IMG/VR virus record: IMGVR_UViG_3300046690_000086
Span: 1-49,359 of that record
Direction: 5' to 3' (one strand)
Length of the DNA stretch: 49,359 bases
DNA from: a virus
The notes beneath the pieces are model-generated. The model had not been told where the DNA came from. It saw only the letters and a program-made list of their open reading frames with translations, and searched no databases. A program made the position numbers and the translations under genes. Positions within the stretch are counted from its first letter, which is position 1. Each line of letters starts with the position of its first letter. Below, in pieces: positions 1-49,359 of the stretch.

Positions 1-348
1 TGAGCAGATGAATGCGACGGACTTCGTTATGACTCTCCCGCCCGGCTGTGTCTGAGCTGTCCCTAACTCCTTCAGAATCCCTTGGATAGAGCTTCTCCCA
101 GAGATGATTCGAGTCCCTCCAACTCCACGGACTAACTGCTTCGCTGCTGATATCGGTGGGCCTTTCTTCAGTCCGCTCTCTGCATGGAACATGCAATAAA
201 TGTTCGGGTAGAGGTTGTAGATTTGTCGGTCTATCCATACATTATCCTTTAAAACTGCTGAGATGGAGGCTAGATATGCCCAGAACCAGAAGTTAGTTGG
301 ACTTTCAAGTTCCGAATGTTGAGATAGAAATTTTTCCACCCACGTCAT
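1..348 (-). CDS. DUF3987-like ATPase, N-terminal fragment (allele A)
   Basis: This is the first 116 codons of a gene cut by the left window edge; the frame is open to base 1. The protein is about 92% identical to residues 1-116 of the complete gene at 47190-48467, and bases 1-84 are identical to 48120-48203. The fragment includes the degenerate Walker-A-like stretch AESGLKKGPP (residues 56-65). Its ATG (348-346) overlaps the HNH stop as UAAUG. If the molecule is circular, this fragment continues directly into base 48119 and is simply the start of that gene in the allele carrying the HNH insertion; the alternative is a genuine second partial copy. Role inferred from family and neighbours: replication-linked helicase/primase-type ATPase. 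Confidence 0.8.
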   Translation of the reverse strand, partial: MTWVEKFLSQHSELESPTNFWFWAYLASISAVLKDNVWIDRQIYNLYPNIYCMFHAESGLKKGPPISAAKQLVRGVGGTRIISGRSSIQGILKELGTAQTQPGGRVITKSVAFICS

Positions 349-788
349 TACTTCTTCTTTCTATATTTTGCTGATCTTAAATTGATGCATATTCTGCAAC
401 TTCTAGTACCTTCTTTACGATAGTAGGTATTTTCTTCAGTAAATTCATGCCCATTTTTACAATAAATTCTAACTATGTCTGCATTATTTTCCTTAGCTGT
501 ACCTACATAGAGATGTTCAGGATTCCAACATGCTCTACTCGGACATTCGGGCTTATGATTTGCTTGTAGTGAATCACTTAGTTCTAAAAAGAATATAGCA
601 GATAATCTATGGCAATTATACATTCTTCCATCATGCCATATTTGACCGTATCCCTCATTATTTAGTGAACCCTTCCATATTAAACAGTCGTTATTCCACA
701 ATGACTTCTGAAACATCCTCTCCAATAACTGTTTCCTCTCGCTTTCTATATTTTCGTAAGTCTTTATAATTGTCTCCGATCTCGACAT
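348..788 (-). CDS. HNH homing-type endonuclease
   Basis: HNH_3-type nuclease. Seen: an N-terminal CLIWKG motif, GYGQIW, NCHRLSAIF (first His), ANHKPECPSRACWNPEHL (catalytic NHK and the distal N-x-x-H), then a C-terminal zinc-like segment (CKNGHEFTEENTYY ... CRIC) common in phage HNH enzymes. Family role: site-specific DNA nicking or cutting that spreads the gene into alleles lacking it. It sits exactly between polymerase and the DUF3987-like gene, overlaps the polymerase 3' end out of frame, and its stop forms the same UAAUG that polymerase forms in allele B. The start is uncertain: ATG at 788 (146 aa) is used here; TTG 725 and ATG 716 (122 aa, SD GGAG 3 nt upstream) are alternatives. The first residues are read from polymerase-derived sequence, so they may not be native. 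Confidence 0.85.
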   Translation of the reverse strand: MSRSETIIKTYENIESERKQLLERMFQKSLWNNDCLIWKGSLNNEGYGQIWHDGRMYNCHRLSAIFFLELSDSLQANHKPECPSRACWNPEHLYVGTAKENNADIVRIYCKNGHEFTEENTYYRKEGTRSCRICINLRSAKYRKKK

Positions 789-3201
789 CGCAAGGTAGCT
801 TAAGAAGTCTACGGGGTAAGGAGCAGGTGTGGAAATCAATAGGTCTCTCCATTTCTTTTTTAGCCATTTCTACAAAGTCATCTAAATATTCTCTTCTCAC
901 ACTAAACAAAAGGGAATCATGGGCTTCGAGAATAATCTTTGCCCCAGGAAATTTCTTTTTAATTCTTATCCCCGCCGCTTTAGTGTTATCGGTTACAGCT
1001 CTCTGTGGAAGATACGCAAGAGCTTCTCTTTCAAGATCAGGCCCCATACGTTCGTAGAAGATGCGCACTCCACCATGAGGTGCATCTATTCCCCACGGTT
1101 TTGGCGCCACCAATCTTCTTTTACTTTTAATGGCTTCAATGACTTCAAAATGGAAGACTTTCTGGATGAGAGGCTGTCTTGTATGAAATATCTTAAGAGC
1201 ACGCTCTGCTTGAGCTTCTGTAATAGTAAGAGGAATTTTGAATTTGCGTGCTTGAGTGTTGACCTCTGTTGCTGCTCTCCTTTTTGAAGCACCAAGGTGT
1301 GCGGCGTGTCTGAGCGTCTTACCCGCGAATCTAATGGGACTTTCATATCCGAGTATTTTCTTTGAATAGTCATCTTCTACTCCTCCAAAGAACCATGATG
1401 CTGTCAATGCATGAAAATCATGTGTATCTATGTCCTCTAGTGCTTGTTCATCTGTAGCTAAGTTGAATATTACTCTCGCTTCGGCTTGAGATGAGTCCAG
1501 CTGGACGAAGACTTCTCCCTCATCAGGCTCATACATTCCTCGCACGTCCGACCCTATGTCTCCGTGCTTAGTGAAGACTTGGAACGCACAGCCCATAGGC
1601 TTCATGTCTACCTTACGTCCCTTTCCCTTGATGTCTACCAAGGGACGGATGGGAGGATCTTGCTGCCCTGTGGACGTGCGACCTGTCTCAAGACACATGA
1701 AGCAGGTAGTCCGCATCTTTCCATCGTAGTCTGTAAGTGCGAATAAGTAGGTAGAGAGGGTCTTCCTGACGCGCCTGCGTTCTAGAGCCTTCTCTATCCA
1801 CTCCCTGTAGGGCTGATACTTAACTCCGTTCTGTAAGTTGAGAAGTGCGGTTAGCTCCTCTTCGCCCGTCCCCTTTCTTCTCGGAAGTTTCCATATGTCA
1901 AAGAGGAGATTCGACACTTTCTCAGAGGAGTTTGGATTGACATCTACTCCTGCGAGTTGGAACATCTCATATCCGAGTCTCTCATCCCACTCTACATACT
2001 TTGTGATTAATTCGGCCCTTCGGGTCTCGTTGACTCGGAATCCATTATTCTCTATCTCCAGATAGAAGTCAGGTAGAGTCATCAGAAAGTTCTCGTAGAA
2101 CTTCCGCATCCCTAGTTCATCTAAGTCAGAGTCCATCGAGTCATTTACTTCATACGTGACACAAGCATCTCGTGCGCATCCGAGCAGGAGATCTCTATAG
2201 CTCCCCTCATACATGCCTTCGTCCTTGTAGAAGGGTTCTCTCGTATAAATGCTTGTATTAAATGCAAGCCCCTTCGGGAGTTCAGGGTTAATTGCAAAGG
2301 CTTTGAGCATCGTATCCGAATGTATTCTACGTATTGCAAATCCCAGTCTTCGTATTTTGTCTCTATCGTAATTGAAGTTGTGCCCAACAATGTCCTTCTC
2401 CCATAAAACTTTGGACAACATAAGCCACATGGATGCGAGGTCGGAGTCGGGTATCGTGGATATTCCGTCGCGGTTCCACAGAGGGACTGTCATTCCATGA
2501 TGTTTATTGAACGCAAGTCCGATGCAGATAGGGAGACAGTGTCCGCCTGCTTCGATGTCTACTGAGAGAGTCAGATGATGTTTGTATCTCTCCAGAAAGC
2601 CATGGAGTTCACCTGAGTTCTGGGCTATCTGTAACGTGCGGGAGGGAAGCTGTAGGATCGGACTGACAGACTCCTCAAGTGCGCGTTTGAAGTCGAAGAT
2701 TATTACCTGTCGATTCCAATACCCCTTGATCTCGCCACCTGAAAAACTATGTAGCAAGTGCGCGGGATGATAGGTAGGGACAAACTTCGTACCCATTCCC
2801 CACATGATTGATCCTCGGTGCTTAGAAATCTTAGTCTTCCCGCTGAGTGCCCATAAAGCAGTCCCACCGAGAGCGAGAATAACGTTGGGTCGAATATCAT
2901 TAATCTCAACTTGTAGTTCCTCTAATTGTTTATCTACGTTAATCCCGCTCGCAGTCGCGCGTTGGTAGAATGATTGACGCTTGGCTCCTATGTTCGGAGG
3001 GACTTCATACTTGCATACGTTCGTGACCCAGCAGTCTGCGCGAGAAATGCCCGCATCTTTGAGGAGCCTGTCTAATTCTCGTCCTGACGCACCTACGAAC
3101 GGGCGACCTGCTAATGTTTCTTCACGCGCGGGTGATTCGCCTAGAATCATGATTTTAGATGAAACAGAGCCGACGCCTGGGACATATTTATGCTCACTCA
3201 T
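691..3201 (-). CDS. Uracil-DNA glycosylase-like / family A DNA polymerase fusion (allele A)
   Basis: Replicative polymerase, 836 aa. Residues 1-165 are a family-4/5-type UDG domain: GESPA (21-25), GRPFVG (32-37), VTNVCK (59-64), HPAHLL (145-150); the usual N-terminal Fe-S CxxC is absent. Residues 205-360 are a DnaQ-like 3'-5' exonuclease: DIE (215-217), GHNFNYD (273-279), ARDACVTYE (343-351). Residues 380-810 are PolA: motif A LDSSQAEAR (568-576), motif B R624/K628 and motif C HDS (761-763), so both metal-binding Asp are present. The O-helix has His632 and Leu636 where Phe/Tyr and Tyr are usual. A UDG-like N-terminus on PolA is known from SPO1-type phages. The C-terminal tail differs from allele B because of the HNH insertion. 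The start ATG lies 2 bp after the upstream zinc-ribbon stop. Confidence 0.95.
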   Translation of the reverse strand: MSEHKYVPGVGSVSSKIMILGESPAREETLAGRPFVGASGRELDRLLKDAGISRADCWVTNVCKYEVPPNIGAKRQSFYQRATASGINVDKQLEELQVEINDIRPNVILALGGTALWALSGKTKISKHRGSIMWGMGTKFVPTYHPAHLLHSFSGGEIKGYWNRQVIIFDFKRALEESVSPILQLPSRTLQIAQNSGELHGFLERYKHHLTLSVDIEAGGHCLPICIGLAFNKHHGMTVPLWNRDGISTIPDSDLASMWLMLSKVLWEKDIVGHNFNYDRDKIRRLGFAIRRIHSDTMLKAFAINPELPKGLAFNTSIYTREPFYKDEGMYEGSYRDLLLGCARDACVTYEVNDSMDSDLDELGMRKFYENFLMTLPDFYLEIENNGFRVNETRRAELITKYVEWDERLGYEMFQLAGVDVNPNSSEKVSNLLFDIWKLPRRKGTGEEELTALLNLQNGVKYQPYREWIEKALERRRVRKTLSTYLFALTDYDGKMRTTCFMCLETGRTSTGQQDPPIRPLVDIKGKGRKVDMKPMGCAFQVFTKHGDIGSDVRGMYEPDEGEVFVQLDSSQAEARVIFNLATDEQALEDIDTHDFHALTASWFFGGVEDDYSKKILGYESPIRFAGKTLRHAAHLGASKRRAATEVNTQARKFKIPLTITEAQAERALKIFHTRQPLIQKVFHFEVIEAIKSKRRLVAPKPWGIDAPHGGVRIFYERMGPDLEREALAYLPQRAVTDNTKAAGIRIKKKFPGAKIILEAHDSLLFSVRREYLDDFVEMAKKEMERPIDFHTCSLPRRLLKLPCDVEIGDNYKDLRKYRKREETVIGEDVSEVIVE

Positions 3202-3203
3202 TT

Positions 3204-3317
3204 TTATTCTTTTAACTCGAAAGTTTTAGAACAGACATGACACAAGTATATCTTGCCCTTAATACGTTCTAGTAGGTCTTCTCTGTCATTCTTGCAATGT
3301 GGGCAGATTAGGTTCAT
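3204..3317 (-). CDS. 37-aa zinc-ribbon protein
   Basis: Small gene I translated directly. The product has two knuckles, CPHC near residue 5 and CHVC near residue 26, a typical rubredoxin-like zinc ribbon. It starts at ATG 3317-3315 inside the end of the cold-shock gene (32-nt overlap) with GAGAG just upstream, and its TAA sits just before the polymerase ATG. Its position between a cold-shock protein and polymerase suggests a nucleic-acid-binding accessory protein, but no specific function is known. Short length makes the call moderate, although two perfect CxxC pairs in a tight operon slot argue for a real gene. Confidence 0.7.
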   Translation of the reverse strand: MNLICPHCKNDREDLLERIKGKIYLCHVCSKTFELKE

Positions 3318-3570
3318 CTCTCTCGTTCCCTTCGACAGGACGTTCAATGACACGGATATGCATAGCTCTGTAGCCCTTACCGGGAATCTGTATTGGAGTG
3401 AACTCTACCATCATTCCTGTCTTAAATTTTAAGAAAGGGAGGGAGTCCTGTCTGATGGCACTCCAATGAAAGAATATGCGAGTAAATGGAATATCTTTAG
3501 AAGAGATGAATCCCCATCCAGTCCTACTCACTTGAATTACACGTCCTACGAGTCTAATGTGATCATTCAT
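3286..3570 (-). CDS. Cold-shock domain protein
   Basis: 94 aa. Residues about 5-70 resemble an OB-fold cold-shock domain: RVIQVSRTGWGFISS (RNP1-like GWGFI) and TRIFFHWSAI (RNP2-like FFHWS), followed by a basic strand and an acidic tail. Family role: binding single-stranded DNA or RNA and melting RNA structure. It is longer than CspA (about 70 aa). The leader upstream (3571-3737) contains two large hairpins, recalling the structured, temperature-sensitive 5' leaders of bacterial csp mRNAs; whether it is regulated this way is inference. It is immediately followed by the 37-aa zinc ribbon and the polymerase. A second cold-shock protein lies at 45111-45338. Confidence 0.85.
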   Translation of the reverse strand: MNDHIRLVGRVIQVSRTGWGFISSKDIPFTRIFFHWSAIRQDSLPFLKFKTGMMVEFTPIQIPGKGYRAMHIRVIERPVEGNERDEPNLPTLQE

Positions 3571-3590
3571 TTTTCTGGCCTACTAAAAGC

Positions 3591-3638
3591 GGGGGTATCT
3601 CCGTAATCTGACACTGGGTCAGTATTAGAGATACCCCC
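3591..3638 (-). terminator. Long hairpin, terminator-like, upstream of cold-shock gene
   Basis: GGGGGTATCTC (3591-3601) pairs perfectly with GAGATACCCCC (3628-3638). The loop itself contains CTGAC/GTCAG and TAAT/ATTA pairs, so the stem can extend to about 20 bp with small bulges. Read on the minus strand the stem is followed by GCTTTTAG, which resembles an intrinsic terminator or attenuator in front of the cold-shock gene. Confidence 0.6.
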
Positions 3639-3644
3639 TGTCAC

Positions 3645-3723
3645 TAGATGCGCGCGAACAGTTGTTCAACTTATGCCTAACTGCCCCGTAGGCAAGTTCT
3701 GGACTGACTGACGCGCGCATCTA
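3645..3723 (-). ncRNA. Structured leader with 12-bp closing stem
   Basis: TAGATGCGCGCG (3645-3656) pairs perfectly with CGCGCGCATCTA (3712-3723). Inside are two smaller hairpins, GAAC/GTTC (3656-3667) and TGCCTA/TAGGCA (3674-3694), giving a branched, cloverleaf-like fold. It lies between the acidic gene and the hairpin preceding the cold-shock gene. It lacks a tRNA consensus and may be an RNA switch, a processing site or a separate small RNA. Confidence 0.45.
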
Positions 3724-3737
3724 ATGAATCCCTCTAC

Positions 3738-3911
3738 TTACGACCCTTCAGTCTCTTCAGTCTCTTCAGTCTCTTCAGAGTCTTCTTCGTCTTCTGTTTC
3801 TTCGTCCTCATCATCTTCGAAGAGTTCTTCTTCCTCTTCCTCTTCTTCTTCTTCGTCTTCCTCAGGTTCCTCGACTTCTTCCGCCGGAAGTTCCAATTCT
3901 TCAGTCGTCAT
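3738..3911 (-). CDS. 57-aa hyperacidic protein
   Basis: By my count 39 of 57 residues are Asp or Glu and there is no Lys, Arg or His. The sequence is a run of Glu and Asp blocks ending in short TEE repeats. The start chosen is ATG 3911-3909, preceded by GGAGG four bases upstream; the open frame extends to a TTG at 4019 without a good RBS. Such charge is typical of DNA-mimic proteins (for example phage Ocr-type inhibitors) or acidic tails that bind SSB partners, but no family is recognised and the role is open. Flanked by weak terminators on both sides, so it may be expressed separately. Confidence 0.7.
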   Translation of the reverse strand: MTTEELELPAEEVEEPEEDEEEEEEEEEELFEDDEDEETEDEEDSEETEETEETEGS

Positions 3912-3972
3912 GATTCCTCCACAAGTTAAGACAGGTAAATTGAAAGAGAAAGGCTCGGTGGATGAGGCAAAA

Positions 3973-3992
3973 TACAGAGGGGAGACTCTGTA
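3973..3992 (-). terminator. Possible intrinsic terminator upstream of the acidic gene
   Basis: TACAGAG (3973-3979) pairs with CTCTGTA (3986-3992) around a 6-nt loop; on the minus strand it is followed by TTTTG. The stem is short, so termination would be weak. The 200-nt gap 3912-4111 shows no other gene. Confidence 0.35.
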
Positions 3993-4111
3993 CTCCCTGT
4001 CTATTCCGAGTGTATTCAACAGGCATCCACTTTACTTGTCTACCTCACATTTCTAGTACTCCTCACTTGGATGTAGGAGACGCATGAGATAGATCAAGTG
4101 CGACAAATAGA

Positions 4112-4510
4112 CTAGCCCTGATGGATCCGATACTTGTGATTGCACCTGTTCACGATGCGACCGTTATAGGTGTCGTTCTCGATGAATGCCTCGATCTTCT
4201 TTCCGACTGCGGAGTTCAGATCGTAGCGAACCTTGGACTGAAGTTCTACGCCCAAGCCACGCAGGAATGCCTTGATAAAGCCAGTTGCTCCGGGCTTATC
4301 GTTGAACTGAAGAACGATAGGGACGCCCGCGAAGTCTACAGATCCGTTGTCTGCATTCTTCTCGATGATGGTGTCGTAATGACAGTTGTTCGACTGCCCA
4401 TCTTTCGTCGGACTCCAAGTGCGATGGTTCTGGATGTTCAGGACGTACCACGCAGGTTCGACGACCGCGTCACGCTTCATGTCTTCGTCAGAGAACTGGA
4501 TGAAAGTCAT
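4112..4510 (-). CDS. DUF669-like single-stranded DNA-binding protein
   Basis: 132 aa. The pattern matches DUF669-type phage proteins: an early FSD segment, WYVLNIQNHRTW strand, then FNDKPGATGFIKAFLRGLG, and a late GKKIEAFIENDTYNGR-type strand pair with NRCNHKYR. These proteins are usually found beside a RecA-like ATPase and a Cas4-like nuclease and are thought to act as SSB-type factors in phage replication or recombination; here the next gene upstream is exactly such an ATPase. ATG 4510 has AGGAG nine bases upstream. Confidence is good for the family, moderate for the function. Confidence 0.75.
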   Translation of the reverse strand: MTFIQFSDEDMKRDAVVEPAWYVLNIQNHRTWSPTKDGQSNNCHYDTIIEKNADNGSVDFAGVPIVLQFNDKPGATGFIKAFLRGLGVELQSKVRYDLNSAVGKKIEAFIENDTYNGRIVNRCNHKYRIHQG

Positions 4511-4526
4511 GTGATGTGTCTCCTAG

Positions 4527-5339
4527 CTAGATCTGTGTTAGAGTCTGCGGTGAGAGTTTTGTCAGTGCGATGGCAGGTTTGATGTAGGTTTCGTATATAG
4601 GTTTGTCCTTAAATACGATCTCTTTATCCAACCCAAGTTCTGTCTTCGCGAAGTCATCTCCAGTGTGTGTTGTCAACAGAGAATAGTCACCTCCACTCCC
4701 TTCTATCATTCCTGACTTGATATTGAAGTGATAGATTTCACCACAATATGCAGGAATTTTAGCAGCTATGTTCTTTCCCGCAGTCACGATCTGACGCGAG
4801 ACATGAGTAGTCTTCTTCGTCGTATCTCGGTACTCAGCTTTGATGACGTGCGCGATGATGATGACATTAATCTTGTGATGTTTCTTGATGTCTTTCGTCA
4901 GAGAGATTAACTCACCAAGAGCGCCGGACTCAGCGTTGTAGTCCTCTATTTCATTGACTGCGATTCCTGCGATCAACTTACCCGCCGCTGCACCTGAAGT
5001 GCGTGTCTTTCCATACTTCAAGTGCGTAGTCTGACGGAGGATTGCATCTGCGCACGACGTGATAGAGTCTATGACGATAGTTTTGTAGGGACAGTTAGAC
5101 TGAAGTTGTTCCAACTTGACCTTAGCCTTAGTCCAGTCATCATAGTCATCATACGAGATAGTCTTAGGATCAATGTTCCATTTACGCATAGGGATGAAGA
5201 TGGATGACATCTTCTGATCCCATGAGAACCAGTATTGAGGGCCGGGAAATGATAAGGCTTGTGTAGACTTACGTGTCCCGGGTTCCCCCTTAAAGAGACA
5301 GTAAAGAGAGTCGAAGTTAATAGAGTTCATGTCCTGCAT
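4527..5339 (-). CDS. RecA-like/AAA_24 ATPase, phage recombination-replication type
   Basis: 270 aa. Walker A GEPGTRKST at residues 18-26 and Walker B TIVIDS at 87-92, followed by a Ser/Thr-rich sensor region and a HVIKAEYRD segment. This is the phage nucleotide-binding protein family related to Sak4/RecA core ATPases, which works on ssDNA with an SSB-like partner to promote annealing or replication restart. The partner is probably the adjacent DUF669-like gene. It starts at ATG 5339, two bases after the upstream stop. No inteins or frameshifts are seen. Confidence 0.85.
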   Translation of the reverse strand: MQDMNSINFDSLYCLFKGEPGTRKSTQALSFPGPQYWFSWDQKMSSIFIPMRKWNIDPKTISYDDYDDWTKAKVKLEQLQSNCPYKTIVIDSITSCADAILRQTTHLKYGKTRTSGAAAGKLIAGIAVNEIEDYNAESGALGELISLTKDIKKHHKINVIIIAHVIKAEYRDTTKKTTHVSRQIVTAGKNIAAKIPAYCGEIYHFNIKSGMIEGSGGDYSLLTTHTGDDFAKTELGLDKEIVFKDKPIYETYIKPAIALTKLSPQTLTQI

Positions 5340-5342
5340 TAG

Positions 5343-5591
5343 TTAGTTATCCTTGTCCTTATCGAGAGAGTCGAAGTCAAGGTTCATCTGGACAGGTTCG
5401 TCATGTGAACTGACTACTATGACGTATCCGACTATCTCCTCTGATGAGTGACTGTCCATCATGACAGGTTCTATCGAGATGTCTTCCATCAGTGTATCTT
5501 CTTCGTTGATAGTCACGAAGATAGGTTTCTTCAGTGCCTCGATAGGCAAGTCATGCAGGAGTGCGAGTAGTTCCTCAACAGATATCATCAT
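5343..5591 (-). CDS. Small acidic hypothetical protein
   Basis: 82 aa, rich in Asp and Glu, with an N-terminal amphipathic segment (VEELLALLHDLP) and a DFDSLDKDKD tail. It overlaps the upstream gene by four bases, with AGGATG before the double ATG, so it is translationally coupled. The form is that of many phage early proteins of unknown function. No motif identifies it. Confidence 0.6.
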   Translation of the reverse strand: MMISVEELLALLHDLPIEALKKPIFVTINEEDTLMEDISIEPVMMDSHSSEEIVGYVIVVSSHDEPVQMNLDFDSLDKDKDN

Positions 5592-5773
5592 CCTAATCCT
5601 CCCCTAGCTCCATTGTCTAGACTCTTTTTCGAGAACTTCCTCTTTTTCAAAGACTTCAGTTCTTTCAGCAGTGAGTGCGTGTCCTCGATGCGCGTCTCCA
5701 GTTCTCGGATATAGACGTTTAGTTGTAACTCAGTGTATGACGCGACGATAGAGAGTAGTTCCTCTTTAAACAT
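5588..5773 (-). CDS. Small coiled-coil hypothetical protein
   Basis: 61 aa. Residues about 10-50 form a likely coiled coil (leucine heptads in YIRELETRIEDTHSLLKEL) followed by a basic patch KKRKFSKK. It overlaps both neighbours by a few bases. No family recognised; the basic coiled coil could mediate oligomerisation or nucleic-acid contact. Confidence 0.55.
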   Translation of the reverse strand: MFKEELLSIVASYTELQLNVYIRELETRIEDTHSLLKELKSLKKRKFSKKSLDNGARGGLG

Positions 5774-5993
5774 CTGAATCCTTTTGTAGTAGGTACTTCA
5801 AAACAATTTCACTTCTCGCTTTGTCATTTGACTTCTCGTCTGGACACTCTTCGATGAGTGCGACTATGTCATGTTTGTAGGGAAACTCAATTTCATGCAT
5901 GTGTTCGAATGCTTCCGTAAGAGTGCGGAACTTTGCATTCTGTTTATGCAACTCACAACTGAGACAGACGAATGCGACCTTATTCTTGGACAT
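5766..5993 (-). CDS. Small zinc-finger-like hypothetical protein
   Basis: 75 aa. Residues 10-35 have CLSCELH then EAFEHMHE, giving a possible C2H2-type metal site (CxxC ... HxxxH-like spacing). The C-terminal half is helical and mixed-charge. ATG 5993 lies two bases from the stop of the upstream nuclease gene, so it belongs to the same operon as the Cas4-like nuclease. Function unknown. Confidence 0.6.
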   Translation of the reverse strand: MSKNKVAFVCLSCELHKQNAKFRTLTEAFEHMHEIEFPYKHDIVALIEECPDEKSNDKARSEIVLKYLLQKDSDV

Positions 5994-5995
5994 AG

Positions 5996-6961
5996 TTAGT
6001 CTTCCTTTTCCTTATTCCTAGGATCCCACATTGGGGCTAGTTGATATTCAGCTCTGAGTGTCTCTTCTCTCATGTTGGGGTCGGACTCACAGACTCTCTT
6101 GTATGGACACGGACCATACATATTGTCACATGAGGAGAAGTTAGGAGGCCAATAGCCGGACTCCTGATACTGGATATACTTGTAGGCGTAGTAAGGGATT
6201 ATCTCGGACTGCCACTCATGGATACGCGCGGCGGAGTAAGAGACTAACTCGCGGGTCAGTCGGTCAGGGACTTTCAGCGTCGTCTGTAGTCCGATCTTGT
6301 TCACTAGGACATTCCGAGAGTTGAGCAGGACACAGTGTCCTAAGAACTGATTCGATAGAGAAGTCTTGTCTCTCCTTTGTTTGAAGGTCTTGTGGTCCAT
6401 AGATATGATACCCGTCTGGTTCGTATCTATCCGCAGGTCTAGCTTAGCTTTCCATAGGACACGAAGTTCGTCATCCTCGTAGATTACTTCTCCTATGACT
6501 TCTTCTACTGAGAGAGGGATGAAGGAGTCATTCTGGTAGTGATTGAAATACTGTTCGCAGGTCTGAAGTGCGAATCTCCATCCGATTACATATCCTTCGG
6601 AGTTCTCAGGAGTATTAAAGAGGCCCGGATATTCCTCTGGATCATGTCCGCATGAGGGGACTGATGCGTCTTCTGACACGAAGGTTGCGCAGTGCTGACA
6701 GCCTGACACGAAGAGTTGACCCGCGACTAGTGCGTGTCCTATGGCTACGGAGTGAGTGAATCCATCTATCTTATGCTTGTAATAGACCTCTAAGACTTTA
6801 TGGATTAGAGATCCTACTTCGAGGGAGTTAGACTTCCCTTTCATAGCTACAAGACGATGGTTGAATCTTATGTCATGGTAACGTGCGCACGACATTAGAC
6901 CTGAAATAAGTGTAGCGTCGAAGATGACATTCTTCTTCGGAGGGAGAATGATGTCTGACAT
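5996..6961 (-). CDS. PD-(D/E)XK nuclease, Cas4/AddB-like with Fe-S cysteines
   Basis: 321 aa. Motifs in order: Cys25 (LMSCARY), the RecB-family VGSLIH-K (about 49-55), an Asp in WKAKLDLRI (about 170), and MDHKTFKQ with the catalytic Asp-x-Lys. The C-terminus has CDNMYGPCPYKRVC, three cysteines that with Cys25 would hold a 4Fe-4S cluster as in Cas4 and AddB. Family role: ssDNA or end-resecting exonuclease in recombination and replication. The start is ATG 6961, coupled to the stop of the 55-aa gene (UAAAAUG); a longer TTG start at 6979 would overlap that gene and is less likely. An additional Cys/His group (CQHCATF ... CGH, about 95-112) may be a second metal site. Confidence 0.88.
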   Translation of the reverse strand: MSDIILPPKKNVIFDATLISGLMSCARYHDIRFNHRLVAMKGKSNSLEVGSLIHKVLEVYYKHKIDGFTHSVAIGHALVAGQLFVSGCQHCATFVSEDASVPSCGHDPEEYPGLFNTPENSEGYVIGWRFALQTCEQYFNHYQNDSFIPLSVEEVIGEVIYEDDELRVLWKAKLDLRIDTNQTGIISMDHKTFKQRRDKTSLSNQFLGHCVLLNSRNVLVNKIGLQTTLKVPDRLTRELVSYSAARIHEWQSEIIPYYAYKYIQYQESGYWPPNFSSCDNMYGPCPYKRVCESDPNMREETLRAEYQLAPMWDPRNKEKED

Positions 6962-6962
6962 T

Positions 6963-7130
6963 TTATTCCATCTGTCCAATTACTGATTGGATTAACACCT
7001 TAATACGAGCGCATCTACGTTTCATTCTATCACTTACGTCTCTTCTTACGAAGTGAAGATAATCAGAGTCCCGTTCAAGACCTGCAACGAGTTCCCATAT
7101 TTCTTCCCACTCAGCTCTAGTTAATGACAT
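6963..7130 (-). CDS. 55-aa hypothetical protein
   Basis: Found by direct translation. It is a helical, charged protein with two tryptophans near the start (EWEEIWELVAG) and a basic segment RRDVSDRMKRRCAR. ATG 7130 follows the upstream stop by three bases, and its TAA is two bases from the nuclease ATG. Its tight fit between two genes supports it; function unknown. Confidence 0.65.
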   Translation of the reverse strand: MSLTRAEWEEIWELVAGLERDSDYLHFVRRDVSDRMKRRCARIKVLIQSVIGQME

Positions 7131-7133
7131 AAA

Positions 7134-7883
7134 TTACTCTGCGACCAGCTTTCTGAACTTCGCCAGTTTGGACTTGAGATTACTGTTCTCACGGACTGTG
7201 GAGATGTAGTAACTCCGCAGATCTTGCATTTCTTTGATGAGATGATCTAACATCTCGACTGCTACGTCATTATTCGGACTGGACGGAGAGACTGGACGGA
7301 CTGACCGGGCATGACGGACATGTGTAGGGATGGACTTCTTACGATGTTTAGATACGAAGATAGAGAGTGAGCCGAACGTAGTAGAGATGCCCAGTTCCTG
7401 TGCCTTCACGACAAGTGCGCGTGCGTTCTGTGAGTTGTTCTTCTGTTCGTCGATGAACGGTATGAGTGCGAACAACTTACGGAAGTTCTTGCTTCTCGTT
7501 CCAGTGAATGTGTCAGAATTCGGAGTCTCTGTCGTAGTAGTCATAGTCTGTATCTCTTCCTTAGTCTCTACTCGTGTTAGTTTGTGCATGTCTAGGAGTT
7601 CTTTGACCTGACGCGCGATTATTCCGGTTCCTTCGGGATTGAATATGGTGATCTGTCGCTTACGTGCTTCCTTTAGAATCGTGGCGAATGACGTGTGTCC
7701 TATCCATCTAGTCATGAAGACGACACGGACATTCTGTGGAAGGTCTTTGCCCTGCCAGTCTGTCTCCTGACTACTCCAGATTATGACTCGTGGGTTCTGA
7801 CGCAAGTCAATGTCGAAGTTACTAGCCTTAGCTCCGACGATTAGTATGTTTCCATGAGTTAAGGGCTGTAGTGAGTGTTCCAT
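7134..7883 (-). CDS. DUF2325-like Rossmann domain protein with C-terminal coiled coil
   Basis: 249 aa. Residues about 11-95 look like a DUF2325 domain: ILIVGAK strand, RVVFMTRWIGHTSF with a central His, then a helix (ILKEARKRQ) and a closing strand TIFNPEG. In that family the pattern is a Rossmann-like fold with strand-turn 'fvsHs' before a helix. Residues 110-200 are low-complexity/basic (Thr run, FRKLFALIPFI, KHRKK); residues 205-249 form a leucine coiled coil. DUF2325 proteins occur in bacteria and mobile elements without a settled function. The combination with a long basic linker suggests DNA association, which is inference. Confidence 0.55.
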   Translation of the reverse strand: MEHSLQPLTHGNILIVGAKASNFDIDLRQNPRVIIWSSQETDWQGKDLPQNVRVVFMTRWIGHTSFATILKEARKRQITIFNPEGTGIIARQVKELLDMHKLTRVETKEEIQTMTTTTETPNSDTFTGTRSKNFRKLFALIPFIDEQKNNSQNARALVVKAQELGISTTFGSLSIFVSKHRKKSIPTHVRHARSVRPVSPSSPNNDVAVEMLDHLIKEMQDLRSYYISTVRENSNLKSKLAKFRKLVAE

Positions 7884-7887
7884 AAAG

Positions 7888-8088
7888 TTAGTCCTTAGTC
7901 CTTGTATAGTTGAAACAGTTCGACAGTTCTAGACTTGAGATTCGTCGTTCGAGTTCTAGGACTTTCTCTCCGATACTCTTGACTGATTCGAGTATCATGC
8001 GTTCATTCTCCAGATGCAGGTTGGAGATTGAGGACAGAGCTTCTACGATACTCTTGATTAGTCCATCTACTGCTTCTCTTTCAGACAT
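7888..8088 (-). CDS. 66-aa coiled-coil hypothetical protein
   Basis: Start set at ATG 8088, which overlaps the upstream stop as UAAUG; a longer frame to 8169 would run far into the neighbour. Almost the whole protein is a predicted coiled coil (heptads such as ISNLHLENERMILESV and VLELERRISSLEL). It sits next to the DUF2325-like gene, whose C-terminus is also coiled coil, so an interaction is possible but unproven. Confidence 0.6.
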   Translation of the reverse strand: MSEREAVDGLIKSIVEALSSISNLHLENERMILESVKSIGEKVLELERRISSLELSNCFNYTRTKD

Positions 8089-8348
8089 TAGTTCACCTTC
8101 TTTCTGTTTCCATTTATGGATTCGATAGTTGGGAAGACTACTCCCTTTCCGTGGAGCCATTCGAAACATACACAGTCAAGTGCGTCTGTAATGATGACTC
8201 GTATTGTCGTACCTACTTGTGCTCCTACAGACATAGAGAGATAGTCTGCTGCATGCACAGCATCGTTTGCTGAGACGAAGTGACGGACACGCTCATATGA
8301 GCCGTCTTTGAAGAACTGATAGACGGAATATTCATTTTCATTCGTCAT
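8088..8348 (-). CDS. 86-aa hypothetical protein
   Basis: Start ATG 8348, inside the end of the upstream gene (11-nt overlap); stop overlaps the next start as UAAUG. The N-terminus (YSVYQFFKDGSYERV) resembles small phage proteins with one alpha-beta domain; a DALDCVCFEW segment is near the C-terminus. No known function. Confidence 0.6.
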   Translation of the reverse strand: MTNENEYSVYQFFKDGSYERVRHFVSANDAVHAADYLSMSVGAQVGTTIRVIITDALDCVCFEWLHGKGVVFPTIESINGNRKKVN

Positions 8349-8616
8349 GTTCTGAGTCCAGTTCTTTGATGCAGTCTGCGCACATCTGGAATGCAGGTCC
8401 AGTTTCACTGCCACATCTGCGACATTTAGTTTTGCAGGAAATTTCCATCACAATCTCGTATGTGACATCATTTACTTCCAGTTCTGGATGAGGACAATCA
8501 TGATTCCACTCATCATTGATATGTGCTTGAAAGTCCTCAGCCATATCCTTCAAATATTCCTGATTGGCAGTTGGATTGAAGTAGAGGCGATACTCAATGT
8601 ATAGTTTCTGTTCCAT
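8338..8616 (-). CDS. 92-aa protein with C-terminal zinc ribbon
   Basis: ATG 8616 overlaps the kinase stop as UAAUG. The N-terminal 55 residues are a beta-rich domain (YIEYRLYF, YEIVMEIS); the C-terminus has CKTKCRRCGSETG and MCADC, a clear zinc ribbon. Membership of the early operon suggests a regulatory or nucleic-acid-binding role. Function unknown. Confidence 0.65.
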   Translation of the reverse strand: MEQKLYIEYRLYFNPTANQEYLKDMAEDFQAHINDEWNHDCPHPELEVNDVTYEIVMEISCKTKCRRCGSETGPAFQMCADCIKELDSEHDE

Positions 8617-8990
8617 TACTGTTCCCACCTTTCACGCATTTTCTGAATAGTTTCTTCAGGGACTCCATGGATATTTGGAAAGAGTGGACCTGAGAGAGTG
8701 ACTTCGACTACACGATAGCCGTATTCAAGTGCGAGCTGAAGATAAGGCTTCATCTCCCATCGTTGAGTGAATGTGTTAGAGACTGCTATTCTGTCTACTT
8801 TATACTCCATGAGATGTTCTACGTTAGAACGACAGAACTGATGCGCTTCTGCTATCCTACCAGCGTTGTACTCATACTTTCCGTCATGAAGGAAGAAATC
8901 ATCTGCCTCACATACGGATGCTCGTAAATCAAGTGCGAGTGTAGACTTGCCTGAGCCGGGTAGTCCTCTGATTAAGAATAGAGTCTTCAC
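8616..8990 (-). CDS. P-loop kinase, polynucleotide-kinase/N4BP2-like
   Basis: 124 aa AAA_33-type P-loop protein. Walker A RGLPGSGKST at residues 8-17, an EADDFF acceptor-side motif (about 29-34), YEYNAGRIAEAHQFC, VSNTFT (about 70-75) and a C-terminal HGVPEETI with a late Arg. This order is characteristic of phage and eukaryotic N4BP2/PNK-like kinases that phosphorylate 5'-OH ends or small substrates. It could serve in end repair after host nuclease damage; the substrate is not shown by sequence. It overlaps the next gene upstream by four bases. Confidence 0.82.
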   Translation of the reverse strand: MKTLFLIRGLPGSGKSTLALDLRASVCEADDFFLHDGKYEYNAGRIAEAHQFCRSNVEHLMEYKVDRIAVSNTFTQRWEMKPYLQLALEYGYRVVEVTLSGPLFPNIHGVPEETIQKMRERWEQ

Positions 8991-9214
8991 TTCGAGTCCT
9001 TGTCTGAGTGCGTGATAAGAGAATGAAGGGGCACATTCCAGAAGCGAGAGCTATCAGCAGCACTAATACAAGAGCACCCCAACGGGAGATGTTGTCTGTG
9101 TCTCCTGTTGACATACGCATCTCTGATACGTTCTGCTTCTCTGAAGGTCTCGACTACTACTTCTGCGACGAGTGTGTCATACATTGCGATCTGTAGTCTG
9201 TGTCCTTTGGACAT
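8987..9214 (-). CDS. 75-aa hypothetical protein
   Basis: Starts MSKGHRLQIAMYDTL and has a charged helix (ETFREAERIRDAYVNRRHRQ) typical of small phage early proteins. It is coupled by a four-base overlap to the kinase downstream and lies one base from the upstream stop. Several other frames are open here, but this one fits the operon spacing. Function unknown. Confidence 0.5.
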   Translation of the reverse strand: MSKGHRLQIAMYDTLVAEVVVETFREAERIRDAYVNRRHRQHLPLGCSCISAADSSRFWNVPLHSLITHSDKDSK

Positions 9215-9215
9215 T

Positions 9216-9464
9216 TTAGTCTGTCTCCTCTTTCACTTTCGCTGTCCACTGAGATTCTTCTTGTACTAGCCATTCATTGTATTTGGATTGTAGTTCGGAC
9301 TCTGAGTAGTGTCGCGGATCTTCTGGTAGCCAGTCAAGGAATGCGTCGATACGTGCGCGTGCGTCATGATTTCCATCTTCCGAGAATACCGGACCAAACG
9401 CCCAATCAGTAGTGGAACAATACATACATGCAGTGTCATAATCACCAAGTATTCTAACGCCCAT
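9216..9464 (-). CDS. 82-aa hypothetical protein
   Basis: ATG 9464 is chosen because AGGAA lies seven bases upstream; a GTG at 9491 is the alternative. It contains CMYC (residues 12-15), WAFGPVF and an acidic amphipathic C-terminus. Single cysteine pair, so metal binding is uncertain. Function unknown. Confidence 0.55.
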   Translation of the reverse strand: MGVRILGDYDTACMYCSTTDWAFGPVFSEDGNHDARARIDAFLDWLPEDPRHYSESELQSKYNEWLVQEESQWTAKVKEETD

Positions 9465-9503
9465 AACATTATTCCTACTCTTAAGGCGCACAGCATAGAA
9501 GGA

Positions 9504-9620
9504 TTATTTCTTCTTAGATTTATAATCCTGCTGTATCGCATAGACGAATGTGACTACGATAAGATAACAGAAAACAAGTGACGCGATACCTGCCCAACCA
9601 CCTGCGATATACTCTTCCAT
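9504..9620 (-). CDS. 38-aa single-pass membrane protein
   Basis: Found by direct translation: a short acidic N-terminus, one hydrophobic helix (about residues 9-29, AGIASLVFCYLIVVTFVYAI) and a lysine-rich tail. ATG 9620 has AGGA five bases upstream. It is the first gene after the helicase and its hairpin. Small membrane proteins in early phage operons can act in superinfection exclusion or host takeover; that is inference only. Confidence 0.6.
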   Translation of the reverse strand: MEEYIAGGWAGIASLVFCYLIVVTFVYAIQQDYKSKKK

Positions 9621-9661
9621 CTGTCCTGTATCCCTTTCTTGTCTGAAGTAAGTGTCCAATT

Positions 9662-9694
9662 GAGCCTATCAATCCGCGGTAGACTGATAGGCTC
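9662..9694 (-). terminator. Intergenic hairpin after the helicase gene
   Basis: GAGCCTATCA (9662-9671) pairs perfectly with TGATAGGCTC (9685-9694), loop 13 nt. It lies between the SprT-SNF2 gene and the 38-aa membrane protein. No T-run follows on the minus strand, so it could be a rho-dependent pause, an mRNA-processing stem or a weak attenuator. Confidence 0.45.
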
Positions 9695-9717
9695 TCAGGA
9701 GACTGACTCCCTACTCC

Positions 9718-11844
9718 CTACTTGCGACCTTTCTTGGCGTTGTGGGCGTTGACGATAGATGCTGCTAGCTCTTTCATGATGGCATCTTCGTTCCAGACTT
9801 CAGCCTCTCCCTTGTTCATGAGGGAGTGGAATCTAGACCGCTTGCCTTCGATGATCGCATCTAGCTTCGGGTCTGTCGTAGTTAGCCCCTCTAAGTGCGC
9901 GTAGATGGCGTTAACTGATACAGATACGGCTCCGATGCGAATGAAACGTCCTTCACACTGTTCTTCCTTGCCGGGATTCCACTGTCTCTCATGCATGAGG
10001 CAGTCGCAGCAGGTTTGGAGGTTCATTCCTTCACCTAATGCTAACTGTGAGCCGACTAGTAGTGCGCGTGGGGACTGGTTGAACTTATCGCACGTTTCGT
10101 TACGCGCGAATGAATTCATGTCTGCTGTGTATTGCAGGACTGGCATGTCATTGCCATACTTCTGTTTTAGTTCTTCGAAGAGGATGGCTTGCACGTCTCT
10201 GTGATGCGCGAAGATAACCAGCTTTCTGTCTGTCTCTTCGACAAATTCATCGACGTATTCTAGTGTCGCAGGGACTTTAGCGAGTGCGACTAGATGACGC
10301 ATCTTTTGCATGGCTGCTATGATAGCCATGCCTGACAGAGCCTGAGCCTGAGATTCGTACCACTTCACGAACTCATCGACTGCTGCATCATAGTCCTGCT
10401 CCTCTTGAGGAGTCATCATGATGTTCAGCTTAGTGCGATTGACTGTCGGCAGTTCTGCGAGGACTTCACGACGTTCACGTCTGACGCAGATATCCTTCGT
10501 GTATTCTTTGAAAGCGTTGATCTTATGACGTTTGATTCCGCCTTCTTTCAGGAACTGACCCTGATAGAAATACTCTACCCAATCGCGCTTGAACTTCTCC
10601 TCTGATGGAAACTTCATAGGATCCATCATGTTGAAGACTGGGAATAGTTCTGAGCCGCGATTGTTCCACGGCGTCCCCGAAAGTGCGATTACCTTACGTC
10701 CCTTCACGATACGACGGACCATCTGCGTCCTAGATGAGTCAACATTCTTTATCTGCTGACATTCGTCAAGGACTACACACTTAATTCCGACTCTATCGAA
10801 CTGTGAGATATCGAAGCCAGATGAGACAACCTTGCCGGACTTGAGTGTCCGTGACTTCTGGACTAGCATGTCATAGCCGATGATGTAGTGCTTCAGTCCC
10901 GGCCAGAGATAATCCTTCGATGTGTTGACTATCTGTGGGATATGCTGTGCATTCTTCGGATCAGGGTTCATCCAGTTCAGGATTACACTGGACTTCTGAT
11001 ACTTAAGGCCGGACTTGTCTATCCACAAGATAGGCCAGAGGGATGGAGTGAAATATACGACTCCGGCAGCTTGTATCGTCTTGCCTAGTCCCATCTCATC
11101 GAAGCATGCCGCGCCTTTGTTGACAGCTAGACCTGCCTCAAGGAACTTCATTCCTTCTATTTGGAAGTCGTAGGGACGATAGCGTGAGCAGAGGACACAC
11201 TTGTTCTTGTTCCACTTATGCTTGCATGAGTCGGAGCCGCCTACGTGGAACGTATGGAACGGTGTTCCCTTAGGGACATTGGTTACGATCTTATGTCCGC
11301 ATTCGAGCATTGCGATATGCAGGTCAGGTTCTGTATCTCCGAGTGTTCGTATCGTCTCTTCGGAGATCTTGACCGCGACCTTTCCGCAGGTGGGACACTT
11401 CTCTTGTAGGCGGGTGATGTTGTACTTAGGTGTCCGGACTATCTGTTCTTCGAATGCGATAGGGACTTGAATGACTTTCTCGTCGAAAGTTATCTCGACG
11501 TCTGCCCCTGACCGAATCGCATCTATGACGCGCGGATCTAATGAGAGGTTAGAGCAGGGAGCCGTATGCGTGCAACCTAACTCTTTAGCCTTTTGGATCC
11601 AGACCTCATCGTGTGCATGACCCGGTGTCAGGGCATGAGCTATCTCATGCCTAACGGTGTTGTGGACATCCTCGACCGGATGTATGTCGATGTGATGTGC
11701 GGAGATGATGATTGCTCTGTCTCTGTGTGAGCAGAGACCAAGGAATCGAGAGTTAGAGTCTTGATTCAGACGTGCGGACCAATCTTGCAGCCCATGTCTG
11801 TTCATCTCTTCTCTCATGAATTGTGTTGCTGAACTTCTGTCCAT
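9718..11844 (-). CDS. SprT-like metalloprotease fused to SNF2-type helicase
   Basis: 708 aa. Residues 1-95 form a SprT/Spartan-like domain: HEIAH at 66-70 and the GHAHDEVW follow-on at 75-82, supplying the zinc ligands. Residues 145-220 contain CPTC, ECGH and CKHKWNKNKCVLC, a zinc-ribbon linker. From about 224 a superfamily-2 SNF2 helicase follows: RPYDFQ (Q-like), MGLGKT (251-256), DECQ in place of DEAH (360-363), SGTPWNNR (389-396) and a late QCEGRFIR motif VI with GEGMNLQ motif V. Likely role: removal or remodelling of proteins on DNA during replication or transcription. It has the TCCGAAAGGAC leader seven bases before its ATG. Confidence 0.9.
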   Translation of the reverse strand: MDRSSATQFMREEMNRHGLQDWSARLNQDSNSRFLGLCSHRDRAIIISAHHIDIHPVEDVHNTVRHEIAHALTPGHAHDEVWIQKAKELGCTHTAPCSNLSLDPRVIDAIRSGADVEITFDEKVIQVPIAFEEQIVRTPKYNITRLQEKCPTCGKVAVKISEETIRTLGDTEPDLHIAMLECGHKIVTNVPKGTPFHTFHVGGSDSCKHKWNKNKCVLCSRYRPYDFQIEGMKFLEAGLAVNKGAACFDEMGLGKTIQAAGVVYFTPSLWPILWIDKSGLKYQKSSVILNWMNPDPKNAQHIPQIVNTSKDYLWPGLKHYIIGYDMLVQKSRTLKSGKVVSSGFDISQFDRVGIKCVVLDECQQIKNVDSSRTQMVRRIVKGRKVIALSGTPWNNRGSELFPVFNMMDPMKFPSEEKFKRDWVEYFYQGQFLKEGGIKRHKINAFKEYTKDICVRRERREVLAELPTVNRTKLNIMMTPQEEQDYDAAVDEFVKWYESQAQALSGMAIIAAMQKMRHLVALAKVPATLEYVDEFVEETDRKLVIFAHHRDVQAILFEELKQKYGNDMPVLQYTADMNSFARNETCDKFNQSPRALLVGSQLALGEGMNLQTCCDCLMHERQWNPGKEEQCEGRFIRIGAVSVSVNAIYAHLEGLTTTDPKLDAIIEGKRSRFHSLMNKGEAEVWNEDAIMKELAASIVNAHNAKKGRK

Positions 11845-11851
11845 TAGTTCT

Positions 11852-11862
11852 GTCCTTTCGGA
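11852..11862 (-). promoter_or_regulatory. TCCGAAAGGAC translation leader (copy 1)
   Basis: On the minus strand TCCGAAAGGAC ends seven bases before the SprT-SNF2 ATG. TCC and GGA can pair around a GAAA tetraloop, and AGGA is the ribosome binding site. The same element precedes three other early genes. Confidence 0.7.
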
Positions 11863-11900
11863 ATGCAGATAAGTGAGTGAGTGCGACTAGTCTAGTTAAT

Positions 11901-11943
11901 GTCCGTCCGACTGAGTGACTGAGTGACTGAGTGACTGACGGAC
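11901..11943. repeat. 8-bp tandem repeats inside an inverted repeat
   Basis: GACTGAGT is repeated three times plus a partial fourth copy (11909-11939), framed by GTCCGTC (11901-11907) and GACGGAC (11937-11943). An 8-bp palindrome GACTAGTC lies at 11885-11892. Possible protein-binding iterons; no function shown. Confidence 0.6.
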
Positions 11944-12614
11944 TAGATTAGGCCCATGTTGGTTGCGACAATCTTTGCCGCATCCTCACATGAGAGATTC
12001 TTCGACACGGAGAGACGTTGGACTGAGACGAGCGGGACACCCGGATATTTGGCTACAGCTTCCATCAGAGCTTTCTTGCTGAACTTAATAACAGGAGTCT
12101 TGGCGACAGTCGGCTTGGTGGGAGTTTTTACGACGTTAGGCTTGTAGTTCACATCGAGTGTCTTGTATTTCGCGCGATCCTTCTCATGCAATGTTGCCGC
12201 AAGAGCCTGAGCATTGACCTGTATCGCGTATCTCTGATTCTCGACTGCTACTAACTCAGCCTTCATGTTGAAGATTACTTCTGACAGATGTTTGATACGC
12301 GCGGTTGCCTCATCTAGAATCTTGAATTTCTTATCTGCATCTGCAATAGATGGATTCTGATTGACGGCAGCGGATATCTCGACGAAAGGTATCGTACCAG
12401 CTTTGAACAAGTCAGCTTTGACTTGTATGTCTGAATCGACTTTACGTGCATCCTCGACTACTTTAGACGTACGCGCGACCGATGCAAGCTCTTCGTCAAG
12501 ACATTCCTTGCATAACCACATATTGTGATGAGCGGGGAAGATCTTGACATTCTTTCCACCGCCATTTAAGTGCGTAGCTTCACACTCACCTATTTTGAAC
12601 GCTAGTGGTGACAT
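11943..12614 (-). CDS. 223-aa hypothetical protein with zinc knuckle and coiled coil
   Basis: The N-terminus carries Cys9 (GECEATHL) and CKEC (about 35-38), with nearby histidines, a plausible zinc site. Residues 45-145 are a long alpha-helical, heptad-containing segment. Residues 155-180 are a Lys/Thr/Pro linker (TPTKPTVAKTP) leading to a small C-terminal domain. ATG 12614 overlaps the upstream stop as UAAUG. The arrangement suggests a scaffold-like DNA-associated protein; function unknown. Confidence 0.6.
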   Translation of the reverse strand: MSPLAFKIGECEATHLNGGGKNVKIFPAHHNMWLCKECLDEELASVARTSKVVEDARKVDSDIQVKADLFKAGTIPFVEISAAVNQNPSIADADKKFKILDEATARIKHLSEVIFNMKAELVAVENQRYAIQVNAQALAATLHEKDRAKYKTLDVNYKPNVVKTPTKPTVAKTPVIKFSKKALMEAVAKYPGVPLVSVQRLSVSKNLSCEDAAKIVATNMGLI

Positions 12615-12850
12615 TACTTCGCTCCTATCTTACGAGCAGCTTTACGTGATAGTTGGACTGCTGGAGTGGACTGGACTGTCTTAGACGGACGGACTGATTT
12701 GACTGAAGATTTGACCCGCGACCCAGAATGGAATCTACACGTTCCAGTTCTGTTGATAGGATTTTCTATCACATCGTAGTGCTGAACGTCTGACGGTAGG
12801 ACACGGACTCGCTTAATCCGCTTGCAGATTACACAGAAGAATCGCTTCAT
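12614..12850 (-). CDS. 78-aa basic protein
   Basis: Highly basic (many Lys, Arg, Ser), with CVIC near residue 6 and a Ser/Val/Lys-rich centre; it lacks a second CxxC. It has a TCCGAAAGGAC leader ten bases before ATG 12850. Coupled to the next gene by UAAUG. Basic charge suggests nucleic-acid binding. Function unknown. Confidence 0.6.
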   Translation of the reverse strand: MKRFFCVICKRIKRVRVLPSDVQHYDVIENPINRTGTCRFHSGSRVKSSVKSVRPSKTVQSTPAVQLSRKAARKIGAK

Positions 12851-12860
12851 GATTCTAACT

Positions 12861-12871
12861 GTCCTTTCGGA
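12861..12871 (-). promoter_or_regulatory. TCCGAAAGGAC translation leader (copy 2)
   Basis: Identical 11-mer on the minus strand, ten bases before the ATG of the 78-aa basic protein. Confidence 0.7.
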
Positions 12872-12882
12872 TGTTTATGGGT

Positions 12883-13152
12883 TTACGACTTGTATTCTGA
12901 TTCATCGATGCAGCCACAGGGATTCGATGTATCTGCTCCACACTGTGAGCAGTATTCTACATCATCGTCGTTTGCATATTCATTGACTGTTCCATAGTCC
13001 AATGAACCTGTAGACTTGCATTTACGGCATACGGCATCACGCCAGTTATCAGACTTCTGGCTATCTGGAGACTTCATTACTTGAGGATTACCGCACTCTT
13101 GACAAGTGCGTATCCAATCGGTAGGTTTGAACTGAGGGAATCTGAGAGACAA
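12883..13152 (-). CDS. 89-aa multi-CxxC zinc protein
   Basis: Contains CQEC (residues 17-20), CRKC (about 42-45), CSQC and a CGC pair near the C-terminus, enough for two zinc ribbons. No ATG fits; the start is a TTG at 13152, supported because the conserved TCCGAAAGGAC leader lies exactly eight bases upstream, the same spacing as in another family member. Likely a nucleic-acid-binding protein; function unknown. Confidence 0.65.
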   Translation of the reverse strand: MSLRFPQFKPTDWIRTCQECGNPQVMKSPDSQKSDNWRDAVCRKCKSTGSLDYGTVNEYANDDDVEYCSQCGADTSNPCGCIDESEYKS

Positions 13153-13160
13153 GGGGACAC

Positions 13161-13171
13161 GTCCTTTCGGA
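13161..13171 (-). promoter_or_regulatory. TCCGAAAGGAC translation leader (copy 3), supports a TTG start
   Basis: Identical 11-mer on the minus strand, eight bases before the TTG start at 13152-13150. Confidence 0.7.
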
Positions 13172-13178
13172 TATCGTG

Positions 13179-13320
13179 TGACATATCTTGTGGCTAGATA
13201 TGTCAGTTAGTAGGCGTTCGCCACGCCTCTATTGTCGCCCGAAGGCGATCCGCTTGTCAATAGGCACCTAAACGTTGCAGACAAAGGGGTTAGGGCCGCC
13301 CCATCCATTGAACGACCCTA
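13179..13320 (-). other. Intergenic region with several hairpins
   Basis: TGACATATCT (13179-13188) pairs with AGATATGTCA (13196-13205). Further on are TCGCC-cgaa-GGCGA enclosed by CTATTG/CAATAG, and GTTAGGG/CCCTAAC around a 20-nt loop. No T-runs. Reads as a structured leader or processing region between two zinc-protein genes; no gene seen. Confidence 0.5.
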
Positions 13321-13342
13321 ACACGACTATAGACTCTTGTTG

Positions 13343-13741
13343 CTAGATCTTATCCAGTCTCTTAAAACGAATCAATTTGTCAATCTCTTCTTCAGTTACT
13401 TCGTCCAATGCTTTCCCCGTCTTCTCTGCGATCTTACTGCGGGCTTCGTATCTCTCGAAGTCAAAATCATCAGGTGCGACGTATTCAACTCCTGCTCTAC
13501 ACGTTGTACATAGAGGTTTATCGTCTTTCATGTTCTCAGAGTCAAGTACGAATGGATCCATACATCTGTTACACAATGACAACTTTCCTTCTACTTGATT
13601 GGCGACGTTGAATGGCATGTAGTGCGTACAATCAGGTAAATTGCACGCCCATACGCCCCGACTCTTGTCAATAGGACTGACCCCAAATGCGTATGGATAG
13701 ATACGTGTGTACTGATGTGTGTGGCTCTTCTTCCTAGACAT
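13343..13741 (-). CDS. 132-aa multi-zinc-ribbon protein
   Basis: Begins with a basic MSRKKSHTHQ tail, then CNLPDC, CNRC and CTTC pairs (about residues 34-82) and a helical C-terminus. The cysteine spacing suggests zinc ribbons. ATG 13741 has GAGGATGG upstream. It is the first minus-strand gene left of the AT-rich core, so it may be transcribed from there. It could be a regulator; no family recognised. Confidence 0.65.
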   Translation of the reverse strand: MSRKKSHTHQYTRIYPYAFGVSPIDKSRGVWACNLPDCTHYMPFNVANQVEGKLSLCNRCMDPFVLDSENMKDDKPLCTTCRAGVEYVAPDDFDFERYEARSKIAEKTGKALDEVTEEEIDKLIRFKRLDKI

Positions 13742-13860
13742 TTTTCCATCCTCGCTCTCTCTGAAATAGGACAGTTTACCCTCTCCCTCTCTCCCTCTCC
13801 ACCCCGATTCTAGTCGAAATCCCGACGTGTGTCAAGGGTTCGACACCACGGCAAGACATG

Positions 13861-13934
13861 TGCCAAAGATAAGAGGAAAGATATGTAAAAAAAATATATA
13901 TAATAATATATAACTATTATCTTTCTACTTGGCA
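13861..13934. other. AT-rich core with inverted flanks, candidate replication origin
   Basis: About 40 bases (13880-13920) are almost entirely A and T. They are flanked by TGCCAA...GATAA (from 13861) and the inverted TTATC...TTGGCA (to 13934). Such DNA-unwinding elements beside palindromes are typical of origins; equally it could supply TATA-like promoter -10 boxes for leftward transcription. Confidence 0.4.
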
Positions 13935-14027
13935 TCTGGTTTGCCGATGTACGTGGACACCAGTTAGCCCAAAAGGGGTCAGGAGAGAGAGAGAGGGAGA
14001 GTCTCTATGTCCCATCTGTAGGACACA

Positions 14028-14043
14028 TATCTTACGTAAGATA
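14028..14043. promoter_or_regulatory. 16-bp perfect palindrome
   Basis: TATCTTACGTAAGATA is a perfect dyad ending three bases before the 21-bp operator-like palindrome. Candidate binding site for a dimeric regulator. Confidence 0.5.
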
Positions 14044-14045
14044 AG

Positions 14046-14066
14046 TGATACTGATTCCCAGTATCA
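14046..14066. promoter_or_regulatory. Operator-like palindrome TGATACT-N7-AGTATCA (site 1)
   Basis: Perfect 7-bp arms with a 7-base spacer. The same arms and spacing recur at 15196-15216, on the other side of the two small GC-richer genes. Probably a repressor or initiator site. Confidence 0.65.
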
Positions 14067-14230
14067 AGTCGCACAGCTTAAAAGATCTTTCGCAAGAGAA
14101 TGAGTCGCACAGCCTCGCCGCACAGCCCAAAGGGCTATCCGCAGGATATGGATGGGATAGGTGGTACGGTAGAGGTAGTACAGGCGGGGAACGGTAGAGG
14201 TGGGTCCAGCTCTGCTGTAAGAGAAAGGAG

Positions 14231-14249
14231 CCAGACGCGATGTCTGGCC
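14231..14249 (-). terminator. Intrinsic-terminator-like hairpin after the 74-aa gene
   Basis: GCCAGAC (14231-14237) pairs with GTCTGGC (14243-14249), loop GCGAT, extendable with flanking GG/CC. On the minus strand it is followed by TCCTTTCTCTT, a T-rich tail. It lies just downstream of the 74-aa gene's stop. Confidence 0.55.
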
Positions 14250-14261
14250 CCCGTGACAGAG

Positions 14262-14486
14262 CTAGTGAACGACGTCGGCCGGAGATGCGACGATAGAAAG
14301 GAGCATCGAGAAGGCCTCACGAAGGATGTCGTTGACGTCGAGAAGTGACAGGGCGGCGAAGACGATGGTCTTCTCCTCTTCGGTCTGAGGATTTGGAATC
14401 CTCTGTGCAAGCGCCTTGATAACGACCTTCTCACACTTGACCTGCAAGTCGAAGGCCTTCTGGATTGCGTCTAGCTCGTTCGTCAT
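14262..14486 (-). CDS. 74-aa hypothetical helical protein
   Basis: Mostly helical with no Cys-based motif: an N-terminal ELDAIQKAFDLQVKCEKVV helix, a central NPQTEEEK turn and a hydrophobic C-terminal helix. It has the TCCGAAAGGAC leader eight bases before ATG 14486. Base composition here is more GC-rich than in surrounding genes. It could be a small host-takeover or regulatory protein; function unknown. Confidence 0.6.
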   Translation of the reverse strand: MTNELDAIQKAFDLQVKCEKVVIKALAQRIPNPQTEEEKTIVFAALSLLDVNDILREAFSMLLSIVASPADVVH

Positions 14487-14494
14487 GATAACAC

Positions 14495-14505
14495 GTCCTT
14501 TCGGA
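14495..14505 (-). promoter_or_regulatory. TCCGAAAGGAC translation leader (copy 4)
   Basis: Identical 11-mer on the minus strand, eight bases before the ATG of the 74-aa gene. Confidence 0.7.
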
Positions 14506-14536
14506 ATCGCGGGTGGGAGCAGGGTTGCTCCAGAAG

Positions 14537-14562
14537 GGGGACGACGATGTTCTGTCGTCCCC
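14537..14562 (-). terminator. Intergenic GC-rich hairpin
   Basis: GGGGACGAC (14537-14545) pairs perfectly with GTCGTCCCC (14554-14562), loop 8 nt, between the 130-aa and 74-aa genes. No strong T-run follows on the minus strand; it may be an attenuator or a stabilising stem. Confidence 0.45.
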
Positions 14563-14576
14563 TATCTGCAAAAACC

Positions 14577-14969
14577 CTAGTCGACGAACTTCTCGCCGTA
14601 GGTATCTTCGACCTTGGCGCGAGCTTCTGCGTCCGTGAAGCGGCGCGTCCCATCCGGCAGAAGGGAAACCAACATCGGCTTCAACATCTGCTGCATTGCA
14701 ATCTGGTTGTTGTTGGCGGCCGTCTGTTTCACGAGCCGACCGGCCTCGATTTCCGCGTTCTTTGCCGCCGTATCAGCCGCACTACGGGCCTTCTGTTCCG
14801 CCTGAGTGTTCCGAACTTCCATCTGCTCCTCAGCTGTGAGCGGGACGTTGGCCGCGATGAATTCTTCAACGTTCTCAAAGACCTGCCACGTCCATGCGAA
14901 CGGGATAGGCTTCTCCAACGTCACGCCGCCGTATTTCTTGATTTCCGATTTGGACTCTCTGGTCTTCAT
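14577..14969 (-). CDS. 130-aa hypothetical protein, first gene of the leftward unit
   Basis: Contains a compact N-terminus (GGVTLEKPIPFAWTWQVFEN), a central alanine/glutamine-rich helix (about residues 47-90) and a C-terminal LLPDGTRRFTDAEARAKV segment. Ala-rich and clearly higher in GC than flanking genes. RBS GAGGAG lies upstream of ATG 14969. As the most upstream gene of the leftward unit it is probably expressed earliest. No family recognised. Confidence 0.6.
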   Translation of the reverse strand: MKTRESKSEIKKYGGVTLEKPIPFAWTWQVFENVEEFIAANVPLTAEEQMEVRNTQAEQKARSAADTAAKNAEIEAGRLVKQTAANNNQIAMQQMLKPMLVSLLPDGTRRFTDAEARAKVEDTYGEKFVD

Positions 14970-15195
14970 GTCTGTCTACTCCTCTGACTGTCGGTTGCCG
15001 CCGACCCGGTCTTACAGTTCACGCTTGAGACGGGAGCCTAAGCTCGACCGTGGAACTTTGCCTATCCTTTGGGCCGTCTGGAGCGGTGCTCCTTTTGGGT
15101 TAGTCGGAATCGGCAAGACAATACTCTCATGACCCGTCGCCCGTGTCAAGGGCTGATATCAAATCGCCCTGGTAGTCGTCTGCTGCCAGATATGT

Positions 15196-15216
15196 TGATA
15201 CTGAAACCGAGTATCA
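15196..15216. promoter_or_regulatory. Operator-like palindrome TGATACT-N7-AGTATCA (site 2)
   Basis: Same arms and 7-base spacer as site 1, with an extra GTATCA half-site directly after it (15217-15222). It lies upstream of the leftward unit's first gene. Confidence 0.65.
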
Positions 15217-15315
15217 GTATCACTTTGGACCGCGGCGTTCTTTGCGGAGCAGAGGACTTTATTTTTCAGAGTGCTCTGAGATGCAGAGTGCTTTGACCGG
15301 CACAGTACTCCACAC

Positions 15316-15373
15316 CCCTGCGAAGCAGGGACTCCCACAACCTGCGGCGGGGGCTTGGTTACAATCGCAGGTT
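15316..15373. other. Hairpin plus inverted repeat
   Basis: CCCTGC-GAA-GCAGGG (15316-15330) is a tight 6-bp hairpin. AACCTGCG (15339-15346) pairs with CGCAGGTT (15366-15373) and is followed by TTATAAAG. May end a short transcript or form part of a promoter region. Confidence 0.4.
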
Positions 15374-15393
15374 TTATAAAGAGATAGAAAAAT

Positions 15394-15424
15394 AGAGTCT
15401 CATATATATTAAAAGAGTCTCATA
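15394..15424. repeat. Direct repeat AGAGTCTCATA, two copies 20 bp apart
   Basis: Copies at 15394-15404 and 15414-15424, separated by an AT-rich spacer, so their centres are nearly two helical turns apart. Candidate activator or initiator sites upstream of the small terminase. Confidence 0.5.
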
Positions 15425-15577
15425 CAAGATAATACAATTTTCACCTCCCTTCAAGTCATATAAATTTGGGGGGTTAAGTCCTTGCTCTGCAAGGGTTTAC
15501 GGCACCGTCGCACTTGACAGGTGTGTTAGGCTGGATTGACGGTCGGCCTTCCATCCCAGAGATTGTAGGTAAACATC

Positions 15578-16168
15578 ATGCCTGTGGGCCTAGTAAGTGA
15601 CATAGAATTTATCAAAGAATTAGAGAGACTATCTGGTCGCACTTCACGTCCAGTCAGTCCAGTCCAGTCAGTCCCTACGGTCGTAGATATCAGTCCAGAA
15701 CATGGACGTAACAAGGGCGACTTAAATGTCCCTGACTCTCTCCGTCAGATCATAGGAGAAGAGGCGGTCATTAATGGTCGCGCGTCTGCCTTGTCTATAG
15801 CCAAAGAGTTCGGCATATCCTCGTCGTCCGTCTCTGCATACGCCAAAGGTGCTACGTCTACGACTACCTATCACGAGGCGAAGCCGAGTATCATCTCCCA
15901 CATCAATAAGTCGCGCGTCCGTGCGACCAAGAAAGCCAGTCATGTCCTGAACTCCGCTCTCTCAGCTATCTCCCAAGATAAGCTGGATTACACTGACGCT
16001 AAAGATCTGTCAGGTATAGCTAAGGACATGTCAGTCATCATTAAGAATCTAGAGCCTCAGAATGTCCAGTCCGAGTCCGACTCTAATTCTAAGACTCCTC
16101 AGTTCGTAATCTATGCACCTCAGTTCAAAGACGAGAGATCATTTGAATTCATCCAAGTAAACGAATGA
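15578..16168 (+). CDS. terS: Terminase small subunit (probable)
   Basis: 196 aa. Residues about 45-95 hold a helix-turn-helix (ASALSIAKEFGISSSSVSAYA); residues 105-165 are helical with DYTDAKDLSGIAKDMSVIIKNLE, typical of podovirus small terminases, and the C-terminus is an acidic Ser-rich tail. Role: recognises the packaging site and recruits the large terminase. It is the first late gene; its stop overlaps the next ATG (AUGA). The large terminase is unusually far away, separated by an adhesin-like cassette. Confidence 0.7.
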   Translation: MPVGLVSDIEFIKELERLSGRTSRPVSPVQSVPTVVDISPEHGRNKGDLNVPDSLRQIIGEEAVINGRASALSIAKEFGISSSSVSAYAKGATSTTTYHEAKPSIISHINKSRVRATKKASHVLNSALSAISQDKLDYTDAKDLSGIAKDMSVIIKNLEPQNVQSESDSNSKTPQFVIYAPQFKDERSFEFIQVNE

Positions 16169-16887
16169 GTCGCGTCCAGTCCAGCAAGTCGAGCAAGTCC
16201 AGTCCAGACAGATGGAGTCATAACATGAATCAACCAGCTAGAGTCTTGTATCAGGATCCTTTCTCTCCGAAGTTAATCTCTCCTCTCTCTGTTCCTCTAG
16301 CCGTATCAGAGGAGCAGAAGATCTACGTCAGGAAGATTCTGGACAAGTGCGCATCTGATACTCAGTTCGCGGAGAAGGCGTATCGTGCGATAGAACTTGT
16401 CCTTACGGGCGGATACATCAAAGTCCCTACTCTGTCCAGTCTGACTCCTAATTCGGCGGAGATAGGCGATCCTAGCTTTACAGTCCATATCCACGGGACT
16501 AACTTCACAAACAAATCTAAGATTATCTTCAACGGATTTGAAGAACCTACTACATATGTCTCCGCAACAGAAGTAACGACTGGAGTCAATATGTCCGTAT
16601 GGGCGGCTCCTGCTGTCGTACCAGTAGGAGTCCAGACGGACGATGGAGTCATGTCTAACACAATGAACTTTACGTTCACTGATGGATCTCAGTCTGAATC
16701 CTCTTTCTTGGAGAAGAAGATGAAACTTGAACATGCAGAACAAGGAGTCCCTAAGGATCCGCGCCCCGGTACACATCCTGATCATGATCTTCCTACAGGA
16801 CGTCCAGTCCGTCCAGATCAGGGACTTCCTTCCAGTCCAGTCCCTCCAGTCCCAGATCATGATAAGAAAGAAGAAAAGAAGAAATGA
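16165..16887 (+). CDS. IPT/TIG-domain structural protein (probable)
   Basis: 240 aa. Residues about 90-175 form an IPT/TIG immunoglobulin-like domain: LTPNSAEIG, TVHIHGTNFT, SKIIFNG and a closing VPVGVQTDDGVMSN strand. The C-terminal 55 residues are Pro/Asp/His-rich and end in a Lys/Glu tail. Such domains decorate phage capsids or tails and bind carbohydrates weakly. It starts the inserted cassette between the terminase genes. Confidence 0.7.
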   Translation: MSRVQSSKSSKSSPDRWSHNMNQPARVLYQDPFSPKLISPLSVPLAVSEEQKIYVRKILDKCASDTQFAEKAYRAIELVLTGGYIKVPTLSSLTPNSAEIGDPSFTVHIHGTNFTNKSKIIFNGFEEPTTYVSATEVTTGVNMSVWAAPAVVPVGVQTDDGVMSNTMNFTFTDGSQSESSFLEKKMKLEHAEQGVPKDPRPGTHPDHDLPTGRPVRPDQGLPSSPVPPVPDHDKKEEKKK

Positions 16888-17168
16888 AAACCATTTACGT
16901 CATAACTTCAGACAGACTGACTCCATACGGAGATCAGTTTACTGTCTCTCTATTTGAATCAGACGACGTGACTACATCGCAAGAAGGGCAGCCAGATCGT
17001 CCATGCAGAAATGGAGATGTCCTGTCGATAGATCCTAAAGGATATTGGTCGGGTCGCATCTCTGGAACATCGGGTCCATACGAACTTTGCAGGAAAGTCA
17101 GTAAGGGACTTCTGTACAGTCCGTCCGGAACTGAAGGTAAGTCATATCTGGTCCCATATGTTGATTGA
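16884..17168 (+). CDS. 94-aa hypothetical protein
   Basis: Beta-rich, with NGDVLSIDPKGYWSGRI and SGPYELCRKVSKG. AUGA overlap with the gene before and an 11-nt overlap with the gene after. It could be a virion-associated protein given its place in the cassette. No family recognised. Confidence 0.55.
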   Translation: MKTIYVITSDRLTPYGDQFTVSLFESDDVTTSQEGQPDRPCRNGDVLSIDPKGYWSGRISGTSGPYELCRKVSKGLLYSPSGTEGKSYLVPYVD

Positions 17169-18192
17169 CGATTACTACGTCATCTCTGAATCAGAGAGTC
17201 CAGTCAGTCCGGGAGCGCAGCGACCTCCTTTGCCTGAGTTCGACAGAGATTCTGTAGATCCAGACACGGGCGCACCTCTGCCAGTCTATACAGTCCTACG
17301 TGTCCCTCCGGAATCTGAGAGTTTCTTTTGGAGAGGGGATACATGGGGTCTGACTATAGAGGGACTTCCATATGTCGCGGGTGGAGCTGACGGACCTGCG
17401 AGAAATAGAGTCCTGACATACTTTCTCGACAGGTACGGCCGCGCGTGGGAAGAGAAGATTCTCAGTCTGTACTGCGACCATGATAGATATACACACATCT
17501 CCCTATCTCCTCAAGACTCCTTTTCGGCAGGACAATCAGAAGATGATTACATAAAGATGTCTGTCCGTTGTCGTAAGGCGGGTCTAGAAGTCCATCATCT
17601 GATGAGGTCCAAGTATTACACATCAGACAGTCCTACCTTATCAGATCCTGATCATCTAGTCGAGCGGCTTCTACAAGAAGACGCCATGCAGGTTCTGACT
17701 CCTGCGTGGGAGATGAACTACTGGAGTCCGTCCGTATGTAGACGAATGATAGATCATGACGCGGCGCTGATAGGGACGCGCGCTCAGATCATGCTGCACT
17801 TCTATCCGCACTACATCTCATGGCAGGAGAATCATGAGACGGCGGCGGACTTCTGGAGACAGAACTACGGAAAGGTAGATGGAGTTCTGTATCAGTGCGA
17901 CCCACACTGGACTGCGGGTATGATGGCAGCTAGGATTACAGACGGACTGGACAGACTCGCGCCCGGTGGACTGTGGGGACTGAGTGACTCAGGTAGAGGA
18001 CATGACATCTGGTATGTAGCGTGGGAGACTATAGCTACGTGTCAGTTCAATAATCTGACAGACGGAGACGGGCGACTAGCAGATGAAGATATCGGAAACT
18101 TAAAGGGATATGAATGTCTGTGCAGTCCGGGACGTATGACAGTGAAGGGATACGGTAATGGCGGTAGGATGCCTGATGGATCTCGTCTTTGA
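17158..18192 (+). CDS. 344-aa hypothetical protein, possible glycan-active tail/surface protein
   Basis: The N-terminal 60 residues are Pro/Ser-rich. The main domain has alternating strands and helices with conserved-looking acidic and aromatic positions (KILSLYCDHD, HYISWQENHE, DGVLYQCDPHW, GRGHDIWYVAWE), suggesting a TIM-barrel-like hydrolase fold of the kind seen in phage tail proteins. The catalytic pair cannot be assigned. Located among adhesin-like genes; a receptor-binding or glycan-processing role is inference. Confidence 0.5.
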   Translation: MLIDDYYVISESESPVSPGAQRPPLPEFDRDSVDPDTGAPLPVYTVLRVPPESESFFWRGDTWGLTIEGLPYVAGGADGPARNRVLTYFLDRYGRAWEEKILSLYCDHDRYTHISLSPQDSFSAGQSEDDYIKMSVRCRKAGLEVHHLMRSKYYTSDSPTLSDPDHLVERLLQEDAMQVLTPAWEMNYWSPSVCRRMIDHDAALIGTRAQIMLHFYPHYISWQENHETAADFWRQNYGKVDGVLYQCDPHWTAGMMAARITDGLDRLAPGGLWGLSDSGRGHDIWYVAWETIATCQFNNLTDGDGRLADEDIGNLKGYECLCSPGRMTVKGYGNGGRMPDGSRL

Positions 18193-18213
18193 TTAGTCAG
18201 TCGGACAGTTATG

Positions 18214-18283
18214 GGTCGCACACGGCCCCGCCGTGCGACCGATACACGTCCTGTAGAATCTATTTCAGCCGGGTCTTCCCGGC
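18214..18283 (+). terminator. Two GC-rich hairpins in the gap before the LamG genes
   Basis: GGTCGCAC (18214-18221) pairs with GTGCGACC (18233-18240); GCCGGG (18268-18273) pairs with CCCGGC (18278-18283) around TCTT. No T-run follows either stem. Likely partial terminators or processing stems isolating the LamG genes. Confidence 0.45.
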
Positions 18284-18301
18284 CTGTCGTAGAGAAGACA
18301 G

Positions 18302-19885
18302 ATGATATACAGTCAACAGGTCATAGCGGACGGAGCTAGTAATTACTGGAGACTGAACGAGAGTTCAGGACTAGTCGCCATAGATATTATTGGTGGCAAG
18401 AACGGCGCGATCAGCGCCGGAGTGACACTAGGTCAGACTGGAGCTGTGACTGAAGATAAGTCTATGTTGTTCGATGGAATAAGTGGACAGATCAATGCTG
18501 GACAGGTTCCTAATGCTAATTATTTAGCAGGATCTTATACTATTGAGGCATGGATTTATTCAACGAATCCAAATAACTATTACGTCATTGTAAGTAAGGG
18601 TCACAGTGAAAGTCCAACTGGATGGCGAGCTTTTCTAGGTAGTTCCAATTCACCCATTCTATTTTCAGATAGTGATGTGACAAACCCCTATCCGAGTAGT
18701 ACATTGATTACGGTTCCAAACAAGTGGCAGCATGTCATTTGGGGATATGATGCGATTGCTGGGAAAGTTTTCTATGCAGTCAATGGAGTATACGAAGCAA
18801 TTGGTGTACTGAATAGAAGTGTAACGAGTACGGATCCAATCACTATAAGTGCGGACAGTAGTCTCGGTTATATTTTTAAGGGTGGCATTGATGAAGTAGC
18901 AATATATCCGGTCGCACTTACTGCGGCTCAGATATCGAATCATTATTCACTCCGTAACTCTACGTCGGTAGGAGTCGTACCGCTCATATCTCCGGGTCCA
19001 GTCACTCCTCTCATACAGAACGTCGTATATGCTCTGCCCGCAGCTAAGTGTCAGTTACTCTCTGAGGTCGTATGTCAGACTTCCTCCAGTCTGACGGGTC
19101 CGTTCGCTGATCTGATAGGGTCGAATACTGAGTCAGGAAAATTAACTCAGGGTGGATTCATCAGGTGTGCGACAGGAAATACGAACATAGTCGTCAAGAA
19201 ACATACAGTCCAGAAGTCTTCTACTCGTCCATACCCTGAGATAGTTAAGACAGATGGAGCCATTTACTATTGGAGATTAAACGAAACGTCGGGAACTAAT
19301 GTCGTAGATGGCGTAGGTGGAAAAAATGGGACAATTACGGGCGGAAGTATAACTCTTGGAGTCCCCGGTGTAAGTACGGACGACAAGGCTATGTTATTCG
19401 ATGGTACAGGATATATAACTACGCCAGCTGTAATTATGACAATGCAATGGACGCAGGAAGCATGGATATGGATGAGTACTCTACCGGCTGTACGACGTGA
19501 CGTAATATCTCGTGATTATTTCGGTGCTGTAGGTACAGAATTATCAATGATTGTAGATCAGTTCCGAGGATTATTATACGGACTAGCTGTTGGCTTCCAA
19601 CAACAGATAGCTCCAATGGGAGCTTTGGCTACAACTAATGTATGGCATCATATAGCTATGACTCATGATGGAATTAATTGGGGTTTATGGTGGGACGGTG
19701 TACTTCAAACTACTAGTACGGCTGCACCTCTTTCACCAGACACAGGTCCGCTGGGTACGTTCATTGGATCTAACATACATGATCTGGCACAGAACTGGGT
19801 AGGTAAATTACAGGACATAGCTATTTATCCATCTGCACTTACGGCGTCACAGATTATGTCTCATTTCAAAGCGAAAAAGCCATAA
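18302..19885 (+). CDS. Two-domain LamG/concanavalin-like adhesin protein
   Basis: 527 aa. Two LamG-like jelly-roll domains: residues about 10-215 (NYWRLNESSG, GGKNGAISAGVTLG, MLFDG, TIEAWIY, VAIYPVALTAAQI) and about 310-525 (YYWRLNETSG, GGKNGTITGG, DIAIYPSALTASQI). Between them is a 75-residue module starting at VVYALPA. Such domains bind glycans and occur in phage appendages. The first domain's inner part (18480-18960) is more AT-rich with different codon use than its edges, suggesting mosaic acquisition. Its stop overlaps the next ATG as UAAUG. Confidence 0.75.
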   Translation: MIYSQQVIADGASNYWRLNESSGLVAIDIIGGKNGAISAGVTLGQTGAVTEDKSMLFDGISGQINAGQVPNANYLAGSYTIEAWIYSTNPNNYYVIVSKGHSESPTGWRAFLGSSNSPILFSDSDVTNPYPSSTLITVPNKWQHVIWGYDAIAGKVFYAVNGVYEAIGVLNRSVTSTDPITISADSSLGYIFKGGIDEVAIYPVALTAAQISNHYSLRNSTSVGVVPLISPGPVTPLIQNVVYALPAAKCQLLSEVVCQTSSSLTGPFADLIGSNTESGKLTQGGFIRCATGNTNIVVKKHTVQKSSTRPYPEIVKTDGAIYYWRLNETSGTNVVDGVGGKNGTITGGSITLGVPGVSTDDKAMLFDGTGYITTPAVIMTMQWTQEAWIWMSTLPAVRRDVISRDYFGAVGTELSMIVDQFRGLLYGLAVGFQQQIAPMGALATTNVWHHIAMTHDGINWGLWWDGVLQTTSTAAPLSPDTGPLGTFIGSNIHDLAQNWVGKLQDIAIYPSALTASQIMSHFKAKKP

Positions 19886-20796
19886 TGACATATCCAGAGT
19901 TAGTTAGGTTTCATGGCGCGACGAACTACTGGCGTCTTGGAGAGACATCAGGAACCGTCGCTGTGGACAGTATAGGGGGCAAGAACGGAACTATATCAGG
20001 CGGAGTAACTTTAGGACAGACAGGTGGAATAGTTGATAGTGATAAGGCGATGGTGTTCAACGGGACTAGCGGACAGATTGCAGCAAGTGCAGGGATAACC
20101 GGTCCAATCACAGTTGAGTTTTGGTACAAGTCTATAGGCAATGCTGTTCAGCATCCTGTGTTTCAGAGCACAGGACCAGTCTCAAGCGATCGCTTTGATT
20201 TATATCTTCAGCCTATTGCTACTGGTGGTCGCGCAGCTATTTACATTCAATGGGCGAATGGAACCCCGGCCGATACAGCGTATGGTCCTGCGCAGATAAA
20301 TTACGGTGATGGTCAGTGGCATCACTGGGTCATGATTCTCAGCGGCACGCAATTTCTTCCATACTTCGATGGCGTGTTAGACACTTTCGGTATCTTCACA
20401 CTCCCGAAATCATTTGCCGGACAAACCACCGGAGTGCTTCTTGGGCACGATACGTTATTTACGACTTCGTGTGATGGCTCGCTCGACGACGTCGCGATCT
20501 ACCCCGTCGCCCTGACCCCTACGCAGGTATCTGCACATTATTCAGCAGGTAAGTCAGGAAGTTATCCTGTCACTATTCCGTCCATTCCTATCGGTCCAGT
20601 CGTGCCAGTCCTTGCGGGTCAAGTCTATGCACTTCCTGCAATTCCTGTTACACTGACTGCAAGTACGACAGCACAGACTTCTATCACATCAGGAGGTCCG
20701 TATACGAACGTGTCGAATGGACTCATTGACGGATGTTTCCTCAAGTGCGCGTCTAACTCGAACGTAAGTCTGAAGAAATATATCCTGACTACCTGA
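19885..20796 (+). CDS. Single-domain LamG-like adhesin, paralogue of the gene before
   Basis: 303 aa. One LamG-like domain (NYWRLGETSG, GGKNGTISGGVTLGQTG, MVFNGTSG, VEFWYK, VAIYPVALTPTQV) followed by a YALPA module homologous to the linker in the preceding gene. The middle of the gene (20200-20520) is GC-richer than its ends. The start is nearly identical in sequence to both earlier LamG starts, so the three domains arose by duplication. Likely a virion-surface glycan-binding protein. Confidence 0.75.
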   Translation: MTYPELVRFHGATNYWRLGETSGTVAVDSIGGKNGTISGGVTLGQTGGIVDSDKAMVFNGTSGQIAASAGITGPITVEFWYKSIGNAVQHPVFQSTGPVSSDRFDLYLQPIATGGRAAIYIQWANGTPADTAYGPAQINYGDGQWHHWVMILSGTQFLPYFDGVLDTFGIFTLPKSFAGQTTGVLLGHDTLFTTSCDGSLDDVAIYPVALTPTQVSAHYSAGKSGSYPVTIPSIPIGPVVPVLAGQVYALPAIPVTLTASTTAQTSITSGGPYTNVSNGLIDGCFLKCASNSNVSLKKYILTT

Positions 20797-20797
20797 T

Positions 20798-22381
20798 ATG
20801 AGAAATCCTAACGAGTGGAAGCCAAGTGCGCGTCAGCAAGAGTTCTTATCTATTCCTCCGTCTGTTAAAGAAGCTGCATACTTAGGTGGAGCAGGATCTG
20901 GCAAGTCTGATTTATTGTTGATGTATGGAATCGTCCACAGGTTCCATGAGAATTCGCGATTCAAACAAGTCTTTCTCAGACGTACATTTCCGGAGTTAAG
21001 GAATGAAATAGTTCCAAGAGCGCGTGAGATATACGGTAAATTTGGAGCTACCTTTAATAAAACTGAGATGATTTTTACATTCCCATCAGGTGCTCTCATA
21101 TTGTTGGGACATTGTGAAAATGAATCTGACGTAAGCAAGTATGATTCAATGGAAATAAACTTGTTTACTCCAGATGAAATAACTTCATTCACTGAGTATA
21201 TGTATCTTTACATTGGTTTCACTCGTGTTAGAAGTTCTGATCCCAAATTACCTGCCATAATTAGGACAGCAGGAATGCCCGGGGGAATAGGACATTCGTG
21301 GGTACGTAAGAGATTCGTCGAGCCTGATAAAGCGGGTGGAAAGATTCTAGTAGGTAAGGGTGGCAATAAACGAATAATGATATTTGCTACCCAAGCAGAT
21401 AATCCTTATATCGACCCGACTTACAAGAAAAGTCTTGAAGCTCTACCTGAAGCAGAGAAGAAGGCAAAGTTATACGGAGACTTTGACTCATATTTAGGTC
21501 AAGTATTTACGGAGTTTAGAAGTCATAAGATGCCGGACGAGCCAGATAATGCATTGCATGTAGTTGAACCGTTCGAGATACCAGCGTGGTGGCCTAGATT
21601 TTTAGTTGGAGACTGGGGCTTTGCAGCGATGACTTGGTTGGGCTACGTGGCCGTGAGTCCAGCTAAGCGCGTATATATTTATAGAGAACAACATTGGATT
21701 AAGACGAAGATAGCAGACTGGGCACCTCATGTAAAGCAATATATTGATAGAGAAAGTCCACGAATTATAAAATTCTGTAAGTCCGCTGCTCAGGAACGGG
21801 GACAAGAACACACTATTCAGCAACAAATTGAAGAAGAGTTAGGTCAGCAAGTTGAGCTGAGTAATAATAGTCCGGGGTCGCGCGTAGCTGGAAAGATGTT
21901 AGTTCATGAATATCTACGATGGAAACCTAAGCTGATAAACGCGACCGAGGTCGCTCTGTATAACGATGAATACGCAATGTGGATTATGAGAAATCGGGGG
22001 ATGAATGAATATAAATCTTATATGAATTCATTTAATCCACAAGAACCAGAGACAAACATACCTAAGCTTCAGATTTTTAACACCTGTTCAGTCTTGATAG
22101 ATGCAATTAATGCATGTTCGTATGATAAACCGAAAAATAACAAGCCTGCTGAAGACATAATGGAATTTGAAGGTGACGATCCGATCGATGGACTTAGATA
22201 TATTGTGGACACGGCTGAGGGATTCTTCGACGAGGCTAATCAAGAGTTCAAGAAAATCCAGTCTCAAGAAGCTCTGATTCAGAAGCTGTCGAGTAACAAT
22301 GACTGGACAGCTTTCTACAGAAATATGCGTAAGGTAGAGAGTGAAGAGACAATTAAGCCCATTACGAGATATAGACATTAA
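20798..22381 (+). CDS. terL: Terminase large subunit
   Basis: 527 aa. ATPase: Walker A GGAGSGKS at residues 30-37, Walker B NLFTPDE at 121-127 and a coupling segment after it (ITSFTEYM). The RNase-H-like nuclease starts near VGDWGFA (about 270) with later acidic residues. Role: the motor and nuclease that pumps DNA into the prohead. Unlike most podoviruses it is not next to the small subunit. The ATG lies one base after the upstream stop; the RBS is weak, suggesting translational coupling. Confidence 0.93.
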   Translation: MRNPNEWKPSARQQEFLSIPPSVKEAAYLGGAGSGKSDLLLMYGIVHRFHENSRFKQVFLRRTFPELRNEIVPRAREIYGKFGATFNKTEMIFTFPSGALILLGHCENESDVSKYDSMEINLFTPDEITSFTEYMYLYIGFTRVRSSDPKLPAIIRTAGMPGGIGHSWVRKRFVEPDKAGGKILVGKGGNKRIMIFATQADNPYIDPTYKKSLEALPEAEKKAKLYGDFDSYLGQVFTEFRSHKMPDEPDNALHVVEPFEIPAWWPRFLVGDWGFAAMTWLGYVAVSPAKRVYIYREQHWIKTKIADWAPHVKQYIDRESPRIIKFCKSAAQERGQEHTIQQQIEEELGQQVELSNNSPGSRVAGKMLVHEYLRWKPKLINATEVALYNDEYAMWIMRNRGMNEYKSYMNSFNPQEPETNIPKLQIFNTCSVLIDAINACSYDKPKNNKPAEDIMEFEGDDPIDGLRYIVDTAEGFFDEANQEFKKIQSQEALIQKLSSNNDWTAFYRNMRKVESEETIKPITRYRH

Positions 22382-22686
22382 TGATCAAGCAGATTCTGTA
22401 CAAGTGGTTCGGCCTAGATTCGTCGTGTCAGACCTGCGAAGTTCTCCGTCAGGCACTCGATGAGAGTAACCGAGAACGTAGAGAACTGTTAAACAGACTG
22501 CTAACGAAGGATCAGGTCGAACCTCCTTCTACAACGAAGGAGGAGCTGACTCCTATCAAGCCACAGTTTACGCCGTGGAGAGTCAGGCAAGAGATGCTGG
22601 AAGCTGAGGATAGGCAGAAAGCTAGAATCATGAAAGAGAAAGAGAAAGAAATCGATGAGTTGGAAAAAGAATTAGGAGTCAAGTAG
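22381..22686 (+). CDS. 101-aa coiled-coil protein
   Basis: An N-terminal segment with CQTCEVL (a CxxC), then a long coiled coil (ALDESNRERRELLNRLL and MKEKEKEIDELEKELG). UAAUG-coupled to the large terminase. Similar small coiled-coil proteins follow terminase in several podoviruses; function unknown. Confidence 0.6.
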   Translation: MIKQILYKWFGLDSSCQTCEVLRQALDESNRERRELLNRLLTKDQVEPPSTTKEELTPIKPQFTPWRVRQEMLEAEDRQKARIMKEKEKEIDELEKELGVK

Positions 22687-22688
22687 TC

Positions 22689-23081
22689 ATGCCTCTTAGT
22701 CCATCTCGTGATTTTCTGCAAAAAGTCGGACTTGGAGAAGGTCTGTTGGATCTGCCTACAGATGAATTATTTCTTAGGAAAAAGAGAACTAATCCTGACC
22801 AGACTGTCACGTCACATCCTATAAGTCCAACAGGATATTCAAGTGCGCGTTCATTCTCTAATGGATTTGAAAGTGATGGGAGAACTAAAGAAATCCTAAT
22901 GCCTCAAGTTGTAAATGGATTCGTATTAACTCCTAATGATGCTACAAAATGGATGTTAAAAACTAAACGTCATTTTGGTACGTATGATACTCCAGAACAT
23001 GCAGACTATGCGGGTCAAAGATTACATGAGTTAGAAGCATTACATGATGAATTACTTCAAATAGGAAGGAGTAGGAGATAA
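22689..23081 (+). CDS. 130-aa virion-associated-type protein
   Basis: The C-terminal half has the pattern ILMPQVVNG, LTPNDATKWMLKTKRHFGTYDTPEHADYAGQRLHE, a short module that recurs in phage internal or capsid-linked proteins (DG/IPT ... HFGTFDTPEEADAYAQ...LHE style). The N-terminus is a Pro/Ser-rich tail. Its role in the virion is unknown; it is not a recognisable lysin. Confidence 0.6.
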   Translation: MPLSPSRDFLQKVGLGEGLLDLPTDELFLRKKRTNPDQTVTSHPISPTGYSSARSFSNGFESDGRTKEILMPQVVNGFVLTPNDATKWMLKTKRHFGTYDTPEHADYAGQRLHELEALHDELLQIGRSRR

Positions 23082-23084
23082 TTT

Positions 23085-23219
23085 ATGGCAGGACTTGGAC
23101 CTAGTTGGTCGCCCGCGAAAAAGCCTAAGAAATTCGGTAAGCCAGGTAAACCTCCGAAGATAAATATCATGAACGCGAAAAATAAGTTCATGAAAAATAT
23201 CTTGGGAGGAAAGGTCTAG
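23085..23219 (+). CDS. 44-aa basic protein
   Basis: Found by translation: Lys/Pro/Gly-rich, with KKPKKFGKPGKPPK and a short helix ending in LGGKV. AGGAGATAATTT precedes the ATG. Extreme basicity suggests DNA or membrane contact, perhaps a virion component. Function unknown. Confidence 0.6.
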   Translation: MAGLGPSWSPAKKPKKFGKPGKPPKINIMNAKNKFMKNILGGKV

Positions 23220-23233
23220 TTAGGAGAGAAGAA

Positions 23234-23416
23234 ATGCCTATTGTTGGATTACTCATAGCTCTGCTCATATTCTGCGTAGTTGTGTGGGCTGCACGCGCAC
23301 TTATGGCTGCATTCGGAATAGGAGATCCGATAGCTACGGTAATCTACGTAATTCTTGTTATACTTCTTCTGGTGTATTTTATCCAGATGGTTCCTGGTAT
23401 TCACATTCCGAGATAG
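23234..23416 (+). CDS. 60-aa two-pass membrane protein, holin candidate
   Basis: Two hydrophobic helices (about residues 4-24 and 33-53) separated by a short loop, with few charges. It has GGAGAGAAGAA before ATG 23234. The class-II-holin-like topology would suit a lysis role, but no recognisable endolysin is nearby, so this stays a candidate; it may simply be a small virion or membrane protein. Confidence 0.6.
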   Translation: MPIVGLLIALLIFCVVVWAARALMAAFGIGDPIATVIYVILVILLLVYFIQMVPGIHIPR

Positions 23417-23425
23417 GAAGATAGT

Positions 23426-24070
23426 ATGAGTATTTGGAGTTCAATTGGACATGCGGCGCTACAGTACGGTCCATACGTAGCGGCTCCATTTACTGGAGGG
23501 GCATCTCTAGCTCTAGCACCCGCGGCTAATGCTGCGAATGCTGCGTGGAATATTGCAGATCAGGTTAAGAATAACAACAATGGAGGACCCGCAGGACCTG
23601 CTGGAATGCCTCGCGTAAAGACGATGAATGAATATGGTCCCAATGGACTGACTAAAGCGGGCCATTACATGTCTATGGAAGAGTTACAACAAGCATTTCC
23701 ACAGGGATTCGCACCTACGAAGAGTAATCCTCAGGGATTAGGTCCGTCGAATCCGTCTGGACTTGCATCTCCGCAGTTAGGACAGACCCAGCAGAATAGC
23801 GGAAATATCTTTGGGGCAAATCAGTCAGTGAATGCGAATACGAACAGTCAGTTATTCAATCCTACATACGGAATGATGCCTCAGGACTCCTCGAATCCTA
23901 ACTTGTCATTCGCACTTAATCAAGGTAAGACTCAGGCACTTATGAATCAGCCTTGGAGAGCCGCGAGAGGAATAGGTCCAAATATTCCCTTGAACCAGAG
24001 ACAGTATCAGCCTGCACCTATGCCGCAAATTCCACAGGCTACGACTTTCAACGCTCCCCAACAAGGTTAG
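23426..24070 (+). CDS. 214-aa Gly/Asn/Gln-rich protein, ejection-protein-like
   Basis: An N-terminal Ala/Gly segment (residues 1-45, with AAPFTGGASLALAPAANAANAAW) looks membrane-active, followed by a disordered Gly/Pro/Gln/Asn stretch. Such composition is typical of proteins ejected with DNA. A good AGGAAGAT-type RBS precedes the ATG. No family recognised. Confidence 0.55.
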   Translation: MSIWSSIGHAALQYGPYVAAPFTGGASLALAPAANAANAAWNIADQVKNNNNGGPAGPAGMPRVKTMNEYGPNGLTKAGHYMSMEELQQAFPQGFAPTKSNPQGLGPSNPSGLASPQLGQTQQNSGNIFGANQSVNANTNSQLFNPTYGMMPQDSSNPNLSFALNQGKTQALMNQPWRAARGIGPNIPLNQRQYQPAPMPQIPQATTFNAPQQG

Positions 24071-24077
24071 GTGAATT

Positions 24078-24416
24078 ATGGCATTGATGAACTCTCTACA
24101 GGATCAGATGGGTCGCACTCAGGGACAGATGGGTCCTCAGATGCAGGGACAGGGAGGACCGAATCCCCAGATGATGGCTATGATGCAAGCGCGTATGCAG
24201 CAGCAGGGGCCACAGATGGGAGGTCCTCCACAACAGATGCAGGGACCTCCTCCACCTCAGATGGGACAGATGGGTCCTATGGGACAACAGATGGGACGAC
24301 AGATGCGACCACAGATGGGCGGACAGGGGCAGCCTCAAGGTATGGGTCCGAGTCCACAGATGATGCAACAGATGATGCAGCAGAGAATGCAGCAAATGCG
24401 TCCTCAGGGTCAGTAA
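24078..24416 (+). CDS. 112-aa Met/Gln/Gly/Pro-rich protein
   Basis: Nearly the whole protein is composed of Met, Gln, Gly and Pro, built from repeats of a CAGATGGGAC-like unit. ATG 24078 has AGGTGA upstream. A second frame (24071-24427) is open too because of the repeats, but lacks a good start. The Met/Gln-rich C-terminus of the adjacent portal looks similar, suggesting repeat spread. Function unknown, possibly a virion filler. Confidence 0.55.
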   Translation: MALMNSLQDQMGRTQGQMGPQMQGQGGPNPQMMAMMQARMQQQGPQMGGPPQQMQGPPPPQMGQMGPMGQQMGRQMRPQMGGQGQPQGMGPSPQMMQQMMQQRMQQMRPQGQ

Positions 24417-24419
24417 GAA

Positions 24420-26828
24420 ATGTCTAAAGTAAAAGAGCCGTCTGACGAAATCAAGAATTCTCTGAAACAAATCATTGATCATTTCGATGATGAGGATCGG
24501 GGAGTGCGTGATAGGCAGATTAGGCAATGGAGACGGCTGAAATTACTGTGGGAGAATATTCAACACGCATACTACAGTGAAGTAGCGCACGACTGGAGAG
24601 TCCCTGAGTCAGACAGGAGTTCGAGCGACGGAGATCAGGGATTTTATGATAAACCAGTAAACATCTATCGCGCGTATCTAGAGTCAATCATTGCAGCATT
24701 GAGTGTTACAGTCCCTGCGATTACCTGTTATCCAGATGACGCAGATAATCCTCTGGACGTAACGACGGCTAAAGCTGGAGATAAGATTGCAGAATTAATC
24801 TTCAAGCATAATGACGCTCCGTTATTGTGGCTCCATGCGTTGTTCGTCTTCGTTACAGAAGGAATGACTGCATGTTACACATACGAACATGAAGATGAAG
24901 AATACGGGACATACGAGAACAAACAGTATGAAGAGTATGACGAAAATCATCAAATAACTAACTGTCCCTTCTGTCAGGCGGAGATGGGGGATACGATTAC
25001 GAATCAAGTCCAAGATCCATCACAACAGATGGTCGCGGGTGGATCTCCTCTGATCTCCAATCCTTTCGCAAGTGCGACCCCTCCGGAAGATAATTCATCC
25101 GATGAGTTCATGCCGGAAGGACTGAATCAGCTAGAAGAGTGTCAGTCATGTGGCCGCATGGTCTTGCCGCAGAAGACACAGAATACGCTGACAGTGACGC
25201 GACTTGTAGGAGTGACGAAGCATCCGAAGTCGCGGGTCTGTATGGAAGTTTTTGGGGGACTATTCGTCAAAGTCCCTGTGTGGGCTAGGAATCAGAAAGA
25301 ATGCTCATACTTGATCTACAGCTATGAAACTCACTATACGAACGCACTTGAGGAATTTCCTGATCTGAGGGACAAGATTCAACGTGGAGGGGCTGCGTAT
25401 GACCTGTACGAACAGTGGGGTCGGACAAGTCCACAATACAGGGGCGAACATCCGATCAACAACGTGACAGTCAGGAAATGTTGGCTCAGGCCGTGTTCGT
25501 ATAATCTGCTGAATGAAAGTGAGGCAGATGAATTACGGAAGCAATTCCCAGACGGGGTGAAAGTCTGCGTCGTCGATGATCAAATTGCTCATGCTGAAAA
25601 TTCAGCACTTGATGATTCGTGGACTCTTACTTATAATCCTCTCTCTGACTATATACATTTCGATCCTCTGGGCTTGTTACTAACTTCTGTTCAGGATATT
25701 ACGAATGACCTAATCAGTCTAGTGGTTCAGACTATTGAGCATGGAATTCCTCAGACGTTCGCGGATCCGAAAGTCCTGAATTTCAATGCATATCGGAACA
25801 GTGAGGTAATTCCCGGCGGAATCTATCCTGCGACTCCTAGATCTGGTAAGCCATTAGGAGAGGGATTCTATGAGGTACGAACTGCTACGCTATCTCAGGA
25901 AGTTCTTCCGTTTGCGCAGAAAATACAGGAAATCGGTCAACTCGTGTCCGGTGCGTTGCCTAGTCTCTTCGGAGGACAGATGTCCGGCAGCAGGACTGCA
26001 AGTGAGTATAGCATGTCTCGCGCTCAGGCTCTGCAAAGACTTCAGACCACATGGAAGATGTTACTAGCGTGGTGGAAAGAGACTTTCGGGAAAGCGATAC
26101 CGTTGTATATCAAGATTATGGTGGATGACGAGAAACAGGTTAAGAAAGATGAGTTCGGGAACTTCGTCAACATATTTGTCAGACGGGCGGAACTGGAAGG
26201 AAAGATCGGATCCGTAGAACTAGAAGCGAACGAAAACCTTCCAATGACATGGAATCAGGAAAAAGATGCGATAATGGAGCTGTTTAAGCTGAATAATGAG
26301 GGATTGAATCAGACTCTGGTAACTCCAGAGAATCTACCGTACATCAAGAGAGCGATTGGACTGACGGAATATATCATTCCGGGAGAAGATGACAGACAGA
26401 AACAATATGAAGAGATTCAACAGTTGATTAACTCGGCTCCTATAGAACAGCCTCCTCCTCCAGAGATGGTACAGCAAGCAATGATGATGGGTCAGCCGCC
26501 TCCACCTCCTCAAGAGGTACCAAGTGTAGATATAGATCCGGACTTGGATAATCATCAGGTAGAGTCGGATATCTGTCGTAGGTGGCTCGTAGGGGACGCG
26601 GGGAGACTGTGCAAGATAGAGAATCAGGACGGATATAAGAACGTGTTACTGCATATGAAAGCTCATACTAGCGTCATGCAACAGAAGCAGATGCAACAAG
26701 AACAGCATCAGATGCAGCAACAGATGATGATGGCTCAGATGAAGCAGCAGATGAATCCGCCCAAACCGCCTAGTGGCGCAGGCAAACAAATGAATGAGAA
26801 TCAGGATGCACAACCTACTGTACAGTGA
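24420..26828 (+). CDS. Portal protein
   Basis: 802 aa, P22-like podovirus portal. Recognisable segments: an N-terminal helix (IIDHFDDEDRGV), a YRAYLESIIAALS crown region, and the VSGALPSLFGGQMSGSRTASEYSMSRA segment (about 500-540) followed by the wing helix. CPFC (182-185) and CQSC (241-244) form a zinc-ribbon-like insertion not typical of portals. The C-terminus is Met/Gln-rich. Role: DNA entry channel and terminase docking. ATG 24420 is close behind the previous stop. Confidence 0.85.
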   Translation: MSKVKEPSDEIKNSLKQIIDHFDDEDRGVRDRQIRQWRRLKLLWENIQHAYYSEVAHDWRVPESDRSSSDGDQGFYDKPVNIYRAYLESIIAALSVTVPAITCYPDDADNPLDVTTAKAGDKIAELIFKHNDAPLLWLHALFVFVTEGMTACYTYEHEDEEYGTYENKQYEEYDENHQITNCPFCQAEMGDTITNQVQDPSQQMVAGGSPLISNPFASATPPEDNSSDEFMPEGLNQLEECQSCGRMVLPQKTQNTLTVTRLVGVTKHPKSRVCMEVFGGLFVKVPVWARNQKECSYLIYSYETHYTNALEEFPDLRDKIQRGGAAYDLYEQWGRTSPQYRGEHPINNVTVRKCWLRPCSYNLLNESEADELRKQFPDGVKVCVVDDQIAHAENSALDDSWTLTYNPLSDYIHFDPLGLLLTSVQDITNDLISLVVQTIEHGIPQTFADPKVLNFNAYRNSEVIPGGIYPATPRSGKPLGEGFYEVRTATLSQEVLPFAQKIQEIGQLVSGALPSLFGGQMSGSRTASEYSMSRAQALQRLQTTWKMLLAWWKETFGKAIPLYIKIMVDDEKQVKKDEFGNFVNIFVRRAELEGKIGSVELEANENLPMTWNQEKDAIMELFKLNNEGLNQTLVTPENLPYIKRAIGLTEYIIPGEDDRQKQYEEIQQLINSAPIEQPPPPEMVQQAMMMGQPPPPPQEVPSVDIDPDLDNHQVESDICRRWLVGDAGRLCKIENQDGYKNVLLHMKAHTSVMQQKQMQQEQHQMQQQMMMAQMKQQMNPPKPPSGAGKQMNENQDAQPTVQ

Positions 26829-28098
26829 ATACTTGAGTCCCGACGATGGAAATGGATCCGTAGGTGGGGAAGAGACTGATACGTTCGAACTTCTGTCAGA
26901 GGAGCCGGAGGAAGTTTTAGAGATTGGAAAGACTGATAAGGGTGGCGGAGACGACGACGAGGAGGAGGAGAAAGATAAAGAAGATAAAGAAGATAAAGAG
27001 GACGAAGAAGATGAACTAAAGGAGATAGAAGAGGAACTTGAGGGGCCTAAAGAGGAGGATTTAGAACTTACAACTCCTGTCAGGAGGAAAGAGATTCTTG
27101 CGAAGTATCCGAAGCTGTTCAAGGATTTTCCGTATTTAGAGAAGGCATATTACAGGGAACAGCAGTTTACTGAAGTCTTTCCGACAGTCCAAGAGGCCAA
27201 GACTGCGGTAGAGAAGTCGAAAGTCATAGATCAACTTGAACGTGAACTTCTGAATGGAGATATCACGTCCGTCTTACGCGCGGCTAGGCAGGAAAATCAG
27301 GAATCATTTCATCGGATTGCGGATAATTATCTCGGTGCGTTGCGAAGTGTCGATCAGCAGGCTTATTATCACGTCCTAGGAAACGTCGTCAAGGATACCA
27401 TCATTACGATGGTTAGAGAAGCACGGAATCTAGGGGAACAAGGTGCTCCGTTACAGGCTGCGGCGAATATACTTAATCAGTTTGTGTTTGGTAGTCAGAA
27501 TTTTAAACCGCCTACAACCTTAGCGAAACAAGTTAGGCCAGAAGATCAGAACAGAGAGCAGGAGTTTCAACAGAGGGAATATCAGCGAGTCATGAGTTCT
27601 TTCGAAAGTACGAAAGATGACTTGCAAACCCGCGCTGATAATGTCCTGAAGTCTACGATAGACCAGCATATTGATCCTAACGGAACTATGACTGGTTATG
27701 TGAAGAAGAATGCTACGAAAGATGCCTTCGACAGCTTGGAGACTCTGATTAGTAAAGATGCGCGCTTCAGGGGACTACTAGACAAGTTGTGGGAGAAGGC
27801 ATTTCAGAGTAATTTCGACAAGGACACGACGGACAAGATTAAAGCTGCCTACCTTAGCAAAGCAAAGACACTGTTGCCATCAGTGATTAAAAAGGCCAGA
27901 AATGAAGCTTTGAAGGGATTAGGCGGTCGCAGAAACGGGTCAGAAGAAAGAGAAAGAGAAAAAGAGAAAGACAGTGAGACTTCTACTGTAAAAAGAAGTC
28001 CTTCAGGGAGTCCACGGCCCCCGTCTGGTGGAAAGATACGTAAGCCATCTGATATTCCGAAAGGAATGTCTACATTAGACGTGTTTATGAAAGATTGA
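26794..28098 (+). CDS. Scaffold protein
   Basis: 434 aa. An acidic low-complexity N-terminus (runs of Glu/Asp/Lys, about residues 40-90), then long helices (AREARNLGEQG, QEFQQREYQRV), and a basic Ser/Pro C-terminus ending in LDVFMKD. Length, acidity and position between portal and capsid fit a podovirus scaffold that directs capsid assembly and leaves the head. It overlaps the portal by 35 nt; a TTG near 26836 is a possible alternative start, but no better ATG is seen. Confidence 0.75.
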   Translation: MRIRMHNLLYSEYLSPDDGNGSVGGEETDTFELLSEEPEEVLEIGKTDKGGGDDDEEEEKDKEDKEDKEDEEDELKEIEEELEGPKEEDLELTTPVRRKEILAKYPKLFKDFPYLEKAYYREQQFTEVFPTVQEAKTAVEKSKVIDQLERELLNGDITSVLRAARQENQESFHRIADNYLGALRSVDQQAYYHVLGNVVKDTIITMVREARNLGEQGAPLQAAANILNQFVFGSQNFKPPTTLAKQVRPEDQNREQEFQQREYQRVMSSFESTKDDLQTRADNVLKSTIDQHIDPNGTMTGYVKKNATKDAFDSLETLISKDARFRGLLDKLWEKAFQSNFDKDTTDKIKAAYLSKAKTLLPSVIKKARNEALKGLGGRRNGSEEREREKEKDSETSTVKRSPSGSPRPPSGGKIRKPSDIPKGMSTLDVFMKD

Positions 28099-28112
28099 AA
28101 GAGGGTAGAATC

Positions 28113-29363
28113 ATGGCGGTCGTGGAAAGTCAAGTTGCAGCTACAGAACTGGAAAAGGTCATTGACAAGGTTCAGTTGGTGTTTGAACGTGATGACAAGT
28201 TCTATGCAAACATCAAGAAGAGACAGGTGGAGAAGATCTCTCATAGGCAGATGCGGGTTCCTTTGGAACTTAGGCCGGGTGGGAGTTTTCAGTATTTCAA
28301 TCCTGATGGTGGAGATCTGGGACGCGGTGGCGGGCCTACCTTCGATAAGGCAGTACTCAATAGCGTGTTTCTGAGTGAGAACATTGAGTATACGAAGCTG
28401 ACTCAGTGGGCGACAGATGATGCGCGGAAGGCTATCATCAACTCGGTGAGACGACTGACTGCAACCGCACTTGACGAGATGAGGCGTCAGCTGGATTCGC
28501 AGATGATGCAGACGGGTGATGGCGTCATTGGAGTCGTGACTACAGATACTCCTGCTGGTGGGAGTAATGTCATTACGCTGACGACCGACGGATTCGGCGC
28601 GCGACTGATGAGGTTTGGACAGACTGTCCAGATCTGGGATGCGAACCTTGCAATTAACAGGGGTTCAGGGACTATCTCGCAGTATGATGTGGAGAATAAG
28701 ACTATCAGCATTACTCCACAGATTGCTGCCGTCGCGCCTACAGATAAGATCGTCACTGCGGGTCTTTCTGCTCCTGCATCTTTGCCTGCTCTGTTTGGAG
28801 TTCCATATCATCACTCTAACGCAAGCACGGGTACATGGCTCGGCTTCAGCAGGAGTACGACTCCTGAGATTCGTGCAAGCCGTGTGAATGGTGGGGGCGC
28901 GGCTATGACGCTTCCTCTTCCTCGTATTGCGATGAACAAGATCTCCAACAGGGTGGGAATTGATAACAGTGTCAATCCTACTGCATGGTTGCATCCTTGT
29001 CAGATGCAGGCATATGAGGAAATCGGTCAGCTCGTAAGTATTATTCAGAAGACCACGAAAGAGGAAGGTCTGAATATGTACTTCGGGAATAACATGCAAC
29101 TCGCAGGTGCGAGCATGAAGGCCAGCAATAACTGGGATAAGACTCGTATTGACTTCATCGTAGATGAGACGTGGGGTCGCGCTGAGATCCTTCCCATCGG
29201 ATTCTACACGACTGATGGACGGAAGATCTTCGAGATCCGTGGTGCGTCTGGTGGTGTCGCAACTGCGGAGATCTTCTACATGGTGGTTGGGATGCAGACA
29301 TTCGTCAATAACCCTGCATCATGTGCGTACATCGACAACTTGGCAGTCCCTGTCGGATACTAG
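28113..29363 (+). CDS. Major capsid protein
   Basis: 416 aa from ATG 28113, which has GAGGG seven bases upstream; a longer TTG start at 28095 overlaps the scaffold and is unlikely. It follows scaffold and precedes decoration-like genes. An N-terminal helix (VIDKVQLVFERDD), QVEKISHRQM and GGSFQYFNPDGGDLGRGG, then a beta-rich middle, fit a HK97-fold coat of P22/N4-like type. Forms the icosahedral head. Confidence 0.85.
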   Translation: MAVVESQVAATELEKVIDKVQLVFERDDKFYANIKKRQVEKISHRQMRVPLELRPGGSFQYFNPDGGDLGRGGGPTFDKAVLNSVFLSENIEYTKLTQWATDDARKAIINSVRRLTATALDEMRRQLDSQMMQTGDGVIGVVTTDTPAGGSNVITLTTDGFGARLMRFGQTVQIWDANLAINRGSGTISQYDVENKTISITPQIAAVAPTDKIVTAGLSAPASLPALFGVPYHHSNASTGTWLGFSRSTTPEIRASRVNGGGAAMTLPLPRIAMNKISNRVGIDNSVNPTAWLHPCQMQAYEEIGQLVSIIQKTTKEEGLNMYFGNNMQLAGASMKASNNWDKTRIDFIVDETWGRAEILPIGFYTTDGRKIFEIRGASGGVATAEIFYMVVGMQTFVNNPASCAYIDNLAVPVGY

Positions 29364-29372
29364 GAGGAAAAA

Positions 29373-29672
29373 ATGGCGATTACAGCATCTGACTGGGCAG
29401 CTCTGAGTCCAACGAATGGTGTCGCAGCTACTACACTTGTGTCGGCCGCGACCATTGCACCTACGACATTCCTGACTGTCTTGACAGGTAATACGGCTGT
29501 CACTGCAATTACTCCGCCTGTAACGCATGGACATATGCTGGCGATTGTCTTTGCGGGTACGGCTGGAATCACTGCGGGGAATAACATCAATAACACGAAG
29601 GCTTCTGTCGCTGGTGAGGCTATGTTGCTGGTGTATAATCCGACTTCAGGTAAGTACGCGGCTGTCGGTTAG
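29373..29672 (+). CDS. 99-aa decoration-like protein
   Basis: A beta-strand-rich Ala/Thr/Val protein: TFLTVLTGNTAVTAITPP, HMLAIVFAGTAGITAG, AMLLVYNPTSGKY. The ending resembles the paralogue at 29766-30056. AGGAGGAAAAA precedes ATG 29373. Position after the capsid gene suggests a head decoration or stabilising protein. Function inferred. Confidence 0.65.
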   Translation: MAITASDWAALSPTNGVAATTLVSAATIAPTTFLTVLTGNTAVTAITPPVTHGHMLAIVFAGTAGITAGNNINNTKASVAGEAMLLVYNPTSGKYAAVG

Positions 29673-29674
29673 TG

Positions 29675-29737
29675 ATGAGTGGATGTTAGCTGGGACTGCT
29701 GCATAATTCTGTGTGGGAGAAGTTAGCATCCACTCAT
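29675..29737 (+). other. 11-bp inverted repeat between capsid-linked genes
   Basis: ATGAGTGGATG (29675-29685) pairs with CATCCACTCAT (29727-29737) across a 41-nt loop. There is no T-run. May be an attenuator or a processing site separating capsid-related transcripts. Confidence 0.45.
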
Positions 29738-29765
29738 TACGTCATCTCATGGTGGAGGAGGCGAG

Positions 29766-30056
29766 ATGATTCCAGGTATTACGACGAAGCTGAGTGAAAG
29801 TACACTCGCAAGTGCGACAAGTATCAGTCCTAAAACTGATATTGTGAAGGTAACAGGATCAACTACAATCAACACTATCGTCCCTACATTCGGTGGGGGA
29901 TTTGGTGGATTTGTGATTCTGATTCCGACTGATGGGGCGATTACGATTGGAACATCAGGGAATATTCTGGTGGGTCTGGCTGCTGCTCAGAATAGAGCTT
30001 TGATGTTGATCTTCGTTCGTTCATTGGGTAAGTGGATTCTGGAAAACGGAGTCTAG
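29766..30056 (+). CDS. 96-aa decoration-like paralogue
   Basis: Same design as the 99-aa gene before: TDIVKVTGSTTINTIVP, GGFVILIPTDGAITIGTSGNI, ALMLIFVRSLGKW. GGAGGCGAG precedes the ATG. Likely a second decoration or stabilisation protein; the glycine-rich loop (GGGFGGF) is a difference. Confidence 0.62.
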   Translation: MIPGITTKLSESTLASATSISPKTDIVKVTGSTTINTIVPTFGGGFGGFVILIPTDGAITIGTSGNILVGLAAAQNRALMLIFVRSLGKWILENGV

Positions 30057-30062
30057 CTAGAG

Positions 30063-30608
30063 ATGGAGACAATTGAAACTCTGAATCAGAGACTTGTGGA
30101 CTACTACGGACTGGATTCTAACACTGGAAGACCGATGTTCAGAATCGTGTTCGCAGATGATGAGACAGAGAAGAGACTCGTCAGTGAGACTCCTTCAGGG
30201 TTTCAATTGTTGACTCCTATCGTCGCTGAAGTCAAGAAATACCCCTACTTGAAGGGACTCTACGTCTTGGAACGACTCGTGATAGTTCCTGAGATGAACT
30301 CCAAAGACCTACCGACTCAGAAGTTGAGTTATGAGCCAATTTGGGCGTATAGAGATGACATGAATGGACCTATTCCGCCCGTATGGAGTGCGACTAAGTT
30401 CATTGTGGACTCTCTATACGCTGCACTTGGAAAGAGAAGTATGAGGAAATACGTGGAAAGTGAGAAAGAGACGACTCCTGAAGGACGGGATCAGAGAATT
30501 GATGAACTGAAAGAGGAATTATTTGGAAATGAGACAGATACGTGTGATGCATTGAGATACAAAGAGGGAATTGTCGTGCCGAGTAACTATAAAAAGGAGA
30601 TGAACTAA
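30063..30608 (+). CDS. 181-aa hypothetical protein
   Basis: A mixed alpha-beta protein with MFRIVFADDETEKRL, YPYLKGLYVLERLV and WSATKFIVDSLYAAL. Such proteins commonly lie between capsid and adaptor genes of podoviruses. UAAUG-coupled to the Acb2-family gene. Function unknown. Confidence 0.6.
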   Translation: METIETLNQRLVDYYGLDSNTGRPMFRIVFADDETEKRLVSETPSGFQLLTPIVAEVKKYPYLKGLYVLERLVIVPEMNSKDLPTQKLSYEPIWAYRDDMNGPIPPVWSATKFIVDSLYAALGKRSMRKYVESEKETTPEGRDQRIDELKEELFGNETDTCDALRYKEGIVVPSNYKKEMN

Positions 30609-30811
30609 TGCCTGCTGATAGAATGTTGCAGTTTTTCGTATACGCGCACTTGCCTGAGAAATTGCAGGAGGTCAGTAAAGACTTCTGTGACTTGGCGAAT
30701 AAAATCGTCGAGAAATATCCGATGAATCCTGAGAGAACTGTGACTCTGCGGAAATTATTGGAAGCTAAGGACGCGGCGGTACGTACTGTTCTGTATAAGG
30801 AGTCAGAATAA
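30608..30811 (+). CDS. Acb2/Tad1-hairpin-family protein, putative cyclic-oligonucleotide sponge
   Basis: 67 aa. Helical hairpin with the family hallmark: FVYAHLPEKLQEVSKDFCDLA, then NPERTVTLRKLLEAKDAAVR at about residues 40-59. Members of this family bind cyclic di- and tri-nucleotides or cyclic ADP-ribose-type signals and block CBASS or Thoeris defence (Acb2 hexamers hold several ligands). The match rests on family pattern recognition, not on a search. It is an anti-defence gene unusually placed in the structural block, UAAUG-coupled on both sides, so it would be made late. Confidence 0.65.
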   Translation: MPADRMLQFFVYAHLPEKLQEVSKDFCDLANKIVEKYPMNPERTVTLRKLLEAKDAAVRTVLYKESE

Positions 30812-31503
30812 TGGAAGTTGGGGAGTTTCCGGGTCTGCATCAGATGAATAGGCGGACTATTAGAGCTACCGTCAATCCACTAGACAAGAGTACTGTTGTA
30901 AGCATACTTCCTAAGAAGATAAGTGAGAGGAAGGCGACAATACAACCTGGGGTATTCGAGATAGAGGCCGGAAGTTATGAGAAGCCGTCGATTCTAGTCG
31001 TAGGGACTAGTAGCTGGTGGCGTGAAGTTGATGAAAATCAGCCCTTGTTAGAGATTCCAGTCAGTTCTGTACAAATTGCTGATTCGATTGTCAAAGACTA
31101 CTGTAACGGACTGCTGGCGTGCAACATGGCGGACATGATGCCGGGCTTATTTTATTTGCCCGGTGAATATACGGTCCAGAAAGTCAAGACTGAACATCCA
31201 GCCCTGTTGATCAAGGCAAAAGAGAATCAGAAACGATGGTTTCTGGAGATTATTCGAGTAGCGGATATTCTGTGGTCGCGCTCGAACGGGAATCCTCTGT
31301 CTATCTCGAATGACGCGCGCTTGGCGTGCAAAGAACTGAACATTACACAGAAGCCGTGGCTCGGAGATCAGCAGACGGCAGAACTAGTCAGATGCGTAGC
31401 ATGTGGGAATCTGAGGAATAATCAATTCCCTATTTGTGCGACGTGCAAAGCTATCGCAGATCCAGAACTAGCCAAGAAACTTGGACTAACCTTCGCTCAG
31501 TAG
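30811..31503 (+). CDS. 230-aa protein with C-terminal zinc ribbon
   Basis: Beta-rich N-terminus with TVVSILPKKISERKATIQPGVFEI, then ILVVGTSSWWREV; the C-terminus has CVACGNLRNNQFPICATC, a zinc ribbon. Similar proteins follow the capsid region of some podoviruses. UAAUG-coupled. Possibly a tail or capsid accessory protein; function unknown. Confidence 0.6.
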   Translation: MEVGEFPGLHQMNRRTIRATVNPLDKSTVVSILPKKISERKATIQPGVFEIEAGSYEKPSILVVGTSSWWREVDENQPLLEIPVSSVQIADSIVKDYCNGLLACNMADMMPGLFYLPGEYTVQKVKTEHPALLIKAKENQKRWFLEIIRVADILWSRSNGNPLSISNDARLACKELNITQKPWLGDQQTAELVRCVACGNLRNNQFPICATCKAIADPELAKKLGLTFAQ

Positions 31504-31511
31504 GAGAATGT

Positions 31512-31730
31512 ATGTCTGATACTAGATTCAGGGAATATCACAGAACAAATGTAACTGAAGCACGTTATTACGAAGAGGGCGAGAATATGTTGGGAATTTC
31601 TATAGCAGAAGTGGATATTAAGAATGGATCTCCGAAAGAAGGAGATATGATTGCAAGGAATCCTAAGAATCATGTGGATCAGTGGTTGGTTGCGAAGGAA
31701 TACTTTGCTGCGAATTTCGAGGAGAATTAA
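31512..31730 (+). CDS. 72-aa hypothetical protein
   Basis: Starts MSDTRFREYHRTNVTEA; AGGAG five bases before ATG 31512. A longer frame to 31434 is open but overlaps the previous gene and lacks an RBS. Contains IDIKNGSPKEGDMIARNP-type turns; no family recognised. Confidence 0.6.
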   Translation: MSDTRFREYHRTNVTEARYYEEGENMLGISIAEVDIKNGSPKEGDMIARNPKNHVDQWLVAKEYFAANFEEN

Positions 31731-31731
31731 C

Positions 31732-31953
31732 ATGCCACATCAAGTGACAGTGACAGCCCAAACCGGACCCGCGCGTCAGATGACAGCAGCAGTTGTACCG
31801 AATGTTGTGGAAGTTCTGTTTCAGCCAGATGCGAAAGTTCTGAGACTCAGGACGAGTGAAGTGAATGGAAACAATAAAGACTTTGATCTGAGTGCGGCTA
31901 CGACTGTGACGTGTACGATTACGGCAGGAAACTACGCCTTCGTCGTCTCTTAA
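31732..31953 (+). CDS. 73-aa hypothetical protein
   Basis: Starts MPHQVTVTAQ at 31732, with GAGGAG upstream, and is beta-rich (TVTCTITAGNYAFVVS end). One base separates it from the gene before. Probably a small virion protein; function unknown. Confidence 0.55.
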   Translation: MPHQVTVTAQTGPARQMTAAVVPNVVEVLFQPDAKVLRLRTSEVNGNNKDFDLSAATTVTCTITAGNYAFVVS

Positions 31954-31965
31954 CGGAGACAAGAC

Positions 31966-32667
31966 ATGAGTACGACAAGTCTGACGGCCGCAGAAGTAAT
32001 GGACAGGAGTGCTGCATTACTGAATGATCCCGCCAAGACAGACTTCACATATATAGCTCAACTTCCGTACTTGAATATGGCTATCGACGAGTTAGTTGAA
32101 AGTCTAGAGGAGAGTAACTCAAGTCCGACGAATCAAACTTCCTCTATCCTGACTATTCCTATTGGACTTACTGAGGTAACTTCTGTAGATTCCGGGAGTG
32201 GAGTTCACTATCCGATGGATCTGGTGGAGATTCAGGAGGTAGGAGAGAGGACTACAGGGAGTTCAAATGTCTTCACTATGTTGGAGAGGAGAGAGTTCCT
32301 GAGCGCGTATCCTGCGAGTCAGTCTCTCCTGTTTTGGGTGTGGGAAGATCAGAAGATTAAGTTTAATCCAGGTGGAGCTACTACGAGTAGGGAAATTCAA
32401 CTGAAATATGTCAGACAGGCTATCCTGCAAGCTGCAAATGAATTGAGCGTAATCGGAACAATTAATGCTAGGAGTTATCTGTCATATAAGACCGCAGCTC
32501 TATGTTCATTCTTCATTGGAGAGAATGAGACTAGAGCTGGGGCATTGGAAGATCAGGCAGTCAAGGCTCTGGAGAGGGTGACTGGAATCTCGAATAAAGG
32601 TAAGCAGCAGATCATGACTCGTCATAGGCCATTCAGGGCGTCGTACAAGTCGAGGGGATGGGTCTGA
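31966..32667 (+). CDS. P22 gp4-like head-tail adaptor
   Basis: 233 aa, mostly helical with an N-terminal AEVMDRSAALLNDP helix, a central beta segment (TIPIGLTEVTSVDSG) and a long helix (VRQAILQAANEL). Its length and place before the nozzle fit the adaptor ring that seals the portal after packaging. A good RBS precedes ATG 31966. Confidence 0.75.
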   Translation: MSTTSLTAAEVMDRSAALLNDPAKTDFTYIAQLPYLNMAIDELVESLEESNSSPTNQTSSILTIPIGLTEVTSVDSGSGVHYPMDLVEIQEVGERTTGSSNVFTMLERREFLSAYPASQSLLFWVWEDQKIKFNPGGATTSREIQLKYVRQAILQAANELSVIGTINARSYLSYKTAALCSFFIGENETRAGALEDQAVKALERVTGISNKGKQQIMTRHRPFRASYKSRGWV

Positions 32668-32668
32668 G

Positions 32669-34837
32669 ATGAGGGATCATAAGCCAATTGTGATCGACCA
32701 TTTTAATGGTTGGTGGAACAGGGACAACGAAGAGTCATGTCCACTAGATCACTTCAATGTGTTGGATAATGTCCAGTTCATCGACACTGGAATTGAGACA
32801 AGATATGCATTGGACAAGTATCAGGATCAGACTATTGCGATAAATAAGGTATTACGAGTCTATGATTACGTCATGCAGACTGGACAGACTCTACTCGTCT
32901 TAGTTGAGGGTGGAGTCATTCATCATGTGACGGGTCCGAACGGTATGTGGCGTGCAATCCTGACTATTCCTACGATGACGGACTTTGGATTCGTAGCTAT
33001 AGCTGGTCGCGCTTACATCACTCCTTTCACAACTTACGTAGACAATAATGGGCAGAACTACGAACTAGGACTGCCGGGCGAAAATCTGTACGTGTACAAA
33101 GGGGATGGAAGTCCTGCAAGAAAGGCTGGAGGATCAGCGCCGAGTAATGCAAATCTAACATATCCCAACACTCCTACGAACTCTACATTCCCTAAGGGAG
33201 AACCCACATTTATTGCATTTAATGACATAAATGAGGGAGTTGTATCGAAGGGAATCCATATTATTGGTGTGTCATTTAATGATGGCTCAGGTTTCCGTAA
33301 TTTGGGTCCAATCTCTGACCATAGTCCTACATTAAATTCACCGTTCGCTAATTATTCGATGCTTCCTACTGTCAATGCACCGGGGAATCAGAAAATACAG
33401 CTGAATAACATTCCATTAGGTCCGCCCGGAACTATTAGTCGTATGATCTGTATGACTCATGCGATTGATCCGAATACTTACGTCTACAACTCTACTGCTT
33501 CGGGATACTACAATGTGGATCTTCTTAATGACAACACTACGACGACTAGATTCATTAATTCCTCAGATGCAGCTTTAACTTCAGTATTTACTCCGGTAAG
33601 TAGTTCTCCGTTTTACATCTCTCACGCAATGCAGATAGCGGATTCGGATGTTGCGGGATTCAGCGACACTGGATTCCATCTCGTGGGCGTGGTTTATGAG
33701 ACTGATACGGGCTACTTGAGTTCTCCGGGTCCGGAATATTACGCAGGTAATACAATCAATCAATCTACGAAGAAAGTCAGAGTCTTAAATATCCCTCTGT
33801 CTACTGATCCTAATGTGACGAAGAGACATCTAGTCTCTACTAAGGCTATTCCATACTACAACGGAGATCAAAAGGGATATCAGTTCTTTTTCATCCCGAA
33901 AGGGACATTAACTGACAATACGACTAGGGCTATGGACGTCTCATACTACGATTCGGACTTAATGTCTGATGCGTCGCACTTAATGGATAACTTTACTGCA
34001 ATTCCTGCTGGCGTAGCCCTCACGACATATCACTCACGACTAGTTCTAGTCGGAGATCCTACGATTCCGGACGTAGAAGCTACTCCTCTGGGGAGAAGTA
34101 CGAGGGACGCAAGTGCGAGACCTGATAATAGGTCTGTAGCGTGGGTATCTGCACCGGGTGAGCCTGAAGCGATAAGTAAAGTGGATGGACTGATCATCAC
34201 TCCGTTAGATGGAAATCCTCTGACGAACTGTCAGGAGTTCAGGGACGCGTTGTATCTGTTCAAGAGGACGCGTACTTATGGATATGTGGATAACTTAGAC
34301 GAACCTGCGACGTGGAATGAGAAAGTCATAGATCAGGGAGTCGGAGCGCCAGTACATGGAGTCGGGACAGTCTTAGACACCGGAAGTGCGAATATAGACT
34401 TCCTCCTAATTGGTGACTGGTCTGGACTGATGCTGTTCAATGGAGTTTATGCGCGTCCTGAACTGTCGTGGAAGATAGAGAATTATTGGCTTGGACTGAA
34501 CAGAAATGCATTCAGAAACTTGCAGGTAATAAATGATTCTCTTGCTAAGAGAATCTATATCACACTTCCTGATACGTCGCAGAAATTTATACTCCAAGGT
34601 GACTATAAGAGGGGACTAGATCCGAAGAATATCAAGTGGACTAGATGGGTATTTGATGTTGATGTGACTTCTATCTGTCTAATCGACACAAATAAGGTCA
34701 TCATCGGAATGGGGACGAGTGGTGGTGGGATTTACTACATCAATTCACTCAAAGCAGCTAGACATGACAGCTATAATAACGGTGTAGAGAAGAAGATTCC
34801 TGATCCTGTAATCCGTACTGCTATGTTTGGAGATTAA
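32669..34837 (+). CDS. Tail nozzle / P22 gp10-like stabilisation protein
   Basis: 722 aa, beta-rich throughout. Recognisable segments: WWNRDNEESCPLDHFNVLDN start, LYVYKGDGSPARKAGGSAP and FHLVGVVYETDTGYLSSPG, seen in podovirus packaged-DNA-stabilisation proteins. It forms the tail tube end next to the adaptor. One base separates it from the adaptor stop. Length is in the usual range for this class. Confidence 0.8.
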   Translation: MRDHKPIVIDHFNGWWNRDNEESCPLDHFNVLDNVQFIDTGIETRYALDKYQDQTIAINKVLRVYDYVMQTGQTLLVLVEGGVIHHVTGPNGMWRAILTIPTMTDFGFVAIAGRAYITPFTTYVDNNGQNYELGLPGENLYVYKGDGSPARKAGGSAPSNANLTYPNTPTNSTFPKGEPTFIAFNDINEGVVSKGIHIIGVSFNDGSGFRNLGPISDHSPTLNSPFANYSMLPTVNAPGNQKIQLNNIPLGPPGTISRMICMTHAIDPNTYVYNSTASGYYNVDLLNDNTTTTRFINSSDAALTSVFTPVSSSPFYISHAMQIADSDVAGFSDTGFHLVGVVYETDTGYLSSPGPEYYAGNTINQSTKKVRVLNIPLSTDPNVTKRHLVSTKAIPYYNGDQKGYQFFFIPKGTLTDNTTRAMDVSYYDSDLMSDASHLMDNFTAIPAGVALTTYHSRLVLVGDPTIPDVEATPLGRSTRDASARPDNRSVAWVSAPGEPEAISKVDGLIITPLDGNPLTNCQEFRDALYLFKRTRTYGYVDNLDEPATWNEKVIDQGVGAPVHGVGTVLDTGSANIDFLLIGDWSGLMLFNGVYARPELSWKIENYWLGLNRNAFRNLQVINDSLAKRIYITLPDTSQKFILQGDYKRGLDPKNIKWTRWVFDVDVTSICLIDTNKVIIGMGTSGGGIYYINSLKAARHDSYNNGVEKKIPDPVIRTAMFGD

Positions 34838-34841
34838 CGAA

Positions 34842-35144
34842 ATGAGTCCAGCTACAGCTACAAAAGCGGGTAACAGCATAGCTCATTTCGCGTCAATCAG
34901 AATGATAGTGACTGGAACTGGTATATTCAAGATGTCAGTTCAGTCGATGGATGATATTCGAACTAAGACGCTAGTTCCTTTTACAATGACGAGTACAGTT
35001 CGAGTAATTCCGACTCGACTTGTGAATTTTCTGGAACAGTACGCTACATTTGAGTTTAAGACGACAAATATAGACGAAGTATTCAAGATTACTCGAATTG
35101 TCATCTTCACTAAGGAAGTCTTTACGTCGTATCCGGGAAATTAG
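34842..35144 (+). CDS. 100-aa small tail or virion protein
   Basis: A beta-rich protein with IVTGTGIFKMSVQSMDD and TMTSTVRVIPTR. ATG 34842 has GGAG nine bases upstream; a TTG start at 34827 would overlap the nozzle and is less likely. Function unknown. Confidence 0.55.
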   Translation: MSPATATKAGNSIAHFASIRMIVTGTGIFKMSVQSMDDIRTKTLVPFTMTSTVRVIPTRLVNFLEQYATFEFKTTNIDEVFKITRIVIFTKEVFTSYPGN

Positions 35145-35150
35145 ATAAAT

Positions 35151-36254
35151 ATGGCATTTATACCACCGGAAAAAGAGGTTCAATTCGCGGATCTGAAGGG
35201 AGTTCTGTCGCAGTCACGCGCGATAGATCCTGCTCTGTATCAGACTATTCAGATCTTGCTGGAGAGACTGGATCAGCTCAAGGCAACTCATGATGAGGTC
35301 ATAAATAACATCAATAATAGCGTTAATACTATCATAGACAACACCTCTACGACTATAATTACGGGCGGAACTGTAGCTACAGATTTGGACTATTTGGGAG
35401 ATTACAGTTCGACGACTAGAAGTGTGTATAACGATGGAGATATCGTCATTGGATCTGATGATATCGCATACATGTGTGTTAAGAATGGAACTACGACTCC
35501 TCCTGAGGCATGGCCCGGTGGAAGTGGTGGAGTCGTAGGACTGCATCATACGACACATGAGACGGGCGGGACAGATGCGATAACGAGTCTGTCGGGGGCG
35601 GTAATAACGAGTGGGACGATAAATGATGCGCGCTTGTCAAGTAATGTTGCGTTGGAGAATATCCAGAATACATTCACTGTAAATCAGACCATCAACTCGG
35701 CTATTCCGAGATTCCAACTAATCGACAATTCTCAGGGCGTAAATAATCGTGTATTTGAACTAGCGAATTACAATCAACTCCTACGTCTGTGGTCATTAAA
35801 TGATGCTCAGAATGCCGTAGAAGGAGAAGTCGATATAAGTCGTGCAGGTAACGTCATTGCGACTGGAAATTACAGGGAATACAGTCGTCTTGCAGCGATG
35901 GGGCACTGGCAGACGGGTGATTGTAGTTCATACCTTCCTGCAATTGGACTGTCAGGTCCGATTAGATGGTCGCTGGTGGGTAAGACTCTGACTATACTCT
36001 TCATTATGAGCGGTGTACTATCGGCTGGGCGCGCGTCTATTTCACTGACGATTCCCGGTAGTTTGAGTAGTGACGCGAGCTTAATAGGTTTCATAGGCGC
36101 GGGGCTGATGTGTAGTACCACCGTGAAGACGTGGCATACGGGCGTACTTGCTATACCTAGTGCGACAGTCATCGACCTATATGATGAGTTGACTGTAGCG
36201 TGGCCTGCTGGACAGGTCTATATTAATGGAACTGTTATCATCGCGATTCCCTAA
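35151..36254 (+). CDS. Tail fibre protein 1
   Basis: 367 aa. A helical N-terminus (LDQLKATHDEVINN) and collagen-like turn, then the fibre hallmark HHTTHETGGTDAI and SGTINDARLSSNVALENI. The latter part is a triple-helix-type shaft ending in a beta domain (WSLVGKTLTILF). It shares these repeats with the next gene. UAAUG coupling. Adsorption to host surface is inferred. Confidence 0.78.
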   Translation: MAFIPPEKEVQFADLKGVLSQSRAIDPALYQTIQILLERLDQLKATHDEVINNINNSVNTIIDNTSTTIITGGTVATDLDYLGDYSSTTRSVYNDGDIVIGSDDIAYMCVKNGTTTPPEAWPGGSGGVVGLHHTTHETGGTDAITSLSGAVITSGTINDARLSSNVALENIQNTFTVNQTINSAIPRFQLIDNSQGVNNRVFELANYNQLLRLWSLNDAQNAVEGEVDISRAGNVIATGNYREYSRLAAMGHWQTGDCSSYLPAIGLSGPIRWSLVGKTLTILFIMSGVLSAGRASISLTIPGSLSSDASLIGFIGAGLMCSTTVKTWHTGVLAIPSATVIDLYDELTVAWPAGQVYINGTVIIAIP

Positions 36255-38014
36255 TGCCTACAACACCTAATCCCGCGACGACTGAGTGGGTTCCTCTGTG
36301 GGACTTGAATGGAAGTACGAGTGGGGGCGGAAGTTCTGATCTAGTCACGCATCATCTGACGCATGAATTAGGTGGAACTGACGTCATTCGTAACGTCGCA
36401 TGGACTAATCAACAGAATATATTCACTCAGCCTCAGGAGATAGATAACATAGATCCGGGTGTATGGCTTAGTGAGTCAGGTCAGCCCCCGAATCAGAAGT
36501 TATGGAAATTCGGTGTACATGCTGAGATATTCTATGTCTGGCCGTTAACTGACGCAGGAGTAGGTATTAATTCTGGACTACAAGTAGATCGTAATGGAAT
36601 TGTCACTGTAGCGGCGGGGTTAGGTGCGACTCCTCTGAATGCGAACTTTCTTACGAGCGGAACGATTCCAGATGCGCGTTTGTCGGTTAATGTATTGAAA
36701 CATCCGGGCGGATATCCGGGAGGGACGAGTACATATCTACGCGCGGACGGGACATTTGCTACTCCAAGTACGGGGGTTCCGACTCCACATCATGTGACGC
36801 ATGAACCGGGTGGGGGCGACCAGATACAGAATGTCGCATGGACTAATCTGTCTAATATATTTCTCCAGAATCAACGGATAGTCTCGTCTGGACCTATGTG
36901 GGAGGTCAAAGCAGTAGGAAACGCCACGACAGCGCGTATGGGTCAGGTAGTCCCGAACAATAGACTCGACATAATGTCGAATCTTTTTCATGACGGCACG
37001 AATTGGATGGCTGATGACGTATCACAGCCTTCTGTCCTGTATATCCAACAGATAGGAGAACATGACTTCTATACCTGTGGAGTAGTTCCTAATCCTAGAG
37101 GAGCTTCACTGGCGAGACAGATGTCGATTACTTCGACAGGTACGACTATTACGGCAGGACTGGTAAATACGCCTTTGAATGCGTCGGACCTGATTTCAGG
37201 GACTATTCCAGACGCGCGCCTGAGTTCGAACGTCGCACTGAAGAACATCGACAATCATTTCGTTCCGCAGAATTTCTCGTCCTACTCGAATATCGGTGGC
37301 GTTAACGCATTATTGGGCTTTATTGAAACATCTGCTGCTACTGACGCTAAAGTATGGAGAATGTTAGGTTATGGGGACGGAATACTTCGATTTGAAGCTC
37401 TGAATGACGCTCAGTCTGTAATTCAAGGGGCTATTGCATTTGATCGAGTTGGTCAGATTTATGGGTATCTTGACGCAAGTCTACTGAACAGAGGGACTGT
37501 TCCTCTTGCTCGATTACCTGCTGGTATTGGGGGCCTAACTCAGACTTCTGGTACATGGTTAGTTACTATCGGTGGTGTTCCAAATGAAGCTGGTTCTCCA
37601 TCTAATGCTGGAGAGACTGGACAGGGCTATGATATCCGACATGGTTATTATGTAAAAACTGGTAAATTAGTAAATTTGTGGTGTCAGACTCAATTTGGTA
37701 ATCCTGCTGCAAATTCAGAGGGAAACGGTGGAACTGGATATGGAAAAGGTGTCATAGTTGGTGATCTTGCAGTAAAAGGATTTCCATTTCCTGTTGCTAC
37801 GGTTCCATGTCTCTTTGCAGGTGTTAACTCGTATTATTCTGATATGCTCACTCCTTCATCAAAACTAACAATGACTTTTCATGCAGGTGGAACATACACA
37901 TTTGGAAGAATTAAACAAACTTATCAGAATAATAATCCTCTTCCATTGCACGATATTGACGTTAATAATGACACACAATTTGTGTTTGCAATTGCATACT
38001 TTACTGACTCTTAG
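36254..38014 (+). CDS. Tail fibre protein 2 with mosaic tip
   Basis: 586 aa. Carries HHLTHELGGTDVI and VTHEPGGGDQI plus two SGTIPDARLS-VN/SN units, the same repeats as fibre 1. From about residue 410 (37480-38014) base composition turns AT-rich and codon use changes, with aromatic/Gly-rich strands (TFHAGGTYTFGRI). That is typical of a receptor-binding tip acquired from another phage. Probably the host-range determinant. Confidence 0.78.
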   Translation: MPTTPNPATTEWVPLWDLNGSTSGGGSSDLVTHHLTHELGGTDVIRNVAWTNQQNIFTQPQEIDNIDPGVWLSESGQPPNQKLWKFGVHAEIFYVWPLTDAGVGINSGLQVDRNGIVTVAAGLGATPLNANFLTSGTIPDARLSVNVLKHPGGYPGGTSTYLRADGTFATPSTGVPTPHHVTHEPGGGDQIQNVAWTNLSNIFLQNQRIVSSGPMWEVKAVGNATTARMGQVVPNNRLDIMSNLFHDGTNWMADDVSQPSVLYIQQIGEHDFYTCGVVPNPRGASLARQMSITSTGTTITAGLVNTPLNASDLISGTIPDARLSSNVALKNIDNHFVPQNFSSYSNIGGVNALLGFIETSAATDAKVWRMLGYGDGILRFEALNDAQSVIQGAIAFDRVGQIYGYLDASLLNRGTVPLARLPAGIGGLTQTSGTWLVTIGGVPNEAGSPSNAGETGQGYDIRHGYYVKTGKLVNLWCQTQFGNPAANSEGNGGTGYGKGVIVGDLAVKGFPFPVATVPCLFAGVNSYYSDMLTPSSKLTMTFHAGGTYTFGRIKQTYQNNNPLPLHDIDVNNDTQFVFAIAYFTDS

Positions 38015-38022
38015 GAGGAAAA

Positions 38023-38175
38023 GTGGAAATTACGGTGGAAGTTCTGGATAAGCATATTGAAGAGTTTAAGAAGCAGCATCAAAGTCTGACTGTGCAGGTT
38101 CATACCCTCTCTGGCGCTATACAAATACTTCAACTTCTTAAGAAACAGTTGACGGACGCTCCTACGGACAGTTAG
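38023..38175 (+). CDS. 50-aa coiled-coil protein
   Basis: Found by translation from GTG 38023, with AGGAGG four bases upstream. Almost entirely a coiled coil (HIEEFKKQHQSLTVQVHTLS and IQILQLLKKQ). Likely a chaperone for the fibre tip or a small virion protein. Confidence 0.6.
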   Translation: MEITVEVLDKHIEEFKKQHQSLTVQVHTLSGAIQILQLLKKQLTDAPTDS

Positions 38176-38188
38176 GAGGAGGACAGAA

Positions 38189-39403
38189 GTGGCTCTATTT
38201 AACGCGCAGCCGAATCAGGGATACGGACCCAACGCTAACGTCTCTGGATCAGATCCTAAGGGAATAGGACAGAATCAGAGTCAGTATCAGCAGGCTCGGT
38301 TCGAGAATCAGCAAGGTCCGATGGTTAATGCGTTCGCGCAGAACTACGGACAGGGTGCTGAACAGGGGATGGGTGATTATACCGATATTCAGAATATGTA
38401 TCGGGGTATTGCAAGCGATCCCAGCGCAGGTATGGGCGGGTTCGCGAGTGGCGCGTATGGTGGGCCGGGTTACTCCGCATTTACTGTCAAGCCGGGAAGT
38501 GCAAGTTATACAGATCCATTTGCGTCATATTCACAGTTCCAGAATCTATCAAGGACGGGCGGATATTCAGATCAGGACATGGCGGACCTGAGGTCGCGCG
38601 GAACTGCACCTGTTAGAGCTGCGTATTCGAATGCGGAGAGAGAAGTCAATAGAGGTAGGAGTCTACAGGGCGGATATTCTCCGAATGCAGCGGCGGCTCA
38701 GGCTAAGATGGCTAGAGAACAGAGCCAATCTACGGCCGACGCTATGCAGAATGTCAATGCAGGAATCATAGCCGCGCGTAATCAGGGTCAATTAGCTGGA
38801 ATGAGCGGGATGGCTGGAATTGAGGGTCAACGTCTGGGTGCAGATGTGGACGTTAGTAAGTATAACACAGGTCTGGACTATCAGGGACAGACATATAATG
38901 CCGATGCTCAAGCTAGAGCACAAGCTGGGAATATAGGGATTGGACAGTCTAATGCTGCTCAGAGTGCATCTGCGTCGAATCAGGCTGCTCAACTTGCGTC
39001 ACAGCGTCAGATGGGCGCACTTGCGGGCATGTCTAATCTGTATGGAACTACTCCCGGCATGGCATCTACATTCGGGAACCAGCTATTACAGGGCGTAGGA
39101 ATGGGTGGGAACTTTGGATTAGGACTCTATGGAAGTGACATACAGAATCAGAGACAGCCGGGTCAGTTTGATCAGACGATGAGTCGAATTGGTCAGATCG
39201 GTAATATGGCAGGCGGGGCAGGTAATGCTCTCATGAACTATTTCGGGAATAATGGACAGAAACAGAATCAGAATCCCTATAGTTCTAATGGTGGAACATG
39301 GGGTTCGGATTATGGACCTCAGTATGGTGGACCAGTAGGTGGTGGTGGATATAGTCAGTATGATCCCAGCGGTGCGAATAATAACATGGGATGGGGGTAC
39401 TGA
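38189..39403 (+). CDS. 404-aa Gly/Gln/Asn-rich internal virion protein (probable)
   Basis: Starts at GTG 38189 with GGAGGAC upstream. Disordered Gly/Gln/Ser/Asn-rich sequence with a helical stretch of AANARAQAQ-type (about residues 130-280). Its composition and place before two larger proteins resemble DNA-ejected internal proteins. Function unknown. Confidence 0.6.
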   Translation: MALFNAQPNQGYGPNANVSGSDPKGIGQNQSQYQQARFENQQGPMVNAFAQNYGQGAEQGMGDYTDIQNMYRGIASDPSAGMGGFASGAYGGPGYSAFTVKPGSASYTDPFASYSQFQNLSRTGGYSDQDMADLRSRGTAPVRAAYSNAEREVNRGRSLQGGYSPNAAAAQAKMAREQSQSTADAMQNVNAGIIAARNQGQLAGMSGMAGIEGQRLGADVDVSKYNTGLDYQGQTYNADAQARAQAGNIGIGQSNAAQSASASNQAAQLASQRQMGALAGMSNLYGTTPGMASTFGNQLLQGVGMGGNFGLGLYGSDIQNQRQPGQFDQTMSRIGQIGNMAGGAGNALMNYFGNNGQKQNQNPYSSNGGTWGSDYGPQYGGPVGGGGYSQYDPSGANNNMGWGY

Positions 39404-39405
39404 TC

Positions 39406-40896
39406 ATGGCTGACATCATGGATGGATATGACATCTTAGGAGTCAAGAAGAGAAAAATCCTTGACCAATATAATCAAAATCCTTTTGCAGCCGGTCTTAC
39501 TACGCCAGGACTTATGGACTCTCCTAAACAAGAGAAGTCTGAGAATCCCTTTGGAGGGCTATTTAAGCCCCCTGCTATGGATTTTTCTCCTCCTCCTGTT
39601 CAGCCGGATAATACGAAGCCTCCTGAAGAGAATTCTATTGATGAATACATCCGACTCATGAAGGAGATGTATCATCCTCAGACGACTGCATCTGACAGAC
39701 TGAATCAACTGATTAACAGCTTCCCACAAGAGAAGAAGCCCTCGTTAGGAAGGACTCTAGTGGGTGTAGCTGCGGGACTAGGTGGTGGAGTTAAGGCGTC
39801 TCAGGAAGTCATGGACGAGCCTTATAAACATGATCTGGAGAGTTGGAAGGCTCAGACTACACCTGCATATCAGGCTGCGGAAGTAGAGAGACAGCGGAAT
39901 GATACGGACAGAACTCTGACTGGAAATGTCATTCAGGCTCAAATTGCTGATAAGAAGAATAGGATAACAGAAGAGAATAATAGGGAGAAGAATAGAATAG
40001 CTGAAGAGAAGAATCAGGCTCAAGCAGCAGCAACTAAGACTAGATCAGAAGCTTATGCGTTTAAGCAATATCATCCTACTTGGGTATTTGACTTTAAGGG
40101 ACCAGTTACGAGGGCATATAATCCAACTAATCCAAGTGAAACGGTTAATCTTGGTCCTTCGGGTCACTTGTCTGATGCTGATCAAATAAATCTTAAAGGA
40201 GAATGGAACGTTAAGGCGGCTGAAGCTAGAGGAATGAATGCAACTGATCTTGAGGCATTGAAACAGTCTGGACGACCATTCAATATAGGTAATGACATAT
40301 ATGTATTTGAAAATGGTGTCCTAAAACCAGTAGGATCGGGTGCTATAACTAGGCCCGGAACTCCCCCTAAGGAGGGGAAAGATAAGCCTAACATCAATGC
40401 ACCTAGAGCTGGTCGAAATGATATACTTAGAGAATCATTTGATGATCCTTTAGTCAAGAAGTATAAATTTATCACTGCTCCGGGTACTTCAGGTGGAGAT
40501 TATCAACTAGCTCCTGCACCTGAATATGGATGGTGGGGAGATGCTGAAGTAACTGAGAAGAGAAAGAAATATAATGAAATACTTGAGAAGTTAGGTATAC
40601 CTCTTCTTTCAATTAAAGGTGAGACTCCTTCTAGTTCTCAGGAGCTTCCACCTAATCAACTTGAGGCTCCCAGACCTGCTACGCGGTCAGATAGATATGG
40701 AATCTCATCTCGTGCCCAAGTATCTCCTGAGACTACAAAAGGGCTTGGACCTCAAGCTGTACCTCCTGTGGCTGCGGGAGGAGGCGGATATAAGTATCAG
40801 GCGGATCAATCTAATCCCAAAGAACAACGTCGCACAAGAGATGGCAAGATGTACGAATATTCTCATGACGGTGGGCAGACTTGGGGAGCAAGATAA
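39406..40896 (+). CDS. 496-aa internal virion protein (probable)
   Basis: The N-terminus (MADIMDGYDILGVKKRK) is followed by a Pro-rich region, a GVAAGLGGGVKASQE segment (possible membrane-active helix, about residues 115-135), and a long charged helix with IAEEKN-type repeats (about 170-205). The C-terminus has GGQTW. ATG 39406 is chosen because it follows the upstream stop; an ATG at 39391 overlaps that gene. Its last codon overlaps the next start as UAAUG. Confidence 0.6.
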   Translation: MADIMDGYDILGVKKRKILDQYNQNPFAAGLTTPGLMDSPKQEKSENPFGGLFKPPAMDFSPPPVQPDNTKPPEENSIDEYIRLMKEMYHPQTTASDRLNQLINSFPQEKKPSLGRTLVGVAAGLGGGVKASQEVMDEPYKHDLESWKAQTTPAYQAAEVERQRNDTDRTLTGNVIQAQIADKKNRITEENNREKNRIAEEKNQAQAAATKTRSEAYAFKQYHPTWVFDFKGPVTRAYNPTNPSETVNLGPSGHLSDADQINLKGEWNVKAAEARGMNATDLEALKQSGRPFNIGNDIYVFENGVLKPVGSGAITRPGTPPKEGKDKPNINAPRAGRNDILRESFDDPLVKKYKFITAPGTSGGDYQLAPAPEYGWWGDAEVTEKRKKYNEILEKLGIPLLSIKGETPSSSQELPPNQLEAPRPATRSDRYGISSRAQVSPETTKGLGPQAVPPVAAGGGGYKYQADQSNPKEQRRTRDGKMYEYSHDGGQTWGAR

Positions 40897-43800
40897 TGCC
40901 TCAGAATTGGGTTGATATTAATCCACCTCAGCCACCTGAGACAAATTGGGTAGATATAAATCCACCTGCTCCACCCGAGTATAAGGGAGGCTTCGCAAGG
41001 GGTCTTCTTACAGATATGCCGAAGGAGCTGTATGAGGCAGTAACTTCAACTGCTAAATCTGCTCAGGAGAAAATTAAGGCAGGTAATTACCCTGGGGCAT
41101 TTTTTGACATTACTAGTCCTCTTACTGCTCCATTTAAGGCCGCACTTCAATATGGTGCAGAAGATAAACCCTTTGTAGATGTACCTCAGGATCCACATCA
41201 GCGCGACGTATCTGCTGCAAGTCAGCTTCTTGGGGCATTAGGTATGCCTACGCAGAAGTTCCAAGAAGCATGGGAACATAGTGATTATGGCAGAATATTA
41301 GGTCAAGCATTAGCTGCGGCTGGAATATATCATGGAGCTAAGAAACTAGGAAGTTTGGATATTAACACTGAACGTGCGGGAGAAGGTGGGATAGGAGGAG
41401 GAGAGTCTGTACCTCCCGGTGGCAGAGGAGGCTCTGATTGGCTACCTTTTGAGGATCTGCCGCAAGATAGGCCGCCTGTCGCACGACCGCCTGAGCCGAC
41501 ACGTCAGATGGATCTGTTTAGGGATATTAATGAACCTCAGCAACAAGGGCTTCCATTAGGTCCATACAGGAATCCAAGGGGAAGATTCGCAAATACAGGT
41601 CCGTCTCGTCCGGCTACAGTTAGGCCGTTCGTAGATACACCCATGCAGCAGACGTTAGATCTTGGACCTGATGGAGAACCTTGGTCAGCTAGACCTCTGG
41701 ATATACCTCGTACAGAGACTCCGACTGCGCCGCCCGTAGAGACTCCTGTCGTAGAGACTCCTCCTACGACTGAGACTCCGCGTCCATCAGTCCCAGGTGC
41801 GATTCCTGAAGGTGCGATGAGACACGAGGAGGGAGCAGATTTCGGTCCTATACCTCTTAAGGAACTGACGAAAGAACTGGTAGTTAACCTCCAGAAAGAT
41901 GGATATTACATGGAGGATCCAGTTAATGGAACAGTTATATTCAAGAAGGCGAAAGGTATTGGAGAACTGATAAAGGGTCAGAAGGGATCACTTGATGCAG
42001 AAGGAATGTGGAAACTCCTCAAACAATTACTAGGACGTGATCCTACGGATGAAGAGATAACATTCGCCCGACAGGTTAAGATGGGCGAACAGACAGAACC
42101 CAAGACTCCTCCACCTGTTTCGGAAGAGAGGTTTGGACCCGGATATACACCAGATAATGTAACTCATACACCGGAAGGTACAACAAGTATATTTGATTGG
42201 GCACCTCCTCCCTACAAAGGAACGGAGGAAGCGATATTTCAGAAGCGACCAGATCTTCGTGGAAAAACCCCACTCGAATTGTGGGATATGTGGAATAGTG
42301 CTAATGAACATGGTAGTAATGAAATTGGAGATTTATTTGACTTACATCCCGAATGGATAGAGGGTGTACGTGCCCAGTTAGATGCAAGACATAATCCTCA
42401 GTTTGGGACTCCTAATGCGGAGGGACAGTTACCTAATCCCCCCGGTATGAGTGTAGATGACATACATGCTGATCTGGCTAAACAGCCCTTCATGTCACAT
42501 CCTCCTGCTAGTGGGATGGGAGACTTCATAAATAGAATAAAGAATCATCTTGCGCAGGGATTTAATGAAAATGAGTTTGGTGCAATTTTAGATGAAGCAA
42601 GAAGTCGAATCATTAATGAAGAGAATCCAGATATTGTCAGACGAAATTATGAAGAATTACAAGCAGCTAGTGATGCAGCTAAAACTCCAGATGAATTGGA
42701 GTTTATTGGTCATTTACTTGATGATGCAATATATCAGCATGGAAGAATCATAGGTCAAAATCCCTCTGTATCATTTCCAAATGATCCAAATGGACCGAAC
42801 GGAGTGCCATTTGATCCAATAAGAGAACGTCAAGTATTTATAGAACAGAGGTATCAAACTGAAGGGCGTGCGATAGACAAGTATAGGCTGCCTGATGGGA
42901 CTGTCATACCCGTAGACGCGACGGCTACTAAGGGTGTACAGAGGACTCCATTTCAACTAAGAGATGGCTCGATGGTTGAGATGGAATACGTCGGCCCGTT
43001 GGAGCCGAATGATGTAATAGATCCAAATACAGGTAAAGTTATTCAGATCAACTATCCTGAGGGTCCATCAAGTGCGAATGATGAGGGTATACCTCCTGAT
43101 GAACCAAGACGACCATTTCCAACTGAAGAGGAACAACTAGAGAATCAGATTCCTTGGGAGGGACCAGATCCTACAGCAGGTTCAGATACTTGGGGATTAG
43201 ATGTAGGTGGAATTAGGCAACAGAATGTGTTGGGACAGAATGAGTCTCGTGGATTTGCTACAGAACGAGAAATGACTCTAGGTCCGACGGCTTCGGGTCC
43301 AAGAGGAATAGCAGATATACGGATAGATAGACCCGTTCCACCGCAGATGGGGCAACAGGAGCTTCCTTTGGGGCCACATACTGAGATGATCCCTAGGGAG
43401 TTACCTGAAGATATCGGAATAGGACATGACTATTCTGAACCAAGTGCGCGTCCTGAGGTAGTTGAGCCAGAACAGAGGAATCTACCAGTAGTAGATGATG
43501 CGATAATCAAGGACTATTTGGACAAGGAAGATGTAATTACTCCTGAGATGAGGGACTTGAAGACTGGTCAGGTGCCACGTCGCAGGTGGAGTAAGGAACT
43601 CAATAAGTTCATTGGAGATGAGACAGGTGCGATTAACTTAGAGAGTATCTCCAGAACTAAGATAGCAGAGGCGATAAGGAATGCATTCCAGCGTGGACCT
43701 AATGACGAGCCTTCTACTTTCGAGGAGATGGTAGCTACTCCTACTAACCTGACTACTACGGGGGATTTGTCGGCTCCTCTAAGACAAGGGCTTCCTCAGA

Positions 43801-45107
43801 TATTTACTAAGGAATGGCGTCAGGCTGTTGTGCCTATGTTGCGGGCCTTCGGCAATCCAGAATACTCTAGACAGGTCAACGCTGAGTTGATGAATCTTCC
43901 TGCCTTCCAGAGATTCAGGGATACGAAGACGGGGAAGATTATTCCATCCCTCGCAGATAAAGCAGGGATGAAGCCTATCATCGGGAGTGACGTAACTAGA
44001 AGTGAGATGGACATAGCTAGTTCATGGGCTGAGACTGGTAAGCCTTTAGATCTGATTAGTACAAAGTTAGGTGATGCATATAGGACTACAGCGGGGCGAT
44101 ATTTCAAGGCGTCCAACCGCGCTTATGCTACTTTCCTGAATCACATAAGGATGAATTCACTTCAGAATTTAGTAGATCAGGCTAGAGCTACATCACTTGA
44201 AGCATTAGAGACTGGATCTGCGCGTCCGGGACTCCTGAGACAGAATTTTACACCTGAATCTGCGGCGGAATTGAATCCCTATACGAATACAGTACGAGCT
44301 AAAGAGATAGCTGATTATGTAAATACTGTTACGGGTCGCGGTCCTCTGAAGACTCATATCATCCCTGTAGAGGGGACTGAAATTAACGTAGAGGCTGCTG
44401 CTAATATCCTGCGTTGGGGTATGTTCGCGCCTCGGCTCGTAGCGAGTAGGATGAGGATGCTGAATCCTAATACCTACGCTATGGCTACTCCATTTGTACG
44501 GAAACAATATTTGAAATCCGCACTTGGACTTGCTGCTGCGTGGGGTGGAGTTGCTATGTTGGGTAAGGCAGCAAACCAAGCTGGAATCGCTGATGTACAG
44601 GTTAGCTTTGATCCTAATAGTGCAGACTTTATGAAGCTGCGATTCGGTAATACGCGCTTAGATCCGGGAGGCGGATTCCAACAGTTCTTGGTCGCATATA
44701 GTCGGATGATCACAGGACATGAGACGTCATCCAACACACAGAAAGACTTCGAGCTTGGTGTAGGATATCGCCCATTCACTAGGGGAAGTGCATTACAACA
44801 GTTCGGATCGAATAAGCTGAATCCATTTGCTAAATTCGGATATGATCTGCTGTTTGCAACTGAGAGACAGCCAGTTCATATGCTGGACAGAACAGCTCAG
44901 ATGTTTGTTCCCCTAGTTCATCAAGACCTACTTGAACTGCTTAAGTCAGATCCATACCTCCTGCCACTTATGATTCCTGTAGCAGGAGGTATGGGTCTCC
45001 AGACATACGATAAGGGAGAGTCAATTCACAAGATAGTTCCTGATGAATATGACTGGCTCTTTAAGGGTGGCGGAGCTGATATCTTTGACTCGACGAGTCC
45101 TCAGTAA
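40896..45107 (+). CDS. 1403-aa large internal virion / ejection protein
   Basis: Starts with two copies of NWVDINPP (residues about 4-11 and 17-24), a motif also found at the start of other phage giant proteins. A long Pro/Glu/Asp-rich middle follows with no enzyme motif I can name. The last 300 residues (LGLAAAWGGVAMLGKAA, FGNTRLDPGGGFQQFLVAYS, MLDRTAQMFVPL) match the large-polyvalent-protein-type C-termini seen in many phages. Likely ejected with DNA to build a periplasmic channel. GGGGAG lies seven bases before the ATG. Confidence 0.75.
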   Translation: MPQNWVDINPPQPPETNWVDINPPAPPEYKGGFARGLLTDMPKELYEAVTSTAKSAQEKIKAGNYPGAFFDITSPLTAPFKAALQYGAEDKPFVDVPQDPHQRDVSAASQLLGALGMPTQKFQEAWEHSDYGRILGQALAAAGIYHGAKKLGSLDINTERAGEGGIGGGESVPPGGRGGSDWLPFEDLPQDRPPVARPPEPTRQMDLFRDINEPQQQGLPLGPYRNPRGRFANTGPSRPATVRPFVDTPMQQTLDLGPDGEPWSARPLDIPRTETPTAPPVETPVVETPPTTETPRPSVPGAIPEGAMRHEEGADFGPIPLKELTKELVVNLQKDGYYMEDPVNGTVIFKKAKGIGELIKGQKGSLDAEGMWKLLKQLLGRDPTDEEITFARQVKMGEQTEPKTPPPVSEERFGPGYTPDNVTHTPEGTTSIFDWAPPPYKGTEEAIFQKRPDLRGKTPLELWDMWNSANEHGSNEIGDLFDLHPEWIEGVRAQLDARHNPQFGTPNAEGQLPNPPGMSVDDIHADLAKQPFMSHPPASGMGDFINRIKNHLAQGFNENEFGAILDEARSRIINEENPDIVRRNYEELQAASDAAKTPDELEFIGHLLDDAIYQHGRIIGQNPSVSFPNDPNGPNGVPFDPIRERQVFIEQRYQTEGRAIDKYRLPDGTVIPVDATATKGVQRTPFQLRDGSMVEMEYVGPLEPNDVIDPNTGKVIQINYPEGPSSANDEGIPPDEPRRPFPTEEEQLENQIPWEGPDPTAGSDTWGLDVGGIRQQNVLGQNESRGFATEREMTLGPTASGPRGIADIRIDRPVPPQMGQQELPLGPHTEMIPRELPEDIGIGHDYSEPSARPEVVEPEQRNLPVVDDAIIKDYLDKEDVITPEMRDLKTGQVPRRRWSKELNKFIGDETGAINLESISRTKIAEAIRNAFQRGPNDEPSTFEEMVATPTNLTTTGDLSAPLRQGLPQIFTKEWRQAVVPMLRAFGNPEYSRQVNAELMNLPAFQRFRDTKTGKIIPSLADKAGMKPIIGSDVTRSEMDIASSWAETGKPLDLISTKLGDAYRTTAGRYFKASNRAYATFLNHIRMNSLQNLVDQARATSLEALETGSARPGLLRQNFTPESAAELNPYTNTVRAKEIADYVNTVTGRGPLKTHIIPVEGTEINVEAAANILRWGMFAPRLVASRMRMLNPNTYAMATPFVRKQYLKSALGLAAAWGGVAMLGKAANQAGIADVQVSFDPNSADFMKLRFGNTRLDPGGGFQQFLVAYSRMITGHETSSNTQKDFELGVGYRPFTRGSALQQFGSNKLNPFAKFGYDLLFATERQPVHMLDRTAQMFVPLVHQDLLELLKSDPYLLPLMIPVAGGMGLQTYDKGESIHKIVPDEYDWLFKGGGADIFDSTSPQ

Positions 45108-45110
45108 CTG

Positions 45111-45338
45111 TCATCCGACCCCGTTGTCTACGCGCGTCACATTAGCTGCGCGGAGTCCTTTAGCAGAGGATATTGGATCAAAGTTTACGACGATCTTCTT
45201 ACCTTGATCCAAGTCCTCTACTAAATCATCGTAGAATCCATTCAGTCCAGAACTATGGAAAAAGTAATCCTTTCCATCAGTTCCGAGAATGAATCCAAAT
45301 GCCTTAGCAGGTACGACACGCTTCACTATACCTTCCAT
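45111..45338 (-). CDS. Second cold-shock domain protein
   Basis: 75 aa, a compact cold-shock fold: KAFGFILG (RNP1-like), DYFFHSSGL (RNP2-like) and a VVNFDP strand. It differs clearly from the first cold-shock protein at 3286-3570. GGAGG seven bases before ATG 45338. It is the last gene of the leftward unit, converging with the late unit: only three bases separate the two stop codons. Likely binds RNA or ssDNA. Confidence 0.85.
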   Translation of the reverse strand: MEGIVKRVVPAKAFGFILGTDGKDYFFHSSGLNGFYDDLVEDLDQGKKIVVNFDPISSAKGLRAANVTRVDNGVG

Positions 45339-45351
45339 CTTATCCTCCGTA

Positions 45352-46779
45352 TCAGATCGTCAGCAGTCCGCCCGCAGTTGCGTTCAGTTGAAAGACATGA
45401 ATCAGCGGACCCTTGTCATAGGGATTCCCAAGTGCGCACGCAGCGTACATAGCGGACACGTAGATACGCTGAGTCAGCGGATCATACGTCGCGCCCTGAA
45501 CCTCGCATGTGGGCATAGACGCAGGAAGATCTAAAGCCCACGCTGCGTAAGGCTGTACGTCCCAGGGATTCTTCGCGCCCTTCTTCACGAGCAAGAGTTC
45601 ATTCGCATCGTATGCCCAGACCCAATAGGCGTATGGATATGCGTGTGTACCTTTGTATGTCAGAGCCGGATCATAACAGTGTGGAGCTTCTCCGTAACAG
45701 GGGACTCCCATTCCCTGTGTACCGAAGAACAGGAGTGTGCGCGACCCCGTAGGGAAGACCATTCCAGTGACGCGCGTCCCCATGTTATACATCGTATTCA
45801 CATGATCCTGTTGATCCCACGATCCGAGATTAGGATGCTGTGAATCGTAGTAGACGATGGGAGTCGCACCTACGGACTCATGATTCCCAAGAGAGTCGAA
45901 CTCTCCGGGATTAAAGACGTGCGCGCTTGGACCGTATGAAGTGCGCGTAATGATGGACAGAGCTGCGTTACCTGTCAGACATGGACCACCGAATGCAGCC
46001 TGCCACTCCGCAGGGATATGACACATGTATCCGTCATAGAATCCTGCATTCAAGTCGCCCACCTTATACATACCTCTGTAGTCTCCCCACTGAGAGACGT
46101 TCAGTCCTGACGTGAAGTGCGTCAATACTGCGGTCTTACTTGCGTCGTAGAAGATATACGATGTTCCGACCAGCTTATTCCCGTAGACGAGTAGACCGCC
46201 GATCTGACACTTATCATACCACGCGCTCCCACCTGCACAAAGGTTATTCAGATTCCCCTCTGTGATGTCTCCGAGAGTCTGAATATAATTCGCAGTCGGG
46301 ACCGCGCCGAGATTCATGCTCGGATGAGGAATAGAGACTTCTGCGGTCTTCTGTTCATAGATGTGATTGTTGATGTACAACGAGTTATGCTGTGAGTTGA
46401 AACACATACCCGTCGTAGCGTATCCGAAGTCGTAGGCTGCTCCAGCAGGATCTTTCGGCAGCTGGAATGCGCCGATGTACTGCATGTTAGACTTCTGGAT
46501 AAGGAGGTTAGAGATAGGCGGACCCGGTTCTTCAATAGGAGGCGGAGTGACGGGCGGAGGTTCTGTAGGAGGAGTGATGATCGGCGGATCGATAGGAGGA
46601 TCAATTGGAGGGAGAGGAGGAGAGATAATGACTCCTCTTTGAATCAGTCGGACGTTAGTCTCGATGACTACCTGAGACTTCTTGATCTGATCTGCGTACC
46701 AGTTGATACGCGCGCATTCAGTGTAGACTTCCTCATACAAGTCCGTCGCCTTAGGCTTGAGATCCTGCTTCTGTTCCAT
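45352..46779 (-). CDS. 475-aa polyproline and beta-rich protein
   Basis: Residues 1-50 are a helical stalk (YEEVYTECARINWYADQI). Residues 52-90 are PPIDPP-type polyproline repeats acting as a rigid spacer. Residues 95-475 form a strand-rich domain with aromatic and Gly turns (MQYIGAFQLPKDPAG, GTGMCF-like, YPYAYWVWAYDANELLLV, YDPLTQRIYVSAMYA), suggesting a beta-propeller. A CYGEAPHCYDP motif is notable. Its position at the end of the early unit is unusual for a fibre; it could be a secreted or surface lectin. Function unknown. Confidence 0.5.
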   Translation of the reverse strand: MEQKQDLKPKATDLYEEVYTECARINWYADQIKKSQVVIETNVRLIQRGVIISPPLPPIDPPIDPPIITPPTEPPPVTPPPIEEPGPPISNLLIQKSNMQYIGAFQLPKDPAGAAYDFGYATTGMCFNSQHNSLYINNHIYEQKTAEVSIPHPSMNLGAVPTANYIQTLGDITEGNLNNLCAGGSAWYDKCQIGGLLVYGNKLVGTSYIFYDASKTAVLTHFTSGLNVSQWGDYRGMYKVGDLNAGFYDGYMCHIPAEWQAAFGGPCLTGNAALSIITRTSYGPSAHVFNPGEFDSLGNHESVGATPIVYYDSQHPNLGSWDQQDHVNTMYNMGTRVTGMVFPTGSRTLLFFGTQGMGVPCYGEAPHCYDPALTYKGTHAYPYAYWVWAYDANELLLVKKGAKNPWDVQPYAAWALDLPASMPTCEVQGATYDPLTQRIYVSAMYAACALGNPYDKGPLIHVFQLNATAGGLLTI

Positions 46780-46948
46780 GATTCACACCTCTGCATCTTG
46801 CACAATAAGTATTCCTTCCAAAATTAGTCAACCCACAGACGGGACATTTCCATGAAGAAAGGGAGAAGAATTCTTTGTACCAGTCGTCTGTCTTCTCTTC
46901 GATGATCACGTCCTCTACTTTATCATAGACCGGAAGAGGAATTAACAT
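46751..46948 (-). CDS. 65-aa RanBP2-type zinc-finger protein
   Basis: C-terminal WKCPVCGLTNFGRNTYCARC is a RanBP2-like zinc finger (WxCxxC...N...CxxC). The N-terminus is acidic. UAAUG-coupled to the gene upstream, and it overlaps the start of the polyproline gene by 29 nt. Such fingers bind ubiquitin or ssRNA in other systems; function here unknown. Confidence 0.7.
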   Translation of the reverse strand: MLIPLPVYDKVEDVIIEEKTDDWYKEFFSLSSWKCPVCGLTNFGRNTYCARCRGVNHGTEAGSQA

Positions 46949-47193
46949 TACTCTGACATCCCAATTAAAGGTTTAACAGTTCCAGTTTCTATTAGTCTAT
47001 CCATCCATTCCGTAGGACTTTTGAATATTCTTCGTCGTCCCTCGTCATGCATATTGAGTAACTCCGCATAATGTGCTTGGAGTTTTAGGGATTCTTCGAG
47101 TGCGATAACTATTTGTTTATAATTGTGCTTCAGTCTTTGTTCTTCGTCCATAAATCTCCTCCATATTGTTCCATCAGCTAACCACCAAGTCAT
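46948..47193 (-). CDS. 81-aa hypothetical protein
   Basis: Helical (DEEQRLKHNYKQIVIALEESLKL) with Trp-rich start MTWWLADGTIW. Coupled by AUGA to the DUF3987-like gene and by UAAUG to the zinc-finger gene. No motif of known function. Confidence 0.6.
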   Translation of the reverse strand: MTWWLADGTIWRRFMDEEQRLKHNYKQIVIALEESLKLQAHYAELLNMHDEGRRRIFKSPTEWMDRLIETGTVKPLIGMSE

Positions 47194-48467
47194 TTTCCCT
47201 TACCTGAGAATCTTCTTTTCAGCTCTACGACTTGTAATTCAGGCATGAGATAGATGATTTGATTCCCTATAGACTGACTCTTGATCATTCCTGCTTGATC
47301 GAAGGACAGCATTATCTCGTCTAGCTCAGAAGCCTCTCTGTAGTGCGACCACATCTGCTTGAGCAGCATAGCGCGACTGATGGAATGCGTCTCTCTCGTC
47401 AGGAGTTCTTGGATAATCAGGTTCTTAATGTTCTTCGCCTCAGAGAGTCCCTTCTTTCCATGCGTCATCTCACGGACATTTCCGACTAGCTTCTCCGAAT
47501 ATTCTATGGCTAACTGCATACTGTCTGTGTCGATGTATAGTTCTGGACTTCTGGCGAGTGCGAGCAACATAGCGACTTTCAGGACTGAATCCCCGAAGCG
47601 ATTAAGAGTCCCTGTGTCATCTTTCAAATCTTGTGTCAGGACTTGATCTATGAAGTTCTCATACCACTTCTGATAGAGTAGTCCTGCAGAAGAGAAGTAG
47701 TTAGTCTCTCCTGTGACATGCTCGACATGCGGAATCGTACACTCCTCCGTGGGTTCTTTACTCCCTAAAGGACGGAATGGGCCTTTTAGTTCTGACAGGA
47801 CTTTCAGGTAGTCGATGTGGTCCGAATATTTGGGTGGGTTATTTAAGGGAAGTAAGAGAGAGTTCGCGCGATTCCGTTTCGACTCAGAGACTATGAACGT
47901 GCGAGCAAAATAACCACCGTGTATATCTTTCTTAGCAAAGAAATCATTCGAGTGAGCTTCATTGGTCGCAGTCAACATGGTGATAGTCGGATCTTTCAGA
48001 TTGAACTGTTCCATCTTCAACAGAGAACGCCACTCCCCGATGTTGTACTGCCTGTCGTACAAGTCTGTCAGGATATCCGTCGCTACTTTATCCTCCACTA
48101 TGGAAGACGTCAGTTCGCTTGAGCAGATGAATGCGACGGACTTCGTTATGACTCTCCCGCCCGGCTGTGTCTGAGCTGTCCCTAACTCCTTCAGAATCCC
48201 TTGTATGGAAGATCGACCTGAGATAATCCTCGTGCCACCTACGCCACGTACTAATTGCTTTGCCATCGAAATAGGTGGGCCTTTCTTCAGACCCGACTCG
48301 GCGTGAAACATCACGTAGATGTTTGGGTACAAGTTGTAGATTTGTCGGTCGAGCCATATGTTATCCTTTACGACTGCTGAGATTGATGCGAGTCCACCCC
48401 AGAACCAAAAGTTAGTTGGACTTTCTAGTTCAGAGTGTTGGGAGAGTAGTTTTTCGATCCATGTCAT
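47190..48467 (-). CDS. DUF3987-like replication ATPase
   Basis: 425 aa. Phage DUF3987-like protein: a degenerate Walker A AESGLKKGPP (residues 56-65, lacking the usual GKS/T), a Walker-B-like FICSSELTSS (about 113-122), MLTATNEAHS and GGYFARTFIV segments, and a helical C-terminus. Family members are replication-linked helicase/primase-type ATPases in phages and mobile elements. It follows polymerase directly, joined as UAAUG. The first 116 codons recur at 1-348 in allele A. Confidence 0.75.
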   Translation of the reverse strand: MTWIEKLLSQHSELESPTNFWFWGGLASISAVVKDNIWLDRQIYNLYPNIYVMFHAESGLKKGPPISMAKQLVRGVGGTRIISGRSSIQGILKELGTAQTQPGGRVITKSVAFICSSELTSSIVEDKVATDILTDLYDRQYNIGEWRSLLKMEQFNLKDPTITMLTATNEAHSNDFFAKKDIHGGYFARTFIVSESKRNRANSLLLPLNNPPKYSDHIDYLKVLSELKGPFRPLGSKEPTEECTIPHVEHVTGETNYFSSAGLLYQKWYENFIDQVLTQDLKDDTGTLNRFGDSVLKVAMLLALARSPELYIDTDSMQLAIEYSEKLVGNVREMTHGKKGLSEAKNIKNLIIQELLTRETHSISRAMLLKQMWSHYREASELDEIMLSFDQAGMIKSQSIGNQIIYLMPELQVVELKRRFSGKGK

Positions 48468-49359
48468 TACACTTCCACTTCCTGAATCTGAAATTTAAAT
48501 TTCTTCAAGTCTCTGTAATTCTCTCCGACTTCTACGTCACATGGGATCTTTAATAATCTGCGAGGTAGCGAGCAGGTCTTGAAACTTATCGGGCGCTCCA
48601 TCTCTTTTTGTGCAAGTGCGACGAATTCATCTAGACAATCTCTTTTAACAGAGAAAAGAAGTGCATCATGAGCTTCGAGAATAATCTTCGCTTCAGGGAA
48701 CTGTCGTTTAATCCTAATACCTGCTGCTTTGGTATTATCAGTAACGGCGCGTTGAGGAAGATAGGCCAAGGCTTCTCTAAACAAATCATCTCCCCATCTC
48801 TCATAAAATATGCGTACACCACCTCTGTCGGAATCGATTCCCCAAGGGAGTGGTGCGATGAGTCGTCGAGTAGCTTTGATGGATTCGATGACTTCATTGT
48901 GAAATACCTTTTGAATAAGAGGCTGTTTCATATGGAAGATTTTTAAGGCTTTCTCTGCTTGAGCTTCCGTAATAGTGAGAGGAATCTTATACTTCCGCGC
49001 TTGAGTATTGAGTTCCGTGGCCGCGCGTCGTTTTCCTGCGCCAAGATGGCCCGCATGGCGTAGAGTCTTTCCTGCAAAACGTATCGGTGATTCGTATCCG
49101 AGAACCTTTTTGGAATAGTCATCTTCTACTCCTCCGAAGAACCAGCTTGCAGTTAGTGCATGATAGTCATGTTCGTCTATGTCTAGTAAGGCTTGTTCAT
49201 CTGTGGCTAAGTTAAAGACTACGCGCGCTTCGGCTTGAGATGAGTCCAGCTGGACGAAGACTTCTCCCTCATCAGGCTCATACATTCCTCGCACGTCCGA
49301 CCCTATATCTCCGTGCTTAGTGAAAACTTGGAACGCACAGCCCATAGGCTTCATGTCTA
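48120..49359. repeat. Diverged duplicate of 1-1608 (terminal overlap/allele)
   Basis: Bases 48120-48203 equal 1-84 exactly; the last about 120 bases match 1488-1608 with two visible changes. Between them the copies are diverged homologues of the same genes, except for the HNH gene present only in the first copy. This indicates an unjoined circular or permuted contig with two strain versions, or much less likely a real tandem duplication. Confidence 0.85.
48467..49359 (-). CDS. PolA C-terminal part (allele B), cut by the right edge
   Basis: The last 297 residues of a UDG/PolA fusion like the one at 691-3201, about 80% identical; the frame is open to base 49359. It includes motif A (LDSSQAEAR), motif B with R/K and the same unusual His and Leu (RHAGHLG), and motif C HDALLF. 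The tail ends in EVEV, shorter than allele A, and its stop overlaps the DUF3987-like ATG as UAAUG without an HNH gene. Probably the HNH-free allele of the same locus rather than a second gene. Confidence 0.8.
   Translation of the reverse strand, partial: DMKPMGCAFQVFTKHGDIGSDVRGMYEPDEGEVFVQLDSSQAEARVVFNLATDEQALLDIDEHDYHALTASWFFGGVEDDYSKKVLGYESPIRFAGKTLRHAGHLGAGKRRAATELNTQARKYKIPLTITEAQAEKALKIFHMKQPLIQKVFHNEVIESIKATRRLIAPLPWGIDSDRGGVRIFYERWGDDLFREALAYLPQRAVTDNTKAAGIRIKRQFPEAKIILEAHDALLFSVKRDCLDEFVALAQKEMERPISFKTCSLPRRLLKIPCDVEVGENYRDLKKFKFQIQEVEV

Follow-up and report, generated by a model that had tools for sequence, protein, structure and literature searches.

The contig IMGVR_UViG_3300046690_000086, an uncultured phage sequence of 49,359 nt (the window, which here means the whole of that stretch), starts and finishes with segments that are nearly the same at their edges and clearly different in between, raising the question of what such look-alike but differing ends represent. 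An earlier note on this DNA had read them as two alleles of one locus. This was borne out, but the note overlooked that the alleles are an occupied and an empty site for an HNH endonuclease gene.

Contig ends and the circular map

When the window was compared with itself, 48120-48203 proved to be an exact copy of 1-84 (0 mismatches in 84), in agreement with the earlier note, followed by 65 mismatches in 267 positions between 85-351 and 48204-48470. Overall identity between 758-1610 and 48507-49359 is 75.4%, and at the end of this stretch 132 of 134 positions are identical between 1477-1610 and 49226-49359, the two mismatches lying at 1558 and 1576. The near-match that had been described between 49240-49359 and 1488-1608 does exist, though its correct partner is 1491-1610. 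The divergent tract is bounded by bases 85 and 1476 and is 1,392 bp long in the allele at the start of the window (allele A) and 1,022 bp in the one at its end (allele B); the tail, 48120-49359, has no equivalent of 352-757, which is most of the HNH gene. The blocks that bound the tract, and the gene that runs across the seam, are as follows:

1-84: shared block, left, inside the primase gene
1477-1610: shared block, right
47190-48119, minus strand: remainder of the primase/DUF3987 gene, which runs on into 1-348 (allele A) or 48120-48467 (allele B)
48120-48203: second copy of the left shared block
49226-49359: second copy of the right shared block, which ends with the contig

Chance or generally conserved sequence at the joins could be ruled out, since relatives are merely 62-77% (84-bp block) and 64-82% (135-bp block) identical there at the nucleotide level; the near-identity of the two copies in these blocks thus reflects shared recent ancestry or exchange. 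Elsewhere, the shared block turned up in one contig alone, IMGVR_UViG_3300046459_000079 (L004, also G001), an independent 29 kb assembly from another metagenome. This contig continues unbroken through the seam from 48119 to 1, matching window positions 29766-48119 plus 1-9394 over 27,748 aligned bases with 0 gaps and 19 mismatches, none of them inside the A tract or the HNH gene. Six longer relatives have the same gene order, circularly permuted and broken at differing points, and three of these six have exact terminal overlaps of 123-127 bp, as is typical of circular assembly graphs. The polymerase locus is single in all 29 longer relatives; 28 of them give a single hit, and the two hits in the 29th, G027, are one split polymerase.

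Joining 48119 to 1 yields one intact primase-like (DUF3987) gene of 425 aa, as had been predicted along with a unit of about 48.1 kb. From the continuity of L004, the permuted relatives and the single polymerase locus it follows that the tail re-reads the contig start: one map unit measures 48,119 bp, and the tail represents a second allele, or second reading of the start, with no duplication. Circularity and the presence of two alleles are well supported, and the wrap-around and two-allele part, taken by itself, leaves very little room for doubt. The circular map, however, fits a circular molecule and a circularly permuted linear molecule alike; of the circular genome claimed previously, it is the map that stands, on the strength of the L004/G001 seam and the permuted relatives, while the two forms of molecule are not told apart.

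Occupied and empty alleles

In allele A (1-1610), an HNH-endonuclease gene lies between the polymerase and primase genes, so that the site is occupied, while allele B (48120-49359) has a compact, empty junction where the polymerase stop overlaps the primase start (TAATG):

85-347, minus strand: allele A, primase side of the tract (primase aa 1-88), identical in L004
348-788, minus strand: free-standing HNH/His-Me endonuclease gene, in allele A alone
691-3201, minus strand: family A DNA polymerase of allele A, 836 aa (Pfam DNA_pol_A, 3e-23; UDG, 5e-24)
789-1476, minus strand: allele A, polymerase side of the tract (polymerase aa ~575 to the C-terminus)
48204-49225, minus strand: allele B tract, with the empty TAATG junction, primase N-terminus and polymerase C-terminus
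48467-49354, minus strand: C-terminal 295 aa of the allele B polymerase, truncated by the contig end

The polymerase parts of the two tracts have 82% amino acid identity, with pS 0.82 and pN 0.15, and the primase parts have pS 0.77 and pN 0.09. The high divergence reported earlier is thus confirmed, though its figure of about 20% of polymerase residues becomes 18%. With synonymous sites saturated and few protein changes, a pattern of purifying selection, both alleles look functional. Just outside the tract the copies are 98.5-100% identical, though relatives reach only 62-82% there, and the tract edge is, judging from these comparisons, a recombination edge rather than the product of gradual divergence. 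What the contig holds is one backbone with two alleles of one recombined tract of ~1.4 kb. The two phage strains of the earlier note survive as two alleles, but not as generally diverged strains, given the sharp tract and its near-identical flanks.

The HNH ORF, which would reach 839 if a TTG start were used, begins inside the 3' end of the polymerase gene, and its stop overlaps the primase ATG (TAATG). Its 146-aa product matches HNH endonuclease families in PHROGs (best 3e-27) and, at a sub-threshold E of 0.0024, the Pfam family zf-His_Me_endon (PF05551), the zinc-binding loop of His-Me homing endonucleases. Residues H60, H78, C82, C87, H92, C110, H114, C131 and C134 are invariant in six relatives; the putative catalytic His/Asn-His residues and zinc-binding Cys/His residues are conserved. 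The predicted structure (pLDDT 82.6) has as its best fold match the homing endonuclease I-PpoI, a weak one (E 0.017, TM ~0.29), and a PDB sequence search with the protein returned nothing credible. The gene lies in neither an intron nor an intein, both neighbouring ORFs being intact; an intron was ruled out since the polymerase and primase ORFs are uninterrupted and an Rfam search for an intron at the locus gave no match.

The kinship of the two alleles was examined by regressing tract identity on flank identity in 58 close relatives. Allele B lies near expectation (residual -1.1) and allele A is an outlier (-6.3; taxon SD 1.5), as is L041, equally strongly, in the same regression. The trees place the backbone with L025, L005, L006, L007 and L114, allele B with L006/L007, and allele A, with moderate support (0.82), with L014. 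Since B agrees with the backbone in its kinship and A is both an outlier and grouped elsewhere, A looks like an import and B like the native version, although the long branch of A calls for caution. No close donor of the A tract was found, the best protein identity outside L004 being 81%. Allele B was detected in no other contig of the collection, and its exact DNA nowhere else in viral contigs; its right flank is visible for 134 bp. A search for similar DNA in the phage collection found none.

Three other origins for such ends were weighed. A true tandem duplication of the polymerase/primase region in one genome, later diverged, would agree with the contig as written, which has both copies, in tandem around the circle, but the contig ends cut both copies in mid-gene and the flanking blocks are near-identical yet the interiors saturated; with one copy in L004 and a single polymerase locus in the longer relatives, it was rejected as scarcely conceivable. 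That the contig does switch haplotype would equally be expected of an assembly chimera, in which unrelated phages are joined via a short conserved sequence. The joining blocks, however, are not conserved in relatives, and the A side was assembled independently elsewhere with the same flanks, making a chimera distinctly improbable. Terminal heterozygotes are known in T4, and headful packaging with a terminal redundancy of ~1.2 kb, recombination during a mixed infection having left the two ends with different alleles, would be consistent with the circularly permuted map. A short-read consensus of permuted molecules would nevertheless have no fixed ends, L004 has no terminus here, and both contig ends fall at the blocks of near-identity, as expected of a bubble in an assembly graph; this origin is considered highly improbable.

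Under the two-allele reading, both alleles would be present in the sample on one backbone, forming a bubble on a circular assembly graph. The contig path would enter the bubble with A, make one full turn (1-48119), follow B for 1,240 bp and stop where B rejoins A and the alleles are almost indistinguishable; the B backbone would then be near-identical past 49359 as well. This is like the assembly-derived terminal overlap of circular phage contigs, whose ends repeat through the circular graph, except that here the ends carry two alleles, and an exact-repeat circularity test picks up only the 84-bp block on one side and nothing on the other.

Other sites of the same architecture

Polymerase followed by primase on the same strand is the gene order in ~128 related loci, and the junction is compact in 46 of 88. 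Within the close clade, no fewer than five lineages (L004, L033, L039, L113 and L119) have an HNH gene there. L012 and L029 have there a small non-HNH gene of ~76 aa, with a DNVNHPTHY-like or DNVNHPAHY-like start, and L016/L021 and several distant relatives have other small genes; this variety indicates that the junction is open to cargo genes in general. Between 8200 and 10533 there is almost no difference between L113 and L119; they then diverge around the junction, where they carry two different HNH genes at the same site, identity returning 156 bp into the primase gene.

A second locus, and two small patches that differ from L004, were found in the window:

1990-2029, minus strand: 40-bp micro-patch in the polymerase gene, 7 differences
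29299-29765, plus strand: second locus, unoccupied in the window; in the near-identical G001 the stop of the capsid gene is immediately followed by an HNH gene
48096-48107, minus strand: 12-bp micro-patch, 6 differences, all synonymous in the primase gene (codons read by hand)

At the capsid locus of G001 the diverged flanks extend ~65 bp before and ~400 bp after the HNH gene (L086 355-1268 compared with window 29364-29765), identity being restored at 29766, and the gene that follows has 66% protein identity to its window counterpart. Divergent flanks within a near-identical backbone were seen in three cases (window A/B, the G001 capsid locus and L113/L119), and occupied, empty or replaced states at two loci, with occupied and empty alleles in close relatives.

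Divergent tracts are not exclusive to HNH genes, an idea that was rejected because near-identical relatives commonly differ in patches that contain no HNH gene; most are at most a few hundred bp, with one of ~0.8-0.9 kb. Of the 19 positions at which the window and G001 differ across 27.7 kb, 13 fall in the two micro-patches, which suggest very short recombination patches near the tract.

Several further features were observed. In the window polymerase (691-3201), a uracil-DNA-glycosylase-like domain is fused to the N-terminal side of the family A polymerase, and 9718-11844 encode a SNF2-type helicase and an N-terminal SprT-like domain in one protein. In L142 (~10078-10313; also in L141) and L137 (~9042-10001), the polymerase is divided between two ORFs, the break falling immediately ahead of motif A, at the equivalent of aa 559/562 of the window polymerase. 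In L142 the first half closes with ...MYIPG-stop, the second starts anew at MAEIFVQADS and a single small ORF separates them, and L137 has several small ORFs at the split; Rfam detected no intron at the split polymerases, and all three look like a naturally split family A polymerase. A host search in bacterial genomes gave only a distant polymerase relative, with 23% identity.

Probable homing and the exchange of replication genes

The free-standing endonuclease genes of T4 lie between essential genes, overlap the upstream gene or show UAAUG coupling, and are copied across together with their flanks; in relatives without the HNH gene, their products cleave at sites hundreds or thousands of bases away from where the gene itself is inserted (PMC2988022). 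The gene in allele A is like those of T4 SegF, SegG and MobE in being free-standing between essential genes on the strand shared with its neighbours, in its overlap with the upstream ORF and UAAUG-type coupling, in its presence or absence in close relatives and in the replacement of its flanks; T4 segD, which adjoins capsid gene 23, may be compared with the G001 HNH gene that follows the capsid gene (PMC2988022). It is unlike SegF, SegG and MobE in encoding an HNH/His-Me protein, in belonging to uncultured phages where it is known from sequence, and in having a tract diverged to synonymous saturation. Phage HNH genes are often near polymerase genes and have been tied to allele exchange, homing endonuclease genes (HEGs) lying at exchange boundaries (Barth et al. 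2023; PMC10448857). The present case shares with that study both the exchange of alleles and the position near DNA polymerase genes, which holds for 29% of their IPA-HNH class. Their HEG islands, however, exceed 10 kb and are from sequenced phages, while here ~1.4 kb around one gene is involved, and both alleles come from a single metagenomic contig. Skunavirus HNH endonucleases likewise vary in presence and location among close relatives (PMC12724721), though these are I-HmuI-like and come with marker-exclusion tests, whereas the present case is one of sequence comparison alone. All that was observed fits the homing scheme of T4 and of Barth et al.

In the proposed history, a diverged relative would have been the donor of the HNH gene and its flanks. 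During a mixed infection the nuclease would cut the empty genome, and repair would copy the HNH gene with its neighbours, so that ~1.4 kb would be replaced by intronless homing and co-conversion. The two-allele circular reading together with HNH-associated import is considered probable. Active homing as the driver of the exchange, with the HNH protein presumed to be an active nuclease, is favoured with less confidence: patches without an HNH gene also occur, so nuclease-driven conversion is not singled out by the tract itself. Because such patches are common, ordinary homologous recombination between co-infecting diverged phages could have swapped the polymerase/primase segment with the HNH gene as a passenger, leaving the two-allele wrap unchanged. 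Their frequency between near-identical relatives, the two window micro-patches included, speaks for this alternative, but the same junction is occupied repeatedly, and all three examined sites of HNH presence/absence or replacement lie inside long divergent tracts that flank both sides; a mere passenger role appears rather unlikely. Homing in turn might be extended to the view that an HNH gene at this junction repeatedly drives the swap of the catalytic C-terminal part of the polymerase and the N-terminus of the primase, in versions diverged to saturation, but this is offered as a tentative and somewhat doubtful proposal.

Most likely, then, the window captures, as it happened in nature, a gene invasion of a type already known, in which ~1.4 kb of adjoining DNA was replaced. 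Where the two ends of a contig resemble each other without being the same, they can represent a single locus of a circular map in two allelic versions, and what sets them apart can flag a mobile gene; in samples with mixed strains, a complete phage genome can also go unrecognised by a test for exact repeats. The window provides a probable homing site from natural populations in both its occupied and its empty state, and with the allele B tract, of ~1.0 kb, a defined candidate cleavage target. Here the catalytic domain of the polymerase would have been exchanged along with a selfish gene. If HNH genes at the junction do drive such swaps repeatedly, homing would be an ongoing engine of replication-gene diversification in these phages, seen as A/B bubbles in metagenomic assemblies.

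Follow-up and report, generated by a model that had tools for sequence, protein, structure and literature searches.

I-HmuI and I-HmuII are intron-encoded HNH enzymes located in the polymerase genes of SPO1 and SP82. In T4-like phages, free-standing HNH homing endonucleases (mobA, mobE) and the seg genes spread by intronless homing with marker exclusion (PMC2988022). The endonuclease adjoins an essential conserved gene, and localized gene conversion carries flanking markers along; polymerase genes are among the targets, and in phage 25, for instance, seg43 is found close to gene 43 (PMC2988022). I-HmuI, I-HmuII and marker exclusion are mentioned in the same publication (PMC2988022). In lactococcal Skunavirus, I-HmuI-like HNH genes are found at variable places, many of them in the replication module, and cluster by insertion place (PMC12724721). 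Nuclease genes have also been associated with the boundaries of genetic exchange between related phages (PMC10448857).

The locus described here lies in a viral sequence of 49,359 bp, IMG/VR record IMGVR_UViG_3300046690_000086, the whole of which was analysed and is referred to as the window. As with the mob and seg genes of T4-like phages, a small endonuclease gene either separates conserved essential genes of replication or metabolism or follows on the end of one, its presence varies between relatives, and flanking sequence appears to be replaced along with it (co-conversion). The phage group is unrelated, however, likeness in sequence is seen only for the HNH core, and the activity of the window's enzyme is a predicted one. 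Several recurrent insertion places outside introns, variable between close relatives, are shared with Skunavirus, but the HNHs at the junction studied here are intermixed with those from other places in a weakly supported tree. I-HmuI and I-HmuII are similar in having a phage DNA polymerase as host and target gene and in the exclusion of a rival's flanking markers; unlike them, the HNH of the window is not accompanied by an intron. The nucleases of PMC10448857 are found at the edges of larger islands, whereas here a single HNH gene is contained in a patch of about 1 kb. Closest in sequence are phrog_826 and HNHs of actinophages, e.g. gp66 of Mycobacterium phage Plumbus, but these come from different phages and show 31-40% identity. 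The exchange at this recurrent HNH site is real and well supported; the kind of element and the mechanism are already known.

Two versions of the polymerase-primase junction in one record

Self-alignment of the record revealed that its two ends overlap. Since long records of relatives mostly comprise 44-48 kb, the window amounts to roughly one genome length and, in addition, an assembly or strain bubble that holds a second version of one place. The version at the left end is designated allele A, the one at the right end allele B (Table 1). The first-pass annotation had placed an HNH gene between the polymerase and the DUF3987-like gene of allele A only, with a UAAUG start preserved for the gene that follows, and alignment of the two junctions confirmed the gene, its coordinates and both joints. 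In allele B, the polymerase stop adjoins the start of the primase-like gene directly (48467). Identity between A and B is 75-81% over the tract as a whole, about 75-81% at 85-351 and about 75% at 758-1476. Besides the HNH gene, the tract comprises 264 bp of the primase-like gene and about 690 bp of the polymerase gene. The term seamless insertion used earlier is therefore inexact; by the mismatch map, the alleles differ by an exchanged tract of 1.4 kb and not by a clean insert into one sequence. The flank of allele B on the polymerase side is visible for 134 bp only, where the contig stops.

Table 1. Features of the two alleles of the junction in the window
Feature	Position	Strand	Basis
Left bubble edge	1..84		exact match to 48120-48203
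Right bubble edge	1477..1610		49226-49359 with 2 mismatches (mismatch map)
Divergent (putatively converted) tract of allele A, HNH gene inside	85..1476 (1392 bp)		mismatch map; 100% identical in L001
Counterpart tract of allele B, empty site	48204..49225 (1022 bp)		mismatch map
DUF3987/DNA-primase-like gene, 5' part, allele A	1..348 (ATG 348)	-	alignment to allele B gene
DUF3987/DNA-primase-like gene, complete, allele B side	47190..48467	-	phrog_14296 (DNA primase) 1.4e-17; PF13148 8.5e-5, under cut-off
HNH endonuclease gene, allele A only	348..788 (ATG 788, stop 348-350)	-	phrog_826 'HNH endonuclease' E 3.7e-27; 146 aa
UDG-PolA fusion DNA polymerase, allele A	691..3201	-	PF03167 5.5e-24; PF00476 3.2e-23
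Polymerase gene, 3' part, allele B, without HNH behind	48467..49359	-	A/B alignment
UAAUG, HNH stop/primase-like start, allele A	346..350	-	sequence
UAAUG, polymerase stop/primase-like start, allele B	48465..48469	-	sequence

The two states occupy opposite ends of a single linear record and have edges of 84 and 134 bp in common, as is typical of a strain bubble; such an arrangement could indicate an assembly chimera in which the alleles stem from unrelated phages and do not form an occupied/empty pair in one population. A separate record, IMGVR 3300046459_000079 (loci L001, L081 and L140), makes this very improbable. It contains polymerase, HNH and primase-like gene on one continuous contig, and the occupied allele A is real. 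On the polymerase side of allele A, 10 mismatches to the window were counted in 8201 bp; on the primase side of allele B beyond the patch, there were 6 in about 5.9 kb, all of them within one 12-bp cluster at 48096-48107. Outside the patch, identity to the window is 99.9%, which on the allele B side extends over about 6 kb, while the primase part inside the patch differs from allele B at 65 of 264 bp. Allele A is thus also found on a backbone almost the same as that of the B genome; the two alleles have this backbone in common, on the primase side at the least, and a chimeric assembly is largely refuted. Two small clusters of mismatches to this record are located outside the main tract, 7 in 40 bp (1990-2029) and the 6 in 12 bp mentioned above.

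As to which allele was imported, the best outside DNA matches of the A tract reach 71% in the polymerase part and 76% in the primase part, those of the B tract 76-77% and 81%, respectively. In a protein tree of the polymerase part, the terminal branch of A is longer than that of B (0.40 versus 0.14), with placement otherwise unresolved. The GC content is 33.9% for the HNH gene, 42.2% for the polymerase tract of A and 46.5% for the genome. The A tract is an outlier to all relatives, which favours its import, but fast evolution instead of import could also produce the long A branch.

The HNH gene and its predicted product

The HNH gene is intact, and both flanking ORFs, polymerase and primase-like, are uninterrupted. 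It constitutes a gene of its own outside any intron or intein; an Rfam search of the window yielded no match to a group I intron or another structured RNA. A second HNH gene was not found in the window. The start codon is unsettled. The longest form beginning with ATG is initiated at 788, where a Shine-Dalgarno sequence is missing, and overlaps the polymerase gene by 98 nt. Starting from TTG 725, which is preceded by the Shine-Dalgarno-like site GAGAGG 9 bases upstream, the overlap would be 35 nt. Several relatives have GGAG-type sites near their ATG.

An alignment of 25 rows revealed the motif NHK..C...CWNPEHL(Y) common to the relatives. The residues H78, N89 and H92 as well as C82 and C87, the core of an HNH/His-Me nuclease, are conserved in 25 relatives, and a C-terminal element, C..GH......N...C..C, is present in most of them. 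The AlphaFold model of the protein is confident (pLDDT 92), and HNH families other than phrog_826 are also matched. Searching PDB chains with a profile of the 25 relatives gave no hit at E <= 0.1, and thus no tie in sequence to I-HmuI or another solved HNH homing enzyme. The match to PF05551 (zf-His_Me_endon, I-PpoI-like His-Cys box; E 0.0024) remained with 18.5 bits below the cut-off of 27. An HNH-like ORF at L156:1089-2327 harbors several tandem copies of C..GH......C..C, of which the HNH of the window has one.

The junction in related phages

Around relatives of the polymerase and of the primase-like gene, 139 loci were gathered, to which HNH relatives were added. A close group, defined by roughly 70% or more amino acid identity of the polymerase, contains 58 distinct junction sequences. 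Forty-six of these, allele B included, are empty, seven harbor an HNH gene (allele A/L001, L036, L094-96, L146, L030/31, L129, and L091, in which the contig ends inside the gene), and five other small ORFs (L026, L009, L022, L013, L018). HNH genes are also located at the same junction in more distant phages (L141, L145, L154, L167). Compared with one another, the ten aligned junction HNHs are 33-63% identical, and in the HNH tree, which is weakly supported overall and poorly resolved, the label "junction" requires 6-7 changes. The HNH gene is not fixed at the junction, which HNH genes appear to have invaded more than once. Among phage isolates, the closest polymerase is about 25% identical to that of the window. 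A host search in bacterial genomes yielded a single remote match of 23% on a Leptospirales MAG contig, which is uninformative.

These counts bear on the idea that the HNH is a fixed functional gene, e.g. in packaging, which was deleted from allele B. The copy in A is intact, and two alleles alone would be compatible with loss, but the gene is far from the terminase (20798-22381), it is missing from most close junctions, and the junction HNHs do not form one clade, as judged from the label changes in the weakly supported tree. A fixed gene is thus scarcely credible; carriage of the HNH by all relatives had been named beforehand as the finding that would speak against mobility, and this was not observed. 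A packaging HNH of the GVE2 or HK97 gp74 type was likewise rejected, being expected beside terminase or portal and not absent from most relatives.

The UAAUG joint had been regarded as a feature of the insertion. In the close group it is present in five of seven HNH-bearing junctions (that of allele A is also seen in L001, L036, L146, L030, and L091), but also in six of the 46 empty ones (Fisher p = 0.003, with the test picked after the data had been seen). It therefore seems to be somewhat tied to the presence of an HNH gene without being specific to it.

Junctions of distant relatives (L044, L045, L051, L056-L058, L072, and others) contain families of small conserved ORFs of about 60-90 aa. 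Since these are mostly missing from the close group, its "empty" state may be derived. Many contigs (L004, L016, L021, L024, L026, L146, L154, and others) stop no more than a few hundred bases past the start of the primase-like gene. Strain variation breaking the assemblies could cause these ends, but conserved sequence alone could also cause them to cluster.

A second informative pair is formed by L149 (IMGVR 3300011405_000006) and L146 (3300023263_000028). Over about 4.4 kb they differ by 0-6 positions per 200 bp; this is followed by a divergent tract of about 1 kb (4584-5585 in L149 coordinates), after which identity is resumed; an identical island is located inside the tract at about 4885-4994. 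In this tract, two different HNH genes, 44% identical, begin at the same base after the polymerase stop, a pattern indicating that one HNH replaced another together with flanking DNA. In the HNH tree, the gene of L094, which equals that of L149, groups with the one of L030, and the gene of L146 with the one of L036, with weak to moderate support. Because the HNHs of this pair group with those of other phages, they appear to move between phages. In L129, a polymerase ending in ENYKDFVKYKIGGKNAP and a stop codon precedes the HNH, and GENYKDFEKYKKL with its stop codon, a second copy of the polymerase end, follows directly after the HNH stop. In the simplest reading, the insert brought its own polymerase 3' end and displaced the old one downstream.

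Probable homing and the polymerase tail

Taken together, the gene at 348-788 is probably a free-standing (intronless) HNH homing endonuclease which, with co-conversion, recurrently invades one hot spot. Occupied and empty versions of one site exist in close relatives, both as alleles A and B and across the close group, and sharp local divergent tracts, for which we infer co-conversion as the cause, are found in two pairs. When both types of phage infect one cell, the enzyme would cleave or nick the allele that lacks the HNH, either in the end of the polymerase gene or in the start of the primase-like gene, both of which are conserved. Repair templated by the HNH-bearing genome would then copy the gene and flanking DNA, leaving a donor patch (264 bp of primase, HNH, about 690 bp of polymerase) in an otherwise unchanged genome. 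This patch would include the C-terminal tail of the donor polymerase and the translational joint with the gene that follows. Cleavage, its site, the direction from donor to recipient, and biased inheritance are what we infer from these patterns. Homing-type mobility, as proposed in the first-pass annotation, is the best reading, with a patch confined around the gene, but "direct evidence" is too strong a term, since both states in one assembly show polymorphism and not cleavage or drive; the evidence is strong but circumstantial.

The 1.4-kb segment might instead have been moved by ordinary homologous recombination between co-occurring strains, with the HNH as a mere passenger and the enzyme uninvolved. 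Among the gene products of the genome are a Sak4-like annealing protein and an exonuclease-like one, so that promiscuous recombination is expected, and pairs lacking an HNH also differ from each other: in L119 and L121, a stretch of about 0.3 kb covering the polymerase 3' end, located at a contig end, contains 25 mismatches, and the differences in L100/L101 and L003/L004 are scattered. Because of the small divergent patch in L119/L121, exchange at the polymerase 3' end may not need an enzyme. However, in both informative pairs the HNH is contained in the sole large divergent tract of the kilobases compared, and at least ten divergent HNHs reside at the same junction, though within the close group most of the polymerases share 72-80% identity with the one in the window. 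Recombination without participation of the enzyme is thus considered unlikely, and homing is the preferred explanation.

An uncultivated phage group here provides natural allele pairs, both occupied/empty and HNH-A/HNH-B, in which conversion tracts can be read, reminiscent of T4/T2 marker exclusion. The polymerase-primase junction emerges as a recurrent site of invasion, and exchange there rewrites the polymerase tail as well. The tail of allele A is RKREETVIGEDVSEVIVE, encoded in the overlap with the HNH ORF, that of allele B KFQIQEVEV, and the last 18 codons or so differ. A rebuilt polymerase C-terminus, as claimed initially, is supported in kind by this difference, by the hypervariable tail across the whole group and by the displaced stump in L129. 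A quite doubtful extension would be that homing drives a linked block, in which the hypervariable C-terminal tail of the polymerase and the N-terminus of the primase are swapped together in each conversion. If true, homing would be the force reshuffling replisome contact peptides, TEQF-type motifs and SSB-like DDDIPF tips, between phages.

Two recurrent sequences were noticed in the tails. In most polymerases of close relatives, (K)SITEQF.V.E forms the end of the variable tail or lies ahead of it; this motif is absent from both alleles of the window and from other short-tailed polymerases. The second resembles the C-terminal tip of bacterial SSB (DDDIPF/EDIPF), which neither allele of the window possesses, and the four listed hits of a literature search included no report of an SSB-like polymerase tail. 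Within the collected loci, the tip (27 distinct sequences) was seen to terminate only the polymerase or a small junction gene and no other ORF. It is located on the polymerase C-terminus in L006, L007, L010, L012, L014, L024, L025, L034, L079, L088, L097, L100-L103, L119, L121, and L139, and on the small gene between polymerase and primase in L013, L018, L044, L045, L057, L058, L067, L072, L076, L078, L080, L129, and L154. By mimicking SSB, the tip may serve to recruit replication proteins.

Follow-up and report, generated by a model that had tools for sequence, protein, structure and literature searches.

A covarying hairpin overlapping the Shine–Dalgarno sequence in a group of uncultured tailed phages, and its co-occurrence with a small CxxC...CxxH protein

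Comparative sequence evidence shows that a base-paired RNA element overlapping the Shine–Dalgarno (SD) sequence is conserved at many start codons in a group of tailed phages, and that this structured element is tied by co-occurrence to a small basic protein, here called MKRF. Judged from sequence, the two probably constitute a translational regulon of these phages, with MKRF as the protein that would bind the GNRA hairpins and control its own gene and several others, repression being likelier than activation; both the binding and the sign of the regulation are what we infer. With somewhat less assurance, we lean towards a broader proposal, namely a previously undescribed regulon of tailed phages built on a novel family of small RNA-binding proteins of the CxxC...CxxH type. 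These would read a bulged, GNRA-capped SD hairpin and set the output of their own gene and of other genes, which differ between phages, the hairpin of the own gene being tuned to be weaker.

The element in the window and in related loci

The window is an entire uncultured virus record of 49,359 nucleotides. It encodes a terminase large subunit, a UDG–DNA polymerase A fusion and a SprT–SNF2 helicase fusion, and is therefore assigned to a tailed phage. No cultured-phage DNA match to the 6-kb region was found, and a helicase profile search of genome contigs, aimed at a host via a prophage, found no relative. Within the window there are exactly four copies of TCCGAAAGGAC, each on the minus strand, where shuffles give an expectation of 0.02. 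The copies lie at 11852-11862, 12861-12871, 13161-13171 and 14495-14505, respectively 7, 10, 8 and 8 bases from the starts at 11844 (ATG), 12850 (ATG), 13152 (TTG) and 14486 (ATG). Copies, spacing and starts all match the initial annotation, which had noticed an identical 11-mer 7-10 bases before four minus-strand starts. The single further copy of the 10-mer in the window, at 28056 (+), is within coding sequence and is followed by A rather than C. The four genes and their upstream hairpins are as follows.

9718..11844, minus strand: SprT-like + SNF2 helicase fusion, 708 aa, target gene
11849..11869, minus strand: hairpin 1, TCTG-CAT-TCC-GAAA-GGA-CAGA, upstream of the helicase start at 11844
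12614..12850, minus strand: MKRF gene, encoding a basic protein of 78 aa with CxxC...CxxH, both a regulated target and a candidate RNA-binding regulator
12857..12875, minus strand: hairpin 2, AAC-A-TCC-GAAA-GGA-CA-GTT, upstream of the MKRF gene start at 12850
12883..13152, minus strand: 89-aa Cys-rich protein with a TTG start and no assigned function, target gene
13157..13179, minus strand: hairpin 3, ACACG-ATA-TCC-GAAA-GGA-CGTGT, upstream of the TTG start at 13152
14262..14486, minus strand: 74-aa protein, no assigned function, target gene
14492..14511, minus strand: hairpin 4, CGCG-AT-TCC-GAAA-GGA-CGTG, upstream of the start at 14486

The label 'early', which had been attached to these target genes, is plausible and fits the gene content. 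Hairpin 1 combines a 4 bp outer stem, a 3-nt bulge on the 5' side and a GNRA loop, with the SD in the stem; it scores 29.9 bits with the covariance model, and its GGA is predicted to be paired at 0.98. Hairpin 2 has a weaker outer stem (MFE -3.0), with a predicted GGA pairing of 0.92. The outer stem of hairpin 3 is 5 bp long (33.7 bits with the covariance model), and that of hairpin 4 includes one G-U pair (21.5 bits).

Relatives were gathered via the helicase, 12 at first and then ~78 related viral loci, amounting to 1.19 Mb; relatedness among these loci reduces the effective sample size of every count that follows. TCCGAAAGGA was found there in 80 distinct contexts, 72 of which are followed at the right distance by a plausible start. 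The next base is C in 70 of these 72, while most copies without the following C are inside coding sequence. The distance from GGA to the start peaks at 7-9 nt, and the start codon is ATG in 64 of the 72. The initial annotation had proposed that the element should be counted in relatives, and that finding it equally often away from start codons would speak against it. The same core precedes starts at 67-70% helicase identity and below, and 127 of the 138 distinct matches to NCCGNRAGGAC in the 1.19 Mb are at starts. A second lineage may be represented by two viral contigs of ~62 kb, in both of which the element stands before an MKRF-type gene.

The genes behind the element differ from one relative to another. 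When distinct elements are sorted by target, the MKRF gene accounts for 46 by clustering (44 under a stricter match) and the helicase for 34, and the further targets comprise more than 20 other families, mostly small ORFs. The helicase gene has the element in 33 of 59 distinct relatives; where it does not, a small inserted ORF carrying the element is often found directly upstream. Since the element stands before changing gene families, it can be regarded as a modular control element.

A larger, covarying hairpin

The 3-bp UCC/GGA stem closed by a GAAA loop around the SD, as originally described, is real and strongly supported, and it is retained in relatives, but it is merely the apical part of a larger hairpin, in which an outer stem extends it. 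The architecture consists of a variable outer stem, a bulge of 2-5 nt on the 5' side only, the UCC/GGA inner stem and a GNRA tetraloop. The covarying outer stem with its 5' bulge, the variation of the loop within GNRA and the link to one small gene had all been missed by the initial annotation.

The outer arms have complementarity only, with no common sequence, as in CACG...CGTG, TCCG...CGGA, CTCG...CGAG and TCTG...CAGA. An outer stem of at least 4 bp is present in 37 of the 72 distinct start-associated copies, compared with 9.1 ± 2.5 (maximum 20) in 5000 partner shuffles, an unbiased test in which the right flanks are swapped among copies. When the 3' arm is shifted by 1, 2, 3 or 4 bases, a control that preserves sequence relatedness, this count falls to 15, 3, 4 and 1, respectively. 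In a fixed-register seed alignment, whose members were picked by bulge size, three of the four pairs of the outer stem vary in both bases, and the remaining one is the invariant G-C pair at which the outer stem begins. About one third of the copies, mostly those before MKRF, have no clear outer stem of at least 3 bp in a simple geometry.

The loop and inner stem are much more constrained. Of the 55 TCC-N4-GGA hairpins that lie at starts and have an outer stem, 50 have a GNRA loop, against a background of 3.6%; the scan covered all loops and gave tetraloops exclusively. The covariance model recovers variants at the same gene starts with the loops GAGA, GUAA, GCAA and GGAA. A scan over all inner stems gave enrichment solely for TCC/GGA with GNRA; alternative inner stems with GNRA loops were not enriched. 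The inner stem is not free to vary, since the SD forms its 3' strand. For the ACC subtype, we read the U one base further 5' as still able to pair with the A of GGA. The UCC and ACC subtypes agree between elements within genomes (p 8e-5, a value confounded by phylogeny), and the agreement in loop type between elements of one genome was not significant. The GGA of the SD has a predicted pairing of 0.83, compared with 0.46 for other SDs in the same loci, and the hairpins are moderately stable, with a mean MFE of -5.5 kcal/mol.

These data bear on two other accounts. The first is that the element is merely a favoured strong ribosome-binding site that has been copied between genes. AAAGGA is a good SD at a spacing of 6-11 nt, and the same 11-mer precedes ATG in many unrelated viral contigs; in those contigs, however, the outer stem is found in 5 of 115 cases against 3.3 expected, which is no excess. 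The bare 11-mer is therefore generally an ordinary SD variant, and the structured form is a feature of this phage group. With the outer arms covarying and the loops varying within GNRA, we consider the copied-site account extremely improbable, and plain SD conservation is ruled out by the covariation together with the unrelated-virus control. The 'phage-specific initiation signal' of the initial annotation, taken in that sense, is not supported, given the covarying flanks and an SD hidden in the stem, while its other suggestion, a shared translational signal, gains strong support from the covarying outer stem in relatives. The second account, that the dyad is an operator or promoter element acting at the DNA level, draws on its inverted-repeat appearance and on the ESAS repeats of cluster K mycobacteriophages, which were interpreted in this way by their authors (PMC3203893). 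It is highly unlikely given that the outer arms share complementarity rather than a common sequence, that the element has a single orientation and a fixed distance to the start codon, and that copy 2 in the window is located in a 32-bp gap between genes.

Searches against Rfam 15 gave no window match at the gathering threshold and none in the element region at E≤5. In CsrA/RsmA sites, GGA is exposed in a hairpin loop; here it forms the 3' strand of a stem, and the loop is GNRA.

MKRF and its co-occurrence with the element

Members of the MKRF family are ~50-80 aa long, with a basic stretch and invariant M1, R3, F4, C6, C9, P19, R34, G36, C38 and H41. AlphaFold predicts a zinc-finger-like N-terminal fold (residues 1-40, ~92 pLDDT) followed by a C-terminal part of low confidence. 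A fold search returned nothing significant, and cultured phages gave no match at E≤1. Comparison of 33 members with Pfam gave no confident family, the best weak matches being generic zinc ribbons and fingers (E≥0.0059).

The element precedes 46 of 50 distinct ORFs with the MKRF motif. Of the remaining ORFs, two have degenerate forms of the element, L006 lacks it, and the fourth appears to be a chance match. MKRF is present without its own element in the lineage L006/L007, and in L259 it lies behind a plain ribosome-binding site.

MKRF is present in 34 of 41 records, all 34 of which contain CCGNRAGGAC, and is absent from the 7 records without a usable element. One of the MKRF-negative records, G040, has a lone CCGCGAGGAC with ATG directly after it, where normal spacing is impossible, and this was excluded from the count. 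In a gene-content screen of 15 near-complete records, MKRF was the sole family found in 12 of 12 element-bearing and 0 of 3 element-lacking records, the latter being few (G035, G038 and G040). As evidence for a cognate trans factor, the 34/34 versus 0/7 co-occurrence is strong but indirect. Co-occurrence counts of this kind lack phylogenetic independence, and MKRF itself heads the list of targets. Another basic protein, of 61 aa (window 5588-5773), was also considered as the trans factor; it initially scored 11/12 and 0/3, but is missing from many element-bearing records.

That MKRF is the most frequent target means that its co-occurrence is partly built in, and SD-sequestering stems can work alone. 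The hairpin might then act by itself, as a thermosensor, a ribosome gate or a determinant of mRNA stability, with no dedicated trans factor and with MKRF merely one of its targets. We regard this as unlikely: an intrinsic gate needs no invariant GNRA loop and could also do without a 5' bulge, and genes other than MKRF also lack the element in MKRF-negative relatives. In G035, for example, which lacks MKRF at 64% helicase identity, plain ribosome-binding sites stand before the helicase and before a gene whose homologues elsewhere carry the element. It is quite unlikely, too, that the hairpin is read by a different phage or host protein. The role proposed for MKRF draws on co-occurrence, and the profiling covered phage genes; against this, MKRF is the only family with the 12/12 and 0/3 pattern, and the runner-up fails. 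MKRF is our preferred candidate for the reader.

Known systems and the proposed mechanism

No match was found in Rfam, Pfam or the open-licence papers searched. The closest published pattern is the SAS of cluster K mycobacteriophages, a 13-bp sequence, GGGATAGGAGCCC, which contains the SD and stands before some of the non-structural genes, drawn from different families and mostly with ATG starts; its function was not known to its authors (PMC3203893). Our element resembles it in being a short SD-containing repeat directly before the starts of a subset of genes, as the 127 of 138 matches illustrate, but its core is TCCGNRAGGAC. Moreover, the ESAS repeats come without RNA covariation, whereas here there is covariation and a named candidate trans factor. 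A 'start-associated sequence' can thus turn out to be one half of an RNA structure that covaries, and it would be worth re-examining similar repeats in other phages.

In its layout, the hairpin is like the coat-protein operator of MS2 and Qbeta, which also has a small loop, a short upper stem, a 5' bulge and a variable lower stem, and overlaps the ribosome-binding site. Those, however, are RNA phages, with a single target, a different loop and a protein that is not a zinc finger.

Dedicated translational regulons in DNA phages are mainly represented by T4 RegA, whose sites have no recognisable structure, and by single-target cases such as Mu Com. RegA, a single small protein, has been proposed to control numerous mRNAs of its phage by acting on their initiation regions, through A+U-rich sites without apparent structure (PMC3014915). 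One small phage protein, many mRNAs and the initiation region would be shared by the candidate regulon described here, although its site is a covarying GNRA hairpin and MKRF appears unrelated to RegA. Com is a small zinc-finger protein with a disordered tail which activates translation of one target, mom; it has a CCCC zinc finger of ~62 aa, and its site is a six-residue loop beside an inhibitory stem (PMC6483171). MKRF would likewise be a small phage zinc-finger protein that acts on mRNA hairpins near the start codon to control translation initiation, and its size and low-confidence C-terminal part agree with Com. In contrast, its predicted ligands are C6, C9, C38 and H41 in a CxxC...CxxH arrangement, the SD lies within a GNRA-capped hairpin, and there are many targets, including MKRF itself. 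The Com family was not listed in the Pfam scan of the 33 MKRF members.

The operator described here is recognisable from sequence alone, stands before more than 20 gene families and has one obvious candidate regulator, and therefore the regulon can be predicted at genome scale and put to a direct test at the bench. A compact protein–hairpin pair acting on the SD would also find use as an orthogonal translational switch.

In the mechanism we propose, holding the SD inside the hairpin would reduce free access of the ribosome. MKRF would most likely recognise the invariant GNRA loop, the upper stem and the bulge, and its binding would control how MKRF itself and several other phage proteins, including the SNF2 helicase, are translated. 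It probably represses, with autogenous feedback on its own gene; repression is favoured because the SD lies within the conserved half that would be recognised and because the MKRF gene is the commonest target. The main rival is that MKRF activates, binding and melting the hairpins as Com does for mom. In 33 of 41 loci, the hairpin in front of MKRF is weaker than the remaining ones of the same locus, which would let MKRF be made first and avoid a deadlock, and Com supplies a precedent. Activation is nonetheless doubtful, since ribosomes could open hairpins of such moderate stability unaided, and a protein bound to a recognition half that includes the SD would be expected to block it. The weaker hairpin of the own gene is in itself compatible with both repression and activation.

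Core sequence in unrelated viruses

The core TCCGAAAGGA also occurs in four unrelated viral contigs (L031:752, L074:5807, L075:2705 and L030:2113), where it lies within a longer perfect stem, as in GGG-TCC-GAAA-GGA-CCC. At these sites a T run comes immediately after the perfect stem, and the ATG follows it. The stem and T run in L031, L074, L075 and L030 form a terminator-like hairpin, with the SD also inside it.

MKRF genes and their leaders

The genes for MKRF, the small basic CxxC...CxxH protein that is a candidate reader of the hairpin, are preceded by an ordinary RBS, not the hairpin, in the loci L006/L220, L007/L221 and L259. In the L006/L007 lineage the hairpin is still present at the helicase. 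The hairpin precedes an MKRF-type gene in two larger viral contigs of ∼62 kb, L020 and L264, and there an additional bulge separates the outer stem from the invariant G-C pair. L020 and L264 may represent a second lineage.

Other features of the window

Three further features were recorded in the window:

5588-5773, minus strand: 61-aa basic protein
9718-11844, minus strand: SprT-like metalloprotease-type domain and SNF2 helicase, fused in a single phage protein
11901-11940: tandem 8-mer repeats (CAGTCACT), between the helicase hairpin and the 223-aa gene

The distribution of the 61-aa protein nearly matched that of the element in the first profile; the protein is absent from many records bearing the element.

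Primase-like and polymerase A sequences lie at both record ends:

1-348, minus strand: primase-like reading frame, cut by the record end
691-3201, minus strand: UDG and DNA polymerase A fusion
47190-48467, minus strand: primase-like reading frame
48467-49354, minus strand: second polymerase-A-like piece, at the other record end from the fusion

The two primase-like frames, at opposite ends, have nearly identical N-termini (MTWVEKFLSQHSELESPTNFWFW and MTWIEKLLSQHSELESPTNFWFW).
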